DNA of 64,000 nucleotides, from the NCBI RefSeq assembly GCF_000455285.1, contig NZ_HG005286.1, positions 45,796 through 109,795 on the forward strand. Direction: 5' to 3'. This DNA comes from Candidatus Stoquefichus massiliensis AP9. Lineage in GTDB: Bacteria > Bacillota_I > Bacilli_A > Erysipelotrichales > Coprobacillaceae. A program made the position numbers and the translations under genes. The notes below the pieces were generated by a model that had not been told where the DNA came from, made no database searches, and was given only the letters and a program-made list of their open reading frames with translations. This document shows, piece after piece, positions 1 to 64,000 of the stretch (positions within the stretch are counted from its first letter, which is position 1; every line of letters starts with the position of its first letter).

Positions 1-47
1 CATTATACAATAATTGCTTATAGAAAACAATTATAAATTCTAAAAAT

Positions 48-77
48 ACCCTCCTACTTCTATATACGCAAAAAATT
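48..77 (-). repeat. 30-bp repeated leader (copy 1)
   Basis: Read on the minus strand, this stretch is identical over 30 bases to positions 56747-56776 on the plus strand. It contains GCGTATATAG followed by a strong ribosome site (AGGAGGG). At the second copy this leader precedes a broken PD-(D/E)XK nuclease/transposase-like gene. Here no start codon follows at a sensible distance before the window edge, so this looks like a leader cut off from its gene. Similarity appears to continue upstream (an AACTTTTTT block) but is weaker. Confidence 0.75.
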
Positions 78-117
78 ATCATTTTTCTTTTTTTATTTTC
101 AAAAAAGTTAAAAAAAT

Positions 118-141
118 AGAGATTTCTGAATAGAAATCTCT
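118..141 (-). terminator. Terminator of the EIIC operon
   Basis: The perfect 9-bp stem AGAGATTTC/GAAATCTCT has a 6-base loop just past the stop codon of the EIIC gene. On the minus strand it is followed by a T-rich run (TATTTTTTTAA). This is the form of a Rho-independent terminator. Confidence 0.8.
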
Positions 142-148
142 CTTAACC

Positions 149-1429
149 TTATTCAACACCCTCTTTTTCAGCTAGTGACTTCTCATAAACTTTAAAGAAC
201 GGATAATAAACAGCAACACTAATCGCAATTAATACACACATAAAGATAACATTTCTAAAATCCAATGCTGACAAGAACCCTTGTGCAAAGAATGGTGTAA
301 ATGAAGGATCGATAATATACCCCATATTTACAAGACCAATACTTTGAACAAATGCACCTAAGCCAATTGAGATACATGGCATTAATACAAAAGGAATTGC
401 TAAAATTGGATTTAAGACAATTGGACCACCAAAAATAACTGGTTCATTTATACCACAAATTCCTGGAACAACACTTAATCTTCCGATTGATCTTAAATGT
501 TTAACATGTGAAAAACACATTAATAAAACTAATCCTAATGTATTTCCTCCTCCACCAAGAACAGCATAACGATACATCTGTAAGTTCATAACATGAGTTG
601 CACTTTGTCCAGCATTTACCAATTCAGCGTTTAGTCCAGAATTCGTTATTCCTAGAGTAAAGACAATTGGGAAAATAATTGAAGAACCATTAATTCCAAA
701 TAACCATAGAATATTAGAAAAAGCAAAGATTCCCATAAATGCCCATACATTATCAACTCCAGAAATAGCTGGAGTTAAAATACTCATAATCAATTCAGGT
801 AACGCTTTTCCAGATGCTCCCATAACAATTAAATTTAATCCATAAATGATAATAATATTAGCTGCTAGTGGTAATAATGAATTGACGAAGTTTGTTACTG
901 CAGTTGGAACACTTTCTGGAAAAGTAAAGACAACTTTATTCCCAACAATACGACAAATTTCAACTGATAATAAACCAATAATCAAAGCAACAAATAAACC
1001 ATCTGCACCTAAGTAAGTCATTGATAATTGACCCTCTTTAACTGGTGCTGCAATCATTAAAAATACACACATAGAAATAATTCCATTAATGGCTGCTTTC
1101 ATTTTATAACTTTCAGCCAAACAATAACTCACCCCAAAGGATGTGACTAACCCAATCAGTCCCATTGTCATTGTATATGGAATTGTAATCATATCATAAT
1201 TAGCAATTGCCCATTGTTTCCAACCAATCAAAGCTTTTAAGAAAATATTTCCAGTATTCAAATCAACAAGATCCAAATTAATTGGTGGATTGGCTACAAT
1301 CAAAAATATAGATCCCACAACAATTAAAGCTAATGACATCATCATCCCATTAGAAATAGCTTGAAGATGTCTTTGATTCCCTAATTTATTAGCAAGTGGT
1401 GCTAATAATTTCTCTAAACCATTAATCAT
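149..1429 (-). CDS. PTS sugar transporter subunit IIC, lactose/cellobiose family
   Basis: This is the integral-membrane translocation subunit of a phosphotransferase system of the lactose/cellobiose type, importing a beta-glucoside or related disaccharide with phosphorylation. The 426 residues carry many hydrophobic segments. They also show the family signatures GGGGNTLG near residue 295 and INEPVIFGGP near residue 330, where sugar contacts lie in this family. Length is normal for CelB-type IIC. The start has a GGGAGAG site upstream. The gene lies 18 bases after the RarA-C-like gene on the same strand, so the two are probably one operon. No IIA or IIB partner of this family is found in the window. 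The exact substrate cannot be read from sequence. Confidence 0.92.
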   Translation of the reverse strand: MINGLEKLLAPLANKLGNQRHLQAISNGMMMSLALIVVGSIFLIVANPPINLDLVDLNTGNIFLKALIGWKQWAIANYDMITIPYTMTMGLIGLVTSFGVSYCLAESYKMKAAINGIISMCVFLMIAAPVKEGQLSMTYLGADGLFVALIIGLLSVEICRIVGNKVVFTFPESVPTAVTNFVNSLLPLAANIIIIYGLNLIVMGASGKALPELIMSILTPAISGVDNVWAFMGIFAFSNILWLFGINGSSIIFPIVFTLGITNSGLNAELVNAGQSATHVMNLQMYRYAVLGGGGNTLGLVLLMCFSHVKHLRSIGRLSVVPGICGINEPVIFGGPIVLNPILAIPFVLMPCISIGLGAFVQSIGLVNMGYIIDPSFTPFFAQGFLSALDFRNVIFMCVLIAISVAVYYPFFKVYEKSLAEKEGVE

Positions 1430-1447
1430 TTTCTTTCTCTCCCTATC

Positions 1448-2059
1448 TTAAAATTGCCATCCGTTAAACTTAAATGCTGAATCCACAACATTTTCTGGAT
1501 CATATTCTTCTAATATTTCTGCATATCTTTCTTTATAATCATTGTCAATTTCCTTTTGGGGAATCACTTTACTTGCTTCATTTAAGAAATGGAAAGAATC
1601 TCTACCCATTGCTTGTCCTCGTTGAGTGTGCTTATCTAAAGCGTAATCAGGTACTTCTGGGAATTTACCCATCGCAAAAGATTTAATACAAATATTCTTC
1701 AATAAATCACTAGATCTGTCTTTTTCGCATTGACACATATAACGAATTGCATGAATAAAATAAATTGGTCTATCACCATCTGCATATTCAAATTCTCTAC
1801 TCATACGATATAAATTATTTACCATAATTGCAGCCATTGGATTACCCATACCAATATCTTCAACTGAGATTGTTAATAATCTTCTCCATAACTTTTCTTC
1901 TAATTGTGGAGATGAAACATAAAGTTCATAAGCAAACATACATGCCTGTTCTTCTAACCCTCTACGAATAGATTTTTGTAATGCTGAGATGACTTCATCG
2001 CCAGCATACCCATTTCTTGTTGTGATTTTTGACCATGGATCATACATTGTTTTTGCCAT
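1448..2059 (-). CDS. Stand-alone RarA/MgsA C-terminal-like protein
   Basis: This 203-residue soluble protein resembles the C-terminal oligomerisation part of RarA (MgsA), a clamp-loader-like AAA+ ATPase active at stalled forks. The stretch LWRRLLTISVEDIGMGNP near residues 57-74 matches the RarA pattern of an arginine pair followed by SEDIG and a proline. No Walker A or B motif is present, so the ATPase part is absent rather than broken. The start has an AAAGGGG site. The gene precedes a PTS IIC on the same strand and is divergent from an RpiR regulator, which ties it to sugar uptake rather than DNA repair. Its function is unknown; similarity to RarA is by eye. Confidence 0.6.
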   Translation of the reverse strand: MAKTMYDPWSKITTRNGYAGDEVISALQKSIRRGLEEQACMFAYELYVSSPQLEEKLWRRLLTISVEDIGMGNPMAAIMVNNLYRMSREFEYADGDRPIYFIHAIRYMCQCEKDRSSDLLKNICIKSFAMGKFPEVPDYALDKHTQRGQAMGRDSFHFLNEASKVIPQKEIDNDYKERYAEILEEYDPENVVDSAFKFNGWQF

Positions 2060-2115
2060 AATTTCTTGCCCCTTTCTTTTTTATATGACATAATTGTGCT
2101 AGGAGGTGAATTCTC

Positions 2116-2784
2116 ATGAATATTGTACATTTATCAGAGAAATATGAATTAAATGACTTAGAACTTCAAATTGTTTCTTATATGAAAGATCATATGAACG
2201 AACTTAAATCAATTGGTATACGTCAAATGGCAAAAGATAACTATACAAGTACATCAACCATTTATAAACTTTGTAATAAGTTTGGATTTGAGGGGTATAG
2301 TGATATGATTTATCATCTGACATCTACCAAAGATACATCTCATGATTTTCATCATCGTTATCATGAATATCAATCCCAATTTTCTCAATTACTACAAGAT
2401 ACTTCGAAACGTATTGTTGTTTTTGGATTAGGTTTTTCAGCACCTATTGCAGAATATATGCAACAGCGACTCACACTACTCAATTATCAAGCTATGTGCG
2501 TTGTCCATATGGAAATGTTTAGCCAAATCTTCAATAAAGATACAATTTTAATAGTTATCTCATATTCTGGTAAAACACCACGCTTAAATGAAATAGTAGA
2601 AACTGCTTATCAAAATCAAGTTCCCATTATCAGTTTCATTGGTAATCAAGATTCACCTATTTTTAATTATTCTTCATTACCTGTACTCATTGGTCAATAT
2701 GATTCTTTTTCTCATGATTTAAATCGAAAAAATACGTTCTTTGGTGAATCCATTATTGCCTTTGAAACATTACTATTTTCTTAA
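2116..2784 (+). CDS. RpiR/MurR-family transcriptional regulator
   Basis: This is a sugar-phosphate-responsive DNA-binding regulator. Residues 1-75 form the helix-turn-helix of the RpiR family (YTSTSTIYKLCNKFGFEGYSD). Residues 95-220 form a SIS domain (VVFGLGFSAPIAEY, VISYSGKTP) that binds a phosphosugar. At 222 residues it is shorter than the usual 250-280. It has a strong AGGAGG site, and only 56 bases separate its start from the divergent RarA-C-like/EIIC operon. That layout makes it the likely regulator of those genes; the ligand would be the phosphosugar the PTS makes. The regulatory link is inferred from position. Confidence 0.88.
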   Translation: MNIVHLSEKYELNDLELQIVSYMKDHMNELKSIGIRQMAKDNYTSTSTIYKLCNKFGFEGYSDMIYHLTSTKDTSHDFHHRYHEYQSQFSQLLQDTSKRIVVFGLGFSAPIAEYMQQRLTLLNYQAMCVVHMEMFSQIFNKDTILIVISYSGKTPRLNEIVETAYQNQVPIISFIGNQDSPIFNYSSLPVLIGQYDSFSHDLNRKNTFFGESIIAFETLLFS

Positions 2785-2841
2785 GCCATCCTCATTATAC
2801 AAATAACGACAAACAAATTATATTGGTTTTATCAATAAAAA

Positions 2842-2868
2842 AACATGTTATGAAATTTATAACATGTT
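2842..2868 (+). terminator. Terminator after the RpiR gene
   Basis: The perfect 10-bp stem AACATGTTAT/ATAACATGTT has a GAAATTT loop and is followed by TTCTTAT. An A-run on the other side lets it also act on the minus strand. It separates the RpiR gene from the next plus-strand gene. Confidence 0.75.
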
Positions 2869-2933
2869 TTCTTATACCATTGCGTTCAAGCTCTTATATA
2901 TGATATGATAATCTTAAAGAAAAGAGGGGTATC

Positions 2934-3587
2934 ATGGAGGAAAAAATTTTTGCTAGGGGATATTGTTTTGCTAAAATATTTATATTCTTTGTACTAGGGT
3001 GTTTAATTGGTACATATTATGAAGAAATATTATGGTTTGTCAGATTTGGAGAATGGGTTAATCGTCAAGGAATGATTTATGGTCCGTTTAGTCCTATTTA
3101 TGGGGTTGGTGTTGCCATATTTGTAGTCATATTAGGTAAGCATAATGATGAAAGAAGTTGGTTAAAAACTTGGATTTATGCTGCTCTTATTGGTGGTGGT
3201 ACGGAATTTATGACAAGCTGGATTGCTGATGTATGTTTTGGAGTTATCTTTTGGGATTATTCACATATGTTTTTAAATATTATGGGACGTACAACATTAC
3301 CTTTCATGGTAGGATGGGGTGTTGGTGGTATGATTCTTATGAAAGTCATCTATCCCTTTGTTTCAAAATGGGTTGAAAAGATTCCATATAAGATTGCTCA
3401 TCCAATCTATATAATTTCAGTTATCTTTATTACCTTTGATCTCATTGTAACATATAGTGCATTTGGAAGAATGGCTTTTAGAGATCAAGGTAAAAAACCT
3501 TTTACATTTATTGGAGAAATATATGATAAAATTTATGATGATGAATTTATGTATAAGAAATTTCCTGTTATGAGTCCAAAAGAATAA
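2934..3587 (+). CDS. CmpB-family putative membrane protein (ABC-transporter type IV)
   Basis: This 217-residue membrane protein has about five or six hydrophobic segments and belongs to the group annotated as putative ABC transporter permease of the CmpB type. Seen in the sequence are the family-like N-terminal stretch with YEEILW near residue 27, RQGMIYGPFSPIYG near residues 43-56, and a WDYS element near residue 104. Despite the family name, no ATPase partner lies nearby, and the family's function is poorly known. The gene stands alone, with its own ribosome site (GAGGGG) and a terminator on each side. Confidence 0.75.
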   Translation: MEEKIFARGYCFAKIFIFFVLGCLIGTYYEEILWFVRFGEWVNRQGMIYGPFSPIYGVGVAIFVVILGKHNDERSWLKTWIYAALIGGGTEFMTSWIADVCFGVIFWDYSHMFLNIMGRTTLPFMVGWGVGGMILMKVIYPFVSKWVEKIPYKIAHPIYIISVIFITFDLIVTYSAFGRMAFRDQGKKPFTFIGEIYDKIYDDEFMYKKFPVMSPKE

Positions 3588-3647
3588 ATAAAAACATATA
3601 TAAACTATATAAGGTTTTTTCTTACTTAAAGTAATGATATTTAAAAG

Positions 3648-3700
3648 AGATTTCAAAATCTATTGTATTCTTCAATATATTTTGAAATCTTTTATTTTTA
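3648..3700 (+). terminator. Terminator after the CmpB-family gene
   Basis: A perfect 12-bp stem, AGATTTCAAAAT at 3648-3659 pairing with ATTTTGAAATCT at 3679-3690, is followed by TTTATTTTTATTTATT. It stands about 60 bases past the stop codon. Confidence 0.8.
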
Positions 3701-3783
3701 TTTATTCATAATAGAGCAAGAACCTACTTTTTTACTTAATACAAAATTCTTATCACTTATTTATTATTATAAACTTATAGTAT

Positions 3784-3886
3784 AAGCGAGAAAAAACAAT
3801 GAATAAAAGGTTATGCCTTCAATTTATAATTAGCAAAATAACTATATCTCACAGTTTACCAAATATATAAGACGTTTTTCTCGCTT
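3784..3886. repeat. 103-bp segment bounded by 12-bp inverted repeats
   Basis: AAGCGAGAAAAA begins at 3784 and its exact reverse complement TTTTTCTCGCTT ends at 3886, enclosing about 79 bases. The form resembles a very small non-autonomous element or a long-range hairpin. No obvious target duplication was seen. The rest of the 3588-4070 gap holds no gene I can support; one stretch near 3890-3990 reads on the minus strand as a short peptide-like fragment with stops, possibly an eroded gene. Confidence 0.35.
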
Positions 3887-4070
3887 TAAATTCCTTATTG
3901 ATAATATTTCCAAAGAGAGTTACCTTCTGTCTCACTATCAAGGATAAATGCTTGCCACTATTGTTGTTGTGTTTGTAAATATATCATTTACTTCTCTATT
4001 TCACAAACTTCTATCAATTATTTCTTGATAATTTGTTGCTAAGTACCTTAAATATCCTTAAAATACTCAT

Positions 4071-5273
4071 TTATCCTATCACTTCCATGATATTTTTGAT
4101 ACAGATAGCAATAGTTATCATCAAAATAACAACTCCCATACCATTACTTAACTTTCCATTACGATACTTACCTAGTTTCTTATCATTCATACATATCATT
4201 AAGAAAATAGCCATAATAGGCAATATAATAGCATTAGCACCTTGTGCAATTAATATTAATTCTGTAGGTGTAGAATGATTGAATGCGGTTAAAATCATAC
4301 CAAATCCAATCACTACTAACCAAATGAATTGAAATCTCTTAGATTTCATATCCTGCTGTATACCTAATATACCACTTGTTGCATAAGCAGCTGCAAGTGG
4401 TGCTGTAATTGTTGATGTCAATCCTGCAGCAAATAATCCAATACTCACTAAGATAGTTGCAAAGTCTCCTAATATTGGCTGTAATGCTTTGGCTAAGTCA
4501 CCACCACTTTGAATTTGTAATCCCGCACAGTTCGTAGCAGCAACAGTTACAATACACATTGAAACAATACCACCTAATCCAATTGATAGAAAAGTATCTA
4601 TTCTAGCATCTTGAATATCTTCTTTATTCTTCCAACGTTGAGCAGCACTAGATGAATGAAGAAATAAATTATAAGGAACTACAGTTGTTCCAATTAACCC
4701 TACTACACTTAACCAATCAACATTATGAAAACTTGGAATAAATCCTTTCAAAACCTCTCCCATATCTGGTTTTGAAAGAATTGTAGTGAGAATAAATGCA
4801 AATGCCATCACAAATACCAATCCAGTTAAAAACTTCTCTATGTAATAATAACTACCTGAAAACAAAAGTACAATAGCAATGACTCCAATAATCAAAGCAA
4901 TAGTTTTCATTGAAATTTGAGGTACTAGACTTTGAAAACCCATTGCTCCTCCAGTTAGGTTACCAGTTTCATAAGCAATATTTCCAATGAAAATAGCACT
5001 CACAACAATCATTGTCATAATCGTTCTGATACCTTTATGATGAATACGTTCTCTAATGTTTTCTCCTAATCCTTGACCCGTTACAATACCCAATCTTGCT
5101 GCCATTTCTTGAAACATGATAGTCGCTATAGTTGAAAACATAACCACCCATAATAAAGTATAACCATAACTTGCGCCTGAATTAGAACACACTGTAATTG
5201 TTCCCGGTCCTATAAATGCAGCTGCAACTAATGCTCCAGGTCCAATATTCTTTAATCTATTGATTAACTTCAT
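4071..5273 (-). CDS. Divergent Nramp-family cation transporter
   Basis: This 400-residue, roughly 11-segment membrane protein has the Nramp fold signature: a GPGALVAAAFIGPG start in the first helix and a VVPYNLFLHSS motif in the sixth. Canonical Nramps bind Mn/Fe through DPGN in helix 1 and MPH in helix 6. Here these are GPGT (residues 22-25) and VPY, so the metal-binding Asp, Asn and Met are all missing. Such divergent members are known to differ in ion choice, including Mg-transporting relatives. I therefore do not call it MntH. It follows a peptide deformylase gene by 19 bases on the same strand. A metal link between the two (deformylase needs a divalent metal) is possible but inferred. 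Confidence 0.8.
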   Translation of the reverse strand: MKLINRLKNIGPGALVAAAFIGPGTITVCSNSGASYGYTLLWVVMFSTIATIMFQEMAARLGIVTGQGLGENIRERIHHKGIRTIMTMIVVSAIFIGNIAYETGNLTGGAMGFQSLVPQISMKTIALIIGVIAIVLLFSGSYYYIEKFLTGLVFVMAFAFILTTILSKPDMGEVLKGFIPSFHNVDWLSVVGLIGTTVVPYNLFLHSSSAAQRWKNKEDIQDARIDTFLSIGLGGIVSMCIVTVAATNCAGLQIQSGGDLAKALQPILGDFATILVSIGLFAAGLTSTITAPLAAAYATSGILGIQQDMKSKRFQFIWLVVIGFGMILTAFNHSTPTELILIAQGANAIILPIMAIFLMICMNDKKLGKYRNGKLSNGMGVVILMITIAICIKNIMEVIG

Positions 5274-5292
5274 TTATATCATTCCCTTTTCT

Positions 5293-5706
5293 TTAAATCA
5301 GAATTCCATTACAATGATCTATCTCATGTTGAATAATTTGTGCAGTCACATCACTAAAAGTCTTGATTTTTATTTTAAAATTCTCATCATAATACTGTAC
5401 TTTAATTTTCTCATATCTCTTTGTTTTCTTTGTCCCTTGATGACATAAACAAGCTTCTTCTGCTTCGTAATGACGTCCACTTGTTTTCATAACAATAGGA
5501 TTAATCATAACAAGTTCTTTACTATTATCCATAACAATAATAATTCTTTTATGTTCATTAATCATATTTGCAGCCATTCCTACACAAAATTCCTGACGGG
5601 AATGCATTGTATCTTTTAAATCTTGAACAATATATAGATCATCTTTTGTAGCTTCAGTTGATTGACCACTTAATAAAAATTGATCAGTAATTATTTCTCT
5701 TAACAT
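5293..5706 (-). CDS. Peptide deformylase
   Basis: This metalloenzyme removes the formyl group from N-terminal methionine of new proteins. All three motifs are visible: motif I as VGMAAN, motif II as EEACLC (the Cys is a metal ligand; the family norm is EGCLS), and motif III as HEIDH with both His ligands and catalytic Glu. The chosen ATG at 5706 has GGAG seven bases upstream; an in-frame ATG at 5730 would add eight residues but lacks such a site. The product is 137 residues, short for the family (about 150-190), and resembles the small second deformylases of some Firmicutes. It heads a two-gene unit with the Nramp gene. Confidence 0.88.
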   Translation of the reverse strand: MLREIITDQFLLSGQSTEATKDDLYIVQDLKDTMHSRQEFCVGMAANMINEHKRIIIVMDNSKELVMINPIVMKTSGRHYEAEEACLCHQGTKKTKRYEKIKVQYYDENFKIKIKTFSDVTAQIIQHEIDHCNGILI

Positions 5707-5802
5707 AACTTTCTCCTTTATTATATCCATGAATATCTATTATTAAAATTCATGAATACTTATTATCTCTTTTTTCTTTATTATAACATATAATTTAATT
5801 TC

Positions 5803-6243
5803 TCATAAACTTTCTTCATCTTTATCACTATACTGATACATCAATAATCCTAAAACAACAATTAAACATCCTATCAATTTATACATAGAAAACATATAAT
5901 ATATGAAATAATCTAATACAATACTAGTTGATAATTGAGCAATAAATGTAATAAGTGTTAATTTCACTGGTGAAATTTTTACTACTATAATATTTAAGAT
6001 AAAGATATTGAAAACTCCAATAATTCCTCCAGTTAATAAGATAGGCTGATCATATATATATGAGAAATCTATATTCAATTCTACTCCAACCCCTAACACA
6101 ATAAGCAGACTTGTGATCAATCCAGTCAGATAATTAAAAAATGTACTTTGATACACCCCTACTCTTTGAGATAAATAACTATTAACAGAACGACTCAAGA
6201 CGATCGTTATACCTGTTAACATCGCACATAGAACTGATATCAT
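5803..6243 (-). CDS. DMT-superfamily transporter, YdcZ type (second half of pair)
   Basis: This small membrane protein of 146 residues has about five hydrophobic helices and belongs to the YdcZ-type branch of the drug/metabolite transporters. The N-terminal pattern GITIVLSRSVNSYLSQRVGVYQ shows the recurring short-chain feature of a polar N/S/Q cluster in helix 1 and a GVYQSTF turn. It overlaps its upstream neighbour by four bases (ATGA), and the two are related to each other. They probably form a heterodimeric exporter, as paired small transporters do. The transported compound is unknown. Confidence 0.82.
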   Translation of the reverse strand: MISVLCAMLTGITIVLSRSVNSYLSQRVGVYQSTFFNYLTGLITSLLIVLGVGVELNIDFSYIYDQPILLTGGIIGVFNIFILNIIVVKISPVKLTLITFIAQLSTSIVLDYFIYYMFSMYKLIGCLIVVLGLLMYQYSDKDEESL

Positions 6244-6659
6244 AACATCATCACCCCTATACCTATCATCACAACAATAAGACTCATCATTTTAGATAGA
6301 GTCAACTTCTTTTTAATTGTTCCTAACCATCCTTGTTGTTCTAATATGAGGGATATTATCATTTGTCCTAATAAACCTAGCGCAGTTAATAATGCTGCCC
6401 CTAACTCTCCTACTGTCATCACATTAAAAACAACAGTCAAAACACCAATCACTCCTCCACTATATAAAATCAATGGAATATGTTTTTGAAAAGAAATCTT
6501 CTCCTTTTTAATAACCATCATAACAACAAAAGTACATAATCCAATAAAATGAATAACAACAGTAGATACATAGACACCATAATAATCAGATAAATGTCCA
6601 TTAAAAATGTTCATAACAGTAATAATCATTCCACTGATTAACGCTAATAATATAATCAT
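6240..6659 (-). CDS. DMT-superfamily transporter, YdcZ type (first half of pair)
   Basis: This 139-residue protein with about five hydrophobic helices is paralogous to the gene downstream (shared plan: NIFNGHLSDYYGVYVSTVV here against SRSVNSYLSQRVGVYQSTFF there). The two halves overlap by four bases, which suggests coupled translation and fixed stoichiometry. The gene is divergent from a Crp/Fnr regulator. A TATAAT at 6678-6683 (minus strand) and a near-perfect palindrome at 6701-6726 lie directly upstream, so regulator and transporter probably form one control unit. Substrate unknown. Confidence 0.82.
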   Translation of the reverse strand: MIILLALISGMIITVMNIFNGHLSDYYGVYVSTVVIHFIGLCTFVVMMVIKKEKISFQKHIPLILYSGGVIGVLTVVFNVMTVGELGAALLTALGLLGQMIISLILEQQGWLGTIKKKLTLSKMMSLIVVMIGIGVMML

Positions 6660-6677
6660 ATTCTATCCTCCCATTGC

Positions 6678-6683
6678 ATTATA
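6678..6683 (-). promoter_or_regulatory. -10 box of the DMT pair
   Basis: TATAAT on the minus strand lies 19-24 bases upstream of the DMT start. A weak -35 (TTAGAA) sits 16 bases further upstream and overlaps the right edge of the Crp/Fnr-type palindrome, which would place the regulator at or next to the -35. Confidence 0.55.
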
Positions 6684-6700
6684 AGCGTTATCTATTGATT

Positions 6701-6726
6701 TCTAATAGGACATATGTCATATTAGA
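6701..6726. promoter_or_regulatory. Candidate Crp/Fnr-type operator
   Basis: This is a 26-bp palindrome with 13-bp arms and one mismatch: TCTAATAGGACAT and ATGTCATATTAGA. It lies between the divergent DMT genes and the Crp/Fnr regulator gene, in the position expected for an autoregulated operator. Size and symmetry fit a Crp/Fnr dimer site. Binding is inferred. Confidence 0.6.
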
Positions 6727-6739
6727 TATGGTGATATTA

Positions 6740-7414
6740 ATGAAAACAAAAGAACTCTATATAAATCTGTTAAGAGATAATCATATCATGAATGAATCAA
6801 GCTATCAATATTTTGAATTATATCAATTTCATAAAGGTGAATATCTTCTCATGCAAGGTCAAAGATTAGATTATTTATATATATTAGTTGAAGGTAAACT
6901 TAAAATTAGTCATACAACAGCTAATGGTTTAACTATTTTAAATTGTTTTGCTTATCCTATTTACATTCTAGGTGAGGTTGAGTTTTTAAATCACAAAGAT
7001 GTCATTAACAATATTTATGCGTTAGAAGATACATATTGTCTACGTCTTTCTATTGAACTTTATCAGGAAATCTTATTTCATGATTCTATTTTTATGTGTT
7101 ATCTAGCTAAATCCATTGCTTATAAATTATATAATACAAACCATAATTCTTCTATTTCTTTAAATTATCCTGTTGAAAACAGATTAGCTTCTTATTTGGT
7201 GGCTTGTGAAAAAGAGGGAGTCATAGAAGATAACTTTGTTTTAGTTGCTGAGATGATTGGTTGTAGTTATCGACAGTTGCAAAGAGTTTTAAATAGTTTT
7301 TGTCAAAAGAAATATGTTAAAAAAATAAAAAGAAGTTGTTATGAAATACTTGATGAAAGTATTTTAAAACAACTTAGTAAGGATTTGTATTTATTGCAAA
7401 ACAAATGGGAGTAG
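6740..7414 (+). CDS. Crp/Fnr-family transcriptional regulator
   Basis: Residues about 20-120 form a cyclic-nucleotide-binding-type beta barrel (FHKGEYLLMQGQRLDYLYILVEGKL), and residues about 150-200 a Crp-type winged helix (VENRLASYLV, MIGCSYRQLQRVLNSF). No cysteine cluster for an iron-sulfur centre is seen at the N-terminus. The start at 6740 is preferred: it has GGTGA five bases upstream, whereas the upstream in-frame starts at 6674 and 6728 would run through or abut the palindromic operator and lack a ribosome site. The product is 224 residues. It is divergent from a paired DMT exporter and probably controls it. Confidence 0.85.
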   Translation: MKTKELYINLLRDNHIMNESSYQYFELYQFHKGEYLLMQGQRLDYLYILVEGKLKISHTTANGLTILNCFAYPIYILGEVEFLNHKDVINNIYALEDTYCLRLSIELYQEILFHDSIFMCYLAKSIAYKLYNTNHNSSISLNYPVENRLASYLVACEKEGVIEDNFVLVAEMIGCSYRQLQRVLNSFCQKKYVKKIKRSCYEILDESILKQLSKDLYLLQNKWE

Positions 7415-7557
7415 GCTCCTCAAACATAACAATTATACATTTGAGTTTCTTTGCTTGCGAGAGTGGGAAACTCAAAAGAATCAGTTCTTATAAAACCCAC
7501 TATATTTATATAAAAACTTATAGTCTATATTCTAGATATATCTATTTTTGATATTGG

Positions 7558-7941
7558 TTACATTTTAAGAAAAATGATAATGCTCATCATTATAGCAATA
7601 ACAAAAATAAATATACCAGTTCCAATCAAATACCTTTTAATTGTAGTCATTTGATGAACATTCTCCAAAATCTCACTAACTTCTATTGACATATCTGCAC
7701 CAGCTTTAGAACTATGTTGTGAATAGATGTCCATAGGGTCACTTTCTTTTCCTTTTAACAAATAGTCTGTTGTTACACCAAATATCTCACTTAAACGGAT
7801 AATCTTATCACTATCTGGCAAAGACTGATCAGTTTCCCACTTTGATACAGCTTGTCTTGTGACGCTCATTAAAGAAGCAAGTTCTTCTTGAGAAATACCT
7901 TTTACATTTCGTAAATGAATAAGTTGTTTTGATACGCTCAT
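7558..7941 (-). CDS. XRE-family regulator with a C-terminal membrane anchor
   Basis: Residues 1-65 form a classic Cro/C1-type helix-turn-helix (ISQEELASLMSVTRQAVSKWE) ending in the typical TTDYLL. The C-terminus (about residues 103-126) is one hydrophobic helix, so the regulator is probably membrane-tethered. The 127-residue protein has a strong AAGGAGG site. Small membrane-bound XRE proteins of this type are common in Bacillota; their signals are mostly unknown. No obvious target lies next to it; the 7942-8190 gap upstream holds only a short repeat. Confidence 0.88.
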   Translation of the reverse strand: MSVSKQLIHLRNVKGISQEELASLMSVTRQAVSKWETDQSLPDSDKIIRLSEIFGVTTDYLLKGKESDPMDIYSQHSSKAGADMSIEVSEILENVHQMTTIKRYLIGTGIFIFVIAIMMSIIIFLKM

Positions 7942-8103
7942 GTTTATCCTCCTTATAATTCAGCCATTCTTGACTGTACCCCAATAATAGCGTTTTATGT
8001 AGTTGCAATCCACCTACTAGACCCACTCAATTAGACAACTTATAGTTACATAAAGCATAATTATTAGTCAAATTCCAGTTAGTAACTCGTCTTCTAAATC
8101 ATA

Positions 8104-8134
8104 TTATAGTTTCTACTAATCTGTCTATAAACTA
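8104..8134. repeat. 31-bp dispersed intergenic repeat (copy A)
   Basis: 29 of 31 bases match positions 34830-34860 in the same orientation; the core is TCTGTCTATAAACTA. Similarity fades into flanking sequence on both sides. Both copies lie downstream of a minus-strand gene (57 and 205 bases). It may be a remnant of a longer duplicated sequence. Confidence 0.6.
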
Positions 8135-8190
8135 TATATTTATAAGTCTATTCATCTATAACACCTGTATTTATTCTCATGATAATTATT

Positions 8191-8730
8191 TCATGCATTT
8201 CTTTTATCTAATGAATTAATATAATTGTTAAATTGCTGAAAAGTTAAACCTGGCTCCACTTCATAGAATTCAGTTGTTGGACTTGCTTGACCACCTCTTA
8301 TTTTAACATAATAATCAGTTAAAAATTGAACGGCTGCTTCTTCACTTTCATATTCATGAATACCTACTCGATTTTGATTTGGATGTTCTAACTGAAATGT
8401 TTTTCCTTGATATTGATATAAGAGAAAACAATGCATATGTTCATCTTCTTCTAGATTTCCATAATCGTCTGGTTCATAGATACGACAACAAAACATTTTA
8501 TGTGGAATATGAATTTGATTAAATAGTTCATTCATAATAGCAACTTGATCTATACATGTCCCTAATCCATAGTACAGGCATTCCTGAACAGTGCGTGTAA
8601 CATATTTTCTTCTAAAGCCTTTCATTTCATCTAAATGTTTCTTTCCATCTATATCAACCCATCCATAATGAATATGCTCCTGCATAAATATTAAGATATC
8701 TTTTGGTGTCATTATTTCTTTAATTTCCAT
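8191..8730 (-). CDS. Transglutaminase-like (papain-fold) protein
   Basis: This 179-residue soluble protein has the transglutaminase-like core. The catalytic Cys lies in GLGTCIDQVAIMNELF (near residue 59), an ordering typical of this superfamily. The His lies in EHMHCFLLYQYQGKTFQLEHP (near residue 98), and an acidic partner may follow in that stretch. There is no signal peptide, so it acts in the cytoplasm, perhaps as a peptidase or amidase. It follows the DHFR-like gene by about 60 bases on the same strand and could be the last gene of that unit. Substrate unknown. Confidence 0.75.
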   Translation of the reverse strand: MEIKEIMTPKDILIFMQEHIHYGWVDIDGKKHLDEMKGFRRKYVTRTVQECLYYGLGTCIDQVAIMNELFNQIHIPHKMFCCRIYEPDDYGNLEEDEHMHCFLLYQYQGKTFQLEHPNQNRVGIHEYESEEAAVQFLTDYYVKIRGGQASPTTEFYEVEPGLTFQQFNNYINSLDKRNA

Positions 8731-8770
8731 ACCATCCCTCTTTTCTTTTATAAATTATAGCATAATACAG

Positions 8771-8794
8771 AAAAAAGATATAATTTTCATTATA
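8771..8794 (-). terminator. Weak terminator-like hairpin
   Basis: TATAAT and ATTATA pair around a GAAA loop (minus-strand reading), followed by TCTTTTTT. The stem is short and all A-T, so it may be only a partial stop between the reductase gene and the transglutaminase-like gene. It overlaps the last codons of the reductase gene. Confidence 0.35.
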
Positions 8795-9329
8795 CCTTTT
8801 CTCTAAATTCATAGACTAAATCTGTTATTCCATTATAGCTTTTTGTCTTGATTAACTTTAATTTAATTTCAGAATCATTTTCTGGAAACAACCGAATACC
8901 ACTACCTAATAATGTAGGTATAACTGATATATATAAACAATCAATCAGTTGGTGGTGCAAACACTGCTTCACAATATTTGCACCACCACAAATCCATATG
9001 TCTTTTCCATCTTGATGTTTTAAATATTGAATAAAATCATATAAATCTGATTGGATAAAATGAATGTTATGAATATCTTCTTTCTTTTGATGAGTCATTA
9101 CATAACTCATCAATGAATCATATATCCAAATATCTGGTGATAGTTGTGTAATAATTTGATGATATGTATTCCATCCCATAACTACAGTATCTATCCCTTG
9201 AATGAACTCCTGATAACTTTGCATATCATCTAATTCTGGGCTTTCACCTGCAAGCCAATCTACATTTCCATCTTTATCAGCAATATAGCCATCTAAACTC
9301 ATCGCAATAAATAATATTGTTCTACGCAT
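8790..9329 (-). CDS. Dihydrofolate-reductase-family protein (RibD C-terminal type)
   Basis: This NADPH-dependent reductase of the DHFR/RibD-C fold shows ILFIAMSLDGYIADKDGNVDWL at the N-terminus, VVMGWNTY near residue 52 and DIWICGGANIVKQCL near residue 118, the usual three landmarks. Length (179) is standard. Two adjacent ATGs are possible; the second (9329) is favoured because its AGGAGG lies seven bases upstream, against four for the first. Members of this group are often uncharacterised and need not act on folate. It follows the aldo/keto reductase gene by about 37 bases, making a redox-enzyme cluster. Confidence 0.85.
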   Translation of the reverse strand: MRRTILFIAMSLDGYIADKDGNVDWLAGESPELDDMQSYQEFIQGIDTVVMGWNTYHQIITQLSPDIWIYDSLMSYVMTHQKKEDIHNIHFIQSDLYDFIQYLKHQDGKDIWICGGANIVKQCLHHQLIDCLYISVIPTLLGSGIRLFPENDSEIKLKLIKTKSYNGITDLVYEFREKV

Positions 9330-9366
9330 CATTGAACCTCCTTAGGTCTATTCTACCCAGATTCTT

Positions 9367-10347
9367 TTATTGATGTCCAACAATTTGATGAGGCACATAG
9401 TATTCTTCTAACAAAGTCATATCTTCATCAGTTAATTTAACATCTAATGCCCCTACAAAATCATCCAAGTATTTTTCTTTAGTAATTCCTACAATTGGTG
9501 CAGTGACTCCTTTTTTCCATAACCATGCTACAGCGATCTGTGATCTTGTTGCCTGATGCTTATCAGCAATTTTTGTGACTGCTTCAACAATCTTTTTATC
9601 AGTATCTTCAGTGCTATCATATTTGTTTTTTGCGATTTGATCTTCTTTAGCACGTTTGGAATCTGCATTCCAGTCACGTGTTAAACGACCAGCTGCTAAT
9701 GGACTATAAGGCACTAAAGCGACACCTGAATCAAAACAGAATGGATTCATCTCTCTTTCTTCTTCACGATAAAGTAAATTATAATGTCCCTGCATAACTG
9801 AAAACTTTGTCCAATTATTCTTTTCAGCAATATATTGAGTTTTTTGAAATTGCCATGCAAACATAGAAGAAGCCCCAATATAATGAACCTTTCCATTTCT
9901 AACAAGATCATTTAATACACACATTGTTTCTTCAATTGGTGTCGTATAATCCCAGCGATGAATATATAATAAATCTATATAATCTGTTTGCAATCTTTTT
10001 AAACATTGATCAACCTCATGAAGAATAGATTTTCTAGACAATCCACTACCATTAGGACCATCATGCATTTTCCCACTAACTTTGGTTGCTATAACAATCT
10101 CCTCTCGTTTTGCATAATCTTTTAAGGCTTTACCTAATATTTCTTCACTTGCTCCTAAGCCATAAACATTAGCAGTATCAAAGAAATTAATACCTAAATC
10201 TAATGCCTTTTTAATGATTTTACGAGAATCTTCTTCATTTAATACCCATGAGTGAATCCATCTTTCAGGATCACCAAAACTCATACACCCTAAACATATT
10301 TTAGAAACATCTAATCCTGTTTGTCCTAATTTTACATATTCCATCAT
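9367..10347 (-). CDS. Aldo/keto reductase
   Basis: This NADPH-dependent oxidoreductase has the TIM-barrel AKR fold. The tetrad can be seen: Asp and Tyr in FFDTANVYGLG (near residues 55-64), Lys in VIATKVSG (near residue 88) and His in LLYIHRWD (near residue 130). Length (326) is normal. The start codon follows immediately after the stop of the histidine-phosphatase gene, with GGAG in the last codons of that gene. It belongs to the operon MBL hydrolase - histidine phosphatase - AKR. Natural substrate unknown. Confidence 0.9.
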   Translation of the reverse strand: MMEYVKLGQTGLDVSKICLGCMSFGDPERWIHSWVLNEEDSRKIIKKALDLGINFFDTANVYGLGASEEILGKALKDYAKREEIVIATKVSGKMHDGPNGSGLSRKSILHEVDQCLKRLQTDYIDLLYIHRWDYTTPIEETMCVLNDLVRNGKVHYIGASSMFAWQFQKTQYIAEKNNWTKFSVMQGHYNLLYREEEREMNPFCFDSGVALVPYSPLAAGRLTRDWNADSKRAKEDQIAKNKYDSTEDTDKKIVEAVTKIADKHQATRSQIAVAWLWKKGVTAPIVGITKEKYLDDFVGALDVKLTDEDMTLLEEYYVPHQIVGHQ

Positions 10348-10920
10348 TTAATTCTCCTGTCTTATGACTTCTTTTAAAGTAAATTTATGATTGTCATATT
10401 CATATACAAATATACAGCAATTTCCAAATCCTTTTTTTAATTCTTCCATTGGATCCTGCCACGCTCTTAAAAAGTTAAAACATGCCCCACTATGAGAAAC
10501 CACTAGTACACTTTGATGGTCTTCCTTTTTCATAACATCTATTAAAGTTTTTTTCATACGATCCCTAACATCATTGGAAGATTCACCACCGAATTGCAAA
10601 TAGTATGTGATACATTCTTCAGGTGTTTGACAATTTAATCTTTCACTTTCACCCTCTAATTCTCCATAAAACATTTCTTTTAAACCTTTTAATCTGATAT
10701 AGGGCATACCTGTTATTATTTCTAGTGTATCACTACATCTTTCACTGGTAGAACAATATGCATGATCAAAAATAATATGATGATCTTCAAAATATTTCTT
10801 GGCAGTTATAGCCTGCTGCTTTCCAAGTTCAGTAAGTGGTGAATCACACCATCCCTGAATCTTTTTTTGAACATTAAACAATGTTTGACCATGTCTCATT
10901 AAATAGAGAGTTTTTTTCAT
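10348..10920 (-). CDS. Histidine phosphatase family protein
   Basis: This belongs to the phosphoglycerate-mutase-like phosphatases. The phospho-acceptor His lies in LYLMRHGQTLFN (residues 5-16), the second His in VVSHSGACFNF (near residue 144), and a Glu in MFYGELEG (near residue 90). The 190-residue length fits small-molecule phosphatases (PhoE/CobC-like) rather than the glycolytic mutase. It overlaps the MBL gene by four bases (ATGA) and abuts the AKR gene, so the three are translationally linked. Substrate unknown. Confidence 0.88.
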   Translation of the reverse strand: MKKTLYLMRHGQTLFNVQKKIQGWCDSPLTELGKQQAITAKKYFEDHHIIFDHAYCSTSERCSDTLEIITGMPYIRLKGLKEMFYGELEGESERLNCQTPEECITYYLQFGGESSNDVRDRMKKTLIDVMKKEDHQSVLVVSHSGACFNFLRAWQDPMEELKKGFGNCCIFVYEYDNHKFTLKEVIRQEN

Positions 10921-11723
10921 AACGTATAAACTTCTCCTGGAGCTAGGACTTGAATTCTTTGAGGATTAATAACTCTACCCATCAGTGTTTCTGGATTTCC
11001 ATTAAATGGAGACATCTGTGGAGCATCTACACTTCCCCAATGAATACAAATTAAATCTGCATTTGGATAAGTATTGGCTAATTTGATAGCTCCCTCCAAA
11101 GTAATATGCCATTCATTATCAGCAAAATCAAAAAGTATAACATCTGGCTGTGGCATCTTTAAATGTTCTTCCAAGAGTCTTGAATCACCTGGCAACCAGA
11201 TTGTTCCATCAGCTGTTTCAAACCAATAACCACAATAATCTTCTTCTTTCCATTCTCTATAATGATATTTGGAAGATTCATTTTGCCAGTTATGTTTAGC
11301 GGGTGTTAAAGTGACTCTAACATCATCTACTGTAAATGTTTCATGAATATTATGCCCTGTTCCTGGTATACCTTCTTCATTCATTACTTTAGCAACATAA
11401 TGAGGAGCATGATAAGATTCACAAACCGATAACAAATCTTTACATGTTAGTCTACTAAAATGATCATTATCTATATGTGTAACAAGCAATGCATCAAGTG
11501 TTGATACATTTTCAGGAAGAATAGGCATATCAATCAATAGTGGCATATCAAACCCTTCTAACAATGGATCAATCATAATATTTGTTCCATGGCTATTCAT
11601 CATAATTCCTGCTCCACCCAACCAACGAATTTCTGTTGCATTCATTTTTTCAAATGCTTCTTGTCCAAACTTCTGAGTCTGAGGGGCAACCGCCTGTCCT
11701 TTTTCATTTTTTAAGATTTCCAT
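10917..11723 (-). CDS. Metallo-beta-lactamase-fold hydrolase (UlaG-like)
   Basis: This MBL-fold metal hydrolase shows LLVTHIDNDHFSRL near residue 82, a variant of HxHxDH with His-Ile-Asp-Asn-Asp-His. Further metal ligands are likely in TPAKHNW (near residue 138), WLPGDSRLL (near 175) and ICIHWGS (near 228). The first His pair resembles the HxDxDH form found in the UlaG/RomA-like branch. It is 268 residues long with a GGGAGG site. It leads the operon and lies 102 bases downstream of a same-strand TetR gene. The ring- or lactone-opening role of UlaG is known for that branch; here it is only a possibility. Confidence 0.82.
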   Translation of the reverse strand: MEILKNEKGQAVAPQTQKFGQEAFEKMNATEIRWLGGAGIMMNSHGTNIMIDPLLEGFDMPLLIDMPILPENVSTLDALLVTHIDNDHFSRLTCKDLLSVCESYHAPHYVAKVMNEEGIPGTGHNIHETFTVDDVRVTLTPAKHNWQNESSKYHYREWKEEDYCGYWFETADGTIWLPGDSRLLEEHLKMPQPDVILFDFADNEWHITLEGAIKLANTYPNADLICIHWGSVDAPQMSPFNGNPETLMGRVINPQRIQVLAPGEVYTL

Positions 11724-11825
11724 AAAAAGACCTCCCTTTTCACCTTTATTTTAGTCCATAATATAGGGAGGTACAATATACAATATATTTTTTATGTCCA
11801 TATCTTGACAATTGCCTTTTTTTGT

Positions 11826-12398
11826 CTACTTTTTATAAGGATTTTTTATTGTTCGAGAATGTTCAAACAATTTCTCCATTCCAATACTTCTCATCTGTGT
11901 AATTAATTGTGCCATTTCTTCACAACTTGCTGGCATATCAGATAATATCCAAGATAATGTCATGTTACTAGAGGCTGTTGCATGATATTCCGTCGCAAAA
12001 CGTAAAGCTTCTGGCATAGGTTCTTTACCATAAAGTTTTTGATGTAATTCCAAATCAAACTGTTTACAGTGCTCAAACATATAATCTTTTAAACAATTTT
12101 GATCATCTATCAAACATGCTTGTTTCATAAAGATATGATATGTCTTCATTCTTTGAAATGTATCAAGCAATGATTCATAGAAGTTCATTTGCGTATCTGC
12201 TTCATTATATAGAGGAATAATTTTATGAAGATATATATATTGAATGAGGTCATTTTTATCTTTAAAATGATTATAAAATGTTTGTCTGCTAACACCTGTA
12301 TAAGTCAATATTTGTTGAATTGTTATTGTTTCAAGAGAATAAGTTTCACACAATTTTAATAAGCCTTCAGCTAATATTTCTTTTACATTGATAGCCAT
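11826..12398 (-). CDS. TetR/AcrR-family transcriptional regulator
   Basis: Residues 1-50 form a TetR helix-turn-helix (TIQQILTYTGVSRQTFYNHFKDKNDL); the remaining 140 residues are an unassigned helical ligand domain. It starts three bases after the stop of a diguanylate cyclase gene, with GAGG inside that gene, so it is the third gene of the GGDEF-GGDEF-TetR unit. It also sits just upstream of the MBL-phosphatase-AKR unit and could control either. The spacer 11724-11825 has AT-rich repeated TATTGTA elements but no clear palindrome. Confidence 0.88.
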   Translation of the reverse strand: MAINVKEILAEGLLKLCETYSLETITIQQILTYTGVSRQTFYNHFKDKNDLIQYIYLHKIIPLYNEADTQMNFYESLLDTFQRMKTYHIFMKQACLIDDQNCLKDYMFEHCKQFDLELHQKLYGKEPMPEALRFATEYHATASSNMTLSWILSDMPASCEEMAQLITQMRSIGMEKLFEHSRTIKNPYKK

Positions 12399-12401
12399 AT
12401 T

Positions 12402-13604
12402 TTATAATCCTCTACTTTCATAATATTTCAGTTTATATTGATACATCTTTTGATCAGCTAATTGAATCAATTCTTTATAAGAATCACTGTTTCCTTGTAC
12501 AACTCCATAACTAATTGATTTTTGACATGAATCTATATTATCCTTTTGAATAATTTGATTGGCTTTCTCTAATGACTGAGACATTTCTTCAACACTTAGT
12601 GAATAACTTAATAAGATAAATTCATCTCCACCATAACGAAACAAATCCACTTTAAATTCCTGAAACACATCCAAAATCAAATCAACTGCTCTCTTTAAAT
12701 AAATATCTCCCTCTGAATGTCCTGATTGATCATTAATAACCTTTAAACCATTTAAATCAATAAAAGCTAATGTAATCTCTCCACCATAACTTGCATATTC
12801 TTCTAATCTTTGATCTAATAACTGACGATTATAACATCCTGTTAACATATCCACATAAGCAAGTCTCCATAATTTACCAATATCTTCTTTATCTTCTATT
12901 AACTGGTGTCTAATATCATGCTGTTTATCCATATATTCATTTAACGACGCAACGCGTAACGTATAAATATTAACAATCAATAAAATTATAATTGAAAATA
13001 ATCCTACCTTAACTCCCCATATTTTCACTCCAATCAATCCTTCCATTTGACTATATGTTAATAACTGTATAATCAAAAAAACATATATACTAAACTCAAT
13101 CCAAAAATAAAAACGTAAACTCTTTTTGTTTTCTATTATCGTTTTTATTTTTTCGGAAAAATGAATACGTCTTAAAATCCAAAATAATAAACCCATAAAT
13201 AAAAAACCAAAAATAATTGGATAAGCTTTAAAAGAATTCAAGGTATTATCAAATTGACTTAATGGAACATTCATAATTATTGCAAAAAGACTTCTAAAAA
13301 AGATATTAGTTGCTAATCCCATAATGATACAAAACATCGATAATGTATAAGAGGTAAGAAGATTAAAAGATAAAACTTTATAAACTTCCATACCCAATAT
13401 TATCATAAAAATAAGCCAATTAATAATAAGTGGTAATTCTAAAACACTTGCACAATAAAACCAAGCATAAACAATAATAAAACATAAAATGGATGACATA
13501 TGAGATATCTTCTTATGATCAATTTCACTTGAAAACATAAAGAACTCATGACTAAATAAATAGTAACTGCTTATTGTTAAAATAAGTTGTAGTAAATTTG
13601 TCAT
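12402..13604 (-). CDS. Membrane diguanylate cyclase (second of pair)
   Basis: This enzyme makes cyclic di-GMP from two GTP. The first ~220 residues hold six or seven hydrophobic helices. A GGDEF domain follows from about residue 240: AYVDMLTGCYNRQLLD at its start, FIDLNGLKVINDQSGH, and an intact active site FRYGGDEFILL near residue 325. No RxxD inhibitory site is seen just before GGDEF, so product inhibition of the usual kind may be lacking. It overlaps the upstream cyclase gene by four bases. No phosphodiesterase (EAL/HD-GYP) or PilZ target is in the window. Confidence 0.9.
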   Translation of the reverse strand: MTNLLQLILTISSYYLFSHEFFMFSSEIDHKKISHMSSILCFIIVYAWFYCASVLELPLIINWLIFMIILGMEVYKVLSFNLLTSYTLSMFCIIMGLATNIFFRSLFAIIMNVPLSQFDNTLNSFKAYPIIFGFLFMGLLFWILRRIHFSEKIKTIIENKKSLRFYFWIEFSIYVFLIIQLLTYSQMEGLIGVKIWGVKVGLFSIIILLIVNIYTLRVASLNEYMDKQHDIRHQLIEDKEDIGKLWRLAYVDMLTGCYNRQLLDQRLEEYASYGGEITLAFIDLNGLKVINDQSGHSEGDIYLKRAVDLILDVFQEFKVDLFRYGGDEFILLSYSLSVEEMSQSLEKANQIIQKDNIDSCQKSISYGVVQGNSDSYKELIQLADQKMYQYKLKYYESRGL

Positions 13605-14770
13605 TTATTATCACGTCGCTTTCTATGTTTATCATCATACATTTTTTGATCTGCAATCATAATATAATCTTCAACACTTTTTTCTTGATAAGAAATTCCA
13701 TAACTAAAAGAAATATGATTTTCTCCATTTTGCAAAGATGTTTGTAAACTTCTCATACGTTCTTTAATATAGTCTAATTTCTGATTAAAAAAGACCAATA
13801 AAAATTCATCACCACCAATACGTGCTACATAACCAATATCTAAAAAGCTTTCTATACATGCATTTGCAAATCGCATAAGAACTAAATCTCCAAAACTATG
13901 TCCATAAGTATCGTTCAGTATCTTTAAACCATCTAGATCTATAAAAACACAAATTAATTCATCACCTTTTTGTATTCTTTCTTCCATAATAGAACAAACC
14001 TCTCTTCTACTATAGGCTTTTGTCAGAGTATCATGTTCACTCAAATGTTTAAGCTTTTGTTTTTCAAAATACTGTTGAGCCATTAATATTTCACTTTGTT
14101 CGTAATCTTTTCTGATAATCTCACTTTTTATAAAAACATAATTATAATTAGACAAATAATACATTAAAAACAATATTAGTAAATCTCCACTCAATAATAA
14201 TAAGTACTCAATCTGTTGCATTTGATAATATTCTAATACAAATGCATCTATAATATTATAAAGAATACAAATCATCAAAAATCGTGTATAAATTATAACT
14301 TTAAAATGATCGTATCCATTATCCCATAAGAATTCAGGATAATATTTTAATAATATAAAGCAAACAAAATTATAAAATATAAATGATAAATTTAAAACAA
14401 GAATGCGTAAAAATGAATTATCTAAAGAATATGATAAATCTATACCTACCATTCCTAACAAACCAATACTTAACATTAATAAAGATATGTATAATAGATA
14501 AAGAAATATTGTTATATTTTTAATTGCAACATCATGATTATGATAAGGTACCACATTAAGTAACAACAAAACTAATAAACCAATCAAAAAAATTGGCAAT
14601 TGAATCATTAACCATGCGCATAAAGAAATCCATATAATACGTAATACAGAACAAACAGTATGATAAAAATAATATTTTTTATCATATATTTTTATATTTA
14701 TCATAATTTCATATAATTGAAATTCAGTTAATATACTTAATAGTATTAATGCTATTAATAGAAATATCAT
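13601..14770 (-). CDS. Membrane diguanylate cyclase (first of pair)
   Basis: This second GGDEF protein shares the plan of its neighbour: about seven hydrophobic helices in the first 220 residues, then a GGDEF domain with LTKAYSRREVC, VFIDLDGLKILNDTYGH and the active site ARIGGDEFLLVFF. The inhibitory RxxD is again absent. I set the start at 14770, where AAAGGTGG lies about ten bases upstream; the in-frame ATG at 14791 has no ribosome site. The product is 389 residues. The two cyclases look like a tandem duplication with divergent sensory halves. Signals unknown. Confidence 0.9.
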   Translation of the reverse strand: MIFLLIALILLSILTEFQLYEIMINIKIYDKKYYFYHTVCSVLRIIWISLCAWLMIQLPIFLIGLLVLLLLNVVPYHNHDVAIKNITIFLYLLYISLLMLSIGLLGMVGIDLSYSLDNSFLRILVLNLSFIFYNFVCFILLKYYPEFLWDNGYDHFKVIIYTRFLMICILYNIIDAFVLEYYQMQQIEYLLLLSGDLLILFLMYYLSNYNYVFIKSEIIRKDYEQSEILMAQQYFEKQKLKHLSEHDTLTKAYSRREVCSIMEERIQKGDELICVFIDLDGLKILNDTYGHSFGDLVLMRFANACIESFLDIGYVARIGGDEFLLVFFNQKLDYIKERMRSLQTSLQNGENHISFSYGISYQEKSVEDYIMIADQKMYDDKHRKRRDNK

Positions 14771-14873
14771 CTTTATCACACCACCTTTCATTTATTTTAT
14801 TATACTATAGATTCATATTATTGATAATAAATTACACTTTTTTTCAAAAATTAAAACAAATCACAGAAATATA

Positions 14874-15509
14874 TTATTTCTGTGACATATCATAATCATA
14901 TAAGAAGAAATTCATTGTTGCAGTAATTTTTCCAATTATAAATTGGTGAGACTTTTCTTGACATCTTTTCATACCCTGATGTTCATAAAACTGATAGTTA
15001 CAGCTTGTATCAGTGTAAAGGTAAAAATATTTGACATTATTAAGCTTCATATAATCTACCAAACGCGAAAACAATTCCTTGCCAATTCCTAGTCCCCTAC
15101 ACTCCTGGCTAATCGCAAAAAAAGATAATTCTCCTTGATAATCCATTTGACTTTCTCTTATAAGTTCTTGATCAATAATATTCACATTTTTAAATATAGA
15201 TGAAATTCTTCTTCCCTCTTGATCACATAATAACTTTAAAATAGAAACAATTTGTTTCCATCGATAACGAAGTGGACATCTATGTTTTTGAATATTCTTA
15301 CCCATAATAATTCCTATCGGACAATCTTTTATCGTAGCAACCTGTGTAAACGTTTGATTAGCTAAACAACTTGCTAAAAAGGCTTTAGCCATTTTTTTAG
15401 CAGTTTTTGGTCTACACATTTCATCATAGTGCCATGCTTCTCTAATAATATTTTCAATAAATATTTCATCACTTTTTTTAAACTCTCTAAATTTTATTTT
15501 TTCTTTCAT
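14874..15509 (-). CDS. GNAT-family N-acetyltransferase
   Basis: This acetyl-CoA-dependent acetyltransferase has its CoA-binding motif as CRGLGIGKELFSRLVDYM near residues 138-155, preceded by a strand (ELSFFAIS) and followed by the C-terminal NYQFYEHQGMKRC. The 211-residue length includes an insertion between the first helices. It is divergent from a MerR regulator with 80 bases between starts, so that regulator may control it. The acceptor is unknown; the MerR context hints at a drug or toxic small molecule, but that is inference. Confidence 0.85.
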   Translation of the reverse strand: MKEKIKFREFKKSDEIFIENIIREAWHYDEMCRPKTAKKMAKAFLASCLANQTFTQVATIKDCPIGIIMGKNIQKHRCPLRYRWKQIVSILKLLCDQEGRRISSIFKNVNIIDQELIRESQMDYQGELSFFAISQECRGLGIGKELFSRLVDYMKLNNVKYFYLYTDTSCNYQFYEHQGMKRCQEKSHQFIIGKITATMNFFLYDYDMSQK

Positions 15510-15557
15510 AAATCATTCGCTCCTTTTCTTTTCCTTGTGTATAATAAGTATAAAGTA

Positions 15558-15570
15558 TACAGTTACTGTA
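15558..15570. promoter_or_regulatory. Candidate MerR operator
   Basis: The 13-bp palindrome TACAGTTACTGTA lies 20 bases upstream of the MerR start, between it and TATA-like boxes at 15540-15555. MerR proteins bind short dyads between or next to promoter elements, so this is a reasonable site for autoregulation and for control of the divergent GNAT gene. Confidence 0.4.
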
Positions 15571-15589
15571 GAGTCAAGGAGGTTATTTT

Positions 15590-16387
15590 ATGTTTCATAA
15601 TTCCATTCCATTAACAACATCCCAATTTGCTAAACTACATCACGTTAATAAAAGAACATTGCATTATTATGATGAAATAGGGCTATTTTCTCCATTATAT
15701 AAAGGTGATAATAACTATCGATATTATGATTATTCGCAAAGTATTGAATTTGAATATATTCGTATGTTAAAAGATTTACATATGAGTTTAGAAGAAATTA
15801 AAGTATATTTAGAACATCCTCACATTGATGATTTTATAGAAATTGCTGATGAAAAGATTGAAACAATTAATCAAGAAATAAAAAAACTGAAGGCTACAAA
15901 GACTGCCTTACAAAAGCGAAAACAGATGTTAGAGATATGTCCAAATATAAAAGATGGTGATATTCTTATAAAAGAACATCACCAGGATTATGTATTTATA
16001 ACTCCAACGACTTTCCAGACAGAAAGCATAACAATTTTCAATCAATTAAAGGAATTACAAGACATTTCACCTTATCAAGAAAGTTTTGGAAGTTTTATAT
16101 CTGTAGATAAGATTATGAATCATGTTTATGATGACTATGATGGGTTATTTATACCAACAAAAGGTAAGAAACCAAATATAATGACAAGACCATCTGGACA
16201 ATATCTTTTCGCTTACTCAATTGGAGATTGGAAGAAGATACCACAATTATATGAAAAGATTCATCATTATATCAAAGTACATCATATTGAGCTCACTGGC
16301 TATGCTTATGAAATAGGACTCAATGAAATTGCAATTAAGCATATGAATGATTATATCACTGAAATTATGATTCCAATTAAGAAGTAA
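15590..16387 (+). CDS. MerR-family regulator with effector-binding C-terminus
   Basis: Residues 8-75 form the MerR winged helix (TSQFAKLHHVNKRTLHYYDEIGLF, NNYRYYDYSQ). Residues 85-125 form the dimer coiled coil. The C-terminal ~150 residues match a GyrI-like/AraC-effector-binding type domain by length and pattern (QYLFAYSIGDWKKIPQLYEKI). This is the BmrR-style plan of a multidrug-sensing activator. AGGAGG precedes the ATG. Partner gene: the divergent GNAT. Confidence 0.85.
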   Translation: MFHNSIPLTTSQFAKLHHVNKRTLHYYDEIGLFSPLYKGDNNYRYYDYSQSIEFEYIRMLKDLHMSLEEIKVYLEHPHIDDFIEIADEKIETINQEIKKLKATKTALQKRKQMLEICPNIKDGDILIKEHHQDYVFITPTTFQTESITIFNQLKELQDISPYQESFGSFISVDKIMNHVYDDYDGLFIPTKGKKPNIMTRPSGQYLFAYSIGDWKKIPQLYEKIHHYIKVHHIELTGYAYEIGLNEIAIKHMNDYITEIMIPIKK

Positions 16388-16400
16388 TCATAATAACCAT

Positions 16401-16754
16401 TTATTTTTCATGTTTCATTGTGTTATCTCTTTCTAAATACTCTACAAATGCAAATATAATAGAAATGACTGTAAGAACTGACACGATAAGTTCTGCCATA
16501 TTATTTGCATAATCTGTGTCTTCTGGAACAAATGCACCTAAAGCTAAAAAGTATATACACCATATAAGACCCAATGCAAGGAAAAGAAATGTTATATATT
16601 TAAGAAAAATTGACAAGATATTAATAATTTTTCGTACTCTAATCTGTTGTTTTAGTGAATATTCTTTTTTCACTATCATCTTAATACCACCACACAAAAA
16701 ACCAATGATGACTCCTACAGATGCTGCTCTACAAATTAAATAAAATAAGTTCAT
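16401..16754 (-). CDS. Small membrane protein, paralogue of the 35065-35403 gene
   Basis: This 117-residue protein has three or four hydrophobic segments. It is clearly paralogous to the gene at 35065-35403: the N-terminus (LICRAASVGVIIGFLCGG against MICRALSVGVIGGFLVGS) and especially the C-terminus (ANNMAELIVSVLTVISII in both) match. The near-identical last helix suggests a functional contact there. I do not recognise the family. It has a GGGGAG site and is convergent with the MerR gene, 13 bases apart. Confidence 0.75.
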   Translation of the reverse strand: MNLFYLICRAASVGVIIGFLCGGIKMIVKKEYSLKQQIRVRKIINILSIFLKYITFLFLALGLIWCIYFLALGAFVPEDTDYANNMAELIVSVLTVISIIFAFVEYLERDNTMKHEK

Positions 16755-16924
16755 ATGTACTCCCCTTTTATCTTGCTTTTAATTATTCCATTATATCAAG
16801 AAAAGTAAAAATAAGCACCATCGATTTCACTATTTCTCATAAATACGATATAACCACTTACTACAAATAAAATTCCCTGAATAACGTCTACTCATTAGGG
16901 GATTCATTATACTTATTAAGTGTT
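16755..16924. other. Intergenic, with possible fbp terminator
   Basis: This short gap holds an imperfect inverted repeat at about 16870-16910 (ATTCCCTGAAT against ATTAGGGGATT) downstream of the fructose-bisphosphatase gene on the minus strand. The 3' T-run is poor, so termination is uncertain. I see nothing else. Confidence 0.3.
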
Positions 16925-18649
16925 TTATTTTCTAAGTTTTAATAATTGTTTTAAATCATCTATCTGTTCTTGAATATGTTCACCATTTTTCGTATTTTTT
17001 ACCAGTTCCTGATGAGCTCGAGTATAAATGATTTGTGAGTCATACTCAGTATCACAATCAGTATATGCACCTTCATGAATATGATGTGTTTTTAAACGCA
17101 TGCCATGACTATTACTAATAAGAGTATACCCTGCGACTCCTGTCTTTTTTTGATTTTGTATACAAAATCCCCCATCAATAACAACTTGTTTCTTATGTTC
17201 TTGCAATGGTGATTCTCCATCTTTAACACGAACAGGTGTATGCCCATTAATAATCATACATTCCTCATCATATAAATGAAACTCATAAAGTATTTTCTCA
17301 CATATTTCTTTTTGATATATATAATGATAATAATAGTCTTTGGTTTCTGTTTCTTTATGATCTAAGACAATTCTTCTACCACATATTGGTGATTTATCAC
17401 CACACCACAAATACCATAAATAATCTACTGACTCTAGGTCTTTATATAGAAATGCTTTCTTAATATGTTCATTCACAAAATCAAAATAAGTTTTACCTTT
17501 TACTTTTTTTCCAAAACAAGTATGTTCATAAAATTGTCCATTTTCATCTAATGGAATACACCCATGTAATAATAGATTATGGTTCGTTCGTAAATATAAT
17601 GATCCTTTTTGATATAAGAATTGAATATGTTTTTTTAAACGTGAACTATTCATAAAACTCCTTTTTAAATCAAACAGAATTTTTATCTCTTCTTCACTTA
17701 ATAATTCTTCATGATTATATTTTAACCGATAATCCATATGAAGATGAGGATACTTATTGATAAGCTTTCTTTCTAATTTGATTTGTAAATCTAAACAATA
17801 CTTTTCCATTGCTAGAGCCTGTTTATCTGCTGCATATTTTTGCATTGCTGCAATCATTAACTGTCTTAATGGAATCCCATATCCTTTCTCTAATAAATCA
17901 GTATTATGATAATGGATACAGTTTTTAACAACAGTAATAATACAAGCACTTTGACCAATACATGCACCCATCCATAATATATCATGATTACCCCATTGAA
18001 TATCAACTCTTTGATATTTTATTAGAGCATCTATAATTTTATCTGGAGCTTTTCCACGATCATATATATCACCAAGTATATGTAATTGATCTATAGCAAA
18101 ATATTTTATCAGTTTTGTTAAAATATCAATAAAGTCATCTTGTTCACCTAACTCAATAATTGAATCTATAATCTGTAAATGATAAACATATTGTTGATCT
18201 AGTTCATCTAATTGAGCATGTAATAATTCATCAATGATATCAGCATATTCACTTTCAATATGTCTTCTGACTCTGGTTCTTGTATATTTTGATGTCACAT
18301 ATCTAGATAAACGAATTATTCTTAGGATTTGTTGTTGATACCATATTTTTTCATGCGACTTTTTCAATTCTTTTTGAGGATAATATATTAAATAACAAAA
18401 GTCATTGATTTCTTGATAACTCATCTCATTATGAAATAAGAATATAGTTTTTTCTTTTATAACACCTGAACAATTATTCATTAAATGTTTAAAAGCATCA
18501 TATTCCCCATGTAAATCAGATATATAATGTTCTGTTCCTTTAGGCAAATTTAAAATAGCTTTTAAATGAATAATCTCACGACAGATTGATTGAATTGTTG
18601 GATATTCTTTAGCTAGAATATCAAAATATTTTTGATTTATATTTCTCAT
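16925..18649 (-). CDS. fbp: Fructose-1,6-bisphosphatase, class III
   Basis: This hydrolyses fructose-1,6-bisphosphate to fructose-6-phosphate in gluconeogenesis. Class III enzymes are specific to Firmicutes and belong to the metallophosphatase superfamily. Metal-binding motifs are visible: YISDLHGEYDAF (near residue 42), LHILGDIYDRG (near 190) and WGNHDILWMG (near 220), with a late INGHTPVR (near 465). At 574 residues it is somewhat shorter than the 640-670 typical of Bacillus. It lies after the hexitol operon, behind a terminator, on the same strand. Read-through would link it to that pathway, whose kinase makes fructose-1,6-bisphosphate. Confidence 0.93.
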   Translation of the reverse strand: MRNINQKYFDILAKEYPTIQSICREIIHLKAILNLPKGTEHYISDLHGEYDAFKHLMNNCSGVIKEKTIFLFHNEMSYQEINDFCYLIYYPQKELKKSHEKIWYQQQILRIIRLSRYVTSKYTRTRVRRHIESEYADIIDELLHAQLDELDQQYVYHLQIIDSIIELGEQDDFIDILTKLIKYFAIDQLHILGDIYDRGKAPDKIIDALIKYQRVDIQWGNHDILWMGACIGQSACIITVVKNCIHYHNTDLLEKGYGIPLRQLMIAAMQKYAADKQALAMEKYCLDLQIKLERKLINKYPHLHMDYRLKYNHEELLSEEEIKILFDLKRSFMNSSRLKKHIQFLYQKGSLYLRTNHNLLLHGCIPLDENGQFYEHTCFGKKVKGKTYFDFVNEHIKKAFLYKDLESVDYLWYLWCGDKSPICGRRIVLDHKETETKDYYYHYIYQKEICEKILYEFHLYDEECMIINGHTPVRVKDGESPLQEHKKQVVIDGGFCIQNQKKTGVAGYTLISNSHGMRLKTHHIHEGAYTDCDTEYDSQIIYTRAHQELVKNTKNGEHIQEQIDDLKQLLKLRK

Positions 18650-18668
18650 ACTATCACCTACTAAAAGA

Positions 18669-18688
18669 GGCTTATGTTACCATAAGCC
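18669..18688 (-). terminator. Terminator of the hexitol operon
   Basis: The perfect 8-bp stem GGCTTATG/CATAAGCC with a four-base loop is followed on the minus strand by TCTTTTA. It lies between the dehydrogenase stop and the fbp start. The T-run is short, so some read-through into fbp is plausible. Confidence 0.65.
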
Positions 18689-18696
18689 CATGTATT

Positions 18697-19947
18697 TTAT
18701 TGATAATAATTTAATAAGATTTTTTCTGCTTCACTATTCCATAAACCATTTGTTTTTTGAATAGATTCAGCTAATTGCTTAAACAAATCATTTGTTTTAC
18801 CTAATTCTTCGAAATCATCAATAGCTGTTAATGGCATATTAATATGTGTATAAATAAGTTTTTTTCCACCTGGAATCTGTGGTAAATTCTTTGTGGTATC
18901 AACAACTGCATCTAATCCTCCAATATGTGTAATCATAACAGCTGTTTGAATTAATCCTTGTGCATCTTTATCAATAGCTTCTTTCATGTCATCAATTGTT
19001 CCACCTGTACTTCCTAAAATTCTATGTCTAGAATAATGACAGTTATAAAGATTCATTGATGCTGAGAATTCTGAATCAGTAGGTCCTGCAAATAAGTTTA
19101 AGTTACCATCGTATGCTAATAACTGATCACCCATTTCAGATACACCTTTTAATGGAACATAAACAAAGACATCATCATAACCTTGACCATCAGTTAAGTC
19201 CATTAATTCTTTGACTTGATCATCCATCTTTGCTGTATTCACATAATGTAGTTCTACTCCATGTTTTGCAGCCTCTGCTTCTGAAATCACTTCTCTAGCA
19301 CGAGCAATTTTAGCATCATCTATATCAGTCACAACAACTCTTTTAGGTTTGTTTTCATATGTTAATGAATAACTTACAGCGCCTAATCCCATTGGACCAC
19401 AGCCACCTAAAATAATAATATTTCCATTCATTTTTGTTCCCATAACATGGTCATAGCAACCTGGTACAGTATGATAATGTGTATGGAATCCAGAAATGAC
19501 ACAACACATTGGTTCAGCAACTGAAGCTGCAAAGTAACTATCTCCTTCAAATGTCCATAAACATCCTGCTTCAATGATATCATTAGGGAAAATACAATAT
19601 TCACTGTCTCCTCCACACCATTTGTATGAATAACCTGGTGATTCCATTTGTCCTGGAATAGCTGGCTGTTGTGCAAATTTTTGTCCTGGTTTGAACTGAT
19701 CTATCCATTTTTTACCTACTTTAACAATATCTCCAGCAAATTCATGACCTATAATAATAGGATTATCATAAACATCATTTGGAACTCTTTTATGGTTCGC
19801 TCCTTGTTTAACAGTCTTGTATGTTGACATACAAATACTATCAGAAACTACTTTTACTAAAATTTCATCATCTTTAATTTCTGGTAATTCAAATTCATCT
19901 AATCTTATATCATCAACGCCATATAAGCGTACTGCTCTTGTTTTCAT
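18697..19947 (-). CDS. Zn-dependent sugar(-phosphate) dehydrogenase, sorbose-1-phosphate reductase type
   Basis: This medium-chain dehydrogenase has a catalytic zinc site (Cys in DSICMSTYK near residue 39, GHEFAG near residue 67) and a Rossmann motif (GGCGPMGLGAVSY near residue 182). Size (416) and the long N-terminal half match the SorE-like L-sorbose-1-phosphate reductases better than alcohol dehydrogenases. In this operon it probably interconverts the hexitol phosphate made by the PTS and a ketose phosphate. Because a 1-phosphofructokinase follows in the pathway, fructose-1-phosphate is a likely product. No MtlD-type mannitol-1-phosphate dehydrogenase is present. It follows the kinase gene by 14 bases. 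Confidence 0.8.
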   Translation of the reverse strand: MKTRAVRLYGVDDIRLDEFELPEIKDDEILVKVVSDSICMSTYKTVKQGANHKRVPNDVYDNPIIIGHEFAGDIVKVGKKWIDQFKPGQKFAQQPAIPGQMESPGYSYKWCGGDSEYCIFPNDIIEAGCLWTFEGDSYFAASVAEPMCCVISGFHTHYHTVPGCYDHVMGTKMNGNIIILGGCGPMGLGAVSYSLTYENKPKRVVVTDIDDAKIARAREVISEAEAAKHGVELHYVNTAKMDDQVKELMDLTDGQGYDDVFVYVPLKGVSEMGDQLLAYDGNLNLFAGPTDSEFSASMNLYNCHYSRHRILGSTGGTIDDMKEAIDKDAQGLIQTAVMITHIGGLDAVVDTTKNLPQIPGGKKLIYTHINMPLTAIDDFEELGKTNDLFKQLAESIQKTNGLWNSEAEKILLNYYQ

Positions 19948-19961
19948 ATTTTTAATCTCCT

Positions 19962-20894
19962 CTACTTAAATTCAATATTGACTTCATTGATTAATTTCTC
20001 AACCATGGCTAAACATGGTGCCTTAGTTCCTTTTGTCATAACAGCGCCAGCCGAAGTAGCTACTGCTAATTTAATCAGTCGTACAAGTTCATAATTCTGT
20101 TCTATTCCATAAGCTAATGCCCCAACCATTGAATCACCTGCACCGACTGCAGAATGAGCAATAATTTCTAGTCCTGGTATACGTGCAACTTCATCATGAG
20201 TTATAAAAATAGCTCCTTTCGATCCTAACGAAATTACAACTGTTTCTATTCCCTTGTACAAAAGTTTTTTAGCATTTTCAATCAAATCAAGTTCACTTAT
20301 ATTTTCATCCAACCCAAAGTATTTACATAATTCATACTTATTAGGTTTGACTAAGTGAGGGCCGGCTTCAATACCATGAGTGAATAAATCACCATCAGCA
20401 TCTAATATAACTTTAGCCCCTTTATCTTTAAGCAAAGTAATCAATTCTTTATAGATATCTCTTGGAACACCTAATGGAACACTTCCTGCTAATACAACAA
20501 TATCACCAGCAAATGTCATTGCTAACAAATCACTTTTAAATTTCTGCAAATCATCAACATTAATTTCATCTCCTACTTCATTCAATTCAGTAAGATTCAT
20601 ATTTTCATCTAAAACCTTTAAATTCATACGAGTATTCCCTTTAACATGCATAAACTTATATTCAAGTCCCATATTATCAAGTTTTCTCTCAATCCATTCA
20701 CCATTATCCCCAGCTATAAAGCCAGTACAAATAGATTGTCCTCCTAATTCTTTAATTGCTTTAGAAACATTAATACCTTTCCCACCAACATCAAGCATCA
20801 CATGGTCTAAACGATTTAACCCATTACATACCATTTGTTTCACCTGTGCTGTTTTATCAATTGCAGGATTTAAAGTCACTGTTATAATCATCAT
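19962..20894 (-). CDS. fruK: 1-phosphofructokinase (PfkB family)
   Basis: This phosphorylates fructose-1-phosphate to fructose-1,6-bisphosphate. Seen are the FruK/LacC start ITVTLNPAIDKT, the sugar-binding GGKGINVS near residues 38-45, and the ATP/anion-hole motif SAVGAGDSMVGA with catalytic Asp near residue 252. LacC (tagatose-6-phosphate kinase) shares this plan and cannot be excluded; context (hexitol PTS, FBPase) favours FruK. The start overlaps the preceding stop (TAATG). GGAG lies four bases before the first ATG and seven before a second adjacent one. Confidence 0.82.
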   Translation of the reverse strand: MMIITVTLNPAIDKTAQVKQMVCNGLNRLDHVMLDVGGKGINVSKAIKELGGQSICTGFIAGDNGEWIERKLDNMGLEYKFMHVKGNTRMNLKVLDENMNLTELNEVGDEINVDDLQKFKSDLLAMTFAGDIVVLAGSVPLGVPRDIYKELITLLKDKGAKVILDADGDLFTHGIEAGPHLVKPNKYELCKYFGLDENISELDLIENAKKLLYKGIETVVISLGSKGAIFITHDEVARIPGLEIIAHSAVGAGDSMVGALAYGIEQNYELVRLIKLAVATSAGAVMTKGTKAPCLAMVEKLINEVNIEFK

Positions 20895-21601
20895 TATTCT
20901 CCTTTTGTTAAGACCTCATAGATAAAGTCAATATCACGAGAAGAAACAATTTTTTCTACAGTATCCATATCACTCAGTTTTAATGCAATATTTGTTAAGA
21001 TTTCCATATGGTCATTACCTTTTGCAGCAATCCCAATAACAATTCGTGTCAAATTTCCATTCCAATCTATTCCCTGTGGATAAATCATGACAGCAATTCC
21101 TGTCTGTTTCACATAATCCTTAACATCATATTCGCCATGAGGAATAGCTAAATCATTTCCAATATAAGTTGTTAAATCATGATCACGATTTAACATCCCT
21201 TGTATATAAGGTTCTTCAATATAACCTTTATCTTGTAGCAGTTTACCAACTGCAATGATTGCCTCATCACTACTGCAAGATGCACAGTCCAAGACAATTG
21301 ATTCTTTTGCAAGAATACTATCATTATTAATCATCTTCATTATCTCCTTCGAAATGTCTTGAAGTCTCTTTTCATCTAGGAAATAGTCAATAGCAAATAC
21401 TTTTAAATATCGATAAGCATGTTTTATTTGAGGAAGTAGTGCTCGCTGTGCAATAATAACATTACAATTCTTAGGTATTTCATATATTGAACAATTAGAA
21501 ACATAGATTTGATCATTTATAAAATGTTTCATTAAACTTGCACCTAAGGCACTTGATCCCATGCCTGCATCACAGGCAAAATATACATTAATACGTGCCA
21601 T
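20894..21601 (-). CDS. PTS EIIB-EIIA fusion, mannitol family
   Basis: This cytoplasmic phosphotransfer protein has two domains. Residues 1-90 are a mannitol-type EIIB with the phospho-Cys in YFACDAGMGSSALGAS (Cys10). Residues 95-235 are a mannitol/fructose-type EIIA with the phospho-His in DLAIPHGEY (near residue 156). The usual partner for a mannitol EIICB is a lone EIIA (MtlF), so the extra EIIB is unusual: the membrane subunit at 23634-24995 already has one. Both keep the active Cys. The start lies inside the end of mtlR (14-base overlap) with GGAGGA upstream. Confidence 0.88.
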   Translation of the reverse strand: MARINVYFACDAGMGSSALGASLMKHFINDQIYVSNCSIYEIPKNCNVIIAQRALLPQIKHAYRYLKVFAIDYFLDEKRLQDISKEIMKMINNDSILAKESIVLDCASCSSDEAIIAVGKLLQDKGYIEEPYIQGMLNRDHDLTTYIGNDLAIPHGEYDVKDYVKQTGIAVMIYPQGIDWNGNLTRIVIGIAAKGNDHMEILTNIALKLSDMDTVEKIVSSRDIDFIYEVLTKGE

Positions 21602-23621
21602 TTGTTTCCTCCTTAATCATTTGAATAATCCAAGTCTGGAGGACTTCATGAAATTCATTTTGAATTTCCTCTTGAGTTCCAACCAATAACTTATCAAAAA
21701 ATACTTTGTTTTCAATCAGCTGTGCTGATAGAAATGACATCATTCTTTTTTGTGCACTCGTCGCATGTTCAGGTATTAACATAAATAAGATAATTTTAAT
21801 ATTTTCAATATTTTCACCTGTAAAAATACTTTCATTTGATCTAATAATATGCACTAAACATTGTTCTACTAAATGTGTAGATGTATGAAGCAAAGCAAAA
21901 CCAAAGTCTGGATATATATTACTTCCTTTTTCTTCTCTTTGTAGTATTTGAGTTTTTAAGAGAGGATTACTATTTATTGTTTGACATACTCTTTCTATGA
22001 CTTTCTGTTTATTATAGTTATATGGAAAAGTGTATAATTGTATATCTTGAATCAATAATTTGACCATGTCTATTAATGCTATTAAATCATAGTGAGTTGA
22101 TTGGAATTGACTGGTTAAATTGATTTGTCTACGTTCTTCAATAGCTTTTAAAACATGTATAACATCATTTTGACTCAAAAGAGGAGTCACGAATACTGCG
22201 CTTTTTATGTCAAAAGTTGAGATTAATAGTTCACACTGGTGGTGTCCTATATCAGAGATAGAAAGTGGAATAAGATGGACAAATTGATCAACAACACGTT
22301 TTAATCTAGCGATTAATAATGCTGATAGACCAATTCCACTACTGCATACGACACCTACTTGAATAGGTCTTAAATGAGAAACTTTATAACGTTCTATCGC
22401 AGCAGCAAAGTGTAATGCTAAATATCCAATTTCATCATTATTTAATTTATATCCATATGTTTCATCAAAAATAGTGCATGCTTTTTTTGTTATTTCAAAT
22501 ATTTCTAAGAAGTTTTCTTGTATTTGTGTAAGCATTGGATTATAGATAGGAAGATGATATTCTAAACGAACCAATGCTGGTTTTAAGTGCGCAGCTAAGC
22601 TTTGATATAGTTCATAATCATTGAAGAGATTATAACCATTTTCTTTAAATACATTAAGCATTTTAATAATGACATCATTATATTCTTCTACTGATGTATC
22701 TTGACTTAACATTGCTGATTTTGCACTTTGAAGATGAATGGCTATAAAAGCACATTCTGTTTCTTCAATATCAATATCAAATGCACGAGATAAATATTTA
22801 ACAATGAGTTTTGCTTTTTGATAAGCTTTCTGATTTTCAATTAATGCAAATATTTCATGATTATCAAGTAATTGTTCTCCTATTTGTATACGACTCACTG
22901 CAATCATTAAATGGATGAGTAAGCCCATATAAGAACTTTTTGCTATAGAATCTAATTCTAATTCTTGACGATGTATTTTAAAGACTTCTACTATAGTTGT
23001 TAATATATTTGTATCTAATAATTTTTTCATATTAGAATTTTGTGTTGTTAATATTTGTTCCATCACATCTTTAACGTTATATCGATCAAAGTCAACATTA
23101 GCAATATGATGCTGGACAGTACTATTAATAATTGAAGATATAGCCTGTCTTCTATTTGTTTCGTTGGCTTCAATGCCAACACCATATCCTGGTTTTCTTA
23201 TCAGATTTATTTGGAATTCTTGGAAAAATGATTCTAAGTCATCTAAATCATGTGAGATTGTGGCTTCAGAAACTTGAAATTTATTGCTGTAATAAAAGAG
23301 TTTTTGTATCTCCTTCATTCTGAGTAATTCTAGACAGAGAAGTTCTTGTCTTTCTTCTTTATCCATGTAGTCAATTTTAGATCCTTGAATGTCCATGATT
23401 AGATTTTGTTTATCTTCATCATGACCTATAATACGAATACCCTTTCCTTTTTTAGAAAGAATATCTAAATTGAAACTTTGTAAAGAGTCCTTGATTTGAG
23501 GAAGTTCACGCATAATCGTACGAGAACTCATTTGTAACTGTTCTGATATTTCATGATAAGTGATATAATCATCCCTTAACAAACATATAGATAAAATTTT
23601 TGCTTGACGAGATGAATACAT
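21588..23621 (-). CDS. mtlR: MtlR-type transcriptional activator (BglG-like, PRD)
   Basis: This 677-residue regulator has the order HTH (1-60; YHEISEQLQMSSRTIMRELPQI), second HTH-like region (75-150), PRD1 (~185-280), PRD2 (~290-395), EIIB-Gat-like (VGVVCSSGIGLSALL near residue 415, Cys kept) and a mannitol-type EIIA (FALLHTSTHLVEQ near 585). PTS components phosphorylate such proteins, so it senses both sugar flux and general PTS state. It lies second in the operon, after its presumed transporter gene. It has AGGAGG upstream. DNA binding at the operon promoter is inferred. Confidence 0.9.
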   Translation of the reverse strand: MYSSRQAKILSICLLRDDYITYHEISEQLQMSSRTIMRELPQIKDSLQSFNLDILSKKGKGIRIIGHDEDKQNLIMDIQGSKIDYMDKEERQELLCLELLRMKEIQKLFYYSNKFQVSEATISHDLDDLESFFQEFQINLIRKPGYGVGIEANETNRRQAISSIINSTVQHHIANVDFDRYNVKDVMEQILTTQNSNMKKLLDTNILTTIVEVFKIHRQELELDSIAKSSYMGLLIHLMIAVSRIQIGEQLLDNHEIFALIENQKAYQKAKLIVKYLSRAFDIDIEETECAFIAIHLQSAKSAMLSQDTSVEEYNDVIIKMLNVFKENGYNLFNDYELYQSLAAHLKPALVRLEYHLPIYNPMLTQIQENFLEIFEITKKACTIFDETYGYKLNNDEIGYLALHFAAAIERYKVSHLRPIQVGVVCSSGIGLSALLIARLKRVVDQFVHLIPLSISDIGHHQCELLISTFDIKSAVFVTPLLSQNDVIHVLKAIEERRQINLTSQFQSTHYDLIALIDMVKLLIQDIQLYTFPYNYNKQKVIERVCQTINSNPLLKTQILQREEKGSNIYPDFGFALLHTSTHLVEQCLVHIIRSNESIFTGENIENIKIILFMLIPEHATSAQKRMMSFLSAQLIENKVFFDKLLVGTQEEIQNEFHEVLQTWIIQMIKEETNGTY

Positions 23622-23633
23622 ACCCCTATCCTC

Positions 23634-24995
23634 CTATTTTAATTTTTCTACAATTTCATCATACTCATTACCACCCATAAAATTAGTAATTGGAAATACC
23701 ACAACATTTGGTAAACCATCTTTTACTCTCCCTACAAGTGAAGTATGTGTCACAACAACTTCTGTATCTTTTGGAATATCATTAATTGCATAATGTGGAA
23801 CTTCAATATCAATACCTGCTGCTTTTAATTTCTTTGTGAGTAACGCAGCTCCCATAGCACTTGATCCCATCCCAGCATCACAGGCAAATACAATCTTACG
23901 TAATTGATTATACTGAATTGCTTTTTCTTTTTCATCAATATTTTTCATGTTTTTAACTTGAGTCTGTGCTTCTTCTAAATTATCATCAGTATTTTTAGAA
24001 GCTTTTAAAATAACCGATGCTATAAACATTGTCACTGCTGTCGCAACAATGACACTTAATATAACACCAATGTAACTTGATTGATTACACATACCAAGTA
24101 TTGCAATAATACTTCCCGGTGATGCAGGAGCATTTAATCCTGAATTAAATAATACATTAACGAAAATTCCTGAAGCTCCACCACCAATAACAGCCAATAA
24201 CAATAATGGATTCATTAAGATGTATGGGAAGTAAATTTCATGAATTCCTCCTACAAAATGAATAATTGCAGCTCCAGGTGCTGAAGCTTTTGCAGAACCC
24301 TTTCCAAAGAAGCTGTATGCTAATAAAATTCCAAGCCCTGGCCCAGGATTTGCTTCCAATAAGAAGAAAATTGATTTTCCCTGTTCTAGAACTTCCTGCA
24401 TGCCAATTGGTGAGAAAATCCCATGATTAATCGCATTATTTAAGAATAATACTTTTGCAGGTTCTACAATGATTGATACAAATGGTAATAAACTATTATC
24501 AACAAAGAACTGTACTCCTGCTTTTAAAATATCATTCAAAAATAAGCAAGCCGGATTAATTGCTAGACATCCGATAACTGCTAAGACAAAACCTAAAATA
24601 CCAGCCGAGAAATTATTCACTAGCATTTCAAATCCTTGTGGAGTGTGATTTTTTAATAATTCATCTAATTTCTTAATCAGATATGCTCCTAATGGCCCAG
24701 CAACCATTGCTCCAATAAACATTGGAATTGGTGCACCAACTAAAACCCCCATTGTCATAATAGCACCAACTGTAGCCCCACGTTGTCCATAAACATTTTT
24801 ACCACCAGTATAACCAATAAGAATTGGAAGTAAATACTTGTTCATAGGCTCTACTAAAGCTGCAAGAGTTTCATTAGGGAACCAACCATCTGCAATAAAC
24901 AATGAAGTAATAATACCCCAAGCAATAAATACTGCAATGTTTGGCATGACCATAGCACTAAGTGCTCGTCCAAATTTTTGTAACTTTTCTTTCAT
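23634..24995 (-). CDS. mtlA: PTS mannitol-type transporter subunit IICB
   Basis: This is the membrane translocator plus EIIB of a mannitol-family PTS. Residues ~1-340 are the IIC part (KFGRALSAMVMPNIAVFIAWG start, GGIHEIYFPYI near residue 250). Residues ~365-453 are IIB with the phospho-Cys in IVFACDAGMGSSAMGAALL. There is no EIIA, which comes from the fusion gene downstream. I set the start at 24995 because AGGG lies seven bases before it; the in-frame ATG at 25046 adds 17 polar residues that do not fit the family. It is the first gene of the five-gene operon. Confidence 0.9.
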   Translation of the reverse strand: MKEKLQKFGRALSAMVMPNIAVFIAWGIITSLFIADGWFPNETLAALVEPMNKYLLPILIGYTGGKNVYGQRGATVGAIMTMGVLVGAPIPMFIGAMVAGPLGAYLIKKLDELLKNHTPQGFEMLVNNFSAGILGFVLAVIGCLAINPACLFLNDILKAGVQFFVDNSLLPFVSIIVEPAKVLFLNNAINHGIFSPIGMQEVLEQGKSIFFLLEANPGPGLGILLAYSFFGKGSAKASAPGAAIIHFVGGIHEIYFPYILMNPLLLLAVIGGGASGIFVNVLFNSGLNAPASPGSIIAILGMCNQSSYIGVILSVIVATAVTMFIASVILKASKNTDDNLEEAQTQVKNMKNIDEKEKAIQYNQLRKIVFACDAGMGSSAMGAALLTKKLKAAGIDIEVPHYAINDIPKDTEVVVTHTSLVGRVKDGLPNVVVFPITNFMGGNEYDEIVEKLK

Positions 24996-25082
24996 AAATT
25001 GCCCTTTCCTTTCTGTAAATTTATCTTTACAACTCTTACTATACAAGCCCTTACAACAATTCTCAATTCATTGAATTTGAAG

Positions 25083-25173
25083 TTTGTCACTTGCCAAAAT
25101 AGACAAAATTTAAGAGTCTTGCCCACCATAGCTTTTCACCAAATTTAGCCAATTAAAACTTTTTTCTATTATA
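25083..25173 (-). promoter_or_regulatory. Promoter region of the hexitol operon
   Basis: A TATAAT lies at 25168-25173 (minus strand) with a poor -35, as expected for an activator-dependent promoter; the leader would be about 165 bases. In the leader, 25083-25107 has TTTGTC and GACAAA as inverted ends around TGCCAA, like the TTGTCA/TGCCAA half-sites of mannitol operators. Further GCCAAA-type repeats occur at 25137-25142, 25149-25153 and 25183-25188. The function of each is inferred. Confidence 0.4.
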
Positions 25174-25199
25174 ATATATTTTCGCCAAATGAACTACTA

Positions 25200-25229
25200 C
25201 AAAAAAATCGCTCTTTGTATAAGAGCGAT
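25200..25229 (-). terminator. Terminator of the surface-protein gene
   Basis: The perfect 9-bp stem ATCGCTCTT/AAGAGCGAT with a five-base loop is followed on the minus strand by seven Ts. It lies about 20 bases past the surface-protein stop codon. This is a strong Rho-independent form. Confidence 0.9.
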
Positions 25230-25249
25230 GAAATCTAATATTTATTTTA

Positions 25250-27019
25250 CTAGTTAACTTTCTTTTTATAGTTATATATCCCAATCAGCAATCCTACAAA
25301 AGCAGTTCCACTTAATATTATCCATTGATTGAATTTATTATTATCTCCTGTCTTTGGTATATCACTATTTTCTTGATTCTTTTTATTAATTTCGATTGGT
25401 GCTTTCTTATATCCACAAATTTCACATTCCTCATGCTTTAAACCTTTTTCGGTTATGGTTGCTTCTTTATCAACAACCCATTTGTAAGTATGAGGTGCTA
25501 TACTTAATTTTTCAGCACAAATATTACATTCTTGCCAGTGATTGTTTTCATCTAATTTCCATGCACCTGTATCACATTGATGTCCCAATGCTGGTATAAC
25601 CGTTGGTTGATCAATATGGATTTCACCATATTCATCAGAAAACAAATCGTCACATATTTCACATTTCCAATATTCTTCATGACCCACCTCTGTGCATGTT
25701 GCAGGTTTTTTTTCAACTTTTACTATACGATGTCTTAAAGCCTGCACTTCTCTTACGTCTGTTGCATTGTCACCACGTTCACAAACTGCAGTTTCTGTTC
25801 CGTTTTCTGTACAAGATACGTTATTATCACTCACATAATTAACAAACTTGTGAACTATATTTGGTTCATTTCCTTGATCTACTTTAATAGCATCTATCTC
25901 ATTACAAATCACATGAATAATTCCATCGTTTATAATTTTGGCACTACCATTTTTAGTAACTTTAACACCACTTGCTAATGTGAGTTCTACATTTGGCATG
26001 ATATTTAAATTTCTTCCGTCTGAAACTTGAAGATCAGTTTCCAATGTATAATTAGTTGCGTAAATCATATCTTTAGAATTTTTTAAAATATAACCTTGTA
26101 AATCAGCATTATTAGCTAAATTGAGAATTAAATTATCAGTACCCACACGCAAAATTTCAATATTCTTTGGTGTTATAAACTGAACATTTCCTACAAGTTC
26201 AGCTTGAGATGCATAAATTGGCATATCAGTATGAATGATAGAGTTTTCAATATAAAGTTTTCCATTATTTTGAGTCATTTGTTTTCCTTTAATGTATCCT
26301 GAATATCCAACACTATTTCCATAAGTCGTTATATCACTATTAATGAATTTCATAATAGGATCTGAACTATTTGAACTAATCCCTGTTACAAATAGTCCTC
26401 CACCACCTGCCTTACCAGGATAAACAATAATACGACTATCATAAACTTCAATCGATGCTCCTGCATATATAGGATTAAACGGATCACTAACTTCATTTGT
26501 TAATTTTAGTTCAACCTCTGCTCCATTTTTAGCAATAAAACTACTATTAATAACAAAGCCTTGTTTCCCGCTTCCATATAATCTTGTACCATCTACAATC
26601 AACGTATTTAAATTACCTGGACTCATACATATTGCATCTTTAATTGTCAAAGATCCAGCCCCAGTAAGTGTTATAGAATCAGTTAAAACAACACCATATG
26701 TATTTGGTTGCGAAAAAACACTTCCACATTTATCAAATACATTATCACCAACCAAATCCACTGTGATTTTGCCATTTGGTAATTTAACAGCTGAACCTCC
26801 TCCTTGTGTACCATGGATAGTTAAATCTGTTAATGTTAATTTTTTAGCCTTTGCATCCCATGTATATCCTGGTCCATCTGCATTCGTATCAGAATAATTT
26901 GTTAAATCAATTTCAGAGTCTAAACTGTTAGATGCAAATACAGGTATTGGCATGAGCATAAGACCTAAACAAAGTATTACGGCAAGCAACTGATTAAAAT
27001 AAACAATTTTTCTTTTCAT
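25250..27019 (-). CDS. Sortase-anchored beta-helix surface protein
   Basis: The 589-residue protein has a signal peptide (cleavage likely after VFA near residue 29) and a repeat-rich beta-helix-like region over residues ~35-390 (runs such as LTLTDLTIHG, ITLTGAGSLTIKDA). It then has three CxxC-containing modules (YWKCEIC, WQECNIC, HEECEIC) over residues 420-540, and a wall-anchor tail: IPKTG near residue 553, hydrophobic helix, KKK. It is therefore exported and linked to the cell wall by sortase. It is divergent from a LytTR response regulator/kinase pair that probably controls it. A relic of a paralogue lies at 36215-36352. Ligand unknown. Confidence 0.85.
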   Translation of the reverse strand: MKRKIVYFNQLLAVILCLGLMLMPIPVFASNSLDSEIDLTNYSDTNADGPGYTWDAKAKKLTLTDLTIHGTQGGGSAVKLPNGKITVDLVGDNVFDKCGSVFSQPNTYGVVLTDSITLTGAGSLTIKDAICMSPGNLNTLIVDGTRLYGSGKQGFVINSSFIAKNGAEVELKLTNEVSDPFNPIYAGASIEVYDSRIIVYPGKAGGGGLFVTGISSNSSDPIMKFINSDITTYGNSVGYSGYIKGKQMTQNNGKLYIENSIIHTDMPIYASQAELVGNVQFITPKNIEILRVGTDNLILNLANNADLQGYILKNSKDMIYATNYTLETDLQVSDGRNLNIMPNVELTLASGVKVTKNGSAKIINDGIIHVICNEIDAIKVDQGNEPNIVHKFVNYVSDNNVSCTENGTETAVCERGDNATDVREVQALRHRIVKVEKKPATCTEVGHEEYWKCEICDDLFSDEYGEIHIDQPTVIPALGHQCDTGAWKLDENNHWQECNICAEKLSIAPHTYKWVVDKEATITEKGLKHEECEICGYKKAPIEINKKNQENSDIPKTGDNNKFNQWIILSGTAFVGLLIGIYNYKKKVN

Positions 27020-27093
27020 AACTCTTCCCTCCTTTTATCGTTTTTATTTAATGTTCATGGCATTGAAATAATTTAAAAGAGAGGGTGGTATGT

Positions 27094-27137
27094 TTTGTAT
27101 GACCTATACTATAGGTCATACAAAGGGATCCCTTTGT
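27094..27137. repeat. Two overlapping perfect palindromes upstream of the surface gene
   Basis: 27094-27124 is a perfect inverted repeat with 15-bp arms and a single central C (TTTGTATGACCTATA and its complement). It overlaps a second perfect palindrome at 27120-27137 centred on GGGATCCC. The pair lies 75-118 bases upstream of the surface-protein start. No T-run follows on either strand, so it is not an ordinary terminator. It could be an operator, a leader RNA hairpin or a recombination site. Confidence 0.7.
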
Positions 27138-27219
27138 TCAATGTTTGACATTAATTTGAAAACGATTTATTCCTTAAGAATATTTTGACAACTATCAGTC
27201 ACATAATCAATAGACTTGG

Positions 27220-27288
27220 CTTAAACCGTTCTTTTATGTCTTAAGCCGTTATTTTTATGAGTTATTTTAGAAATATTCATGTTATAAT
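27220..27288 (+). promoter_or_regulatory. LytTR-like tandem operator and promoter
   Basis: Two direct repeats with a 20-base period, CTTAAACCGTT at 27220 and CTTAAGCCGTT at 27240, read on the minus strand as AACGGNTTAAG. They resemble the paired direct repeats bound by AgrA/ComE-type LytTR regulators. A TATAAT stands at 27283-27288, with the repeats just upstream of its -35 position. This fits activation of the response-regulator operon by its own product. The opposite orientation could also serve the surface gene. Confidence 0.55.
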
Positions 27289-27317
27289 AAATTATATAAA
27301 TGGAAGGAGAGATACCC

Positions 27318-28034
27318 ATGCTCATTATAATTTGTGATGACATTATATCTGATAGAGAAATCTTGCATAATTATTGTAATCACTATGCAAAAGAGAATAG
27401 AGTCCCTATGACTGTCATGGAATTTGAAAATGCTGGGACACTCCTTCAATGTCAAGATGCTCGATCAGCTGATGTCATGCTTCTAGATATTTATATGGAT
27501 GGAATGTCTGGAATAGATGCAGCACATATATTACGCCAGAAAGGTTATCGTGGTGCATTGATATTGACAACAACAAGTCAAGATTATTATGCAGATGGCT
27601 ATGATGTAGAAGCTATACATTATCTTTTAAAACCAATATCATATCAGGCTTTTTGCGAATCTATGCGTAGAGTCTATGAACGCATGAACACGATAACCAA
27701 AAAAATAAGAGTAACTTCAACCCGTAATACTTTTGATATTGATATTTCAGGTATTCAATATATTGAGGTCTATGGGCATAAAACATTTATACATACGATT
27801 AAAGGTGATATAAAAGTTAATCATTCTCTTGTTTCTTTAGAAGAACGTCTTGGAGGTGATCCATTCCTTAGATGTTATCGCTATTATATTATTAATATGG
27901 ATTTTGTAAAAAGGATGAACGATGATAGTTTTCTGATGAAAGACAATAAAGAAATTCCACTTTCACGAGATGGTCGTACTGCCTTGAAAAATCGTTATAT
28001 GTCTTATATATTTAAACGTATGGAGGCAAAATAA
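27318..28034 (+). CDS. LytTR-family response regulator (AgrA-like)
   Basis: This is a two-component response regulator. The receiver domain (residues ~1-120) has the acidic pair in IICDDI, the phosphorylated Asp in VMLLDIYMDG (near residue 52) and the Lys in HYLLKPIS (near residue 98). The C-terminal LytTR DNA-binding domain (residues ~130-236) includes IQYIEVYGHKTFIH and FLRCYRYYIINMDFV. Start 27318 is chosen because GGAG lies eight bases upstream; the ATG at 27300 is itself part of the ribosome-site region. It overlaps the kinase start (TAATG). A fragment of a paralogue is at 36358-36433. Confidence 0.9.
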   Translation: MLIIICDDIISDREILHNYCNHYAKENRVPMTVMEFENAGTLLQCQDARSADVMLLDIYMDGMSGIDAAHILRQKGYRGALILTTTSQDYYADGYDVEAIHYLLKPISYQAFCESMRRVYERMNTITKKIRVTSTRNTFDIDISGIQYIEVYGHKTFIHTIKGDIKVNHSLVSLEERLGGDPFLRCYRYYIINMDFVKRMNDDSFLMKDNKEIPLSRDGRTALKNRYMSYIFKRMEAK

Positions 28035-29392
28035 TGGAATCAATATATCCAGAATACATAATTTCTGTCATTGAAGCTACTATGACTATGTTTTTCTGTC
28101 TCTACATAACACGTTATCAACTCAATAAAAAAAGATCTACTCTTCTTATTATTCTAATAAGTCTAGCAATTGTTGGCACTGCAGTAAGCATGTTTATTTC
28201 AATATTATTGGATAGTATATTATCAATTACTTTAGATTTCAGTACATTATCTCTGCCACTATGGCTTTTGATTGGTTATTTTCTATTACGTTGGGCAACT
28301 GGTGAACCCTCAACTGGTATACTTCTCATTTTGTTATTATCAATACAAGTCCTTCATTTATGTCGAAGTACAACGCTTTTAATTTATGGATTATTTTTTC
28401 CATCATTAGCTCAAGGCTCTTTTTGTTGGGTTGATATTTTAGGTTTTGGTATTCCTTCTATCTTATTTACTCAATTATTAGCTATTTTCTTTTCTAAACT
28501 ATATAATAAGATTCGAGTATTGAACATTAAAAAATATATTCGCTTATGGATAATTCCTTTGTTTTTTGTTCTTCTTTATTTGCTTCAAACCAATTTTTAT
28601 GCAATTGATGACTTTGTTTTAAGTAATGTTTTTCGTATCACGATTATCTTATGCGCCTTTATGACCTATTCGCAAATGATTGCTGCTGTTTTTCAGGCTT
28701 CAGAGACAGCCAAAGAAGCTGAGATGCATATTCAACTTGCTCATCAACTAGATTTGCAACAAGCACAAATGGAAGACATTGAAAATCACGCCAAAGAAAT
28801 GAAACGTATTCGTCATGATTATCGGCAGCATGTATTGGTATTACGTGGCATGTTAGAAAAGGGCGCTATTGAAGAAGCCCTTCAATATCTTACCCATTAT
28901 GAAAACACCCTTATTCAAGTCACTCAACCTCCATTATGTGACAATCTTACTGTTGATACACTATGTCGCCATTATGAAAAACTAGCACAACAAGCGAATA
29001 TTCATGTTTCTATGATTATCTCACTCCCTAAAAAATCGAATATTGCGGATAGTGATTTTTCTATTATTTTAGGAAATCTTTGGGAGAATGCTGTAACTGC
29101 AGCTATCAATTCAAAATATTCAAAACGTTTTATTAAACTACAGATACAAACACAGCAAGAACAAGTTCTTATTCATATGGAGAATAGTTTTGATGGTATT
29201 ATTTATGAAAAAGATAAACAATTTTTATCTAGTAAACCTCATCGAAATAAATCCGAAGGTGTAGGTATTACAAGTATTCAAGCTATAGCAACAAAATATG
29301 GTGGTTGGACTCATTTCTCTTATACATCAGATACTTTTATTGCTTCTATACTTTTATATTTTCAAGATAAAAACTCCTCCATACAAGACTGA
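28034..29392 (+). CDS. GHKL-type sensor histidine kinase (AgrC-like)
   Basis: This membrane kinase pairs with the LytTR regulator. Six or so hydrophobic helices fill residues ~10-215, and a short coiled coil follows. The phospho-His is in MKRIRHDYRQHVLVLRGML (near residues 256-274). The ATPase core has the N box NLWENAVTAA (near 350) and the G box GVGITSIQAIATKYGG (near 412). The plan matches AgrC/ComD peptide-sensing kinases. No agrD/agrB-like peptide pair is recognisable nearby, so the signal is unknown; the short unit just downstream is one place to look. Confidence 0.9.
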   Translation: MESIYPEYIISVIEATMTMFFCLYITRYQLNKKRSTLLIILISLAIVGTAVSMFISILLDSILSITLDFSTLSLPLWLLIGYFLLRWATGEPSTGILLILLLSIQVLHLCRSTTLLIYGLFFPSLAQGSFCWVDILGFGIPSILFTQLLAIFFSKLYNKIRVLNIKKYIRLWIIPLFFVLLYLLQTNFYAIDDFVLSNVFRITIILCAFMTYSQMIAAVFQASETAKEAEMHIQLAHQLDLQQAQMEDIENHAKEMKRIRHDYRQHVLVLRGMLEKGAIEEALQYLTHYENTLIQVTQPPLCDNLTVDTLCRHYEKLAQQANIHVSMIISLPKKSNIADSDFSIILGNLWENAVTAAINSKYSKRFIKLQIQTQQEQVLIHMENSFDGIIYEKDKQFLSSKPHRNKSEGVGITSIQAIATKYGGWTHFSYTSDTFIASILLYFQDKNSSIQD

Positions 29393-29420
29393 CAGTTGTC
29401 ACTGCATCTGATACATAATA

Positions 29421-29595
29421 TTGACAAATAGTTAAAACTGTAGACAATATTATTTTAAAGAGTCTAAAACTGAATAGATTCTGAATTGAATCCGGAGAAG
29501 TGAAAAATGCTATTAATTTTTGTCTGCAATTAAAATCATTATTATCTTTGGACAGGATAGAATTCGCTGTAGTAAGTGAGTTCTATCCTTTTTAT
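29421..29595 (+). ncRNA. Candidate short transcript with an 8-codon ORF
   Basis: TTGACA at 29421-29426 with a CAATAT-type -10 at 29445-29450 could start a transcript that ends at a strong terminator: a 12-bp stem (one G-T pair) at 29554-29565/29578-29589 followed by TTTTTAT. Inside, GGAG at 29494 is nine bases from an ATG (29507-29533) coding MLLIFVCN. It follows the kinase gene directly. It may be a small RNA, a leader peptide, or the terminator region of the kinase operon. Confidence 0.4.
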
Positions 29596-29689
29596 TTCTA
29601 TATAGGATGGGTATATAATTATTGTATAGGTAAGCTGTAAAGAGATTTTTAGAAGAAGACAGAAGAGCCACAACCACCTGTTTTTTAGC

Positions 29690-29917
29690 CCATCAATCAC
29701 CCCACAGATTTTTTATTATCATACTGAATTGAATGCACAGTCTCATTTTCTGCAAAGGGTTTTGCAATTGCAGCAGTACTCTTCTCTTTGTTTTTTAAGA
29801 CTTATGTATCATTAAATTGTAGAAACACCTCTAGCTTTAAATCCCAATCAGCTATTGTCATTGGGATATGCCATCTAGCCTTCCTTGTAGCATAGTCTAG
29901 TGTTTCTCCACACTTTT
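29690..29917 (-). pseudogene. Relic of a RhuM-family gene (C-terminal part)
   Basis: Reading the minus strand gives ETLDYATRKARWHIPMTIADW, then LKLEVFLQFND, a stop, and VLKNKEKSTAAIAKPFAENE. This matches the C-terminal pattern of the virulence RhuM family (DYAE...A..H.PMTM.DW...LD.FL.FN, then ILTxAGKVSxxxA...AE). In-frame stops and no usable start show it is dead. Nothing else is supportable in 29596-30222; stretches near 29940-30060 read as further fragments on the minus strand, possibly the same gene. Confidence 0.6.
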
Positions 29918-30222
29918 ATTTTCATTAAAAATTCATAATGCAATAATCCAAAGGGTATGAATTTTGTTGTCATTAACCATAATCATAGCAACTAGTGGTA
30001 ATTTTTTATTTGAGTTATACCTAACTTCTGATAAGACACCTTGAATCATGTTGTCAGGAATAATTTAACAATAAAATGATTTAATATCACTTATTTCAAT
30101 CTTTAGTCTTTGCTTTATACTTGATGTTTTTTATTTCCTTCACTTATTTATATTTCTTCAATAGATATCAATACAAAAAATGTGTATAATAAACAATGTA
30201 TTATTTAAAGAGGAGGTTTTGC

Positions 30223-31482
30223 ATGATACTTGAACAAATAAATCCAGATCTACTTACTTTAGCTAAAGAATCTGATACAGTTTTACATGATATTTACGAA
30301 AAAATTGATTCCATTTGTCTAATAAATTCTAATCGAATCTTATCTGCTTTTATTGAAAATAAAGTTTCTTACTCAGATTTTAGTGATATCAATGGTTATG
30401 GAAACTATGATGAAGGAAGAAATAAGATTGAAAAGATTTTTGCAACTGTCCTTGGTTGTCAGGATGCTTTAGTACGGCCTCAAATTATGAGTGGAACAAA
30501 TGCTTTATACATCACTCTTTCTGCCTTGTTAAAATATGGTGATACAATGATTTCATTGTCTGGTGCTCCTTACGATTCACTTCAAGAAATGATTGGCATA
30601 AGCGGAAATTCAAGTCAGTCACTAAAAGCTGCTGGAGTGAAGTATGAACAAATTGAATTAATTAATGATGATTTTGATGATCAAATGATTATTGAACGCT
30701 TAAAAGAAAAAAATATTAAATTAGTGGAAATTCAAAGATCTAGGGGTTATTCGCATCGTAAGTCGTTATCAATAGCAAAGATTGAAAGGATTATTAAAAA
30801 GATTCGTGAAGTCAATGAAAAAGTCATTATTATGGTAGATAATTGTTATGGCGAGTTAGTAGAAACCAAGGAACCAGGGCATGTTGGTGCTGATATTGTT
30901 GTTGGATCTTTAATGAAGAATCTTGGTGGTGGGATTGCTCCAACTGGAGGATATATAGCCGGTAATCAAGATTTAGTTTATATGGTAGCTGAAAGATTAA
31001 CAGCTCCAGGAATTGGAAAAGATTTAGGAGCAAATTTCAATTTAAACAATGCTTTTTTTAAAGGAATTTTTATGGCCCCTAATGCTGTAAAAAACGCGTT
31101 AAAGACAGCTATATTTACATCTTATATGTTAGAAAAACTAGAATATTCTAATGTATCTCCTCGCTATGATGAACCACGAACTGACATTATTCAAACATTA
31201 GAACTTAAATCTAAAGAGAATTTAGTAAGCTTTACTCAAGGCATTCAACAAACTAGCCCGATTGATTCATTTGTCCATGTTTTACCGGCTCCAATGCCAG
31301 GATATCCTTTTGATGAAGTTATGGCTGCTGGTAGTTTTACTCAAGGCAGTACAATCGAATTAAGTGCTGATGCCCCAGTTATTGAACCATATACCTTATA
31401 TATGCAGGGTGGTTTAACATTTGAGTATGGAAAATTATCTATTTTATTAGCATTATCAAATATGAAAAGGAAGTTGGATTAG
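30223..31482 (+). CDS. Methionine gamma-lyase-like PLP protein (aluminium-resistance family)
   Basis: This fold-type I PLP enzyme belongs to the group annotated as methionine gamma-lyase family/aluminium resistance protein (YnbB-like). The PLP-Lys is expected in VVGSLMKNLGGGIAPTGGY (near residue 237), with an Asp in IIMVDNCYGEL (near residue 206) for the ring nitrogen. Length (419) is normal. Start 30223 has AGGAGG eight bases upstream; the in-frame ATG at 30196 has none. Real substrates of this family are poorly defined. Its 3' end overlaps the convergent SDR gene by four bases within a shared terminator. Confidence 0.85.
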   Translation: MILEQINPDLLTLAKESDTVLHDIYEKIDSICLINSNRILSAFIENKVSYSDFSDINGYGNYDEGRNKIEKIFATVLGCQDALVRPQIMSGTNALYITLSALLKYGDTMISLSGAPYDSLQEMIGISGNSSQSLKAAGVKYEQIELINDDFDDQMIIERLKEKNIKLVEIQRSRGYSHRKSLSIAKIERIIKKIREVNEKVIIMVDNCYGELVETKEPGHVGADIVVGSLMKNLGGGIAPTGGYIAGNQDLVYMVAERLTAPGIGKDLGANFNLNNAFFKGIFMAPNAVKNALKTAIFTSYMLEKLEYSNVSPRYDEPRTDIIQTLELKSKENLVSFTQGIQQTSPIDSFVHVLPAPMPGYPFDEVMAAGSFTQGSTIELSADAPVIEPYTLYMQGGLTFEYGKLSILLALSNMKRKLD

Positions 31483-31494
31483 CAACTTCCTTTT
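31465..31494. terminator. Bidirectional terminator between convergent genes
   Basis: The 11-bp stem AAAAGGAAGTT/AACTTCCTTTT has an eight-base loop that contains the overlapping stop codons of the PLP-enzyme gene (plus) and the SDR gene (minus). A and T runs on either side let it work both ways. Confidence 0.75.
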
Positions 31495-32225
31495 TGTCCA
31501 CCATCAATTCGAATGACAGTATTATTAATAAAATCAGCTTCTTTGCTTACTAAAAACTTTACTAAATAAGCAACTTCTTGAGGATTTCCATAGCGATTAA
31601 CCATGATTTTTTCAACTTCTTCTTTTAAAAATTGCTCATCATAACCATCCAGTTCACTTTCCGTACCAATGAAACCTGGAGCAATGCAATTGACATTAAC
31701 AAAAGGTGCAAATTCAAAGGCAAGATTATGTGTCATAGAAATCAACGCCGCTTTTGATGCATCATAATCAATACACATTGGATAATAGGTATTGATGCCA
31801 TTAGTCGAAGCGATATTAATAATTTTTCCATATTCTTGATCAATCATATGACGATAAACACGTTTACTACAATTGAATGCTCCTACTACATTGACATCTA
31901 ATGTTTTTCTAAATTCTTCAGCATTTTTTAAATGGAATAAATTTGATAAATCTATAGCTGCGTTATTAATCAGAATATCAACACCACCAAGTTTTTCCTC
32001 AATCAAAGATACCATTTCATCTACTTTATCTTCCTTAGAAACATCTCCTGCAATAGCCAAACAACGTACTTCATAATTATCAACAATCATATCTTTTAAT
32101 GCCTCAGCTTCTTTTTGAGATGTTAAATAATTAATGACAATATCATATCCTTGTTTTGCTAATTCTAAAGCAATAGCTTTGCCAATTCCTCTAGCCCCTC
32201 CAGTAATCAATACAATTTTATTCAT
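31479..32225 (-). CDS. SDR-family oxidoreductase (FabG-like)
   Basis: This short-chain dehydrogenase has the cofactor motif GGARGIGKAIA (residues 7-17), NNAAI (near residue 87), catalytic Ser in INIASTNG (near 138) and Tyr/Lys in YDASKAA (near 153). Length (248) is standard. FabG-like in pattern, but it lies outside any fatty-acid cluster, so acyl-ACP reduction is only one possibility. It follows EF-P by 18 bases on the same strand. Confidence 0.88.
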   Translation of the reverse strand: MNKIVLITGGARGIGKAIALELAKQGYDIVINYLTSQKEAEALKDMIVDNYEVRCLAIAGDVSKEDKVDEMVSLIEEKLGGVDILINNAAIDLSNLFHLKNAEEFRKTLDVNVVGAFNCSKRVYRHMIDQEYGKIINIASTNGINTYYPMCIDYDASKAALISMTHNLAFEFAPFVNVNCIAPGFIGTESELDGYDEQFLKEEVEKIMVNRYGNPQEVAYLVKFLVSKEADFINNTVIRIDGGQKGSC

Positions 32226-32243
32226 AATTTTAAAAAGAGCTTA

Positions 32244-32801
32244 TTAAGCTCTTCCAGCATACTTTCCATCAGTTGTAAACACAACGATTTTTTCTCCAGT
32301 ATTAATGAACTGAGGAACACGCAATGTTAACCCTGTATCAGTAACGGCATCTTTTGTTTGGTTAGATGGTGCACCCTTGATGGCAGGATCGGTTTCAGCC
32401 ACCGTTAATTCTACTTTTTCAGGAACAGATACTGATAACAATAATCCATCAAAGAACATTAATGAAACTGTTGAACCTTCAATAATATAATATTTATTAT
32501 CCCCTACTTGATCCTCAGCTAATTCATATGTTTCATATGTTTCTAGATCCATAAAATAAAAAGTAGAATCTGCTTTATATGAATATTGCGCATCTTTTCT
32601 TGAAATATTTGCTGCTTCAAACTTAGTCGATGCATTAAAGTTTCTCTCTTGAATCGATCCAGTTTTTAAGTTTCTCATCTTTGTTTTTAAGATGGCTGCT
32701 CCTTTCCCTGGTTTTACATGTTGAAAATCCATAACTTGACAAGGATCACCATCAATAATCAAAGTTAATCCTGTTTTAAAATCACCTGCTAATATAGCCA
32801 T
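32244..32801 (-). CDS. efp: Translation elongation factor P
   Basis: EF-P relieves ribosome stalling at polyproline. The three-domain, 185-residue protein is of standard length once the start is set at 32801 (MAILAGDFKTG), which has GAGGAG upstream; the longer ORF adds eight spurious residues. The domain-I loop carries KPGKG with the tip Lys that is modified in many species. No EpmA/EpmB or YmfI-type modifier was recognised in the window, apart from the SDR gene directly downstream. YmfI, needed for EF-P modification in Bacillus subtilis, is an SDR, so that link is possible. Confidence 0.95.
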   Translation of the reverse strand: MAILAGDFKTGLTLIIDGDPCQVMDFQHVKPGKGAAILKTKMRNLKTGSIQERNFNASTKFEAANISRKDAQYSYKADSTFYFMDLETYETYELAEDQVGDNKYYIIEGSTVSLMFFDGLLLSVSVPEKVELTVAETDPAIKGAPSNQTKDAVTDTGLTLRVPQFINTGEKIVVFTTDGKYAGRA

Positions 32802-32875
32802 ATTTTCACTCCTCATCTTGCACATATTAATACATACTTTATTCTATCAATTTTAACATCATTACTCAAGACACA

Positions 32876-34102
32876 TTACGATATTTGTGATTGTTTCTCT
32901 GTTGTATGTTCCTTAATATACCTATTCCACTTGATATAACCATATGTTGTATTCGTAAAATAGCCTAATTTTAGAACTAATAAAACATATTGTCCCGAAA
33001 TAATATTGATAATAGCTTCAAGAAATGCACAAATATACCATGCAATCCACTGTTCTTGCAACCTAAAGAAAATAAATAATCCATTTGCAATCCCTACCGC
33101 TGAAGCGCAAGCATCAATATAGATAATAAATGTTTCTAATAATTCATTGTTGTAGAAATCCGTTGCAATATTTAAACCACTAATAAGATATCCAATGACA
33201 AACGTCCAAATAATGATTCCGATGATAACTAAAACTTCCTGATATCCTTTTAGTTTTCTGACTACTGTTAATTCATTTTCTTCATCATCCTTGTGTTTTG
33301 ACCAATTTATGTAACTTATAATATCAATTGGCAGCCAGAAAAATAATGTTGTTGCCATTGTCGCAAATCGATACATTAATACTATGCATGTCACAATTTC
33401 AACAATTTCAACTAATACCGAAACAAGGAAATTATATCGTGATTGTTTAGAAATCAATAATTCACAAAGAATATTTAAGAATGTATCCAATAAATAGAGC
33501 AGCATAATGATAATTCCATTGACCCCATTAGCACTTTCTTCTGGGAAAAATACGGAAAAAATCGTTGCTAGAACCATAATTGAAATAAACCATGATTTTT
33601 CATATGTTGTAAATTGTTTTGCAAATAACATCATAATTAAAATAGATAACATCAAGATTAAAGAAGCAATTCCAAAGTTAAATAATGGAGCTAATTCATT
33701 AGCTCTTACTTGTTTGTAGGAATACTGCACTTCTTGATTGTTTATATTTTGGTGATCAAAATATAATTTTGTACCGTTTTCTGTTTCATATTCATATGCT
33801 GTCATTGTCATATCATCTAATTTAACATAATCTTCATATGAATAAGATATGATTAACTGTTTATCACCATTTATATAGGTAACATCACAAATCGTATTAT
33901 CTTCACTATAGTCTTCTAAGCTCGTATCTCTTGTCATTTGGATACTTTGTTTAAACTGCATATTTTCAACCTTAGCATTAATATCAAACAAGCCATATCC
34001 AATTGATATAATCGAAGCAATACATAATCCTATTGAAAATATGACTTCTATCATTCTTAACCTTTTTTTAGGTTCTATGTTTATTTTTAAAAATTTAATC
34101 AT
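32876..34102 (-). CDS. PnuC-family transporter with an N-terminal ectodomain
   Basis: The C-terminal ~230 residues (about 180-400) resemble PnuC nicotinamide riboside-type transporters: WLPIDIISYINW near residue 255 and a late segment with RLQEQWIAWYICAFLEAI and TTYGYIKWNRY near residues 345-395. Ahead of this is an extra region: one hydrophobic helix (~17-40), about 85 polar residues likely outside the cell (~42-135), and two more helices. Normal PnuC is 200-260 residues; this is 408. Cargo may be nicotinamide riboside, another vitamin or a nucleoside. The PnuC match is by eye. Confidence 0.6.
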   Translation of the reverse strand: MIKFLKINIEPKKRLRMIEVIFSIGLCIASIISIGYGLFDINAKVENMQFKQSIQMTRDTSLEDYSEDNTICDVTYINGDKQLIISYSYEDYVKLDDMTMTAYEYETENGTKLYFDHQNINNQEVQYSYKQVRANELAPLFNFGIASLILMLSILIMMLFAKQFTTYEKSWFISIMVLATIFSVFFPEESANGVNGIIIMLLYLLDTFLNILCELLISKQSRYNFLVSVLVEIVEIVTCIVLMYRFATMATTLFFWLPIDIISYINWSKHKDDEENELTVVRKLKGYQEVLVIIGIIIWTFVIGYLISGLNIATDFYNNELLETFIIYIDACASAVGIANGLFIFFRLQEQWIAWYICAFLEAIINIISGQYVLLVLKLGYFTNTTYGYIKWNRYIKEHTTEKQSQIS

Positions 34103-34221
34103 ACCAAACCTTCTTCCCCCTATATATTTACATTTTTAATACATTTACAACAACCTACCTTTGGGCATTGCATATAAATCTCCTTTAGACATTTGCAATA
34201 GGATATTTGAAAACATTGTGA

Positions 34222-34641
34222 TTACAATATTAAGAGTATTTGTTCATAAGAATCTTGTATACCCTAATTCTTGACATATCCTTTAATTGTTTTCTCACTC
34301 GTATCCTTCCCTCAACTCAAAACAAAACATCCGCCACTCAAAAACTTCCACCCTATAATTCCTTTTCAAGTTCAGGATGTTCAGTAAATATGCATTTTGT
34401 CGTTATAATTTTTGTTGAACTATATTCAGATACTGATTGAATTAGAAAATGAACATGCTCTTGATTCGTTCTTATTTCTAGAAATGTAATCCAATCACCT
34501 TTCTATTCCCTTGCATATTTGCTTTAAACTCCTGTCCACATCTTGTGTTATCTCTACGTGACAATATTTTGTCGGGCATGCGAAATAGTAAACAAGATTT
34601 GAAACATTATGTGAGTTGTGTATAAATATACTATCTGACAT
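34222..34641 (-). pseudogene. tnpA: IS200/IS605-type tnpA relic
   Basis: Starting at the ATG at 34641, the minus strand reads SNLVYYFACPTKYCHVEITQ and DVDRSLKQICKGIER, then after a one-base shift DWITFLEIRTN and QEHVHFLIQSVSEYSSTKI. Further broken matches follow: EHPELEKEL, stop, GGSF and TIKGYVKN, stop, GI. This is the Y1 HUH transposase of IS200/IS605, with the HVH metal motif still readable. A frameshift, an internal deletion of several residues and stops make it dead. No tnpB follows. Other parts of 34103-35064 hold only the hairpin and repeat listed separately. Confidence 0.8.
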
Positions 34642-34650
34642 TTATAATCA

Positions 34651-34675
34651 CCCAAAGTTATTATATAACTTTGGG
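34651..34675 (-). repeat. Hairpin over the tnpA ribosome site
   Basis: The perfect 11-bp inverted repeat CCCAAAGTTAT/ATAACTTTGGG with a three-base loop ends nine bases before the tnpA relic's ATG on the minus strand. Its last arm carries the GGGTGAT that would serve as ribosome site. IS200 elements are known to hide the tnpA ribosome site in such hairpins, so this is likely the preserved leader of the dead element. Confidence 0.65.
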
Positions 34676-34829
34676 CACTACGCTGCAAGCAACGGAAAAA
34701 GACCCAGAAGTTAAAATATTGTTCAGAGCAACTTTTATCAACATACAGGAAAAGAATTAACTTCATTATTCCACTAACCTACTATCTCAATAACCCAACT
34801 CCAATTGGTTCCTTGCCCTCTAGATAATG

Positions 34830-34860
34830 TTATAGTCTCTACTGATCTGTCTATAAACTA
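34830..34860. repeat. 31-bp dispersed intergenic repeat (copy B)
   Basis: 29 of 31 bases match positions 8104-8134 in the same orientation. The copy lies between the IS200/IS605 relic and the end of the small-membrane-protein gene. Confidence 0.6.
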
Positions 34861-35064
34861 ATATTCATTTCATCCTCTAAAACATCTATACCATTATTAT
34901 ATTATAATTAGTAAGCCTATCAATTTAATAAGCAAATATATTTCATAAAAAAGTACCTACATAATTGGATTGAATTATTAACTATAACAAAACAACAAAC
35001 TCAAAATAATATATGAAAAGACTTGCTCTGTAAATCTTTAACTAAAATGATTGAACGAATTTGT

Positions 35065-35403
35065 TCAATCATTTTTTCTTTTAATAAATTCAACAAATGC
35101 AAATATAATAGAAATCACAGTGAGAACAGAAACAATGAGTTCTGCCATATTATTAGCATACTCTATTTGACTAGGTACACATGCGCCTAATATTAAAAAA
35201 TAAGTGCACCAGACTAATCCTAATATCAAACAAAGGGAAGTTATGTATTTCAACACAAATGATAAAGCACTTACAAATTTTTGATTTGCTATTGATCTTT
35301 CATTTGAATAATCTTTCTTCTTAAAAAACTTTAAACTTCCTACTAAAAATCCACCTATTACACCTACAGATAACGCTCTACATATCATATATAAAATATC
35401 CAT
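35065..35403 (-). CDS. Small membrane protein, paralogue of the 16401-16754 gene
   Basis: This 112-residue protein has three or four hydrophobic segments, and aligns along its whole length with the 117-residue protein at 16401-16754. The last 24 residues before the charged tail are almost identical. I set the start at 35403 because it then matches the paralogue and has GGATGG upstream; the longer ORF to 35466 adds an unsupported extra helix. It follows the lipoprotein gene by 59 bases on the same strand. The family is not one I recognise. Confidence 0.72.
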   Translation of the reverse strand: MDILYMICRALSVGVIGGFLVGSLKFFKKKDYSNERSIANQKFVSALSFVLKYITSLCLILGLVWCTYFLILGACVPSQIEYANNMAELIVSVLTVISIIFAFVEFIKRKND

Positions 35404-35462
35404 ATATTTTCCATCCTTTATATTCATAGTATATATAATAATAAGAGTTACTACAAACAAAA

Positions 35463-35963
35463 TCAATTAAATAATGAATTTATCCATCGCTCTATAAATT
35501 CATCTATCAACTCTTTTTCTGAGATTTCATCATCATTAAAACCTAATCCATTGATAATACAACTGCTACTTATATATTTCTTTAGATTGGTTTCATATGT
35601 TTGATTACTCATTGCCCCAATCCAATATGTAGAAACTCTTTGATTTATAAAATCATACTGTTGTAAAAAGGTTACCATTTCTTTTGTAGGTTCATCATTA
35701 ATTGGCGTATCATTAATCAAAATTATATCATAATGATGGATGTCTATAGATTCTATTGCTTGAAGATTCACAATATCTGCAAATATTTTTTGACTTATAT
35801 ATTCTGTTAATATGCTTTGACTTCCATAAAGATTGTGGGTTATTATCAAAACTCTTTTTTCTGTATTCGTATTTTGAATTTGAAAATCTCTTTGCCATTT
35901 TTGTAGAGTACAACCAGATAATATAAATATTGTTAAAATGAACAATCCAAACTTTGCTTTCAT
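35463..35963 (-). CDS. Lipoprotein with flavodoxin-like fold
   Basis: The 166-residue protein starts with a lipoprotein signal (FILTIFILSGC; lipid-anchored Cys18), so the mature domain sits outside the membrane. The body has flavodoxin-family rhythm: KRVLIITHNLYGSQSILTEYI at the first strand and loop, YDIILINDTPI at the third strand, VTFLQQYDFINQRVSTYWIGAM, then a late GLGFND. The FMN-phosphate loop is not canonical (THNLYGSQS). The start at 35963 has GGAGG five bases upstream; an in-frame ATG at 35975 is part of the ribosome site. An extracellular flavodoxin-like lipoprotein is unusual. FMN binding is not certain. Confidence 0.65.
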   Translation of the reverse strand: MKAKFGLFILTIFILSGCTLQKWQRDFQIQNTNTEKRVLIITHNLYGSQSILTEYISQKIFADIVNLQAIESIDIHHYDIILINDTPINDEPTKEMVTFLQQYDFINQRVSTYWIGAMSNQTYETNLKKYISSSCIINGLGFNDDEISEKELIDEFIERWINSLFN

Positions 35964-36214
35964 AATTTCCTCCATTTTATAATCATAATTTTATTATAAA
36001 ATGAATCACAAATATATTTTGTCAGAAAATATAAATTAATATTATGATATAGTTCTATCTTATTATCGCTAAAACAATTAACCTATTATAGGGAACTACC
36101 CTTACATTTTCCTTTATACTCTTTATAACTATTAGATCCTTTATCTTTAAAATCCATCAATTTTATTGACTCTCTATTATATTTATATATAATCATCACA
36201 ATCTAGTTTTGGCC

Positions 36215-36352
36215 GACTTCCTTGATTGACTTCGATTGCATCTGTTTCATTACAATTCACATTAATAGTTCCCTTATTTATAATTTTTTCATTAGAATCA
36301 TTAGTAACTTTGACGCTACCAGATCCCGTTAATGATAAAACCAATAACATAT
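36215..36352 (-). pseudogene. Relic of a second beta-helix surface-protein gene
   Basis: The minus strand reads GSGSVKVTNDSNE then KIINKGTINVNCNETDAI and EVNQGS. The intact surface protein has ASGVKVTKNGSA then KIINDGIIHVICNEIDAI and KVDQGN (around 25860-25990). Only about 45 codons remain, with no start or anchor. It lies six bases from the response-regulator relic, in the same relative orientation as the intact locus. The wider 35976-36495 gap holds nothing else I can support. Confidence 0.82.
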
Positions 36353-36357
36353 CATGG

Positions 36358-36464
36358 TCTATGCGTAGAGCATATAAGCGAATGAATAAGATTCCTAAAA
36401 AATAAAAATAACTTCAAATCGTGATACTTTTGCTGCCTCTATTCTTTTGTATTTGTAAGAGAAA
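36358..36464 (+). pseudogene. Fused relic of a LytTR regulator and its kinase
   Basis: 36358-36433 aligns with 27660-27735 of the response-regulator gene (CTATGCGTAGAG, then ATAACTTCAA and ATACTTTTG shared). From the ATACTTTT onward it aligns with the end of the kinase gene (29330-29373): DTFAASILLYL followed by a stop, against DTFIASILLYFQ. Thus about 1.6 kb was lost between two ATACTTTT sites. Neither part can be functional. Confidence 0.82.
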
Positions 36465-36490
36465 GATGAGATTGATTAATCAATCCCATC
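36465..36490 (-). terminator. Hairpin at the end of the XRE-SUKH operon
   Basis: A 13-bp-arm palindrome (GATGAGATTGATT and AATCAATCCCATC, one mismatch that is a G-T pair on the minus strand) lies five bases past the SUKH stop codon. It is followed by TTTCTCTT on the minus strand. It is probably the operon terminator, although the T-run is imperfect. Confidence 0.6.
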
Positions 36491-36495
36491 TATAT

Positions 36496-37221
36496 TTATA
36501 GTTTCATTTGCTTGTACTCTTTCCAACGATCTTCCCAGTAAGATTCACAAAAATCCATATTGGATAGTTTTTCAAAATTCAATTTAACTTGATTATTTTT
36601 TTCAAATTCCTCTTCCAAAGTTCCTATAAAGTACCATTCTAATAAAGTTTCAAAATCCGGTGCTGCACATCTTCCATGAAGTAATCCATCATCTTCTAAA
36701 TAACACTTTTGCCAATCAAATTCTTCATGATCAAACCAGACAATAGACCATGTTGATTGATCACTATAATCCACTTCTTGTTTAGCTAATTCTAAATCGA
36801 TACAAAGCGGTCCCCATCCAGCACCCCAATCACCAATAGGAATAAGATGTAAATATGAACCTTGTGGTGCTTCACAACAGTCAACTGCAATCTCTCTAAA
36901 TTCATCTATTCTTGCACTTAATGATGAGATATCTTTTATTGCATCAAGTATCAGCCATAGGATGTCAGGTTCTTCTTCAAATTCCTGATAAACAATACCA
37001 TTGATTTCAAGTGAATTTTGACTTACAGTAGAACAAGGTAATTGATATGTTGTAAGAAATGCTTTGTAAAGGTTAGGTAACTGGATATTATATTTTTTCT
37101 CTAAATCATTTAAATCTTCTTCTGTTATATGAGCGCATTTTAACTCTCCTTTTATCCATCCTCGTTCCATGAGTTTTAAAAATGCTTTTTCTATAAATTC
37201 TTGTTCTAGTGATTTATTCAT
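36496..37221 (-). CDS. SMI1/KNR4 (SUKH) family protein
   Basis: This 241-residue soluble protein has the SUKH pattern: ITEEDLNDLEKKYNIQLPNLYKAFL at residues ~29-53, then HLIPIGDWGAGWGPLCIDL near residues 125-143 and a C-terminal FETLLEWYF. SUKH proteins are often immunity proteins of polymorphic toxins, but also occur as house-keeping scaffolds. No toxin gene is found beside it. It follows an XRE gene by 16 bases and probably shares its promoter. Confidence 0.82.
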   Translation of the reverse strand: MNKSLEQEFIEKAFLKLMERGWIKGELKCAHITEEDLNDLEKKYNIQLPNLYKAFLTTYQLPCSTVSQNSLEINGIVYQEFEEEPDILWLILDAIKDISSLSARIDEFREIAVDCCEAPQGSYLHLIPIGDWGAGWGPLCIDLELAKQEVDYSDQSTWSIVWFDHEEFDWQKCYLEDDGLLHGRCAAPDFETLLEWYFIGTLEEEFEKNNQVKLNFEKLSNMDFCESYWEDRWKEYKQMKL

Positions 37222-37237
37222 TTTTTCTCCTTTTTTA

Positions 37238-38017
37238 TTAAAACTTATTTCTTATTTTATTTAGCAGCTTTGTTGTTATTTTATTCATGTGTTCTTCATT
37301 ATAAACAAGCAATTCATAAGCATCTATCATTGCAATAGCATAAATAAACATAAAGAAACCTAATGATATAATAGGTAAAAATAAAGCAATCAACGTATTT
37401 TCATTCATATGATAAAAATCAGTCCCAATACGTACAAAGAAACCACATAACAAAGTTGAGGCAGGAAAGAAAATAAACATACAAATATATTTCTTTTTTA
37501 CATGTCTATATTTTTCTTTCAATTCAATAATATACTTTTTATCAAAGATGAGTTTATAATGTTTTAAGGATTTATATTCAAAACCACTGTCAGTCAGTAC
37601 AGCATATAAAATCATACTGATTCCAATAACAATCAAAACAACTGCTCCAAATAAACCATATATAGATTTTTCACCCAATAATAGAAATGGTATTCCTGAT
37701 AAAATGATTAATGAAATTCCCAAAGCAATTGTCTTTGTAGATTGACTTTCATACATAAGCCATGATTCTGCTTTTTCTCTACTCACATAATAACCACCAG
37801 ATGATACTTCTTCTATACATTCCTCTTCTTTTAATAAATAATCAATAGAAACATCAAACAAACGACCTAGAACTAATAATTTTTCTGTTTCAGGATATCC
37901 TTGATTATTTTCCCACTTACTAATAGCTTGTCTTGTTGTATTAATCTCATCAGCCAATGCTTCTTGTGACAAGCCTTTTTCTTTTCTTAATTGAAACAAT
38001 TTTTCTCCGAAATTCAT
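37238..38017 (-). CDS. XRE-family regulator with membrane domain
   Basis: Residues 1-65 form a Cro/C1-type helix-turn-helix (LSQEALADEINTTRQAISKWEN, then SIDYLL). Residues ~90-250 have four hydrophobic helices, so DNA binding is tethered to the membrane. The start at 38017 is fixed by AGGAGG eight bases upstream; the longer ORF to 38047 adds ten residues without support. Product 259 residues. It is co-oriented with the SUKH gene. Membrane-bound XRE proteins of this size often sense cell-envelope stress, but the signal here is unknown. Confidence 0.86.
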   Translation of the reverse strand: MNFGEKLFQLRKEKGLSQEALADEINTTRQAISKWENNQGYPETEKLLVLGRLFDVSIDYLLKEEECIEEVSSGGYYVSREKAESWLMYESQSTKTIALGISLIILSGIPFLLLGEKSIYGLFGAVVLIVIGISMILYAVLTDSGFEYKSLKHYKLIFDKKYIIELKEKYRHVKKKYICMFIFFPASTLLCGFFVRIGTDFYHMNENTLIALFLPIISLGFFMFIYAIAMIDAYELLVYNEEHMNKITTKLLNKIRNKF

Positions 38018-38252
38018 TATTCTCTCCTCCTTTATCTTGGTACTCAAATCTTAGCACAACAAGATCATTTCCTCTATATCTGTACAAAGGCAATTTGTTA
38101 ACTTGAAGTTGCAATTGTGTTATTGAATATATTTGTTATCATTTTACTATGAATTTTATACTTTCACAACATCATAAAATAGTAAAAAATAAAAACCGTC
38201 TCATTGCATAACAATATAAATAACGCTATGATGATAGTAGGAGGTAATCATT

Positions 38253-38732
38253 ATGGCTAATGAAGATAAGAAGGATTTTAATGCAATGTTACATAACAGC
38301 AAAGATATGCCAAAGTTCCAAATCATAACAGATGAAAAAAGTATTGAGAAATATGGTGGTGATAAAATGTACTTTGCCCCACCTATTGCGTATGATAAAA
38401 TTATGAAACAAATTCCTTTTGGAAAAGTAACAACTGTTGGAGAAATACGTGAATACTTTGCTAAGTTAAATAATGCTGATTTTACTGAACCTATTACTGC
38501 TGGTATATTTGTTTCTATTGCTGCTTGGGCAAGTTATCAGCGTACAGAGGATATCACACCTTATTGGAGAACCTTAAAAGCCAATGGGGAATTAAATCCC
38601 AAATATCCCGGTGGTGTAGATGCACAAAAAAAGATACTAGAAGAGGAAGGACATACAATTATTCAAAAAGGTAGAAAAAATATTAAATATTATGTTAAGG
38701 ATTATGAACAATTTTTATTGAAACTGAACTAA
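38253..38732 (+). CDS. MGMT-family protein lacking the active-site Cys
   Basis: Residues ~45-155 match the DNA-binding domain of O6-alkylguanine-DNA alkyltransferases (YDKIMKQIPFGKVTTVGEIREYF). Active enzymes have PCHRV at the reactive centre, and alkyltransferase-like proteins have PWHRV. Here the position reads TPYWRTLKANGEL, so both the Cys and the His are gone. It therefore cannot repair by alkyl transfer and may flag damage or bind DNA for another purpose. It has an AGGAGG site and a terminator directly after the stop. It stands alone. Confidence 0.8.
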   Translation: MANEDKKDFNAMLHNSKDMPKFQIITDEKSIEKYGGDKMYFAPPIAYDKIMKQIPFGKVTTVGEIREYFAKLNNADFTEPITAGIFVSIAAWASYQRTEDITPYWRTLKANGELNPKYPGGVDAQKKILEEEGHTIIQKGRKNIKYYVKDYEQFLLKLN

Positions 38733-38755
38733 GGATCACTGCTCCTTAGTTTTTA
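38727..38755 (+). terminator. Terminator of the MGMT-like gene
   Basis: The perfect 9-bp stem AACTAAGGA/TCCTTAGTT with a seven-base loop overlaps the stop codon. TTTTTAT begins at the base of the stem. Confidence 0.85.
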
Positions 38756-38945
38756 TCTATAAAGAATGCTATGACCTGTTTCATTCTGTCAACAAATAAT
38801 GTTTATAACATGAATCTAAATAAGCAGACTTTTTCATTTATCGATGATATAATATCGTTATAGAAAATGACTTATTTTATTAAGAAGTTTAACAATGTTA
38901 ATGGTTTTTTCTACCTTTATATTGGTAAATTAAGGAGATTATTTT

Positions 38946-39356
38946 ATGTATGAAAGAATGTTGAATAAGCAAGTTGTACCAACACTGGAGGAAATGGTTG
39001 TGTATTGTGGAGAAAATGGTGAACGTTTTTCTATGATCAATGATTGGCTAACACAAATTTTTCATACTCAACAGAAAATTGTTTTTCCTTATGGAAATAA
39101 ATATGGTTGGGGAATAGGACACTATAAAAATAAAAAACTTGTTTGTAATATATTTGCTGAGTCTGGATCATTTACAGTTATGATAAGATTATTAAATAAA
39201 CAATACACTATGATTTATAATGACTTAAAAAAATACACCCAAGAATATATTGATAATAAATATTCTTGTGGTGATGGTGGTTGGATACATTATCGAATAA
39301 CATGTCAAGATCATTATGAAGATATAAAAAAACTTCTAGAAATGAAGTGTTTATAA
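38946..39356 (+). CDS. DUF3788-family protein
   Basis: This 136-residue soluble protein matches the DUF3788 pattern: MNDWLTQIFHTQQKIVFPYGNKYGWGIGHYKNKKLVCN-like core (residues ~30-70; the first residues here are MIND), a middle FTVMIRL, and GDGGWIHYRI near residue 115. The function of the family is unknown; its shape suggests a small ligand-binding protein. GGAG precedes the start. It is the first of four plus-strand genes with short gaps (DUF3788, GNAT, PH-domain, YoaP), possibly one transcript. Confidence 0.75.
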   Translation: MYERMLNKQVVPTLEEMVVYCGENGERFSMINDWLTQIFHTQQKIVFPYGNKYGWGIGHYKNKKLVCNIFAESGSFTVMIRLLNKQYTMIYNDLKKYTQEYIDNKYSCGDGGWIHYRITCQDHYEDIKKLLEMKCL

Positions 39357-39422
39357 TAATAATATATCTTACAGATGTCATATATATTTTAATAGTAATA
39401 AGTGTTGAGGAGAGAAAATAAT

Positions 39423-40007
39423 ATGAATACACCTACATTAGAAACAGAACGTTTAATTTTAAGAAGATTTACAAAAGAAGATATAGAAGCTCTTTTTCTT
39501 ATCCTAAAGGATAAAGAAGTGAATCGGTTTTTACCTTGGCATCCTATAAAAAGCATAGAGGAAACAAAAAGATTCTATGAGGAAAGATATGCAGTAAAAT
39601 ATGTGGAGCCACAAGGTTATGCATATGCTATTTGTCTTAAAACAGATAATTTTCCTATAGGGTACATAAAGGTTGATATGGAGGAGCATCATGATTTTGG
39701 TTATGCTCTTCGTAAGGAGTTTTGGCATCAGGGTATTGTAACAGAGGCAGGAAAAGCTTTAATTGAACAAGTGAGAAAAGATGGGATTCCATATATCACA
39801 GCAACACATGATAAAAATAATCCAAGAAGTGGCAATGTCATGAAAAGACTTGGTATGAAATATTGTTATTCCTATGAAGAACAATGGCAACCCAAAAATA
39901 TGACAGTTATATTTAGAATGTATCAACTCAATTTTGATAATAATGATGATTTTGTATACAAAAAGTATTGGAATGTGTATAGCCATCATTTTATTGAAGA
40001 ATTCTAG
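39423..40007 (+). CDS. GNAT-family N-acetyltransferase (RimJ/RimL type)
   Basis: This acetyltransferase has the RimJ/RimL pattern: TLETERLILRRFTKEDIEALF at the N-terminus, IGYIKVDMEEHHDFGYAL, then the CoA-binding WHQGIVTEAGKALIE near residue 108, and NPRSGNVMKRLGM near 140. I set the start at ATG 39423, with GAGGAG upstream; the ORF begins earlier at a GTG without support. Product 194 residues. Targets of such enzymes include protein N-termini or small amines; unknown here. Confidence 0.86.
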   Translation: MNTPTLETERLILRRFTKEDIEALFLILKDKEVNRFLPWHPIKSIEETKRFYEERYAVKYVEPQGYAYAICLKTDNFPIGYIKVDMEEHHDFGYALRKEFWHQGIVTEAGKALIEQVRKDGIPYITATHDKNNPRSGNVMKRLGMKYCYSYEEQWQPKNMTVIFRMYQLNFDNNDDFVYKKYWNVYSHHFIEEF

Positions 40008-40051
40008 TTGAAGTGAATGAGTCTCAACTTATTGAATTGGAGAGAAAAGAT

Positions 40052-40495
40052 ATGAAATTTAAAGGAAAAGTATCCTGGTGGTTTTATGCGATTATGATAA
40101 GTGTTGCTGTTATTTTAATACCTATTATCATTATGTCGCTTCTTGATACAGATATTATAGTATTTTTGATTAATTTTATTGTCTTGTTAGCTTTGGAATT
40201 ATTTTGTATTCCCATTGTATTTCATAATTATATAGAATTACAAAATGAATCACTTCTTATTGTTTTTGGATTAACAAAAGTAAAGATTTCATATAATGAT
40301 ATCATCGCACTTACACCAACTCACAATCCATTATCTTCATTGGCTGCCTCTTTTGATAGAATCGAAATACAATGTAGAAAAAAGACTTGTTTAATGATTG
40401 CTGTTATTGATAAAGATACATTCTTAGATGAGATGAAGAGAAGAAATCCACATATAATTATTTATAGAAAGGAAGAACTAAAAAATGAATACTGA
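40052..40495 (+). CDS. Membrane protein with bacterial PH-like domain
   Basis: Two hydrophobic helices (residues ~10-60) are followed by a small beta domain (IELQNESLLIVFGLTKVKISYNDI, then FDRIEIQCRKKTCLMIAVID, then FLDEMKRRNP), which is the pattern of bacterial PH-domain proteins of the bPH_6 type. The start at 40052 has GGAG nine bases upstream; a GTG further upstream is unsupported. The product is 147 residues. Its last codons overlap the YoaP gene by 11 bases, so translation is probably coupled. Function unknown. Confidence 0.72.
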   Translation: MKFKGKVSWWFYAIMISVAVILIPIIIMSLLDTDIIVFLINFIVLLALELFCIPIVFHNYIELQNESLLIVFGLTKVKISYNDIIALTPTHNPLSSLAASFDRIEIQCRKKTCLMIAVIDKDTFLDEMKRRNPHIIIYRKEELKNEY

Positions 40496-41237
40496 ATTTA
40501 TAAATTTAACTGAGGAAAATATTTCAAATGAGCATTTGTGTTGTATTATTCGTATGAAAAAACTTCATCCCGGTGTTGAAGCAAAACGCCAATGGCTTAA
40601 AGAAAGATTAAAAGAAGGACATACTTTTAGAAAATTGAATGTTAAAGGGACCGTCTTTATTGAATATGCACCATTAGAAACAGCATGGGTTCCAATAAGT
40701 GGTGAGAATTACTACTATATTTATTGTTTATGGGTTGTTGGTGAGTATCGAGGAAAAGGATATGCTAAAGAACTTATTGAATATTGTATTGCTGATGCAA
40801 AAGAAAAAGGAAAATCTGGAATATGTATGTTAGGAGCTAAAAAACAAAAGGCGTGGTTATCTGATCAATCTTTTGTGAAGTCATATGGATTTGAAATTGT
40901 TGATACAACTGATACTGGATATGAGTTACTTGCTCTCTCTTTTGATGGAACAGCCCCATTATTTAATCAAAAGGCAAAAGCATGTCAAATTGAAAATCAA
41001 GAATTAACTATTTATTATGATATGCAATGTCCCTTTATTTATCAATATATTGAAGTATTAAAAGAATATTGTGCAACACATGATATTCCTTCTTCCTTTA
41101 TTCAAATTAATACATTACAAGAAGCAAAACAATTACCTTGCGTTTTTAATAACTGGGCATTGTTTTATAAAGGGCAATTTAAAACAGTGAATTTGTTATC
41201 TGTTGAACAAGTAAAAAAAATATTAGAAAAACATTGA
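40485..41237 (+). CDS. yoaP: YoaP-like GNAT acetyltransferase
   Basis: Residues ~1-160 are a GNAT domain with the CoA motif VVGEYRGKGYAKELIEYC near residues 84-101. Residues ~165-250 are the YoaP C-terminal domain, including YYDMQCPFIYQY near residue 180 and LPCVFNNWALFYKGQFKT near residue 220. The 250-residue plan matches Bacillus YoaP, an uncharacterised acetyltransferase. AGGAAG lies upstream, inside the end of the PH-domain gene. The substrate is unknown. Confidence 0.85.
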   Translation: MNTEFINLTEENISNEHLCCIIRMKKLHPGVEAKRQWLKERLKEGHTFRKLNVKGTVFIEYAPLETAWVPISGENYYYIYCLWVVGEYRGKGYAKELIEYCIADAKEKGKSGICMLGAKKQKAWLSDQSFVKSYGFEIVDTTDTGYELLALSFDGTAPLFNQKAKACQIENQELTIYYDMQCPFIYQYIEVLKEYCATHDIPSSFIQINTLQEAKQLPCVFNNWALFYKGQFKTVNLLSVEQVKKILEKH

Positions 41238-41494
41238 TATAAAAATTAAATAGCTCTATTCTTAGCAATAGTTATACTTGTTCATTATAAACAAGATAAA
41301 TTTATGAAATATAGAAGAACATAGTCTTGTAGATGCTGAAAATAAGCCATAGATTAAAGAACTGCGTTCTAAGAAATAATAGAAAATTTCTATTTTATTA
41401 TGGAGTTCCTAGCAAAGATGATAGTATATTTTTAAATGGAAAATCATTCATCAAACATCTTAAGTTGATGAATACAAATTCTGTATACAAAATG

Positions 41495-41526
41495 AAAGGA
41501 TTACATCATTTAAAGTGTAATCCTTT
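41495..41526 (-). terminator. Hairpin past the first GH1 gene
   Basis: The perfect 11-bp stem AAAGGATTACA/TGTAATCCTTT with a ten-base loop lies 11 bases past the GH1 stop codon (minus strand), followed by TTTCATTTTG. The T-run is interrupted. The rest of the gap 41238-41494 has no gene I can support; a plus-strand frame of 69 codons at 41333-41542 lacks a ribosome site and recognisable pattern. Confidence 0.55.
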
Positions 41527-41536
41527 TGACATATTA

Positions 41537-43018
<1,482 letters not shown>

Positions 43019-43061
43019 TTATTTCTTTTCATTGTAAAATAATAATGAAAGGATGATTTCT

Positions 43062-44255
43062 ATGATACAAACAAAACATGAACTTATTCAATTGCTCAAT
43101 CCTATTTATAATCATTTTCAATTACCTCTCTTTTTATTGTCAAAAGAACTCCTCATTATGGAATCACCTGACTCATTCTTTAAATTAGAAAATCACTATT
43201 TTCAAGAAATGATTCAAGAAAATCATATTAATGACTATAAAACATATATGCATTTTTATCATAATGCATCATTTCTTTTCTTTCCTTATGCTTTAGAAAA
43301 TATATCATATATTTGTATTGGACCAATCTTTAATAAAAAACTCACACCTCAAGACAAACCATCAGAGTATTCATTTTTAAATCATGTGATTTCTCAATAT
43401 ACAATTAATGATTTTTTAAACTTACCTTATGTCCACCATAAAACTGTTGATTTCCTACTTTTTGTTTATCAAATTATTACAGGAGAGGTATTGGATGCTA
43501 ATGTGCTTAAAAAGAATTATAAACAATCAAGTTCTCTACCTTTAAAACAAGAAGAATCTATGCAAAATGAAATCTTTGTGATTAGAGAAAATCCTTTACA
43601 TGATTTTAGTTATTCTTATGAAAAAAAGATTATGAATTCTATTCAACAAGAGAATAGTACTCAAGCACGTATTTTAATGAATGAACTCATGCAAATTAAA
43701 GATGGACGTGAACTTGCCCCTAATCATCTTGTCTCAATGAAATATAAATTAGTTGCAGCAGTGACCTTGTTTACTCGATGTGTGATTGATGTTGGTGTTC
43801 CAATTGCTAAAGCATACACATTAAGTGATGTTTACATTAATAAACTTGATCAATGTCATACTGGTCAAGAACTCCATAAGATGATAAGTGATGCTATTGT
43901 TGATTTTACAAACTTAGTCAAACGATATAAGCATATTCAAAATCCTTATTGGGTAAAGTCTTGTAAAAATTATATTTCTCAACATCTACATATGACAATT
44001 ACATTAAATGATTTAAGTGAATTAACAGGGATGAACCCAAGTTATCTCTCAACACAGTTTAAAAAAGTAACTGGTCAATCTATTAAACAATATGTTAATG
44101 AAAAGAAAATTCAAGAAGCACAGTTTTTAATTAAAAATTCTTCTTATACATTAGCTGAAATTTCTGATATTTTACAGTTTTCTAGCCAAAGTCATTTCAA
44201 TAAAGTTTTTAAAAACCAAACAGGAAAAAGTCCTACTCAATATAAGAATACTTAA
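43062..44255 (+). CDS. AraC-family transcriptional regulator
   Basis: The C-terminal ~100 residues form the two-helix-turn-helix AraC domain (LNDLSELTGMNPSYLSTQFKKVTGQSIKQYV and LAEISDILQFSSQSHFNKVFKNQTG, residues ~305-395 together). The N-terminal ~290 residues are a sensory region without a recognisable cupin motif. The start at 43062 has AAAGGA eight bases upstream; the ATG at 43053 lies within that site. Product 397 residues. It lies between two beta-glucoside gene sets (divergent GH1 and the convergent PTS-GH1-ROK operon) and likely controls one or both. Confidence 0.87.
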   Translation: MIQTKHELIQLLNPIYNHFQLPLFLLSKELLIMESPDSFFKLENHYFQEMIQENHINDYKTYMHFYHNASFLFFPYALENISYICIGPIFNKKLTPQDKPSEYSFLNHVISQYTINDFLNLPYVHHKTVDFLLFVYQIITGEVLDANVLKKNYKQSSSLPLKQEESMQNEIFVIRENPLHDFSYSYEKKIMNSIQQENSTQARILMNELMQIKDGRELAPNHLVSMKYKLVAAVTLFTRCVIDVGVPIAKAYTLSDVYINKLDQCHTGQELHKMISDAIVDFTNLVKRYKHIQNPYWVKSCKNYISQHLHMTITLNDLSELTGMNPSYLSTQFKKVTGQSIKQYVNEKKIQEAQFLIKNSSYTLAEISDILQFSSQSHFNKVFKNQTGKSPTQYKNT

Positions 44256-44267
44256 ACGATGAAAGGG

Positions 44268-47840
<3,573 letters not shown>

Positions 47841-48051
47841 ATGTCCTCCTCAAATAATTGTTGAAATACGTATTTCTTATTTATCGACAACCATATTATA
47901 TAAATTCACACATTTATATTTTATAGATTTTATAGGTTTTTTATAATTTTTATAGATTACTTTACCACTTCTTCACTCACGACATCACTATCAACAGTTT
48001 GTGGTAAACTTTCACTGGCTAGATATATGTCATGCCTGACACACCATGCAA

Positions 48052-48081
48052 AAATGAGGATATTTCATCATATCCTCATTT
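48052..48081 (-). terminator. Terminator of the macrodomain-sirtuin operon
   Basis: The perfect 12-bp stem AAATGAGGATAT/ATATCCTCATTT with a six-base loop overlaps the macrodomain stop codon and is followed on the minus strand by a T-rich stretch. The remaining 47841-48051 gap is the upstream region of the PTS operon and shows no clear operator. Confidence 0.85.
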
Positions 48082-48852
48082 CTGTTCAATTTTAATTTCA
48101 TGACTTAATATTTGATGATATATTTCTTCATCTTGATCACTAAAAACATTAAAAATAACTTGTTTGATATTTGAATGTTGTAAATATTTTTGAATTGTTT
48201 TCACAGCAATTTCTGCAGCCCTTTTAGGCGGAAAATGATAGACACCTGTAGATATACAACAAAAGGCGATTGATGAAAGATGATGATCTTCTGCTAATCT
48301 TAAACAACTTTCATAACATGATGCTAATAGAATTTCATCTTTAGTTGTAATAATATCTTTAATTATAGGACCTACTGTATGCAGTATGTAACGTGAGGGT
48401 AAATGATAAGCTTTGGTTATTTTTGCTTTACCCACTGGTTCTAAAAATCCTTGTCTTGTCATGATTTGATGACACTCATTTCTTAGTTCTATACCGGCAT
48501 AGGTATGTATCGCATTATCAATACAATGATGTTCTGGTATAAAACAACCCTCCATCCTATTATTGGCAGCATTCACAATAACATCTACTTTTAATCTTGT
48601 TATATCTCCTTTCCAAACAATTATTCGTTGAGATTTATCTAATTCAACAATCCCTTTTTTATTTGTTTCTTCTTCTAACATCAAACCTTCAATTTCAATA
48701 AACTCCTTTGAAATAGGTGCTGCTTCTCGTATATTCACTAAAGAGCGATAAAGTGAAAAAAGTTCATCGTCAGTTGCCGGTATATCGATATTAATAGTCT
48801 TTTCTTTGAGTAAGTATTCTACAAGATATTTTAATCGTTCTCTTTGGTTCAT
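48076..48852 (-). CDS. SirTM-linked zinc-type macrodomain (ADP-ribosyl hydrolase)
   Basis: This enzyme removes ADP-ribose from proteins. The macrodomain runs over residues ~70-250 with VIVNAANNRMEG (ligand loop, near residue 92), SRYILHTVGPI and CCISTGVYHFPP (near 190). The insert GCFIPEHHCIDNAIH carries Cys-His-Cys and matches the zinc-binding macrodomains encoded beside class M sirtuins. The N-terminal ~65 residues are helical. It overlaps the sirtuin gene by four bases, so writer and eraser are translated together. Confidence 0.9.
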   Translation of the reverse strand: MNQRERLKYLVEYLLKEKTINIDIPATDDELFSLYRSLVNIREAAPISKEFIEIEGLMLEEETNKKGIVELDKSQRIIVWKGDITRLKVDVIVNAANNRMEGCFIPEHHCIDNAIHTYAGIELRNECHQIMTRQGFLEPVGKAKITKAYHLPSRYILHTVGPIIKDIITTKDEILLASCYESCLRLAEDHHLSSIAFCCISTGVYHFPPKRAAEIAVKTIQKYLQHSNIKQVIFNVFSDQDEEIYHQILSHEIKIEQK

Positions 48853-49691
48853 AAATTTTCTCCTATCTTTTGAAGAACCTCATGAATATCTTCTTTAATT
48901 AAGAGTGATTGATCTCTGATTTCTAAAGGACAATCTATATCATAATTATTAATACAAATATAACTTGCTTTCTTATTATTTTGAGTATAATACCAAAAAG
49001 GATATTTAATAATAACTGGTGTATTATTACCTACACCTAGTTCTAAATAAACAATATGATGATTTTGATGCTTATTGATAAATGTTTCATATCTTAATTG
49101 AGCTTGATACCAACCTTCATCTTGAACAAAAGTTTCATCACTACGAAGATTCATCTGCATTGGTAAGCCACATTGAGGACAATAAGGAATTAATGATGTA
49201 GGTATTTTCATATGACTCTGTTGTGAGACCATTAATTTAACTATGTCTTCATTATCATATGTTTTTTGATGACAAGGCTTTGAACACTGCCATAATCCAT
49301 AATCACCTTGTGTATAAAATAATCTCTTTTTATCAAAACCTGCTTTTTGAAATTGATGATCTACATTTGTTGTAAGAACAAAGTAATCCTTATCTTTAAT
49401 TAATTGATATAACAGATAATATGTATCTTTAGGGGCTTGAATATAACGATTATAGTAAATGTATCGACTCCAATATGCCCAGAATTCTTCTAAGGTTTCA
49501 TAAGGATAAAAGCCTGCTGAATACATATCACTAAAATGATATTTATTAATAAAATCAGAGAAATATTTTTGAAATCTTTCACCTGAATAAGTCAATCCTG
49601 CTGATGTTGATATTCCGGATCCCGCTCCAATCACTATAACATCGCATTCTTTAATTTCTCGAATTACTCTTTTCATAACATCTTTATTCAT
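48849..49691 (-). CDS. Class M sirtuin (SirTM, ADP-ribosyltransferase type)
   Basis: This NAD-dependent Sir2-family protein belongs to the class known to ADP-ribosylate rather than deacetylate. Seen are VIGAGSGISTSAGLTY (NAD loop, near residue 21), LTTNVDHQFQKAGF (near 108), a CxxC pair YCPQCG (near 170; the other pair near CSKPC at 132), and the class signature YLELGVGNNTPVIIKYPFW near residues 216-234. Known SirTM targets are lipoylated GcvH-L proteins, whose gene and LplA2 are not in this operon here. Start has AAGGG upstream. Confidence 0.9.
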   Translation of the reverse strand: MNKDVMKRVIREIKECDVIVIGAGSGISTSAGLTYSGERFQKYFSDFINKYHFSDMYSAGFYPYETLEEFWAYWSRYIYYNRYIQAPKDTYYLLYQLIKDKDYFVLTTNVDHQFQKAGFDKKRLFYTQGDYGLWQCSKPCHQKTYDNEDIVKLMVSQQSHMKIPTSLIPYCPQCGLPMQMNLRSDETFVQDEGWYQAQLRYETFINKHQNHHIVYLELGVGNNTPVIIKYPFWYYTQNNKKASYICINNYDIDCPLEIRDQSLLIKEDIHEVLQKIGENL

Positions 49692-49706
49692 AATCTAACC
49701 CTTCTT

Positions 49707-50315
49707 TTAAATCATCTTGTGAATAGCATTTACAGGGCAATCTTCATAACACAATCCACAATGTAAACAATGAACTTGCTGTATAGTATAAACTTGATCT
49801 TTGTAAATACATTGTTGAGGACATATCCTTTGACACTTTCCACATTTTATACATTCTTTACCAATCACATATCCTCTTTTGATTTCTTTCTCTTCTCCCA
49901 ATGAAAAATACATACGACAAATAGGATTTTGACTTAAATCAAAATATTCCAACTCACCCTTTTCTATACAAAATGCTTCTAAAATATAACGACTTTCTTG
50001 AGGATAAACACTCTGCATAGAAGGATTATCTATAAAAATACGGTCAATCCATTCTTTTTGATGATTTAACTTTTCAACAAAACCATGTAATCTTATCATT
50101 TCATAGTTTTGTGTTAATCCCGTAATAGCAATATATGGATTTATAATTAACTCTCTATAAAACTCTTTACCTCTAGCCGTACAAAAAACTAATTTCTTTG
50201 AATCCACATACATAACATCAATAATACGTACTCTTGGATGACCATTTTCATTGATCGTTGCTATAGAAACATCTTTAATTTGTCTTAATAATTTTAAACA
50301 TCCACTTTTATTCAT
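49707..50315 (-). CDS. PPOX-type flavin protein fused to a 2x[4Fe-4S] ferredoxin
   Basis: Residues ~1-130 are a pyridoxamine-5'-phosphate-oxidase-like split barrel (DVSIATINENGHPRVRIIDVMYV, KLVFCTARGKEF). Residues ~145-202 hold two ferredoxin clusters, CIKCGKCQRICPQQC and CLHCGLCYEDCP. It is probably a flavin-dependent reductase fed by its own clusters. I use ATG 50315, with AGGTGA five bases upstream; a GTG at 50324 is the alternative. It lies upstream of the sirtuin pair (15 bases), so all three may be one operon, and it is divergent from an HxlR regulator. Confidence 0.87.
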   Translation of the reverse strand: MNKSGCLKLLRQIKDVSIATINENGHPRVRIIDVMYVDSKKLVFCTARGKEFYRELIINPYIAITGLTQNYEMIRLHGFVEKLNHQKEWIDRIFIDNPSMQSVYPQESRYILEAFCIEKGELEYFDLSQNPICRMYFSLGEEKEIKRGYVIGKECIKCGKCQRICPQQCIYKDQVYTIQQVHCLHCGLCYEDCPVNAIHKMI

Positions 50316-50377
50316 AAATTTCACCTATCTTCCTATACCTTAGTTATACTACCAAACAATACAAAAGAAAAGTACGC

Positions 50378-50444
50378 ACTTCAAAGTGGTATAGGAACTT
50401 CAAAGTAACGAGTAATTGACTTTCTATCGTATAGTATATAAAAT
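50378..50444 (+). promoter_or_regulatory. HxlR promoter with two repeated dyads
   Basis: TTGACT at 50416-50421, a 17-base spacer and TAAAAT at 50439-50444 form a good promoter for the HxlR gene. Two identical ten-base dyads ACTTCAAAGT lie at 50378-50387 and 50397-50406, 19 bases apart. They stand between this promoter and the divergent flavin-protein gene and are likely HxlR operators. Confidence 0.55.
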
Positions 50445-50481
50445 ATACTTAATTACTATTAGATACAAGGAGGGATATCAT

Positions 50482-50805
50482 ATGCAAGATTTACCAGCGT
50501 GTCCTGTTGAGACTACATTATTATTAATAGGTGATAAGTGGAAAGTATTGATTATTAGAGATTTGCTATCTGGAACAATGAGATTTGGTGAACTAAAGAA
50601 ATCTATAGGTTCTATTTCACAAAAAGTATTAACTTCACAATTACGCGCAATGGAAAAACAAGGTTTAGTTCATAGAGAAGTTTTTCCAGAAGTTCCGCCT
50701 AGAGTCGAATATTCATTAACAGAATTAGGTTATAGTTTAAAGCCTATTCTTGATTCTATGTTTGTTTGGGGTGAAAACTTCAAGAAAATAAAAAAAGCTG
50801 ATTAA
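50482..50805 (+). CDS. HxlR-family transcriptional regulator
   Basis: This small winged-helix regulator has the family start LPACPVETTLLLIGDKWKVLIIRDLL, with the conserved Cys8 that acts as a redox or aldehyde sensor in several members, followed by MRFGELKKSIGSISQKVLTSQL and the wing VPPRVEYSLTELG. The start at 50482 has AAGGAGG upstream; the ORF begins earlier without support. Product 107 residues. It is divergent from the PPOX/ferredoxin gene and convergent with a flavin reductase gene (four-base overlap). Redox control of these flavoproteins is a reasonable inference. Confidence 0.9.
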   Translation: MQDLPACPVETTLLLIGDKWKVLIIRDLLSGTMRFGELKKSIGSISQKVLTSQLRAMEKQGLVHREVFPEVPPRVEYSLTELGYSLKPILDSMFVWGENFKKIKKAD

Positions 50806-51368
50806 GGCTTTTTGAGATGTAATCCATCTTGAAATGCATTTCCTACTTTTTCACCAATCGATAAGTAATCATTATGAACTGGATCAAAGATAATCGGTTG
50901 TAATTTCATAGGGTCAATTTGACCCTTTTCATTTAAAATTCTTTCATCTGCACATACATTGACAATCTCTCCAATTAATAATTCGCTATCTGGATCATAA
51001 CTTATGAATTGGCATTCTAATGTCATTGGAAATTCTTCAATAATAGGTGCATTGACAACCTCACTTTTCATAGTATGTAGATTTGCTTTTGTAAGTTTAT
51101 CAGGTACATCATTTCCTGAAACAAGTCCAACATAATCTGCTTCTACAACATGTGATACATCAGCTATACTTACAGTAAATGCTTTTTGACTAAGAATATT
51201 TTTCATTGTTTTATGATTACTTGCAAGATAAAGGGCAATCTTTTTATAATCTGCAATACACCCCCAAGCAGCATTCATAGCATCAGCAACACCATCTTCA
51301 TCATAACTTGCAATAATAAATACTGGTTGTGGGTATACAAATGGTTTTGCTCCAAAATTTTTTCTCAT
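50802..51368 (-). CDS. Flavin reductase-like (FMN-binding split barrel) protein
   Basis: This 188-residue protein has the flavin reductase-like pattern: QPVFIIASYDEDGVADAMNAAWGCIADYKKIALYL at residues ~14-48 (the usual place for FMN contacts), then SHKT-like NHKTMKNI near residue 52 and DVPDKLTKANL near 90. It binds FMN and probably acts in electron transfer or as a reductase. It shares its last four bases with the convergent HxlR gene, and a short stem (AAAAAGC/GCTTTTT, 50792-50813) there may end both transcripts. The 51369-51642 gap past it holds nothing I can support. Confidence 0.86.
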   Translation of the reverse strand: MRKNFGAKPFVYPQPVFIIASYDEDGVADAMNAAWGCIADYKKIALYLASNHKTMKNILSQKAFTVSIADVSHVVEADYVGLVSGNDVPDKLTKANLHTMKSEVVNAPIIEEFPMTLECQFISYDPDSELLIGEIVNVCADERILNEKGQIDPMKLQPIIFDPVHNDYLSIGEKVGNAFQDGLHLKKP

Positions 51369-51642
51369 ATAATAAACATCTCCTTTTCTATTTATATATT
51401 TCCTTCATATTACGCTTAATAACATATAAAATGAGTTTTATCCTAGTTGTCAGACTCATAATCCAAAGATTATAAAATCGGATGAAGATTTTTAACAACG
51501 TCTACTTCTTCACAACCTTTTACAGTACTCATTCACTAAGAACATTACTATTCTATTAATTGACTTTATTCAAAAATATGAGTTATGAATATCTCATTTC
51601 CACATGTCCCTAGATACGATTTTAGTCAAACAAATCAAACAA

Positions 51643-52581
51643 TTATATCCATTCAAAAACTTTTAAAATATATAACCAAAAAGTGATTGAGAAACCACTT
51701 AATAATGTTGTTAACATGACAACATTAGCACTTAATACACCTGCATACCCCATATTCTTTGCCATTACAAAACAAGTGACTGTTGTGGCTGAACCTAACA
51801 TAATTAATATTGCAACTAACTCTTCATTTTGAAACCCTAACATAATAGCGATTGGCAAGAAAATTATACAGAATCCAAATAATTTAATAAACGTGGCAAT
51901 AAAAGCAGGCTTCATTTTTCCTAATGCTTTTTTTATATCAAAACTTGCACCCATAGCGATCAATCCCATGGGTGTTGCTAAAGCACTAACATTAGAAACT
52001 GTTTTTGATAAAATAGCTGGCATTGGTAGTTTTAATATTGACCAGACTAATCCAATAACAATACCTATTATAATTGGGTTTGTTATAATACCCTTAAAAG
52101 TTGTTTTTAATATATTTTGTGTATCTCTATTTGGCTGATAGTATGATAAAACAGTCACTGCCATAATGTTATATAAAGGTACACTTCCGATAATCATTAA
52201 TGGTCCCATAACAGAATGACCATAAATGTTTTGAATTAATGCAACACCTAATAAAGCAGCACTACTGCGGTAAGATGCCTGTATAAACTCTCCCCTCAAA
52301 CTTTTTTCCTTAAGTAAGGATGAAATCAATACAACAATCAGTATACTTAAAACTGTTACAAGAAAACAAAATGTAACAAATTTAAAATTCCATGCTTTTG
52401 CAAAATCTACAGTTGCCAAATCTTGAAATAATAAAACAGGTAGTGGCACAAGAAAAACAAATTTATTCATTTGTGATGCAAATGTTTCACTAATCCAACC
52501 TATCTTCTTTAAGACAATTCCTAATATCATCAACAAAAACACAGGAACTGTTGCATTTAAACTAAATATTAAACTATCCAT
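51643..52581 (-). CDS. AEC-family transporter
   Basis: This 312-residue membrane protein of the auxin efflux carrier family has about ten hydrophobic helices in two five-helix halves. Seen are VPVFLLMILGIVLKKIGWI at the start, the mid-helix FVFLVPLPVLLFQDL, and GLIAMGASFDI near residue 207. Bacterial members carry malate, malonate or other organic acids. GAGGGG precedes the ATG. It stands alone between two terminator-like regions. Substrate unknown. Confidence 0.86.
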   Translation of the reverse strand: MDSLIFSLNATVPVFLLMILGIVLKKIGWISETFASQMNKFVFLVPLPVLLFQDLATVDFAKAWNFKFVTFCFLVTVLSILIVVLISSLLKEKSLRGEFIQASYRSSAALLGVALIQNIYGHSVMGPLMIIGSVPLYNIMAVTVLSYYQPNRDTQNILKTTFKGIITNPIIIGIVIGLVWSILKLPMPAILSKTVSNVSALATPMGLIAMGASFDIKKALGKMKPAFIATFIKLFGFCIIFLPIAIMLGFQNEELVAILIMLGSATTVTCFVMAKNMGYAGVLSANVVMLTTLLSGFSITFWLYILKVFEWI

Positions 52582-52651
52582 AATATCCCCTCTTTATTTC
52601 AATTAACTATTAATATACTACAAATTTTCTATTATTTCTATAATGTATAGA

Positions 52652-52686
52652 AAAGTTCTCATATACATGATGTACATGAGAACTTT
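52652..52686 (-). terminator. Terminator of the AraC-SRPBCC-AlkD unit
   Basis: A 16-bp stem (AAAGTTCTCATATACA pairing with TGTACATGAGAACTTT) has one mismatch that becomes a G-T pair on the minus strand, and a three-base loop. TTTTCTAT follows on the minus strand. The G-T pair and the T-run both favour function on the minus strand. Confidence 0.8.
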
Positions 52687-52778
52687 CTAATAACATGATT
52701 TTATAATTAGTCTTACATATTCAAGAAAAGAGATGCTTTCATCATTCCACCTTTATAATATAATCTTTGTTATGCTTG

Positions 52779-53489
52779 TTATTCCTTTCCCATCTTTGAT
52801 TTCCGTGAAATTAATCTTGTTCGTCCTTTTGCCGCAACCAAATTTTCTAATTCTTTTAATGCATTTCTTCCTACCCATTGTTGATCTTTATTGGAAGATT
52901 GAATCAATTCATATGAAACAAGAATAGCTTTTTCATTATAATAGAAATCTTTTTTCCCTATTTCTTTAAGTGCATAGACAATTGCTTTTTTTACATAGAT
53001 GCGAGAATCATTTGAATATTCAATAATATAGGATAAATAGTTAATCATAGTTTTTTCAGAAATATTTGAATCATAAATGATATGACTCCCTATCAATACA
53101 AAACCTGCCCGTTTTACATATGTTTTTTCTGATTTTACCCAATGAGATATAAAGTTTTCATATCCTTTAACCTTAATAATTAAGTTCTTACAAAGAAAGT
53201 TACATAAATCCCATGAATCTACTGTAAATATGAGTGATTCAATTTTCTGATAAGTCATTATGTGATAATCATATATGAAAACAGCTAGTAGTTTAGCTTC
53301 ATGATACTCTGTATTCCATAATTCATCAGCTAAACAATTAGATTTTCCAATCTTTCTTGCTAGTTTTTTTAAGTCATGAGAAGAAACACCAATACTACAA
53401 GATTCAGGAATCCCCATTTTCACAACGTTTACCTTATATTTTTCAGATGATAATTCATATAACTGTTCTATAATTTCTTGACAGTTCAT
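52779..53489 (-). CDS. DNA alkylation repair protein (AlkD-like HEAT repeats)
   Basis: This 236-residue all-helical protein has the AlkD-family pattern: MGIPESCSIGVSSHDLKKLARKIGKSN near residues 25-51, ELWNTEYHEAKLLAVFIYD near 56-74, and VDSWDLCNFLCKNLI near 90. HEAT-repeat glycosylases of this group remove alkylated bases or act as base-flipping sensors. It starts within the stop of the SRPBCC gene (ATGA overlap). Genes upstream are an AraC-type regulator and an SRPBCC protein, so it may be induced by the same signal. Confidence 0.84.
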   Translation of the reverse strand: MNCQEIIEQLYELSSEKYKVNVVKMGIPESCSIGVSSHDLKKLARKIGKSNCLADELWNTEYHEAKLLAVFIYDYHIMTYQKIESLIFTVDSWDLCNFLCKNLIIKVKGYENFISHWVKSEKTYVKRAGFVLIGSHIIYDSNISEKTMINYLSYIIEYSNDSRIYVKKAIVYALKEIGKKDFYYNEKAILVSYELIQSSNKDQQWVGRNALKELENLVAAKGRTRLISRKSKMGKE

Positions 53490-53887
53490 ATGAGATTTAA
53501 TGCTTTCTTTAAATCTTTGATATATAAGGATTGTTGCTTTTTTAAATATGCTTTTACAAATGGTTTCATGTAAAGTTTCTTAGCTTTAACATTTTCAGTA
53601 AAATCTATTGTCACTATTCCATCAGATTCACTTAGCAAACCCGTCCAATGTCCACTCATATTTTCATTTTCCATATCAAATTCATATCTTTGGTATGGAA
53701 TAAATGCTGTTATTATAAATTGTGTTGGATATCCATCTTTTGTATACTCTATGAATCTTTTATCTGCTTCTGCAATTTCAATTTTACTAATATCACTACG
53801 CCATGTATAGTTTTCTAATGAAGTTATTGTCTCCCATACTTTTTTTATATCACATTGTAATTCTACTTTGATATTTGAAATACTCAT
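53486..53887 (-). CDS. SRPBCC-family protein
   Basis: This 133-residue START-like hydrophobic-ligand-binding protein has the family pattern ISNIKVELQCDIKKVWETITSLENYTWRSDISKIEI at the N-terminus and SDGIVTIDFTENVKAK near residue 95. The start at 53887 has AAGGAG upstream; the longer ORF to 53923 overlaps the AraC gene and has no ribosome site. It lies between AraC (11 bases) and AlkD (overlap). Ligand unknown. Confidence 0.82.
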   Translation of the reverse strand: MSISNIKVELQCDIKKVWETITSLENYTWRSDISKIEIAEADKRFIEYTKDGYPTQFIITAFIPYQRYEFDMENENMSGHWTGLLSESDGIVTIDFTENVKAKKLYMKPFVKAYLKKQQSLYIKDLKKALNLI

Positions 53888-53898
53888 CTTTTTTCTCC

Positions 53899-54741
53899 TT
53901 ATTTTTTTATAACTGGAAGCCAATATTCATAAATAGCAGCGTTAGGATCAGCTTTAATATAAACTTCTATATCTGGAATATTTGCATATTGATAACCAGA
54001 CGTGGGTAGCCACTCGATGATGACACGTCTTTCTAACTCCTGCAAACTTGTATTACTCCCCTGACCTGAGAAAACAGCCCAAGTTGTTGCTGGAATAAGA
54101 TAATCATCAAAAGCATTATTAATCTTTTCAGATTTAACCGCAATCATATAACGCCAATCATCGAGATAATGAATACTTACTCCCAGTAATGCATAGGGGT
54201 CTTGATCCATAAGTTGACTTAATTGAACCAATGTTCCATCAGCAAGCGATTCATCCCATCTTGATGGAATATGCTTAAAATTCTCTGTAAGTTCTTTACT
54301 TAAAGGATAACTTTTTCCTATAATACGAAAACTCTCCTTTTTAAGAATTTTATAATTTAATGCTTCATTTCCTTCTATTGAAAATGTAAACTTAACTGTT
54401 GGGTAAGATTTTAAAGAACAATTGCCTTTTCTAACTAAAGAAGGTGCATAACCATGAACCGATTGAAAAGCTCGATTAAAAGCTGTTGGTGATTCATAAC
54501 CATATTTCAATGCAATATCAATAATTTTAGTTTGACTTGTTTGCAAATCTACTGCTGCTAAAGACATACGACGTTTTCGGATATATTCATTTAATGACAT
54601 ATTTGTCATATATAGGAATGTTTTTTGAAAATGGTATGTAGGACAATCAGCTATTTGTGCTAATTGATCATAATTAATCTTTTCAGTTAGATGTTCTTCA
54701 ATATATTCAATTACTTTATTCAAACGTTCTATCCATTCCAT
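53899..54741 (-). CDS. AraC-family regulator with GyrI-like domain
   Basis: The N-terminal ~105 residues form the AraC DNA-binding domain (INYDQLAQIADCPTYHFQKTFLYMTNMSLNEYI and IIDIALKYGYESPTAFNRAFQSVHG). The C-terminal ~160 residues are a GyrI-like effector domain (KILKKESFRIIGKSYPL and the final EVYIKADPNAAIYEYWLPV). This plan (280 residues) binds drugs or other small amphipathic compounds and activates detoxification genes. It heads the SRPBCC-AlkD unit, which it probably controls. Confidence 0.88.
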   Translation of the reverse strand: MEWIERLNKVIEYIEEHLTEKINYDQLAQIADCPTYHFQKTFLYMTNMSLNEYIRKRRMSLAAVDLQTSQTKIIDIALKYGYESPTAFNRAFQSVHGYAPSLVRKGNCSLKSYPTVKFTFSIEGNEALNYKILKKESFRIIGKSYPLSKELTENFKHIPSRWDESLADGTLVQLSQLMDQDPYALLGVSIHYLDDWRYMIAVKSEKINNAFDDYLIPATTWAVFSGQGSNTSLQELERRVIIEWLPTSGYQYANIPDIEVYIKADPNAAIYEYWLPVIKK

Positions 54742-54806
54742 ATAGCTTCTCCCTTTATTTTATTCTTATTCAGTTTACTTTTCCTCTCTTTTTATCATAC
54801 ATAAAA

Positions 54807-54827
54807 GAGAGTTGTTTATCAACTCTC
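54807..54827 (-). terminator. Terminator of the GH13 gene
   Basis: The perfect 8-bp stem GAGAGTTG/CAACTCTC with a five-base loop is followed on the minus strand by TTTTATG. It lies about 100 bases past the GH13 stop codon. Confidence 0.7.
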
Positions 54828-54923
54828 ATTAGACTACGAAAAGGAACAATTTCATTATTTTATTGATTTATTGTGCTAAATCTAGTCAGTAACTTGTTCT
54901 TTGGCTATTGTTATAAATTATAC

Positions 54924-56582
54924 TTATTTTTGAATAACATATGCTCCATAAGGTGCAATATGAATAGTTTTCTGTATATCAATATGATGGTTTGAAATCA
55001 ATAACTTTCCATCACTATATTCATGTAATGCATAATCATATTCATTTTCAGAAAAATTAGTAATAATTAATAATTTCTTATCTTGATATTCTCTTGTATA
55101 AATATATAAATCAGGATGTTCCTCTTCTAATAGAGTATATTTTCCATAAACAATAATAGGCATTTGATGTCTTAATTCAATTAATTTCTTGAAATATGAA
55201 TAAATAGAATCTTGATTATTGATTTGTGATTTTGCATTAATTGTTTTATAGTTAGGATTTATTTTCATCCATGGAGTTCCTTGAGTAAATCCTGCATTTT
55301 CTTCATTGTTCCATTGCATAGGCGTTCTTGCATTATCACGACTATTTGCACATATACCTTTCATCATTTGTTCATGAGTTAAGACTTTCTTCTCTTGAAC
55401 AAGTTCTTTATAAGCATTGAATACTTCGACATCTTGGCAATCATCTAATGATTGAAAAGGATAATTCGTCATACCAAGTTCTTCACCTTGATAAATATAG
55501 GGTGTTCCTTTAAGAAAATGAAGTGCAGTTGCTAACATTTTAGCAGAATCAGCCCAATATTTTTCAGTGTTTCCAAATCTTGAGACAGCACGAGGTTGAT
55601 CATGATTATCCCAAAATAAACTATTCCATCCATAATCAGCTAACCCATATTGCCATTTTGTAAGTACTTTTTTTAATTGAACTAAATTTAATGGTATAGG
55701 TGTCCATTTCCCATATTCACCTAAATCTACATCCATATGTTCAAATTGAAATAACATGTTTAATTCATTTTCATAATCACCTGTATATTGTTTAGCCTGT
55801 TCAATCGAACAGGCTGTAATCTCACCAACAGTCATCACATCATATGAAGATAAAGCTTTTTGATTCATTTCTTTTAAAAATTCATGAATACGAGGTCCAT
55901 TACTTACATATTTTGATGGACGCATATATTGTTGAGATTGTGGTAATACATCTTCAAATGTTTGTACTTTACTTATTTTATTAATAACATCCATTCTAAA
56001 ACCATCAATGCCTTTATCTAACCACCATCTCATCATTTTATAAATTTCTTCACGTAAAATTTCATTTTCCCAATTTAAATCAGGTTGTTTTGATGAATAA
56101 AGATGCAAATAATACATATCCGTTGTTTCATCATATTGCCATGCTGATCCTGAAAATACAGATGCCCAATTATTAGGCTCTTTGCCATTTTTACCCTCTT
56201 TCCAAATATAATAGTCACGATATGGATTATCTTGAGTTTGATGACTCTCTATAAACCATTGATGCTCATCAGAAGTATGATTAACAACTAAATCCATAAC
56301 AATTTTTATATTCCTATTATGAGCTTCCTTCAATAACATCTCAAAATCATCCATTGTTCCAAAATCCTTTGATATTGCTTGATAATCACTGATATCATAG
56401 CCATTATCAACATTAGGAGATTGGTATACAGGTGATAGCCAAATAATATCTATTCCTAAATCTTTTAAATAATCTAACTTTGAAATAATCCCTTGAATAT
56501 CTCCTATTCCATCATCGTTACTATCACAAAAACTCCTTGGATAAATCTGATAAATAACACTTTCCTTCCACCAAACTTTCAT
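54924..56582 (-). CDS. GH13 alpha-glucosidase (oligo-1,6-glucosidase type)
   Basis: This cytoplasmic enzyme removes glucose from short alpha-glucans such as isomaltose. It has the GH13 regions: DLVVNHTSDEH (region I, near residue 98), GFRMDVIN with nucleophile Asp (near 199), TVGEI with acid/base Glu (near 255), and WDNHDQPR with the third Asp (near 325). The Val after the nucleophile (DVIN) is the residue usual in alpha-1,6-specific members. I set the start at 56582, with GAGGTGG upstream; the longer ORF adds ten residues. Product 552 residues. It is not beside a transporter. Trehalose-6-phosphate hydrolase is a less likely alternative. Confidence 0.9.
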   Translation of the reverse strand: MKVWWKESVIYQIYPRSFCDSNDDGIGDIQGIISKLDYLKDLGIDIIWLSPVYQSPNVDNGYDISDYQAISKDFGTMDDFEMLLKEAHNRNIKIVMDLVVNHTSDEHQWFIESHQTQDNPYRDYYIWKEGKNGKEPNNWASVFSGSAWQYDETTDMYYLHLYSSKQPDLNWENEILREEIYKMMRWWLDKGIDGFRMDVINKISKVQTFEDVLPQSQQYMRPSKYVSNGPRIHEFLKEMNQKALSSYDVMTVGEITACSIEQAKQYTGDYENELNMLFQFEHMDVDLGEYGKWTPIPLNLVQLKKVLTKWQYGLADYGWNSLFWDNHDQPRAVSRFGNTEKYWADSAKMLATALHFLKGTPYIYQGEELGMTNYPFQSLDDCQDVEVFNAYKELVQEKKVLTHEQMMKGICANSRDNARTPMQWNNEENAGFTQGTPWMKINPNYKTINAKSQINNQDSIYSYFKKLIELRHQMPIIVYGKYTLLEEEHPDLYIYTREYQDKKLLIITNFSENEYDYALHEYSDGKLLISNHHIDIQKTIHIAPYGAYVIQK

Positions 56583-56746
56583 AATCCACCTCTTTCTACT
56601 TTTAGAATACATGATATATAGAAAACTTACAATGAAATTTTATTGTTCTATTTCTCATATCTGGTTATATATGAAAACATAATTTAATATTGTATTCCAC
56701 TTATTGTTATTATCATACGAACTTTTTTCAAAAAATTAAAAATAGA

Positions 56747-56776
56747 AATTTTTTGCGTATATAGAAGTAGGAGGGT
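56747..56776 (+). repeat. 30-bp repeated leader (copy 2)
   Basis: These 30 bases are identical to 48-77 (reverse complement). They end with the AGGAGGG ribosome site of the broken transposase-like gene that starts at 56783. Confidence 0.75.
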
Positions 56777-56782
56777 TTTTAT

Positions 56783-56965
56783 ATGAGCAAGAACAAACAA
56801 GTCACAGATTTTAAGAATGATGTCCTTTTCAAATATTCACTAGGTCTCAACAACAATAATTTTCCCTATCATCAACATCATTAAGGACAAAATGTTCATA
56901 TAGCGAATATGATCGCCAATAAGAATAGTGTTGAAGAAATAAAGTATTACATAGAAAACAATTAA
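56783..56965 (+). pseudogene. Relic of a PD-(D/E)XK nuclease-family transposase
   Basis: Beginning with a proper AGGAGGG site, the frame reads MSKNKQVTDFKNDVLFKYSL, the usual N-terminus of the PD-(D/E)XK nuclease-family transposase (Rpn-like) proteins. It then runs 13 codons to a stop. In the same frame it continues GQNVHIANMIANKNSVEEI and KYYIENN to a second stop, which looks like the C-terminus. About 250 codons seem to be missing in between. The wider gap 56583-57006 holds nothing else beyond repeat and terminator. Confidence 0.65.
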
Positions 56966-56979
56966 ATATATTTAATAAA

Positions 56980-57001
56980 AGCAGATATTTTCATACCTGC
57001 T
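56980..57001 (-). terminator. Terminator of the NimA-like gene
   Basis: The 9-bp stem AGCAGATAT/ATACCTGCT has one mismatch that is a G-T pair on the minus strand and a GAAA loop there. TTTTATT follows. It lies just past the stop codon. Confidence 0.75.
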
Positions 57002-57006
57002 ATCAT

Positions 57007-57480
57007 TTAATGAATATTATTTCTTCTCTTTCCAATCATATCAGTGACTTTCATTCTTAATACTGTTGTCACTTTAATCATATCAGTATTAAATTTGAAA
57101 TCTTCAGCATGATATTGTCGCATTAATATCTTTAATGCATCATATTTATCCTCATCAGCAACCTCCTCAATGAGACCATGTCCAATAACACTCGCATATC
57201 CCATTGTACAGCTCATTCTTTCTTCATATAAAATGAAGTTATGATCACAATCCATTTCAAATGTTGCACGATTATCTTTTTTAATCAAATCTAATTTCTT
57301 CCCTGCTGTTGCACAATGGAAATATAAATAAACTTGATCTCCTTGTACATCTAATCCAAAATTTAATGGGACGATATATGGAAATCCTTCATCATTTAAT
57401 GCAATTCTACAAACATCACATTTTTTTATAATTTCAATCATTTCATTAAAATCAGTTATTTCTCTATCCTTTCTTCTCAT
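57007..57480 (-). CDS. PPOX-family protein, NimA-like
   Basis: This 157-residue flavin-binding split-barrel protein shows MRRKDREITDFNEMIEIIKKC at the N-terminus, VCRIALNDEGFPYIVPLNFGL near residues 23-43 and YLYFHCATAGKKLDLI near 52-67, the pattern of the NimA/nitroreductase-like group. Some relatives confer resistance to 5-nitroimidazoles by reducing them; most are of unknown role. GGAGG lies before the start. It stands alone with its own terminator. Resistance should not be assumed. Confidence 0.86.
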   Translation of the reverse strand: MRRKDREITDFNEMIEIIKKCDVCRIALNDEGFPYIVPLNFGLDVQGDQVYLYFHCATAGKKLDLIKKDNRATFEMDCDHNFILYEERMSCTMGYASVIGHGLIEEVADEDKYDALKILMRQYHAEDFKFNTDMIKVTTVLRMKVTDMIGKRRNNIH

Positions 57481-57668
57481 CTTTCTTTCCTCCTCTTATT
57501 TTCTTTTTTATTTATTACAATAACGTGTTCATACTAATCAGAAGATTTATTTTGCTAGTAAAATCATCAGTATCATTTAGAAAATTTTTCTCTGTCTGTC
57601 ATTCTGCTAAGTCAACATATAAATTCTTCTTGATTTACTTACAAGATAACTTATTCCTTTTAAAAAGA

Positions 57669-57747
57669 CAATATGTTTAAAGCATATTGGCTCATTACTA
57701 CAAAAAACATTTTATTTTAATACTTATAATGTAGTAATACTACATTA
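57669..57747 (-). terminator. Double hairpin past the RpiR gene
   Basis: A perfect palindrome at 57727-57747 (TAATGTAGTA, central A, TACTACATTA) covers the RpiR stop codon. A second stem at 57669-57689 (CAATATG/CATATTG, seven-base loop) is followed on the minus strand by TCTTTTTA and is the likelier terminator. Confidence 0.6.
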
Positions 57748-58584
57748 TATCTTTTGATTTTTATTAAAAAGTTCTATATATAGTTTTTCTAATTCTAATG
57801 TACTTTCATAATTTTGTGAAAAAAGAATTGCATAGATTAAGTGAATGATACAATTGATTGATATAAAAAAGACAGCATCTTTTAACTTCTCTGATGAAGT
57901 TTCTGATAAACCATATAAAGAATAAAGACATAGTTTTGCTAAACCTTCATCTAATGATGATGTTAAAGCAATTGTTTTGATTCCTCTTTCTTTTAATGTT
58001 TTTGCAGTATTAATAATATAAGGATTTTTTCCACTTTTACTAATCAATATAACGATATGATCTTTGGGTATATTTAAGCCTAAAAGCAATTGTTTATTGT
58101 TATTATGATAAACAGTTGCTATTTTTCCAACACTCCATAATAAATGGCTTGCATATTCTGCTATAGTAGAATTAGTATCAGTTGCAATAATATCAATATA
58201 TTGGTATTGATTAATTAATATCATGACTTTATATAATGTTTCTATAGAAATTGTTTCTTTTGTTTTTTGTATAATACTTGTTTCTATTTCAGATATTTTA
58301 TTGACAAGTGTAATCATATCTTCGTTAGATTGGATAGAGGGTATTGGGTTTTTCATATTTTTCAAATCTGAAACAATATGTAACCTAAAATCAGTATATG
58401 ATTTATATTTTAATTTTTTGATAAATCTTATAATTGATGTAGAACTTGTATATGTCCTTCTTGCAAATTCTCCAGAAGATATATAAGGTATCTCATCAAG
58501 ATGATTAATCAAATACTCAACAATAATCTCTTCGTTAGCATTTAAATGATTATTTTCTTTTAATCTTTCAAAAATATTACTCAT
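57745..58584 (-). CDS. RpiR/MurR-family transcriptional regulator
   Basis: This 279-residue regulator has the N-terminal RpiR helix-turn-helix (IPYISSGEFARRTYTSSTSIIRFIKKLKYKSYTDF, residues ~32-66) and a SIS domain over residues ~125-260 (IDIIATDTNSTIAEYASHLLW, IVILISKSGKNPYI). It senses a phosphosugar and represses or activates sugar genes. No sugar gene lies directly beside it, so its target is elsewhere. AAGGAAG precedes the start. A possible operator is the palindrome at its own stop codon, but that position argues against it. Confidence 0.88.
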   Translation of the reverse strand: MSNIFERLKENNHLNANEEIIVEYLINHLDEIPYISSGEFARRTYTSSTSIIRFIKKLKYKSYTDFRLHIVSDLKNMKNPIPSIQSNEDMITLVNKISEIETSIIQKTKETISIETLYKVMILINQYQYIDIIATDTNSTIAEYASHLLWSVGKIATVYHNNNKQLLLGLNIPKDHIVILISKSGKNPYIINTAKTLKERGIKTIALTSSLDEGLAKLCLYSLYGLSETSSEKLKDAVFFISINCIIHLIYAILFSQNYESTLELEKLYIELFNKNQKI

Positions 58585-58639
58585 ATCTCTATCACTTCCT
58601 TTTTAAATATTGACTTAGATTTTTATTTTATCGCTCTAA

Positions 58640-59077
58640 TCAATCCCAATAATTATATATAATTTCTCCTATCGTTTGTGGTTTCCAATAATTAATTTGT
58701 TCAAGTTCTATCGGACTTAATAAGTTCAAAATATCATGATAACTTTCATTGAGTTGATTTTTATTTAACCATCCGTACTTCATTAATACGCTTTTATTCA
58801 TATTTGAGATATTAATAAAAGTTATATTATCATTTATTGAAGAAGCAAATGCAAAATAAGTATAATATGCATTCATAAGTAAATAAACACTTTTATCATC
58901 AAGTAAAAGTTCAGAAACATAGAAATTCTTATTTATAAGTGAAGTATCAATGGATAAAATGGTTGCTGGGTATTCTTGAATAAATTCATAACAGATTTTT
59001 TTAAATAGTTTTGGTTCTATAGCTTGCATATCATTATCATCTTCATAAAAACCAGTAATTCCTTTTGATAATATCAT
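58640..59077 (-). CDS. Unrecognised protein, last gene of the six-gene operon
   Basis: This 145-residue soluble acidic protein is rich in Tyr and Asn, with no signal peptide or membrane helix. Its start overlaps the stop of the gene upstream (ATGA), so translation is coupled. I do not recognise a family; it is the size of many immunity-type proteins. It probably works with the genes up to 61759 because they run head to tail in one direction. Confidence 0.6.
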   Translation of the reverse strand: MILSKGITGFYEDDNDMQAIEPKLFKKICYEFIQEYPATILSIDTSLINKNFYVSELLLDDKSVYLLMNAYYTYFAFASSINDNITFINISNMNKSVLMKYGWLNKNQLNESYHDILNLLSPIELEQINYWKPQTIGEIIYNYWD

Positions 59078-59439
59078 ATGTAATCATCCTTTAACAAGTT
59101 TATAATCTCTTGCGTCATATCTTCATCTGACAAGTCCCAAGGAAATGGATCAGTATCTTCCATTGTATTGTTCATGACTTGTTGTATATCATCTGCCCAT
59201 TCAATAACAATAAATGGCTGAGTAGGAAATAGTACTTCACATACACGATAATATTGGTTCTGATATTTATAAACTGTTCTTGTAGATACAATAGTATCTG
59301 AAATCTCATTACCATGACAAGACACTTGATGAGGCAAAGAAATGTTAAGAGGCCTTGCTCCAAAATCGATTAATATTTGTTCTACATAATCTTTTTTCAT
59401 TTCAAATTCTTTTCTTATTATATCTGTATATGTCCACAT
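59074..59439 (-). CDS. Unrecognised small protein
   Basis: This 121-residue soluble protein has YKYQNQYYRVCEVLFPTQPFIVIEWADD as its middle and a long acidic tail (NTMEDTDPFPWDLSDEDM). The pattern of paired beta strands followed by an acidic helix suggests a compact alpha/beta fold. AGGAG lies eight bases before the start. It overlaps the next gene by four bases. I do not recognise a family. Confidence 0.6.
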   Translation of the reverse strand: MWTYTDIIRKEFEMKKDYVEQILIDFGARPLNISLPHQVSCHGNEISDTIVSTRTVYKYQNQYYRVCEVLFPTQPFIVIEWADDIQQVMNNTMEDTDPFPWDLSDEDMTQEIINLLKDDYI

Positions 59440-59466
59440 ATGAATATCTCCTATTTATTCAAGAAA

Positions 59467-59976
59467 CTAACTTTCATGTGTTACAACAATAACTTCACTT
59501 TGACTATTTAAATAAACAACTAATATCTCATCCGTCATATCTGTATTATACATAAAATCTAATATATAGATCTGATCATTAAACTTTTCATCAAAGTCAC
59601 TTCCTAAACGATTTAATTTTAAGTATTTTAGCATATCATTGACTGATATATCTTTATCATCTTTGATCCCTAATAATTCTCCAAGTCTGCCATCTTTAAA
59701 TTCATTATAATGAAATTCTAAAAAGTATGAAATGATTGAATAATACTGACTTTGAGTATCTTGAAGTTGTTCGTGAAGATAATCAAATACTTTTGAAATG
59801 ATATTGTCTATATTATCTAAGACAAATCCTACCTTATTCATTTTTTCTTCATCTTTTGTAATTTCTTCTGTCACATCAAAACGAAAAGGTGTACCTACCT
59901 CGTTAATATCAAACCATATATCTTCTGTTGGTTCATAGAGTATATTTGAATATTTTTGACTTTTAATTTTAAACAT
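59467..59976 (-). CDS. Unrecognised protein
   Basis: This 169-residue soluble acidic protein lacks signal peptide or membrane segment. The middle is helical (KVGFVLDNIDNIISKVFDYL), and the end is likely beta-rich (NDQIYILDFMYN, EILVVYLNSQSEVIVVTH). Size and order resemble small phage- or toxin-immunity proteins, but no family match is clear. I set the start at 59976 (GGAG six bases upstream), which removes the overlap with the TPR gene that the longer ORF would create. Confidence 0.6.
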   Translation of the reverse strand: MFKIKSQKYSNILYEPTEDIWFDINEVGTPFRFDVTEEITKDEEKMNKVGFVLDNIDNIISKVFDYLHEQLQDTQSQYYSIISYFLEFHYNEFKDGRLGELLGIKDDKDISVNDMLKYLKLNRLGSDFDEKFNDQIYILDFMYNTDMTDEILVVYLNSQSEVIVVTHES

Positions 59977-59977
59977 T

Positions 59978-61234
59978 TTATTCTCCTTTATTATTTTCAA
60001 TTTCTTTTAACATCTCTTTAATCTGTCTTGTTTTTTCATCAATCTCACAACAAGATAATGCTTTTTCAAGCAATGCTTGTGCCTGTATATAATCAGGTAA
60101 AAAGAAATAACTATATCCCAATGTATAACAATATTCATAGTCACTTAATTGGTCTTTTAATGGGACAAGAATATTAATTGCTTTTAATAAACTTTCTTTA
60201 TTTCCTTTATTATTATAAGCAGCAGCAAGTTGCCTTAATATTTGTGGTATTTGCTGATATGATGGTAATTGCTTGATAAAATGAATAATTTTATCATATT
60301 TCTGACATATATTATACTTTTCAATAATAACATTGATATCTTGTGATGTCATTTCTTCTTCAATTTCTTTAATATTCATAGACGTATAAGCCTCTGGATT
60401 ATCTTGATACCTTTCTGTTAATTCCTTTATAGACTCTATTTGAAATTCTTCATATGTTTTATATTTATCATATCCTAAGCGACTAAATATCCCACTAGAA
60501 CAATCACCCCAATCTGATAATCTTCCAACAATTTCAAAGAATTGATCATTATATTTTTCAAATCTCTTGGTTCCTGTTGCTTTAAGATATCCCAATATAC
60601 AATTTGTAAATGTATAATATAGTGATGGTGATCTTTCAGCAATATAATTCATGTTATGAAAACTTCTATCAATAATATATGATGAATAAATATCTTCCAT
60701 TGATGGTATATTCTTTATTCTAAGTGATGTTTGAATATAGGTATAATACGTTTCTTTGTCAAAATGTTTTCCTCCAATGACAATTAAAGCACCCCATGTT
60801 TGATCACTATATTGAAATGCAAGAACTGTTCCATTTATGTATTTACTTTTAACTGGAACAGGTGGTGAAACTCTTTTTGTTGACTTTGCTTTTTTAACAC
60901 TTATCTTCTTTATAAACTTTTTTGTGATTTTCTCTCTTTGTTTTAAAAATTGTTCATCAGCATCTAATGACTTTGCATGAGCAATGTCTTCTCCATTTAA
61001 TACAAGAGATGTCACTTCATCAAGAAACTGGTTATCTAACTCTCCAACTTGCCACATACAATCTGCCAATGCAAATATCACATCACACTTTTCTTCTTCT
61101 CCAAATTGTTTAAGTATATCATTTTTAATGCTTTGTGGTTCTTCACCTTGATTGTATCTTTTAAAGAAGTTATCCTTTAAATCACAAGCTGTATCACTCC
61201 CAAAAATAGCTGCACTCCAAACGCCCATAAACAT
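59978..61234 (-). CDS. DUF4259 protein with a TPR-like C-terminus
   Basis: Residues 3-90 match DUF4259 (MGVWSAAIFGSDTACDLKDNF, then VIFALADCMWQVGELDNQF). Residues ~135-200 form a beta-rich segment (INGTVLAFQYSDQTWGALIVIG) that recalls Imm26-like immunity domains. Residues ~300-410 are helical pairs of TPR type (YEYCYTLGYSYFFLPDYIQA, QALLEKALSCCEID). Two start choices, 61234 and 61228, fit; AAGGAG lies just ahead. It is the largest gene of the operon. Function unknown; protein-protein contact is likely through the TPR part. Confidence 0.7.
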   Translation of the reverse strand: MFMGVWSAAIFGSDTACDLKDNFFKRYNQGEEPQSIKNDILKQFGEEEKCDVIFALADCMWQVGELDNQFLDEVTSLVLNGEDIAHAKSLDADEQFLKQREKITKKFIKKISVKKAKSTKRVSPPVPVKSKYINGTVLAFQYSDQTWGALIVIGGKHFDKETYYTYIQTSLRIKNIPSMEDIYSSYIIDRSFHNMNYIAERSPSLYYTFTNCILGYLKATGTKRFEKYNDQFFEIVGRLSDWGDCSSGIFSRLGYDKYKTYEEFQIESIKELTERYQDNPEAYTSMNIKEIEEEMTSQDINVIIEKYNICQKYDKIIHFIKQLPSYQQIPQILRQLAAAYNNKGNKESLLKAINILVPLKDQLSDYEYCYTLGYSYFFLPDYIQAQALLEKALSCCEIDEKTRQIKEMLKEIENNKGE

Positions 61235-61268
61235 TTCTCTCCTTCTTAATCTAAATCATGAATTGCTA

Positions 61269-61541
61269 CTAAGAAATAATTTGCTGAGGTTCACATAGAA
61301 AATTAATCATATCATCAATATAGGACAACAATTGTTTTTCATCACACTTTTTAACAATGTATATACTTCTATGCAGTTCATATCTACTGTTATACACTGA
61401 TGGATCATAACTTTTAATAAAATCTATTTCTTCATAATCTGATAATTGAAATACAACTGTTTTTATATATCCCCTAGCACCTGCTAAAAACTCAAATGTT
61501 TTAAATACTGATTGTGAAACAATCGATAATATTATAAACAC
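61269..61541 (-). CDS. Small protein with N-terminal hydrophobic helix
   Basis: The 90-residue frame starts with GTG and a hydrophobic stretch (FIILSIVSQSVF), then a soluble part. It starts six bases after the stop of the gene upstream, with a weak AGGG. It may be a separate small membrane-associated protein, or the second part of one gene split by a frameshift. No family recognised. Confidence 0.45.
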   Translation of the reverse strand: MFIILSIVSQSVFKTFEFLAGARGYIKTVVFQLSDYEEIDFIKSYDPSVYNSRYELHRSIYIVKKCDEKQLLSYIDDMINFLCEPQQIIS

Positions 61542-61546
61542 AATCC

Positions 61547-61759
61547 CTAATCTAATAAGATATTTTTTGTGTAGTCTAATGCCTCATATTTATCTCTTGT
61601 TTTTACACACTTGATAAGATGTAGAGCAAATATAATAACTGGAAAAAGAAAGAATACTGATATAAATCTAAATTTTATGATAAGCATTATGAATACAAAA
61701 ACTATAATAACTGCGACAAAAAATTGAATATCTATGAGTTCATTGTTTTTATTTTTCAT
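61547..61759 (-). CDS. Small two-helix membrane protein
   Basis: This protein of about 70 residues has two hydrophobic helices (FFVAVIIVFVFIMLIIKF and SVFFLFPVIIFALHLI). The start at 61759 has GGAG nearby; a GTG at 61768 is possible. It opens the operon that runs down to 58640. No family recognised. The next frame follows so closely that a single disrupted gene cannot be ruled out. Confidence 0.5.
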   Translation of the reverse strand: MKNKNNELIDIQFFVAVIIVFVFIMLIIKFRFISVFFLFPVIIFALHLIKCVKTRDKYEALDYTKNILLD

Positions 61760-61986
61760 AAGCTCCACTCCATATATATTTTTTATCTTTCTATAATTTT
61801 ATAGTATCATATGATATTATAAAAACAATATATTTCAATCTTTAAAAAATAATAAATATACTTTGGTTGCATAATTTTCTAGATATTTTGCCATATGTTT
61901 TGACACTTCTTAAAATGGTATTGTTCTCCAGTATTTATAAAAAATCGCACACGCTTTAAATTCAGCCCCAAACATGCAAAAATAAA

Positions 61987-62020
61987 AGATACTTATCAAT
62001 TAAAGTTTTAATAAGTATCT
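61987..62020 (-). terminator. Terminator of the Fic gene
   Basis: The perfect 10-bp stem AGATACTTAT/ATAAGTATCT with a 14-base loop lies a few bases past the Fic stop codon and is followed on the minus strand by TTTATTTTTGC. Confidence 0.75.
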
Positions 62021-62023
62021 CAT

Positions 62024-62779
62024 TTAGCACATGGAATGATGTTCCATTCCCATATCGTTTTCGTTGATATAATCTATTGTTTCTTTTAGAAATTTAAATT
62101 TCTCATCTAGCAGTTCCTGACTTTGTCTAAAAATTTCTGTAAGTTTTGTATAATCATTTTGAGACTGTGCCATATATAGTGCCTGTTTATACTCCTTTGA
62201 GTAATGATCATCAATTAAGATCAGATCAACATTATTTTCAATACACTGTTTAAGCATAATAAATCTTCCTATGCGACCGTTTCCATCTTGATAGGGGTGA
62301 ATATTCTCAAACTTTGCATGAAATTTTATAATATCTTCTATAGTTTTATTTGAATCTTCCCACTGTTTGAGCAGTTCATCTATCTTGGATTCTACTTCCC
62401 AAGGCTGTGCCAGTTTCAAATCCACACCTGGTATCATATTGGGAATTTTTTTCCAGCATCCAGAGAAGCCTCTTTCATAATCCAATGTTTTATCTTTTAA
62501 CATGCGATGAAATTCAAGCATGATTCTTTTTGATAAAGGCTCTCCTAAGGTATCTACCACAAAATCAAAGAGTTTTGTTGAATTGATTGTTTCATAAACA
62601 TCATTTATCTTATGACTTCCTTCAATAATATTTTCCTGAAGATATTTTTCTAGATTTTCCTTTGTAAAGGTACTGCCCTCTAGCTTATTTGAATGATATA
62701 AAAACTCAGTTTTGACACTCTCATATGCTGAATTAGGAGTATCCTTTAATAATTTCAATACCTCAGATGTAATAATCAT
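62024..62779 (-). CDS. Fic-family protein, class II
   Basis: This is a 251-residue Fic enzyme, the type that transfers AMP or another nucleotide group to proteins. The catalytic motif is complete: HPYQDGNGRIGR near residues 160-171. The inhibitory motif SxxxEG lies at the N-terminus as SNKLEG (residues 30-35), so it is class II and self-restrained. No separate antitoxin is needed or seen. The end (QSQELLDEKFKFL) is helical. AAGGTGG lies ten bases ahead of the start. Target unknown. Confidence 0.9.
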   Translation of the reverse strand: MIITSEVLKLLKDTPNSAYESVKTEFLYHSNKLEGSTFTKENLEKYLQENIIEGSHKINDVYETINSTKLFDFVVDTLGEPLSKRIMLEFHRMLKDKTLDYERGFSGCWKKIPNMIPGVDLKLAQPWEVESKIDELLKQWEDSNKTIEDIIKFHAKFENIHPYQDGNGRIGRFIMLKQCIENNVDLILIDDHYSKEYKQALYMAQSQNDYTKLTEIFRQSQELLDEKFKFLKETIDYINENDMGMEHHSMC

Positions 62780-62864
62780 TCTTTATTCACCACCTTTTAT
62801 CGCTATCTATTATACCATTATTTAATAATAATTAGTATTTGCTTTATTCAACGCTTAGTGTTTT

Positions 62865-63280
62865 CTACTCTGATTTTTTAAAACTGCGAATTTCTTCTTG
62901 TTTTTCCATTTCCTCAATAAATTCCTATTATTTCTGTTATGACAATACCATAAGTTACCTTTTTATTTCTTGTATTGAGATATACACTTAGCATCTTCAT
63001 TCTATTCTCCCTCCCTGTCAATTAGTTTTTGTTTTCATTGTATTAACTATTCTCTTTACATCTTCTTCCTTAGCAAAGATGCATAATAGTATTGCTGTAA
63101 ACATATCTGTGAATTCAGGCACAGTTATATTAAACTCTTTTTATGCATAATTGACCATATTGAATACACACACTCCATTAAGTCTTTTTCATTAATATCA
63201 TGTGACATGAATGTTCTTAATTCATATTTTCTTTCTAGCATGTTAATTTCAAAACTATTATCTACTGAAAACAATTAAAC
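62865..63280 (-). pseudogene. Decayed small genes of unknown family
   Basis: The minus strand reads MLERKYELRTFMSHDINEKD from 63241, continuing CVYSIWSIMHKK, then after a one-base shift FNITVPEFTDMFTAILLCIF and AKEEDVKRIVNTMKTKTN to a stop at 63018. Next, a GGGAGGG site precedes MKMLSVYLNTRNKKVTYGIV (ATG at 63000) ending at 62914, and in another frame FIEEMEKQEEIRSFKKSE runs to 62865. These look like one or two genes broken by single-base shifts. I do not recognise the family. Confidence 0.5.
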
Positions 63281-63421
63281 GGCGAGTCTTGTGTATCTAA
63301 TCAGTTAGAGTTAACATATCCATTTTCTAAAATTATAGATAAACAAGAATTTAGTAATATTCCTTTAATAGTTTCTACAAACCAGTATTTTCTAGATTAA
63401 TACAATGGAATTTCTCTAATC

Positions 63422-64000
63422 CTATTTCCTTCTATTCTTAAATTCGTTTAGTGGATTCATCAAGTTCTCTTTTCTAATACTTAGAGGATTGTCCCTTGGA
63501 TTATCTAAATTATATTTTTTCGCCCAAGATTTAAAATTTCTATTTATGTAATTCCTTAAGCTAACTGGATCTGAATATTTATGATATATATCATATAAGT
63601 TTAATTCATCTATCAATTTTAAATTATTATCTTTTAAAATATCCAACATATTTGTAATCGAAGAATTATTCATAATTTGAAATGAATATATATCATTATT
63701 TGTTGTAATATCTAAATCAACATAATACTGTAGAATATGGAAAATTAATCCGTTTTCTCCCATAGAACTACACATTGATAAAGAAATACTAACAACATCA
63801 TCAAATTCTATAACAATATCATTAAATAGAAATTGCTTATTTATAATATTCAAAGTTTGATATGATGATTCATTACTATCATCAAGATCAAATACAATAT
63901 TTACTTTGTACCTCTTAAGATAATTTTTAATATCTTTTTCAATATTATCTAATCTTTCTTTAGACTTCTGAATATATTTCTTCTTAGTTTCTAATGCTTG
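63422..64000 (-). CDS. Partial unrecognised protein, cut by the right edge
   Basis: The reading frame stays open from the stop at 63422 to the last base of the window, so the start lies beyond 64000; at least 192 residues. The first visible part (QALETKKKYIQKSKERLDNI) is a charged coiled coil. The rest is an alpha/beta region (IVIEFDDVVSISLSMCSSMG) and a helical end (YINRNFKSWAKKYNLDN). A shorter frame from a TTG at 63853 would be a false start. No family recognised. Confidence 0.65.
   Translation of the reverse strand, partial: QALETKKKYIQKSKERLDNIEKDIKNYLKRYKVNIVFDLDDSNESSYQTLNIINKQFLFNDIVIEFDDVVSISLSMCSSMGENGLIFHILQYYVDLDITTNNDIYSFQIMNNSSITNMLDILKDNNLKLIDELNLYDIYHKYSDPVSLRNYINRNFKSWAKKYNLDNPRDNPLSIRKENLMNPLNEFKNRRK

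What the first reader, a model, noticed from the sequence alone, without database searches (positions are those of the whole stretch)
36215..36464. Collapsed relic of a second surface-protein/LytTR/kinase locus
Within 250 bases, a minus-strand fragment of a surface-protein paralogue (KIINKGTINVNCNETDAI against KIINDGIIHVICNEIDAI) sits six bases from a plus-strand fragment of a response regulator. That fragment switches, at a shared ATACTTTT, into the end of a kinase (DTFAASILLYL against DTFIASILLYFQ). The intact locus at 25250-29392 has the same order and orientation. At least two deletions, one at a short direct repeat, turned about 4 kb into 250 bases. So this module was once present twice, and one copy was lost.
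Basis: seen in the sequence. Interest (0 to 1): 0.62.

Follow-up and report, generated by a model that had tools for sequence, protein, structure and literature searches.

The report
Pseudogene remnant of a duplicated module
About 260 bases between two ordinary genes are the worn-down remains of a second copy of a nearby surface-protein and sensor-regulator gene cluster; this is ordinary bacterial gene decay, although it does show that the cluster probably once existed twice.

Summary
Window 36203-36464 consists of three collinear pieces of the intact locus at 25250-29392. They are a minus-strand surface-protein piece (36203-about 36337, matching 25855-25989), a plus-strand LytTR response-regulator piece (36338-about 36434, matching 27630-27737) and the end of the GHKL kinase (36424-36464, matching 29331-29371). 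DNA identity is 75-84%, and 0 of 2000 shuffles reach the observed score for any piece. The regulator/kinase join lies at an 8-base word, ATACTTTT, found in both parent sequences. About 1.64 kb and 1.60 kb are missing inside, plus 605 bases of the surface gene's 3' end. The regulator piece carries a frameshift and stops. No other stretch of the 3.5-Mb genome is comparably close. Differences fall almost evenly over codon positions (17/13/23), which fits decay, but fast-evolving genes of the genus look similar. "Remnant of a second module copy, shrunk by deletions" is the best reading. Two things could not be shown: whether the copy arose by duplication or separate acquisition, and that a full second locus ever stood here, because the only held sister species lacks the module and is not syntenic at this site. 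It is an ordinary pseudogene remnant of low interest.

The parts
25250..27019 (-). Intact parent gene 1: surface protein of 589 aa with an apparent signal peptide, an IPKTG-type anchor and a C-terminal repeat region like that of a solved bacterial IgA protease
   Evidence: ORF; signal peptide and anchor by reading; weak EF2685/EF0750 sortase-anchor match below cut-off; phmmer hit 9qa6_A, E 9e-39, residues 429-546
27300..28034 (+). Intact parent gene 2: LytTR response regulator
   Evidence: Pfam Response_reg E 2.6e-13 and LytTR E 1.6e-17
28034..29392 (+). Intact parent gene 3: GHKL (AgrC-like class) sensor kinase
   Evidence: Pfam HATPase_c_5 E 1.3e-15
36203..36337 (-). Relic piece 1: surface-protein fragment, matches 25855-25989; still open over 46 codons (LSLTGSGSVKVTNDSNEKIINKGTINVNCNETDAIEVNQGSRPKLD)
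   Evidence: 75% over the core 117 bases, E 1.7e-19, 0 of 2000 shuffles; protein-level hit E 6e-7; limits from two-parent alignment
36338..36434 (+). Relic piece 2: response-regulator fragment, matches 27630-27737, with a 10-base loss (7+3), a 1-base frameshift deletion and stops
   Evidence: E 9e-15, 0 of 2000 shuffles; frame analysis; limits
36424..36431 (+). ATACTTTT, word shared by relic, regulator (27729-27736) and kinase (29331-29338): likely deletion junction
   Evidence: sequence and alignments
36424..36464 (+). Relic piece 3: end of the kinase (DTFAASILLYL then stop), matches 29331-29371
   Evidence: 34 of 42 bases identical (36423-36464), E 2.6e-5, 0 of 2000 shuffles
36464..36491 (-). 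Terminator-like hairpin of the neighbouring SUKH gene, at the right edge of the relic; not part of it
   Evidence: 1 found vs 0.1 expected in shuffles

Best explanation
36203-36464 is a non-functional remnant of a second copy of the divergent surface-protein / LytTR-regulator / GHKL-kinase module whose intact copy lies 7-11 kb to the left. After it lost its function, deletions removed nearly all of its roughly 4.1 kb. One deletion of about 1.6 kb (matching 27738-29341) probably ran between two copies of the 8-base word ATACTTTT, by replication slippage or short-homology joining. Another of about 1.64 kb removed the surface gene's 5' part, the intergenic control region and the regulator's first 110 codons. 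Smaller losses, a frameshift and point changes followed. It makes no product. Shown: homology, order, orientation, disrupted frames, the shared word at one junction, no other close copy in the genome. Inferred: the former full length, the order of events, the slippage mechanism, and that the loss was neutral.
For: Three collinear, individually significant pieces and clean parent limits. Regulator fragment with a frameshift and stops. The nearest other regulator in the genome is only 27% identical in protein and the nearest other kinase 28%. In the DNA search of the whole genome the only substantial non-self matches of this region are those in the intact locus; the rest are matches of about 28 bases. 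Differences over codon positions are 17/13/23 of 53 (third-position share 0.43, not different from 1/3, p = 0.14), against 0.65-0.78 for four conserved genes compared between this genome and its sister species.
Against: No relative with an intact second locus at this site was found. The sister species has no surface-protein match and no close regulator match, and its SUKH and lipoprotein homologues lie on different contigs. The codon-position evenness is weak evidence, because the fast-evolving SUKH (0.47) and lipoprotein (0.38) genes show the same low third-position share. The surface/regulator junction shows no clear short repeat.
Confidence: 0.87

Rival explanations
1. Short pieces of the intact module were copied into this place during break repair (template switching), so a full second locus never existed here.
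For: The pieces are short (about 135, 97 and 41 bases), the donor is only 7-11 kb away, and no full second locus is known in relatives.
Against: All three pieces keep donor order and orientation, including the divergent strand arrangement. A copy-in would have to jump 1.6 kb forward twice in the same direction. Deletion at a short direct repeat needs no such coincidence.
Confidence: 0.07
2. The relic is the remains of a separately acquired homologous module (xenologue), or the original copy, with the present intact locus acquired later; it did not arise by duplication within this genome. (A variant of the best explanation about the origin of the second copy, so the two confidences are not exclusive.)
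For: About 21% of aligned bases differ, similar to the 75-78% identity of typical shared stretches between this genome and its sister species. Both the intact locus and the relic lie outside the stretch 29999-34149 that is shared with the sister.
Against: Nothing excludes it, but no outside source is known: the closest regulator homologues found in other species are only about 33% identical in protein. This concerns the origin of the second copy, not its decay.
Confidence: 0.4
3. The fragment is kept for a function, for example as a donor of sequence for the surface gene by gene conversion, or as a small RNA or peptide.
For: The surface piece still has an open frame of 46 codons.
Against: At 75% identity there is no long identical stretch for conversion. 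No Rfam match, promoter-like sites at chance level, only one fragment in the genome, and differences nearly even over codon positions.
Confidence: 0.03

Closest known systems
Bacterial pseudogene remnants shortened by deletional bias (discussed e.g. in PMC5447742, PMC2916853; only abstracts seen here)
   Same: Disrupted frames, loss of most of the gene by small and large deletions, drift of what is left.
   Different: It spans three genes of a divergent module rather than one gene, so the order of fragments identifies the parent locus.
LytTR response regulator / GHKL sensor kinase pairs of Firmicutes (AgrA/AgrC-like class)
   Same: The parent genes carry Response_reg + LytTR and HATPase_c_5 domains.
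   Different: No AgrB or AgrD homologue was noticed among the ORFs of the locus (by reading, not by a profile search); the partner is a divergent anchored surface protein. The relic itself encodes no working domain.

Membership tests
Pseudogene (decayed gene copy) | Significant homology to an intact gene | tested here: met
   E 1.7e-19, 9e-15, 2.6e-5; 0 of 2000 shuffles for each piece
Pseudogene (decayed gene copy) | Frame disrupted or truncated so that no working product can be made | tested here: met
   Regulator piece frameshifted with stops; all three genes truncated
Pseudogene (decayed gene copy) | Relaxed constraint: changes even over codon positions | tested here: inconclusive
   17/13/23, p = 0.14 against evenness; differs from four conserved genes, but not from the fast-evolving SUKH and lipoprotein genes
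Remnant of a full second module at this site | Collinearity with the parent locus, order and orientation | tested here: met
Remnant of a full second module at this site | Intact second locus at the same site in a relative | tested here: inconclusive
   Only one congener is held; it has no surface-protein match, no close regulator match, and different neighbours
Deletion between short direct repeats | The same short word in both parent sequences at the junction, one copy left | tested here: met
   ATACTTTT at 27729-27736, 29331-29338 and 36424-36431; met for this junction only, not for the surface/regulator junction

The most novel reading that the evidence does not exclude
The module belongs to a set of surface-protein/LytTR/kinase loci that this lineage repeatedly gains and discards, and the fragment is kept as a sequence donor that diversifies the surviving surface gene.
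Probability: 0.02. Interest if true: 0.5.

Novelty: new member of a known kind. Interest (0 to 1): 0.14.

Why it matters
It is a readable case of a three-gene regulatory module shrinking to about 6% of its length, with one deletion junction still visible. It shows that the surface-protein/LytTR/kinase module was probably present twice, which is useful for annotating this locus and for tracing its history in the genus. It says nothing new about mechanism.

Tried and rejected
Searches for an intact second copy: 60 relatives by regulator protein at E <= 1e-40, 60 relatives by relic DNA, 43 family members and 392 phylum members by surface protein, viral contigs by regulator, SUKH and surface protein and by an exact relic word, and plasmids by regulator protein. 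None found one. Surface-protein hits elsewhere mostly fall in the C-terminal repeat region (from about residue 380) and do not mark the module. The 33 loci fetched by regulator similarity hold a kinase homologue near the regulator in most cases but no surface-protein match, so the three-gene module was seen only in this genome. Rfam gave nothing. The codon-position test was tried as proof of decay and turned out inconclusive.

Full report
Observation. blastn of window 36100-36500 against the whole window returns, after itself, three stretches of one locus in one order and orientation: 36203-36319 with 25855-25971 (117 bases, 75%, E 1.7e-19), 36336-36432 with 27628-27735 (E 9e-15) and 36423-36464 with 29330-29371 (81%, E 2.6e-5). 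None of 2000 dinucleotide-preserving shuffles of each piece reached the observed alignment score. In a search of the whole 3.5-Mb genome with the 501 bases around the relic, the first two are the strongest non-self matches, and the remaining ones are matches of about 28 bases.

Parents. The intact locus holds a 589-aa surface protein on the minus strand, a regulator with Response_reg and LytTR domains and a kinase with a GHKL HATPase_c_5 domain. The surface protein ends in an IPKTG-type anchor with a sub-threshold match to a sortase-anchor family. Its C-terminal repeats match a solved bacterial IgA protease, PDB 9qa6, at E 9e-39. That match lies in the repeat region only, so it is not evidence that the surface protein is a protease.

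Anatomy of the relic. A two-parent alignment places the limits at 36203-36337 (surface gene, 25855-25989), 36338-36434 (regulator, 27630-27737) and 36435-36464 (kinase, 29342-29371), so the first two pieces abut. The kinase match reaches back to 36424 through ATACTTTT, which also belongs to the regulator match; this 8-base word is at 27729-27736 and 29331-29338 in the intact locus. Missing relative to the intact locus are 1640 bases (25990-27629), 1604 bases (27738-29341), 605 bases of the surface gene's 3' end and 21 bases at the kinase's end. About ten bases and a further single base are missing inside the regulator piece, and the single-base loss shifts the frame. The surface piece still reads open in the right frame. 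The intergenic control region of the module is entirely absent from the relic.

Decay. Over 256 aligned bases 53 differ, 17, 13 and 23 at codon positions 1, 2 and 3 (sum of the three pieces). The third-position share of 0.43 is lower than in four conserved genes compared between this genome and its sister species (0.65-0.78; Fisher p 0.046 to 8e-5). It is about the same as in the fast-evolving SUKH (0.47) and lipoprotein (0.38) genes. This fits divergence largely without constraint but does not prove it.

Other copies and relatives. The closest other regulator in the genome is 27% identical and the closest other kinase 28%, so the relic is by far the nearest relative of the intact module found. 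The one held congener (G001) has no regulator match at E <= 1e-40 and no surface-protein match. Its SUKH homologue (61%) is on contig C6 and its lipoprotein homologue (44%) on C5, so the site does not exist there as such. The stretch between the two copies, window 29999-34149, is shared with G001 at 92.8%, and synteny breaks at both its ends. Neither copy lies in shared DNA. Among 33 loci of other species fetched by regulator similarity (22-34% identity), most have a kinase homologue near it but none has a match to the surface protein.

Interpretation. Deletion of a once complete second module is the simplest reading: order, orientation, frame damage and a short repeat at one junction all agree. 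Copying-in of three short pieces in donor order is possible but needs more coincidences. Whether the second copy was a duplicate or a separate acquisition cannot be told here.

Noticed in passing
window 29999-34149: A 4.15-kb block (aminotransferase-like gene, SDR, EF-P, membrane protein) is 92.8% identical to the congener G001 (C4:699723-703878). The longer matches of window 1-20000 to G001 are 64-88%, and synteny breaks at both ends of the block. It may be a recently exchanged segment.
   Followed up: partly
window 25250-27019 (protein residues 429-546): The C-terminal repeats of the intact surface protein match those of a solved bacterial IgA protease (PDB 9qa6), E 9e-39. The match covers the repeat region only.
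   Followed up: partly
window 27220-27255: Direct repeat CTTAAACCGTT / CTTAAGCCGTT about 20 bases apart in the intergenic region before the LytTR regulator gene; a candidate LytTR binding site, seen by eye and not tested.
   Followed up: no
L072 and L073 (G001:C4:681500-721499): In the congener the shared block is flanked by what look like defence-type genes (large SIR2-like and helicase/AAA-like proteins) and an IS3-type transposase; named by eye from the translations, not searched.
   Followed up: no
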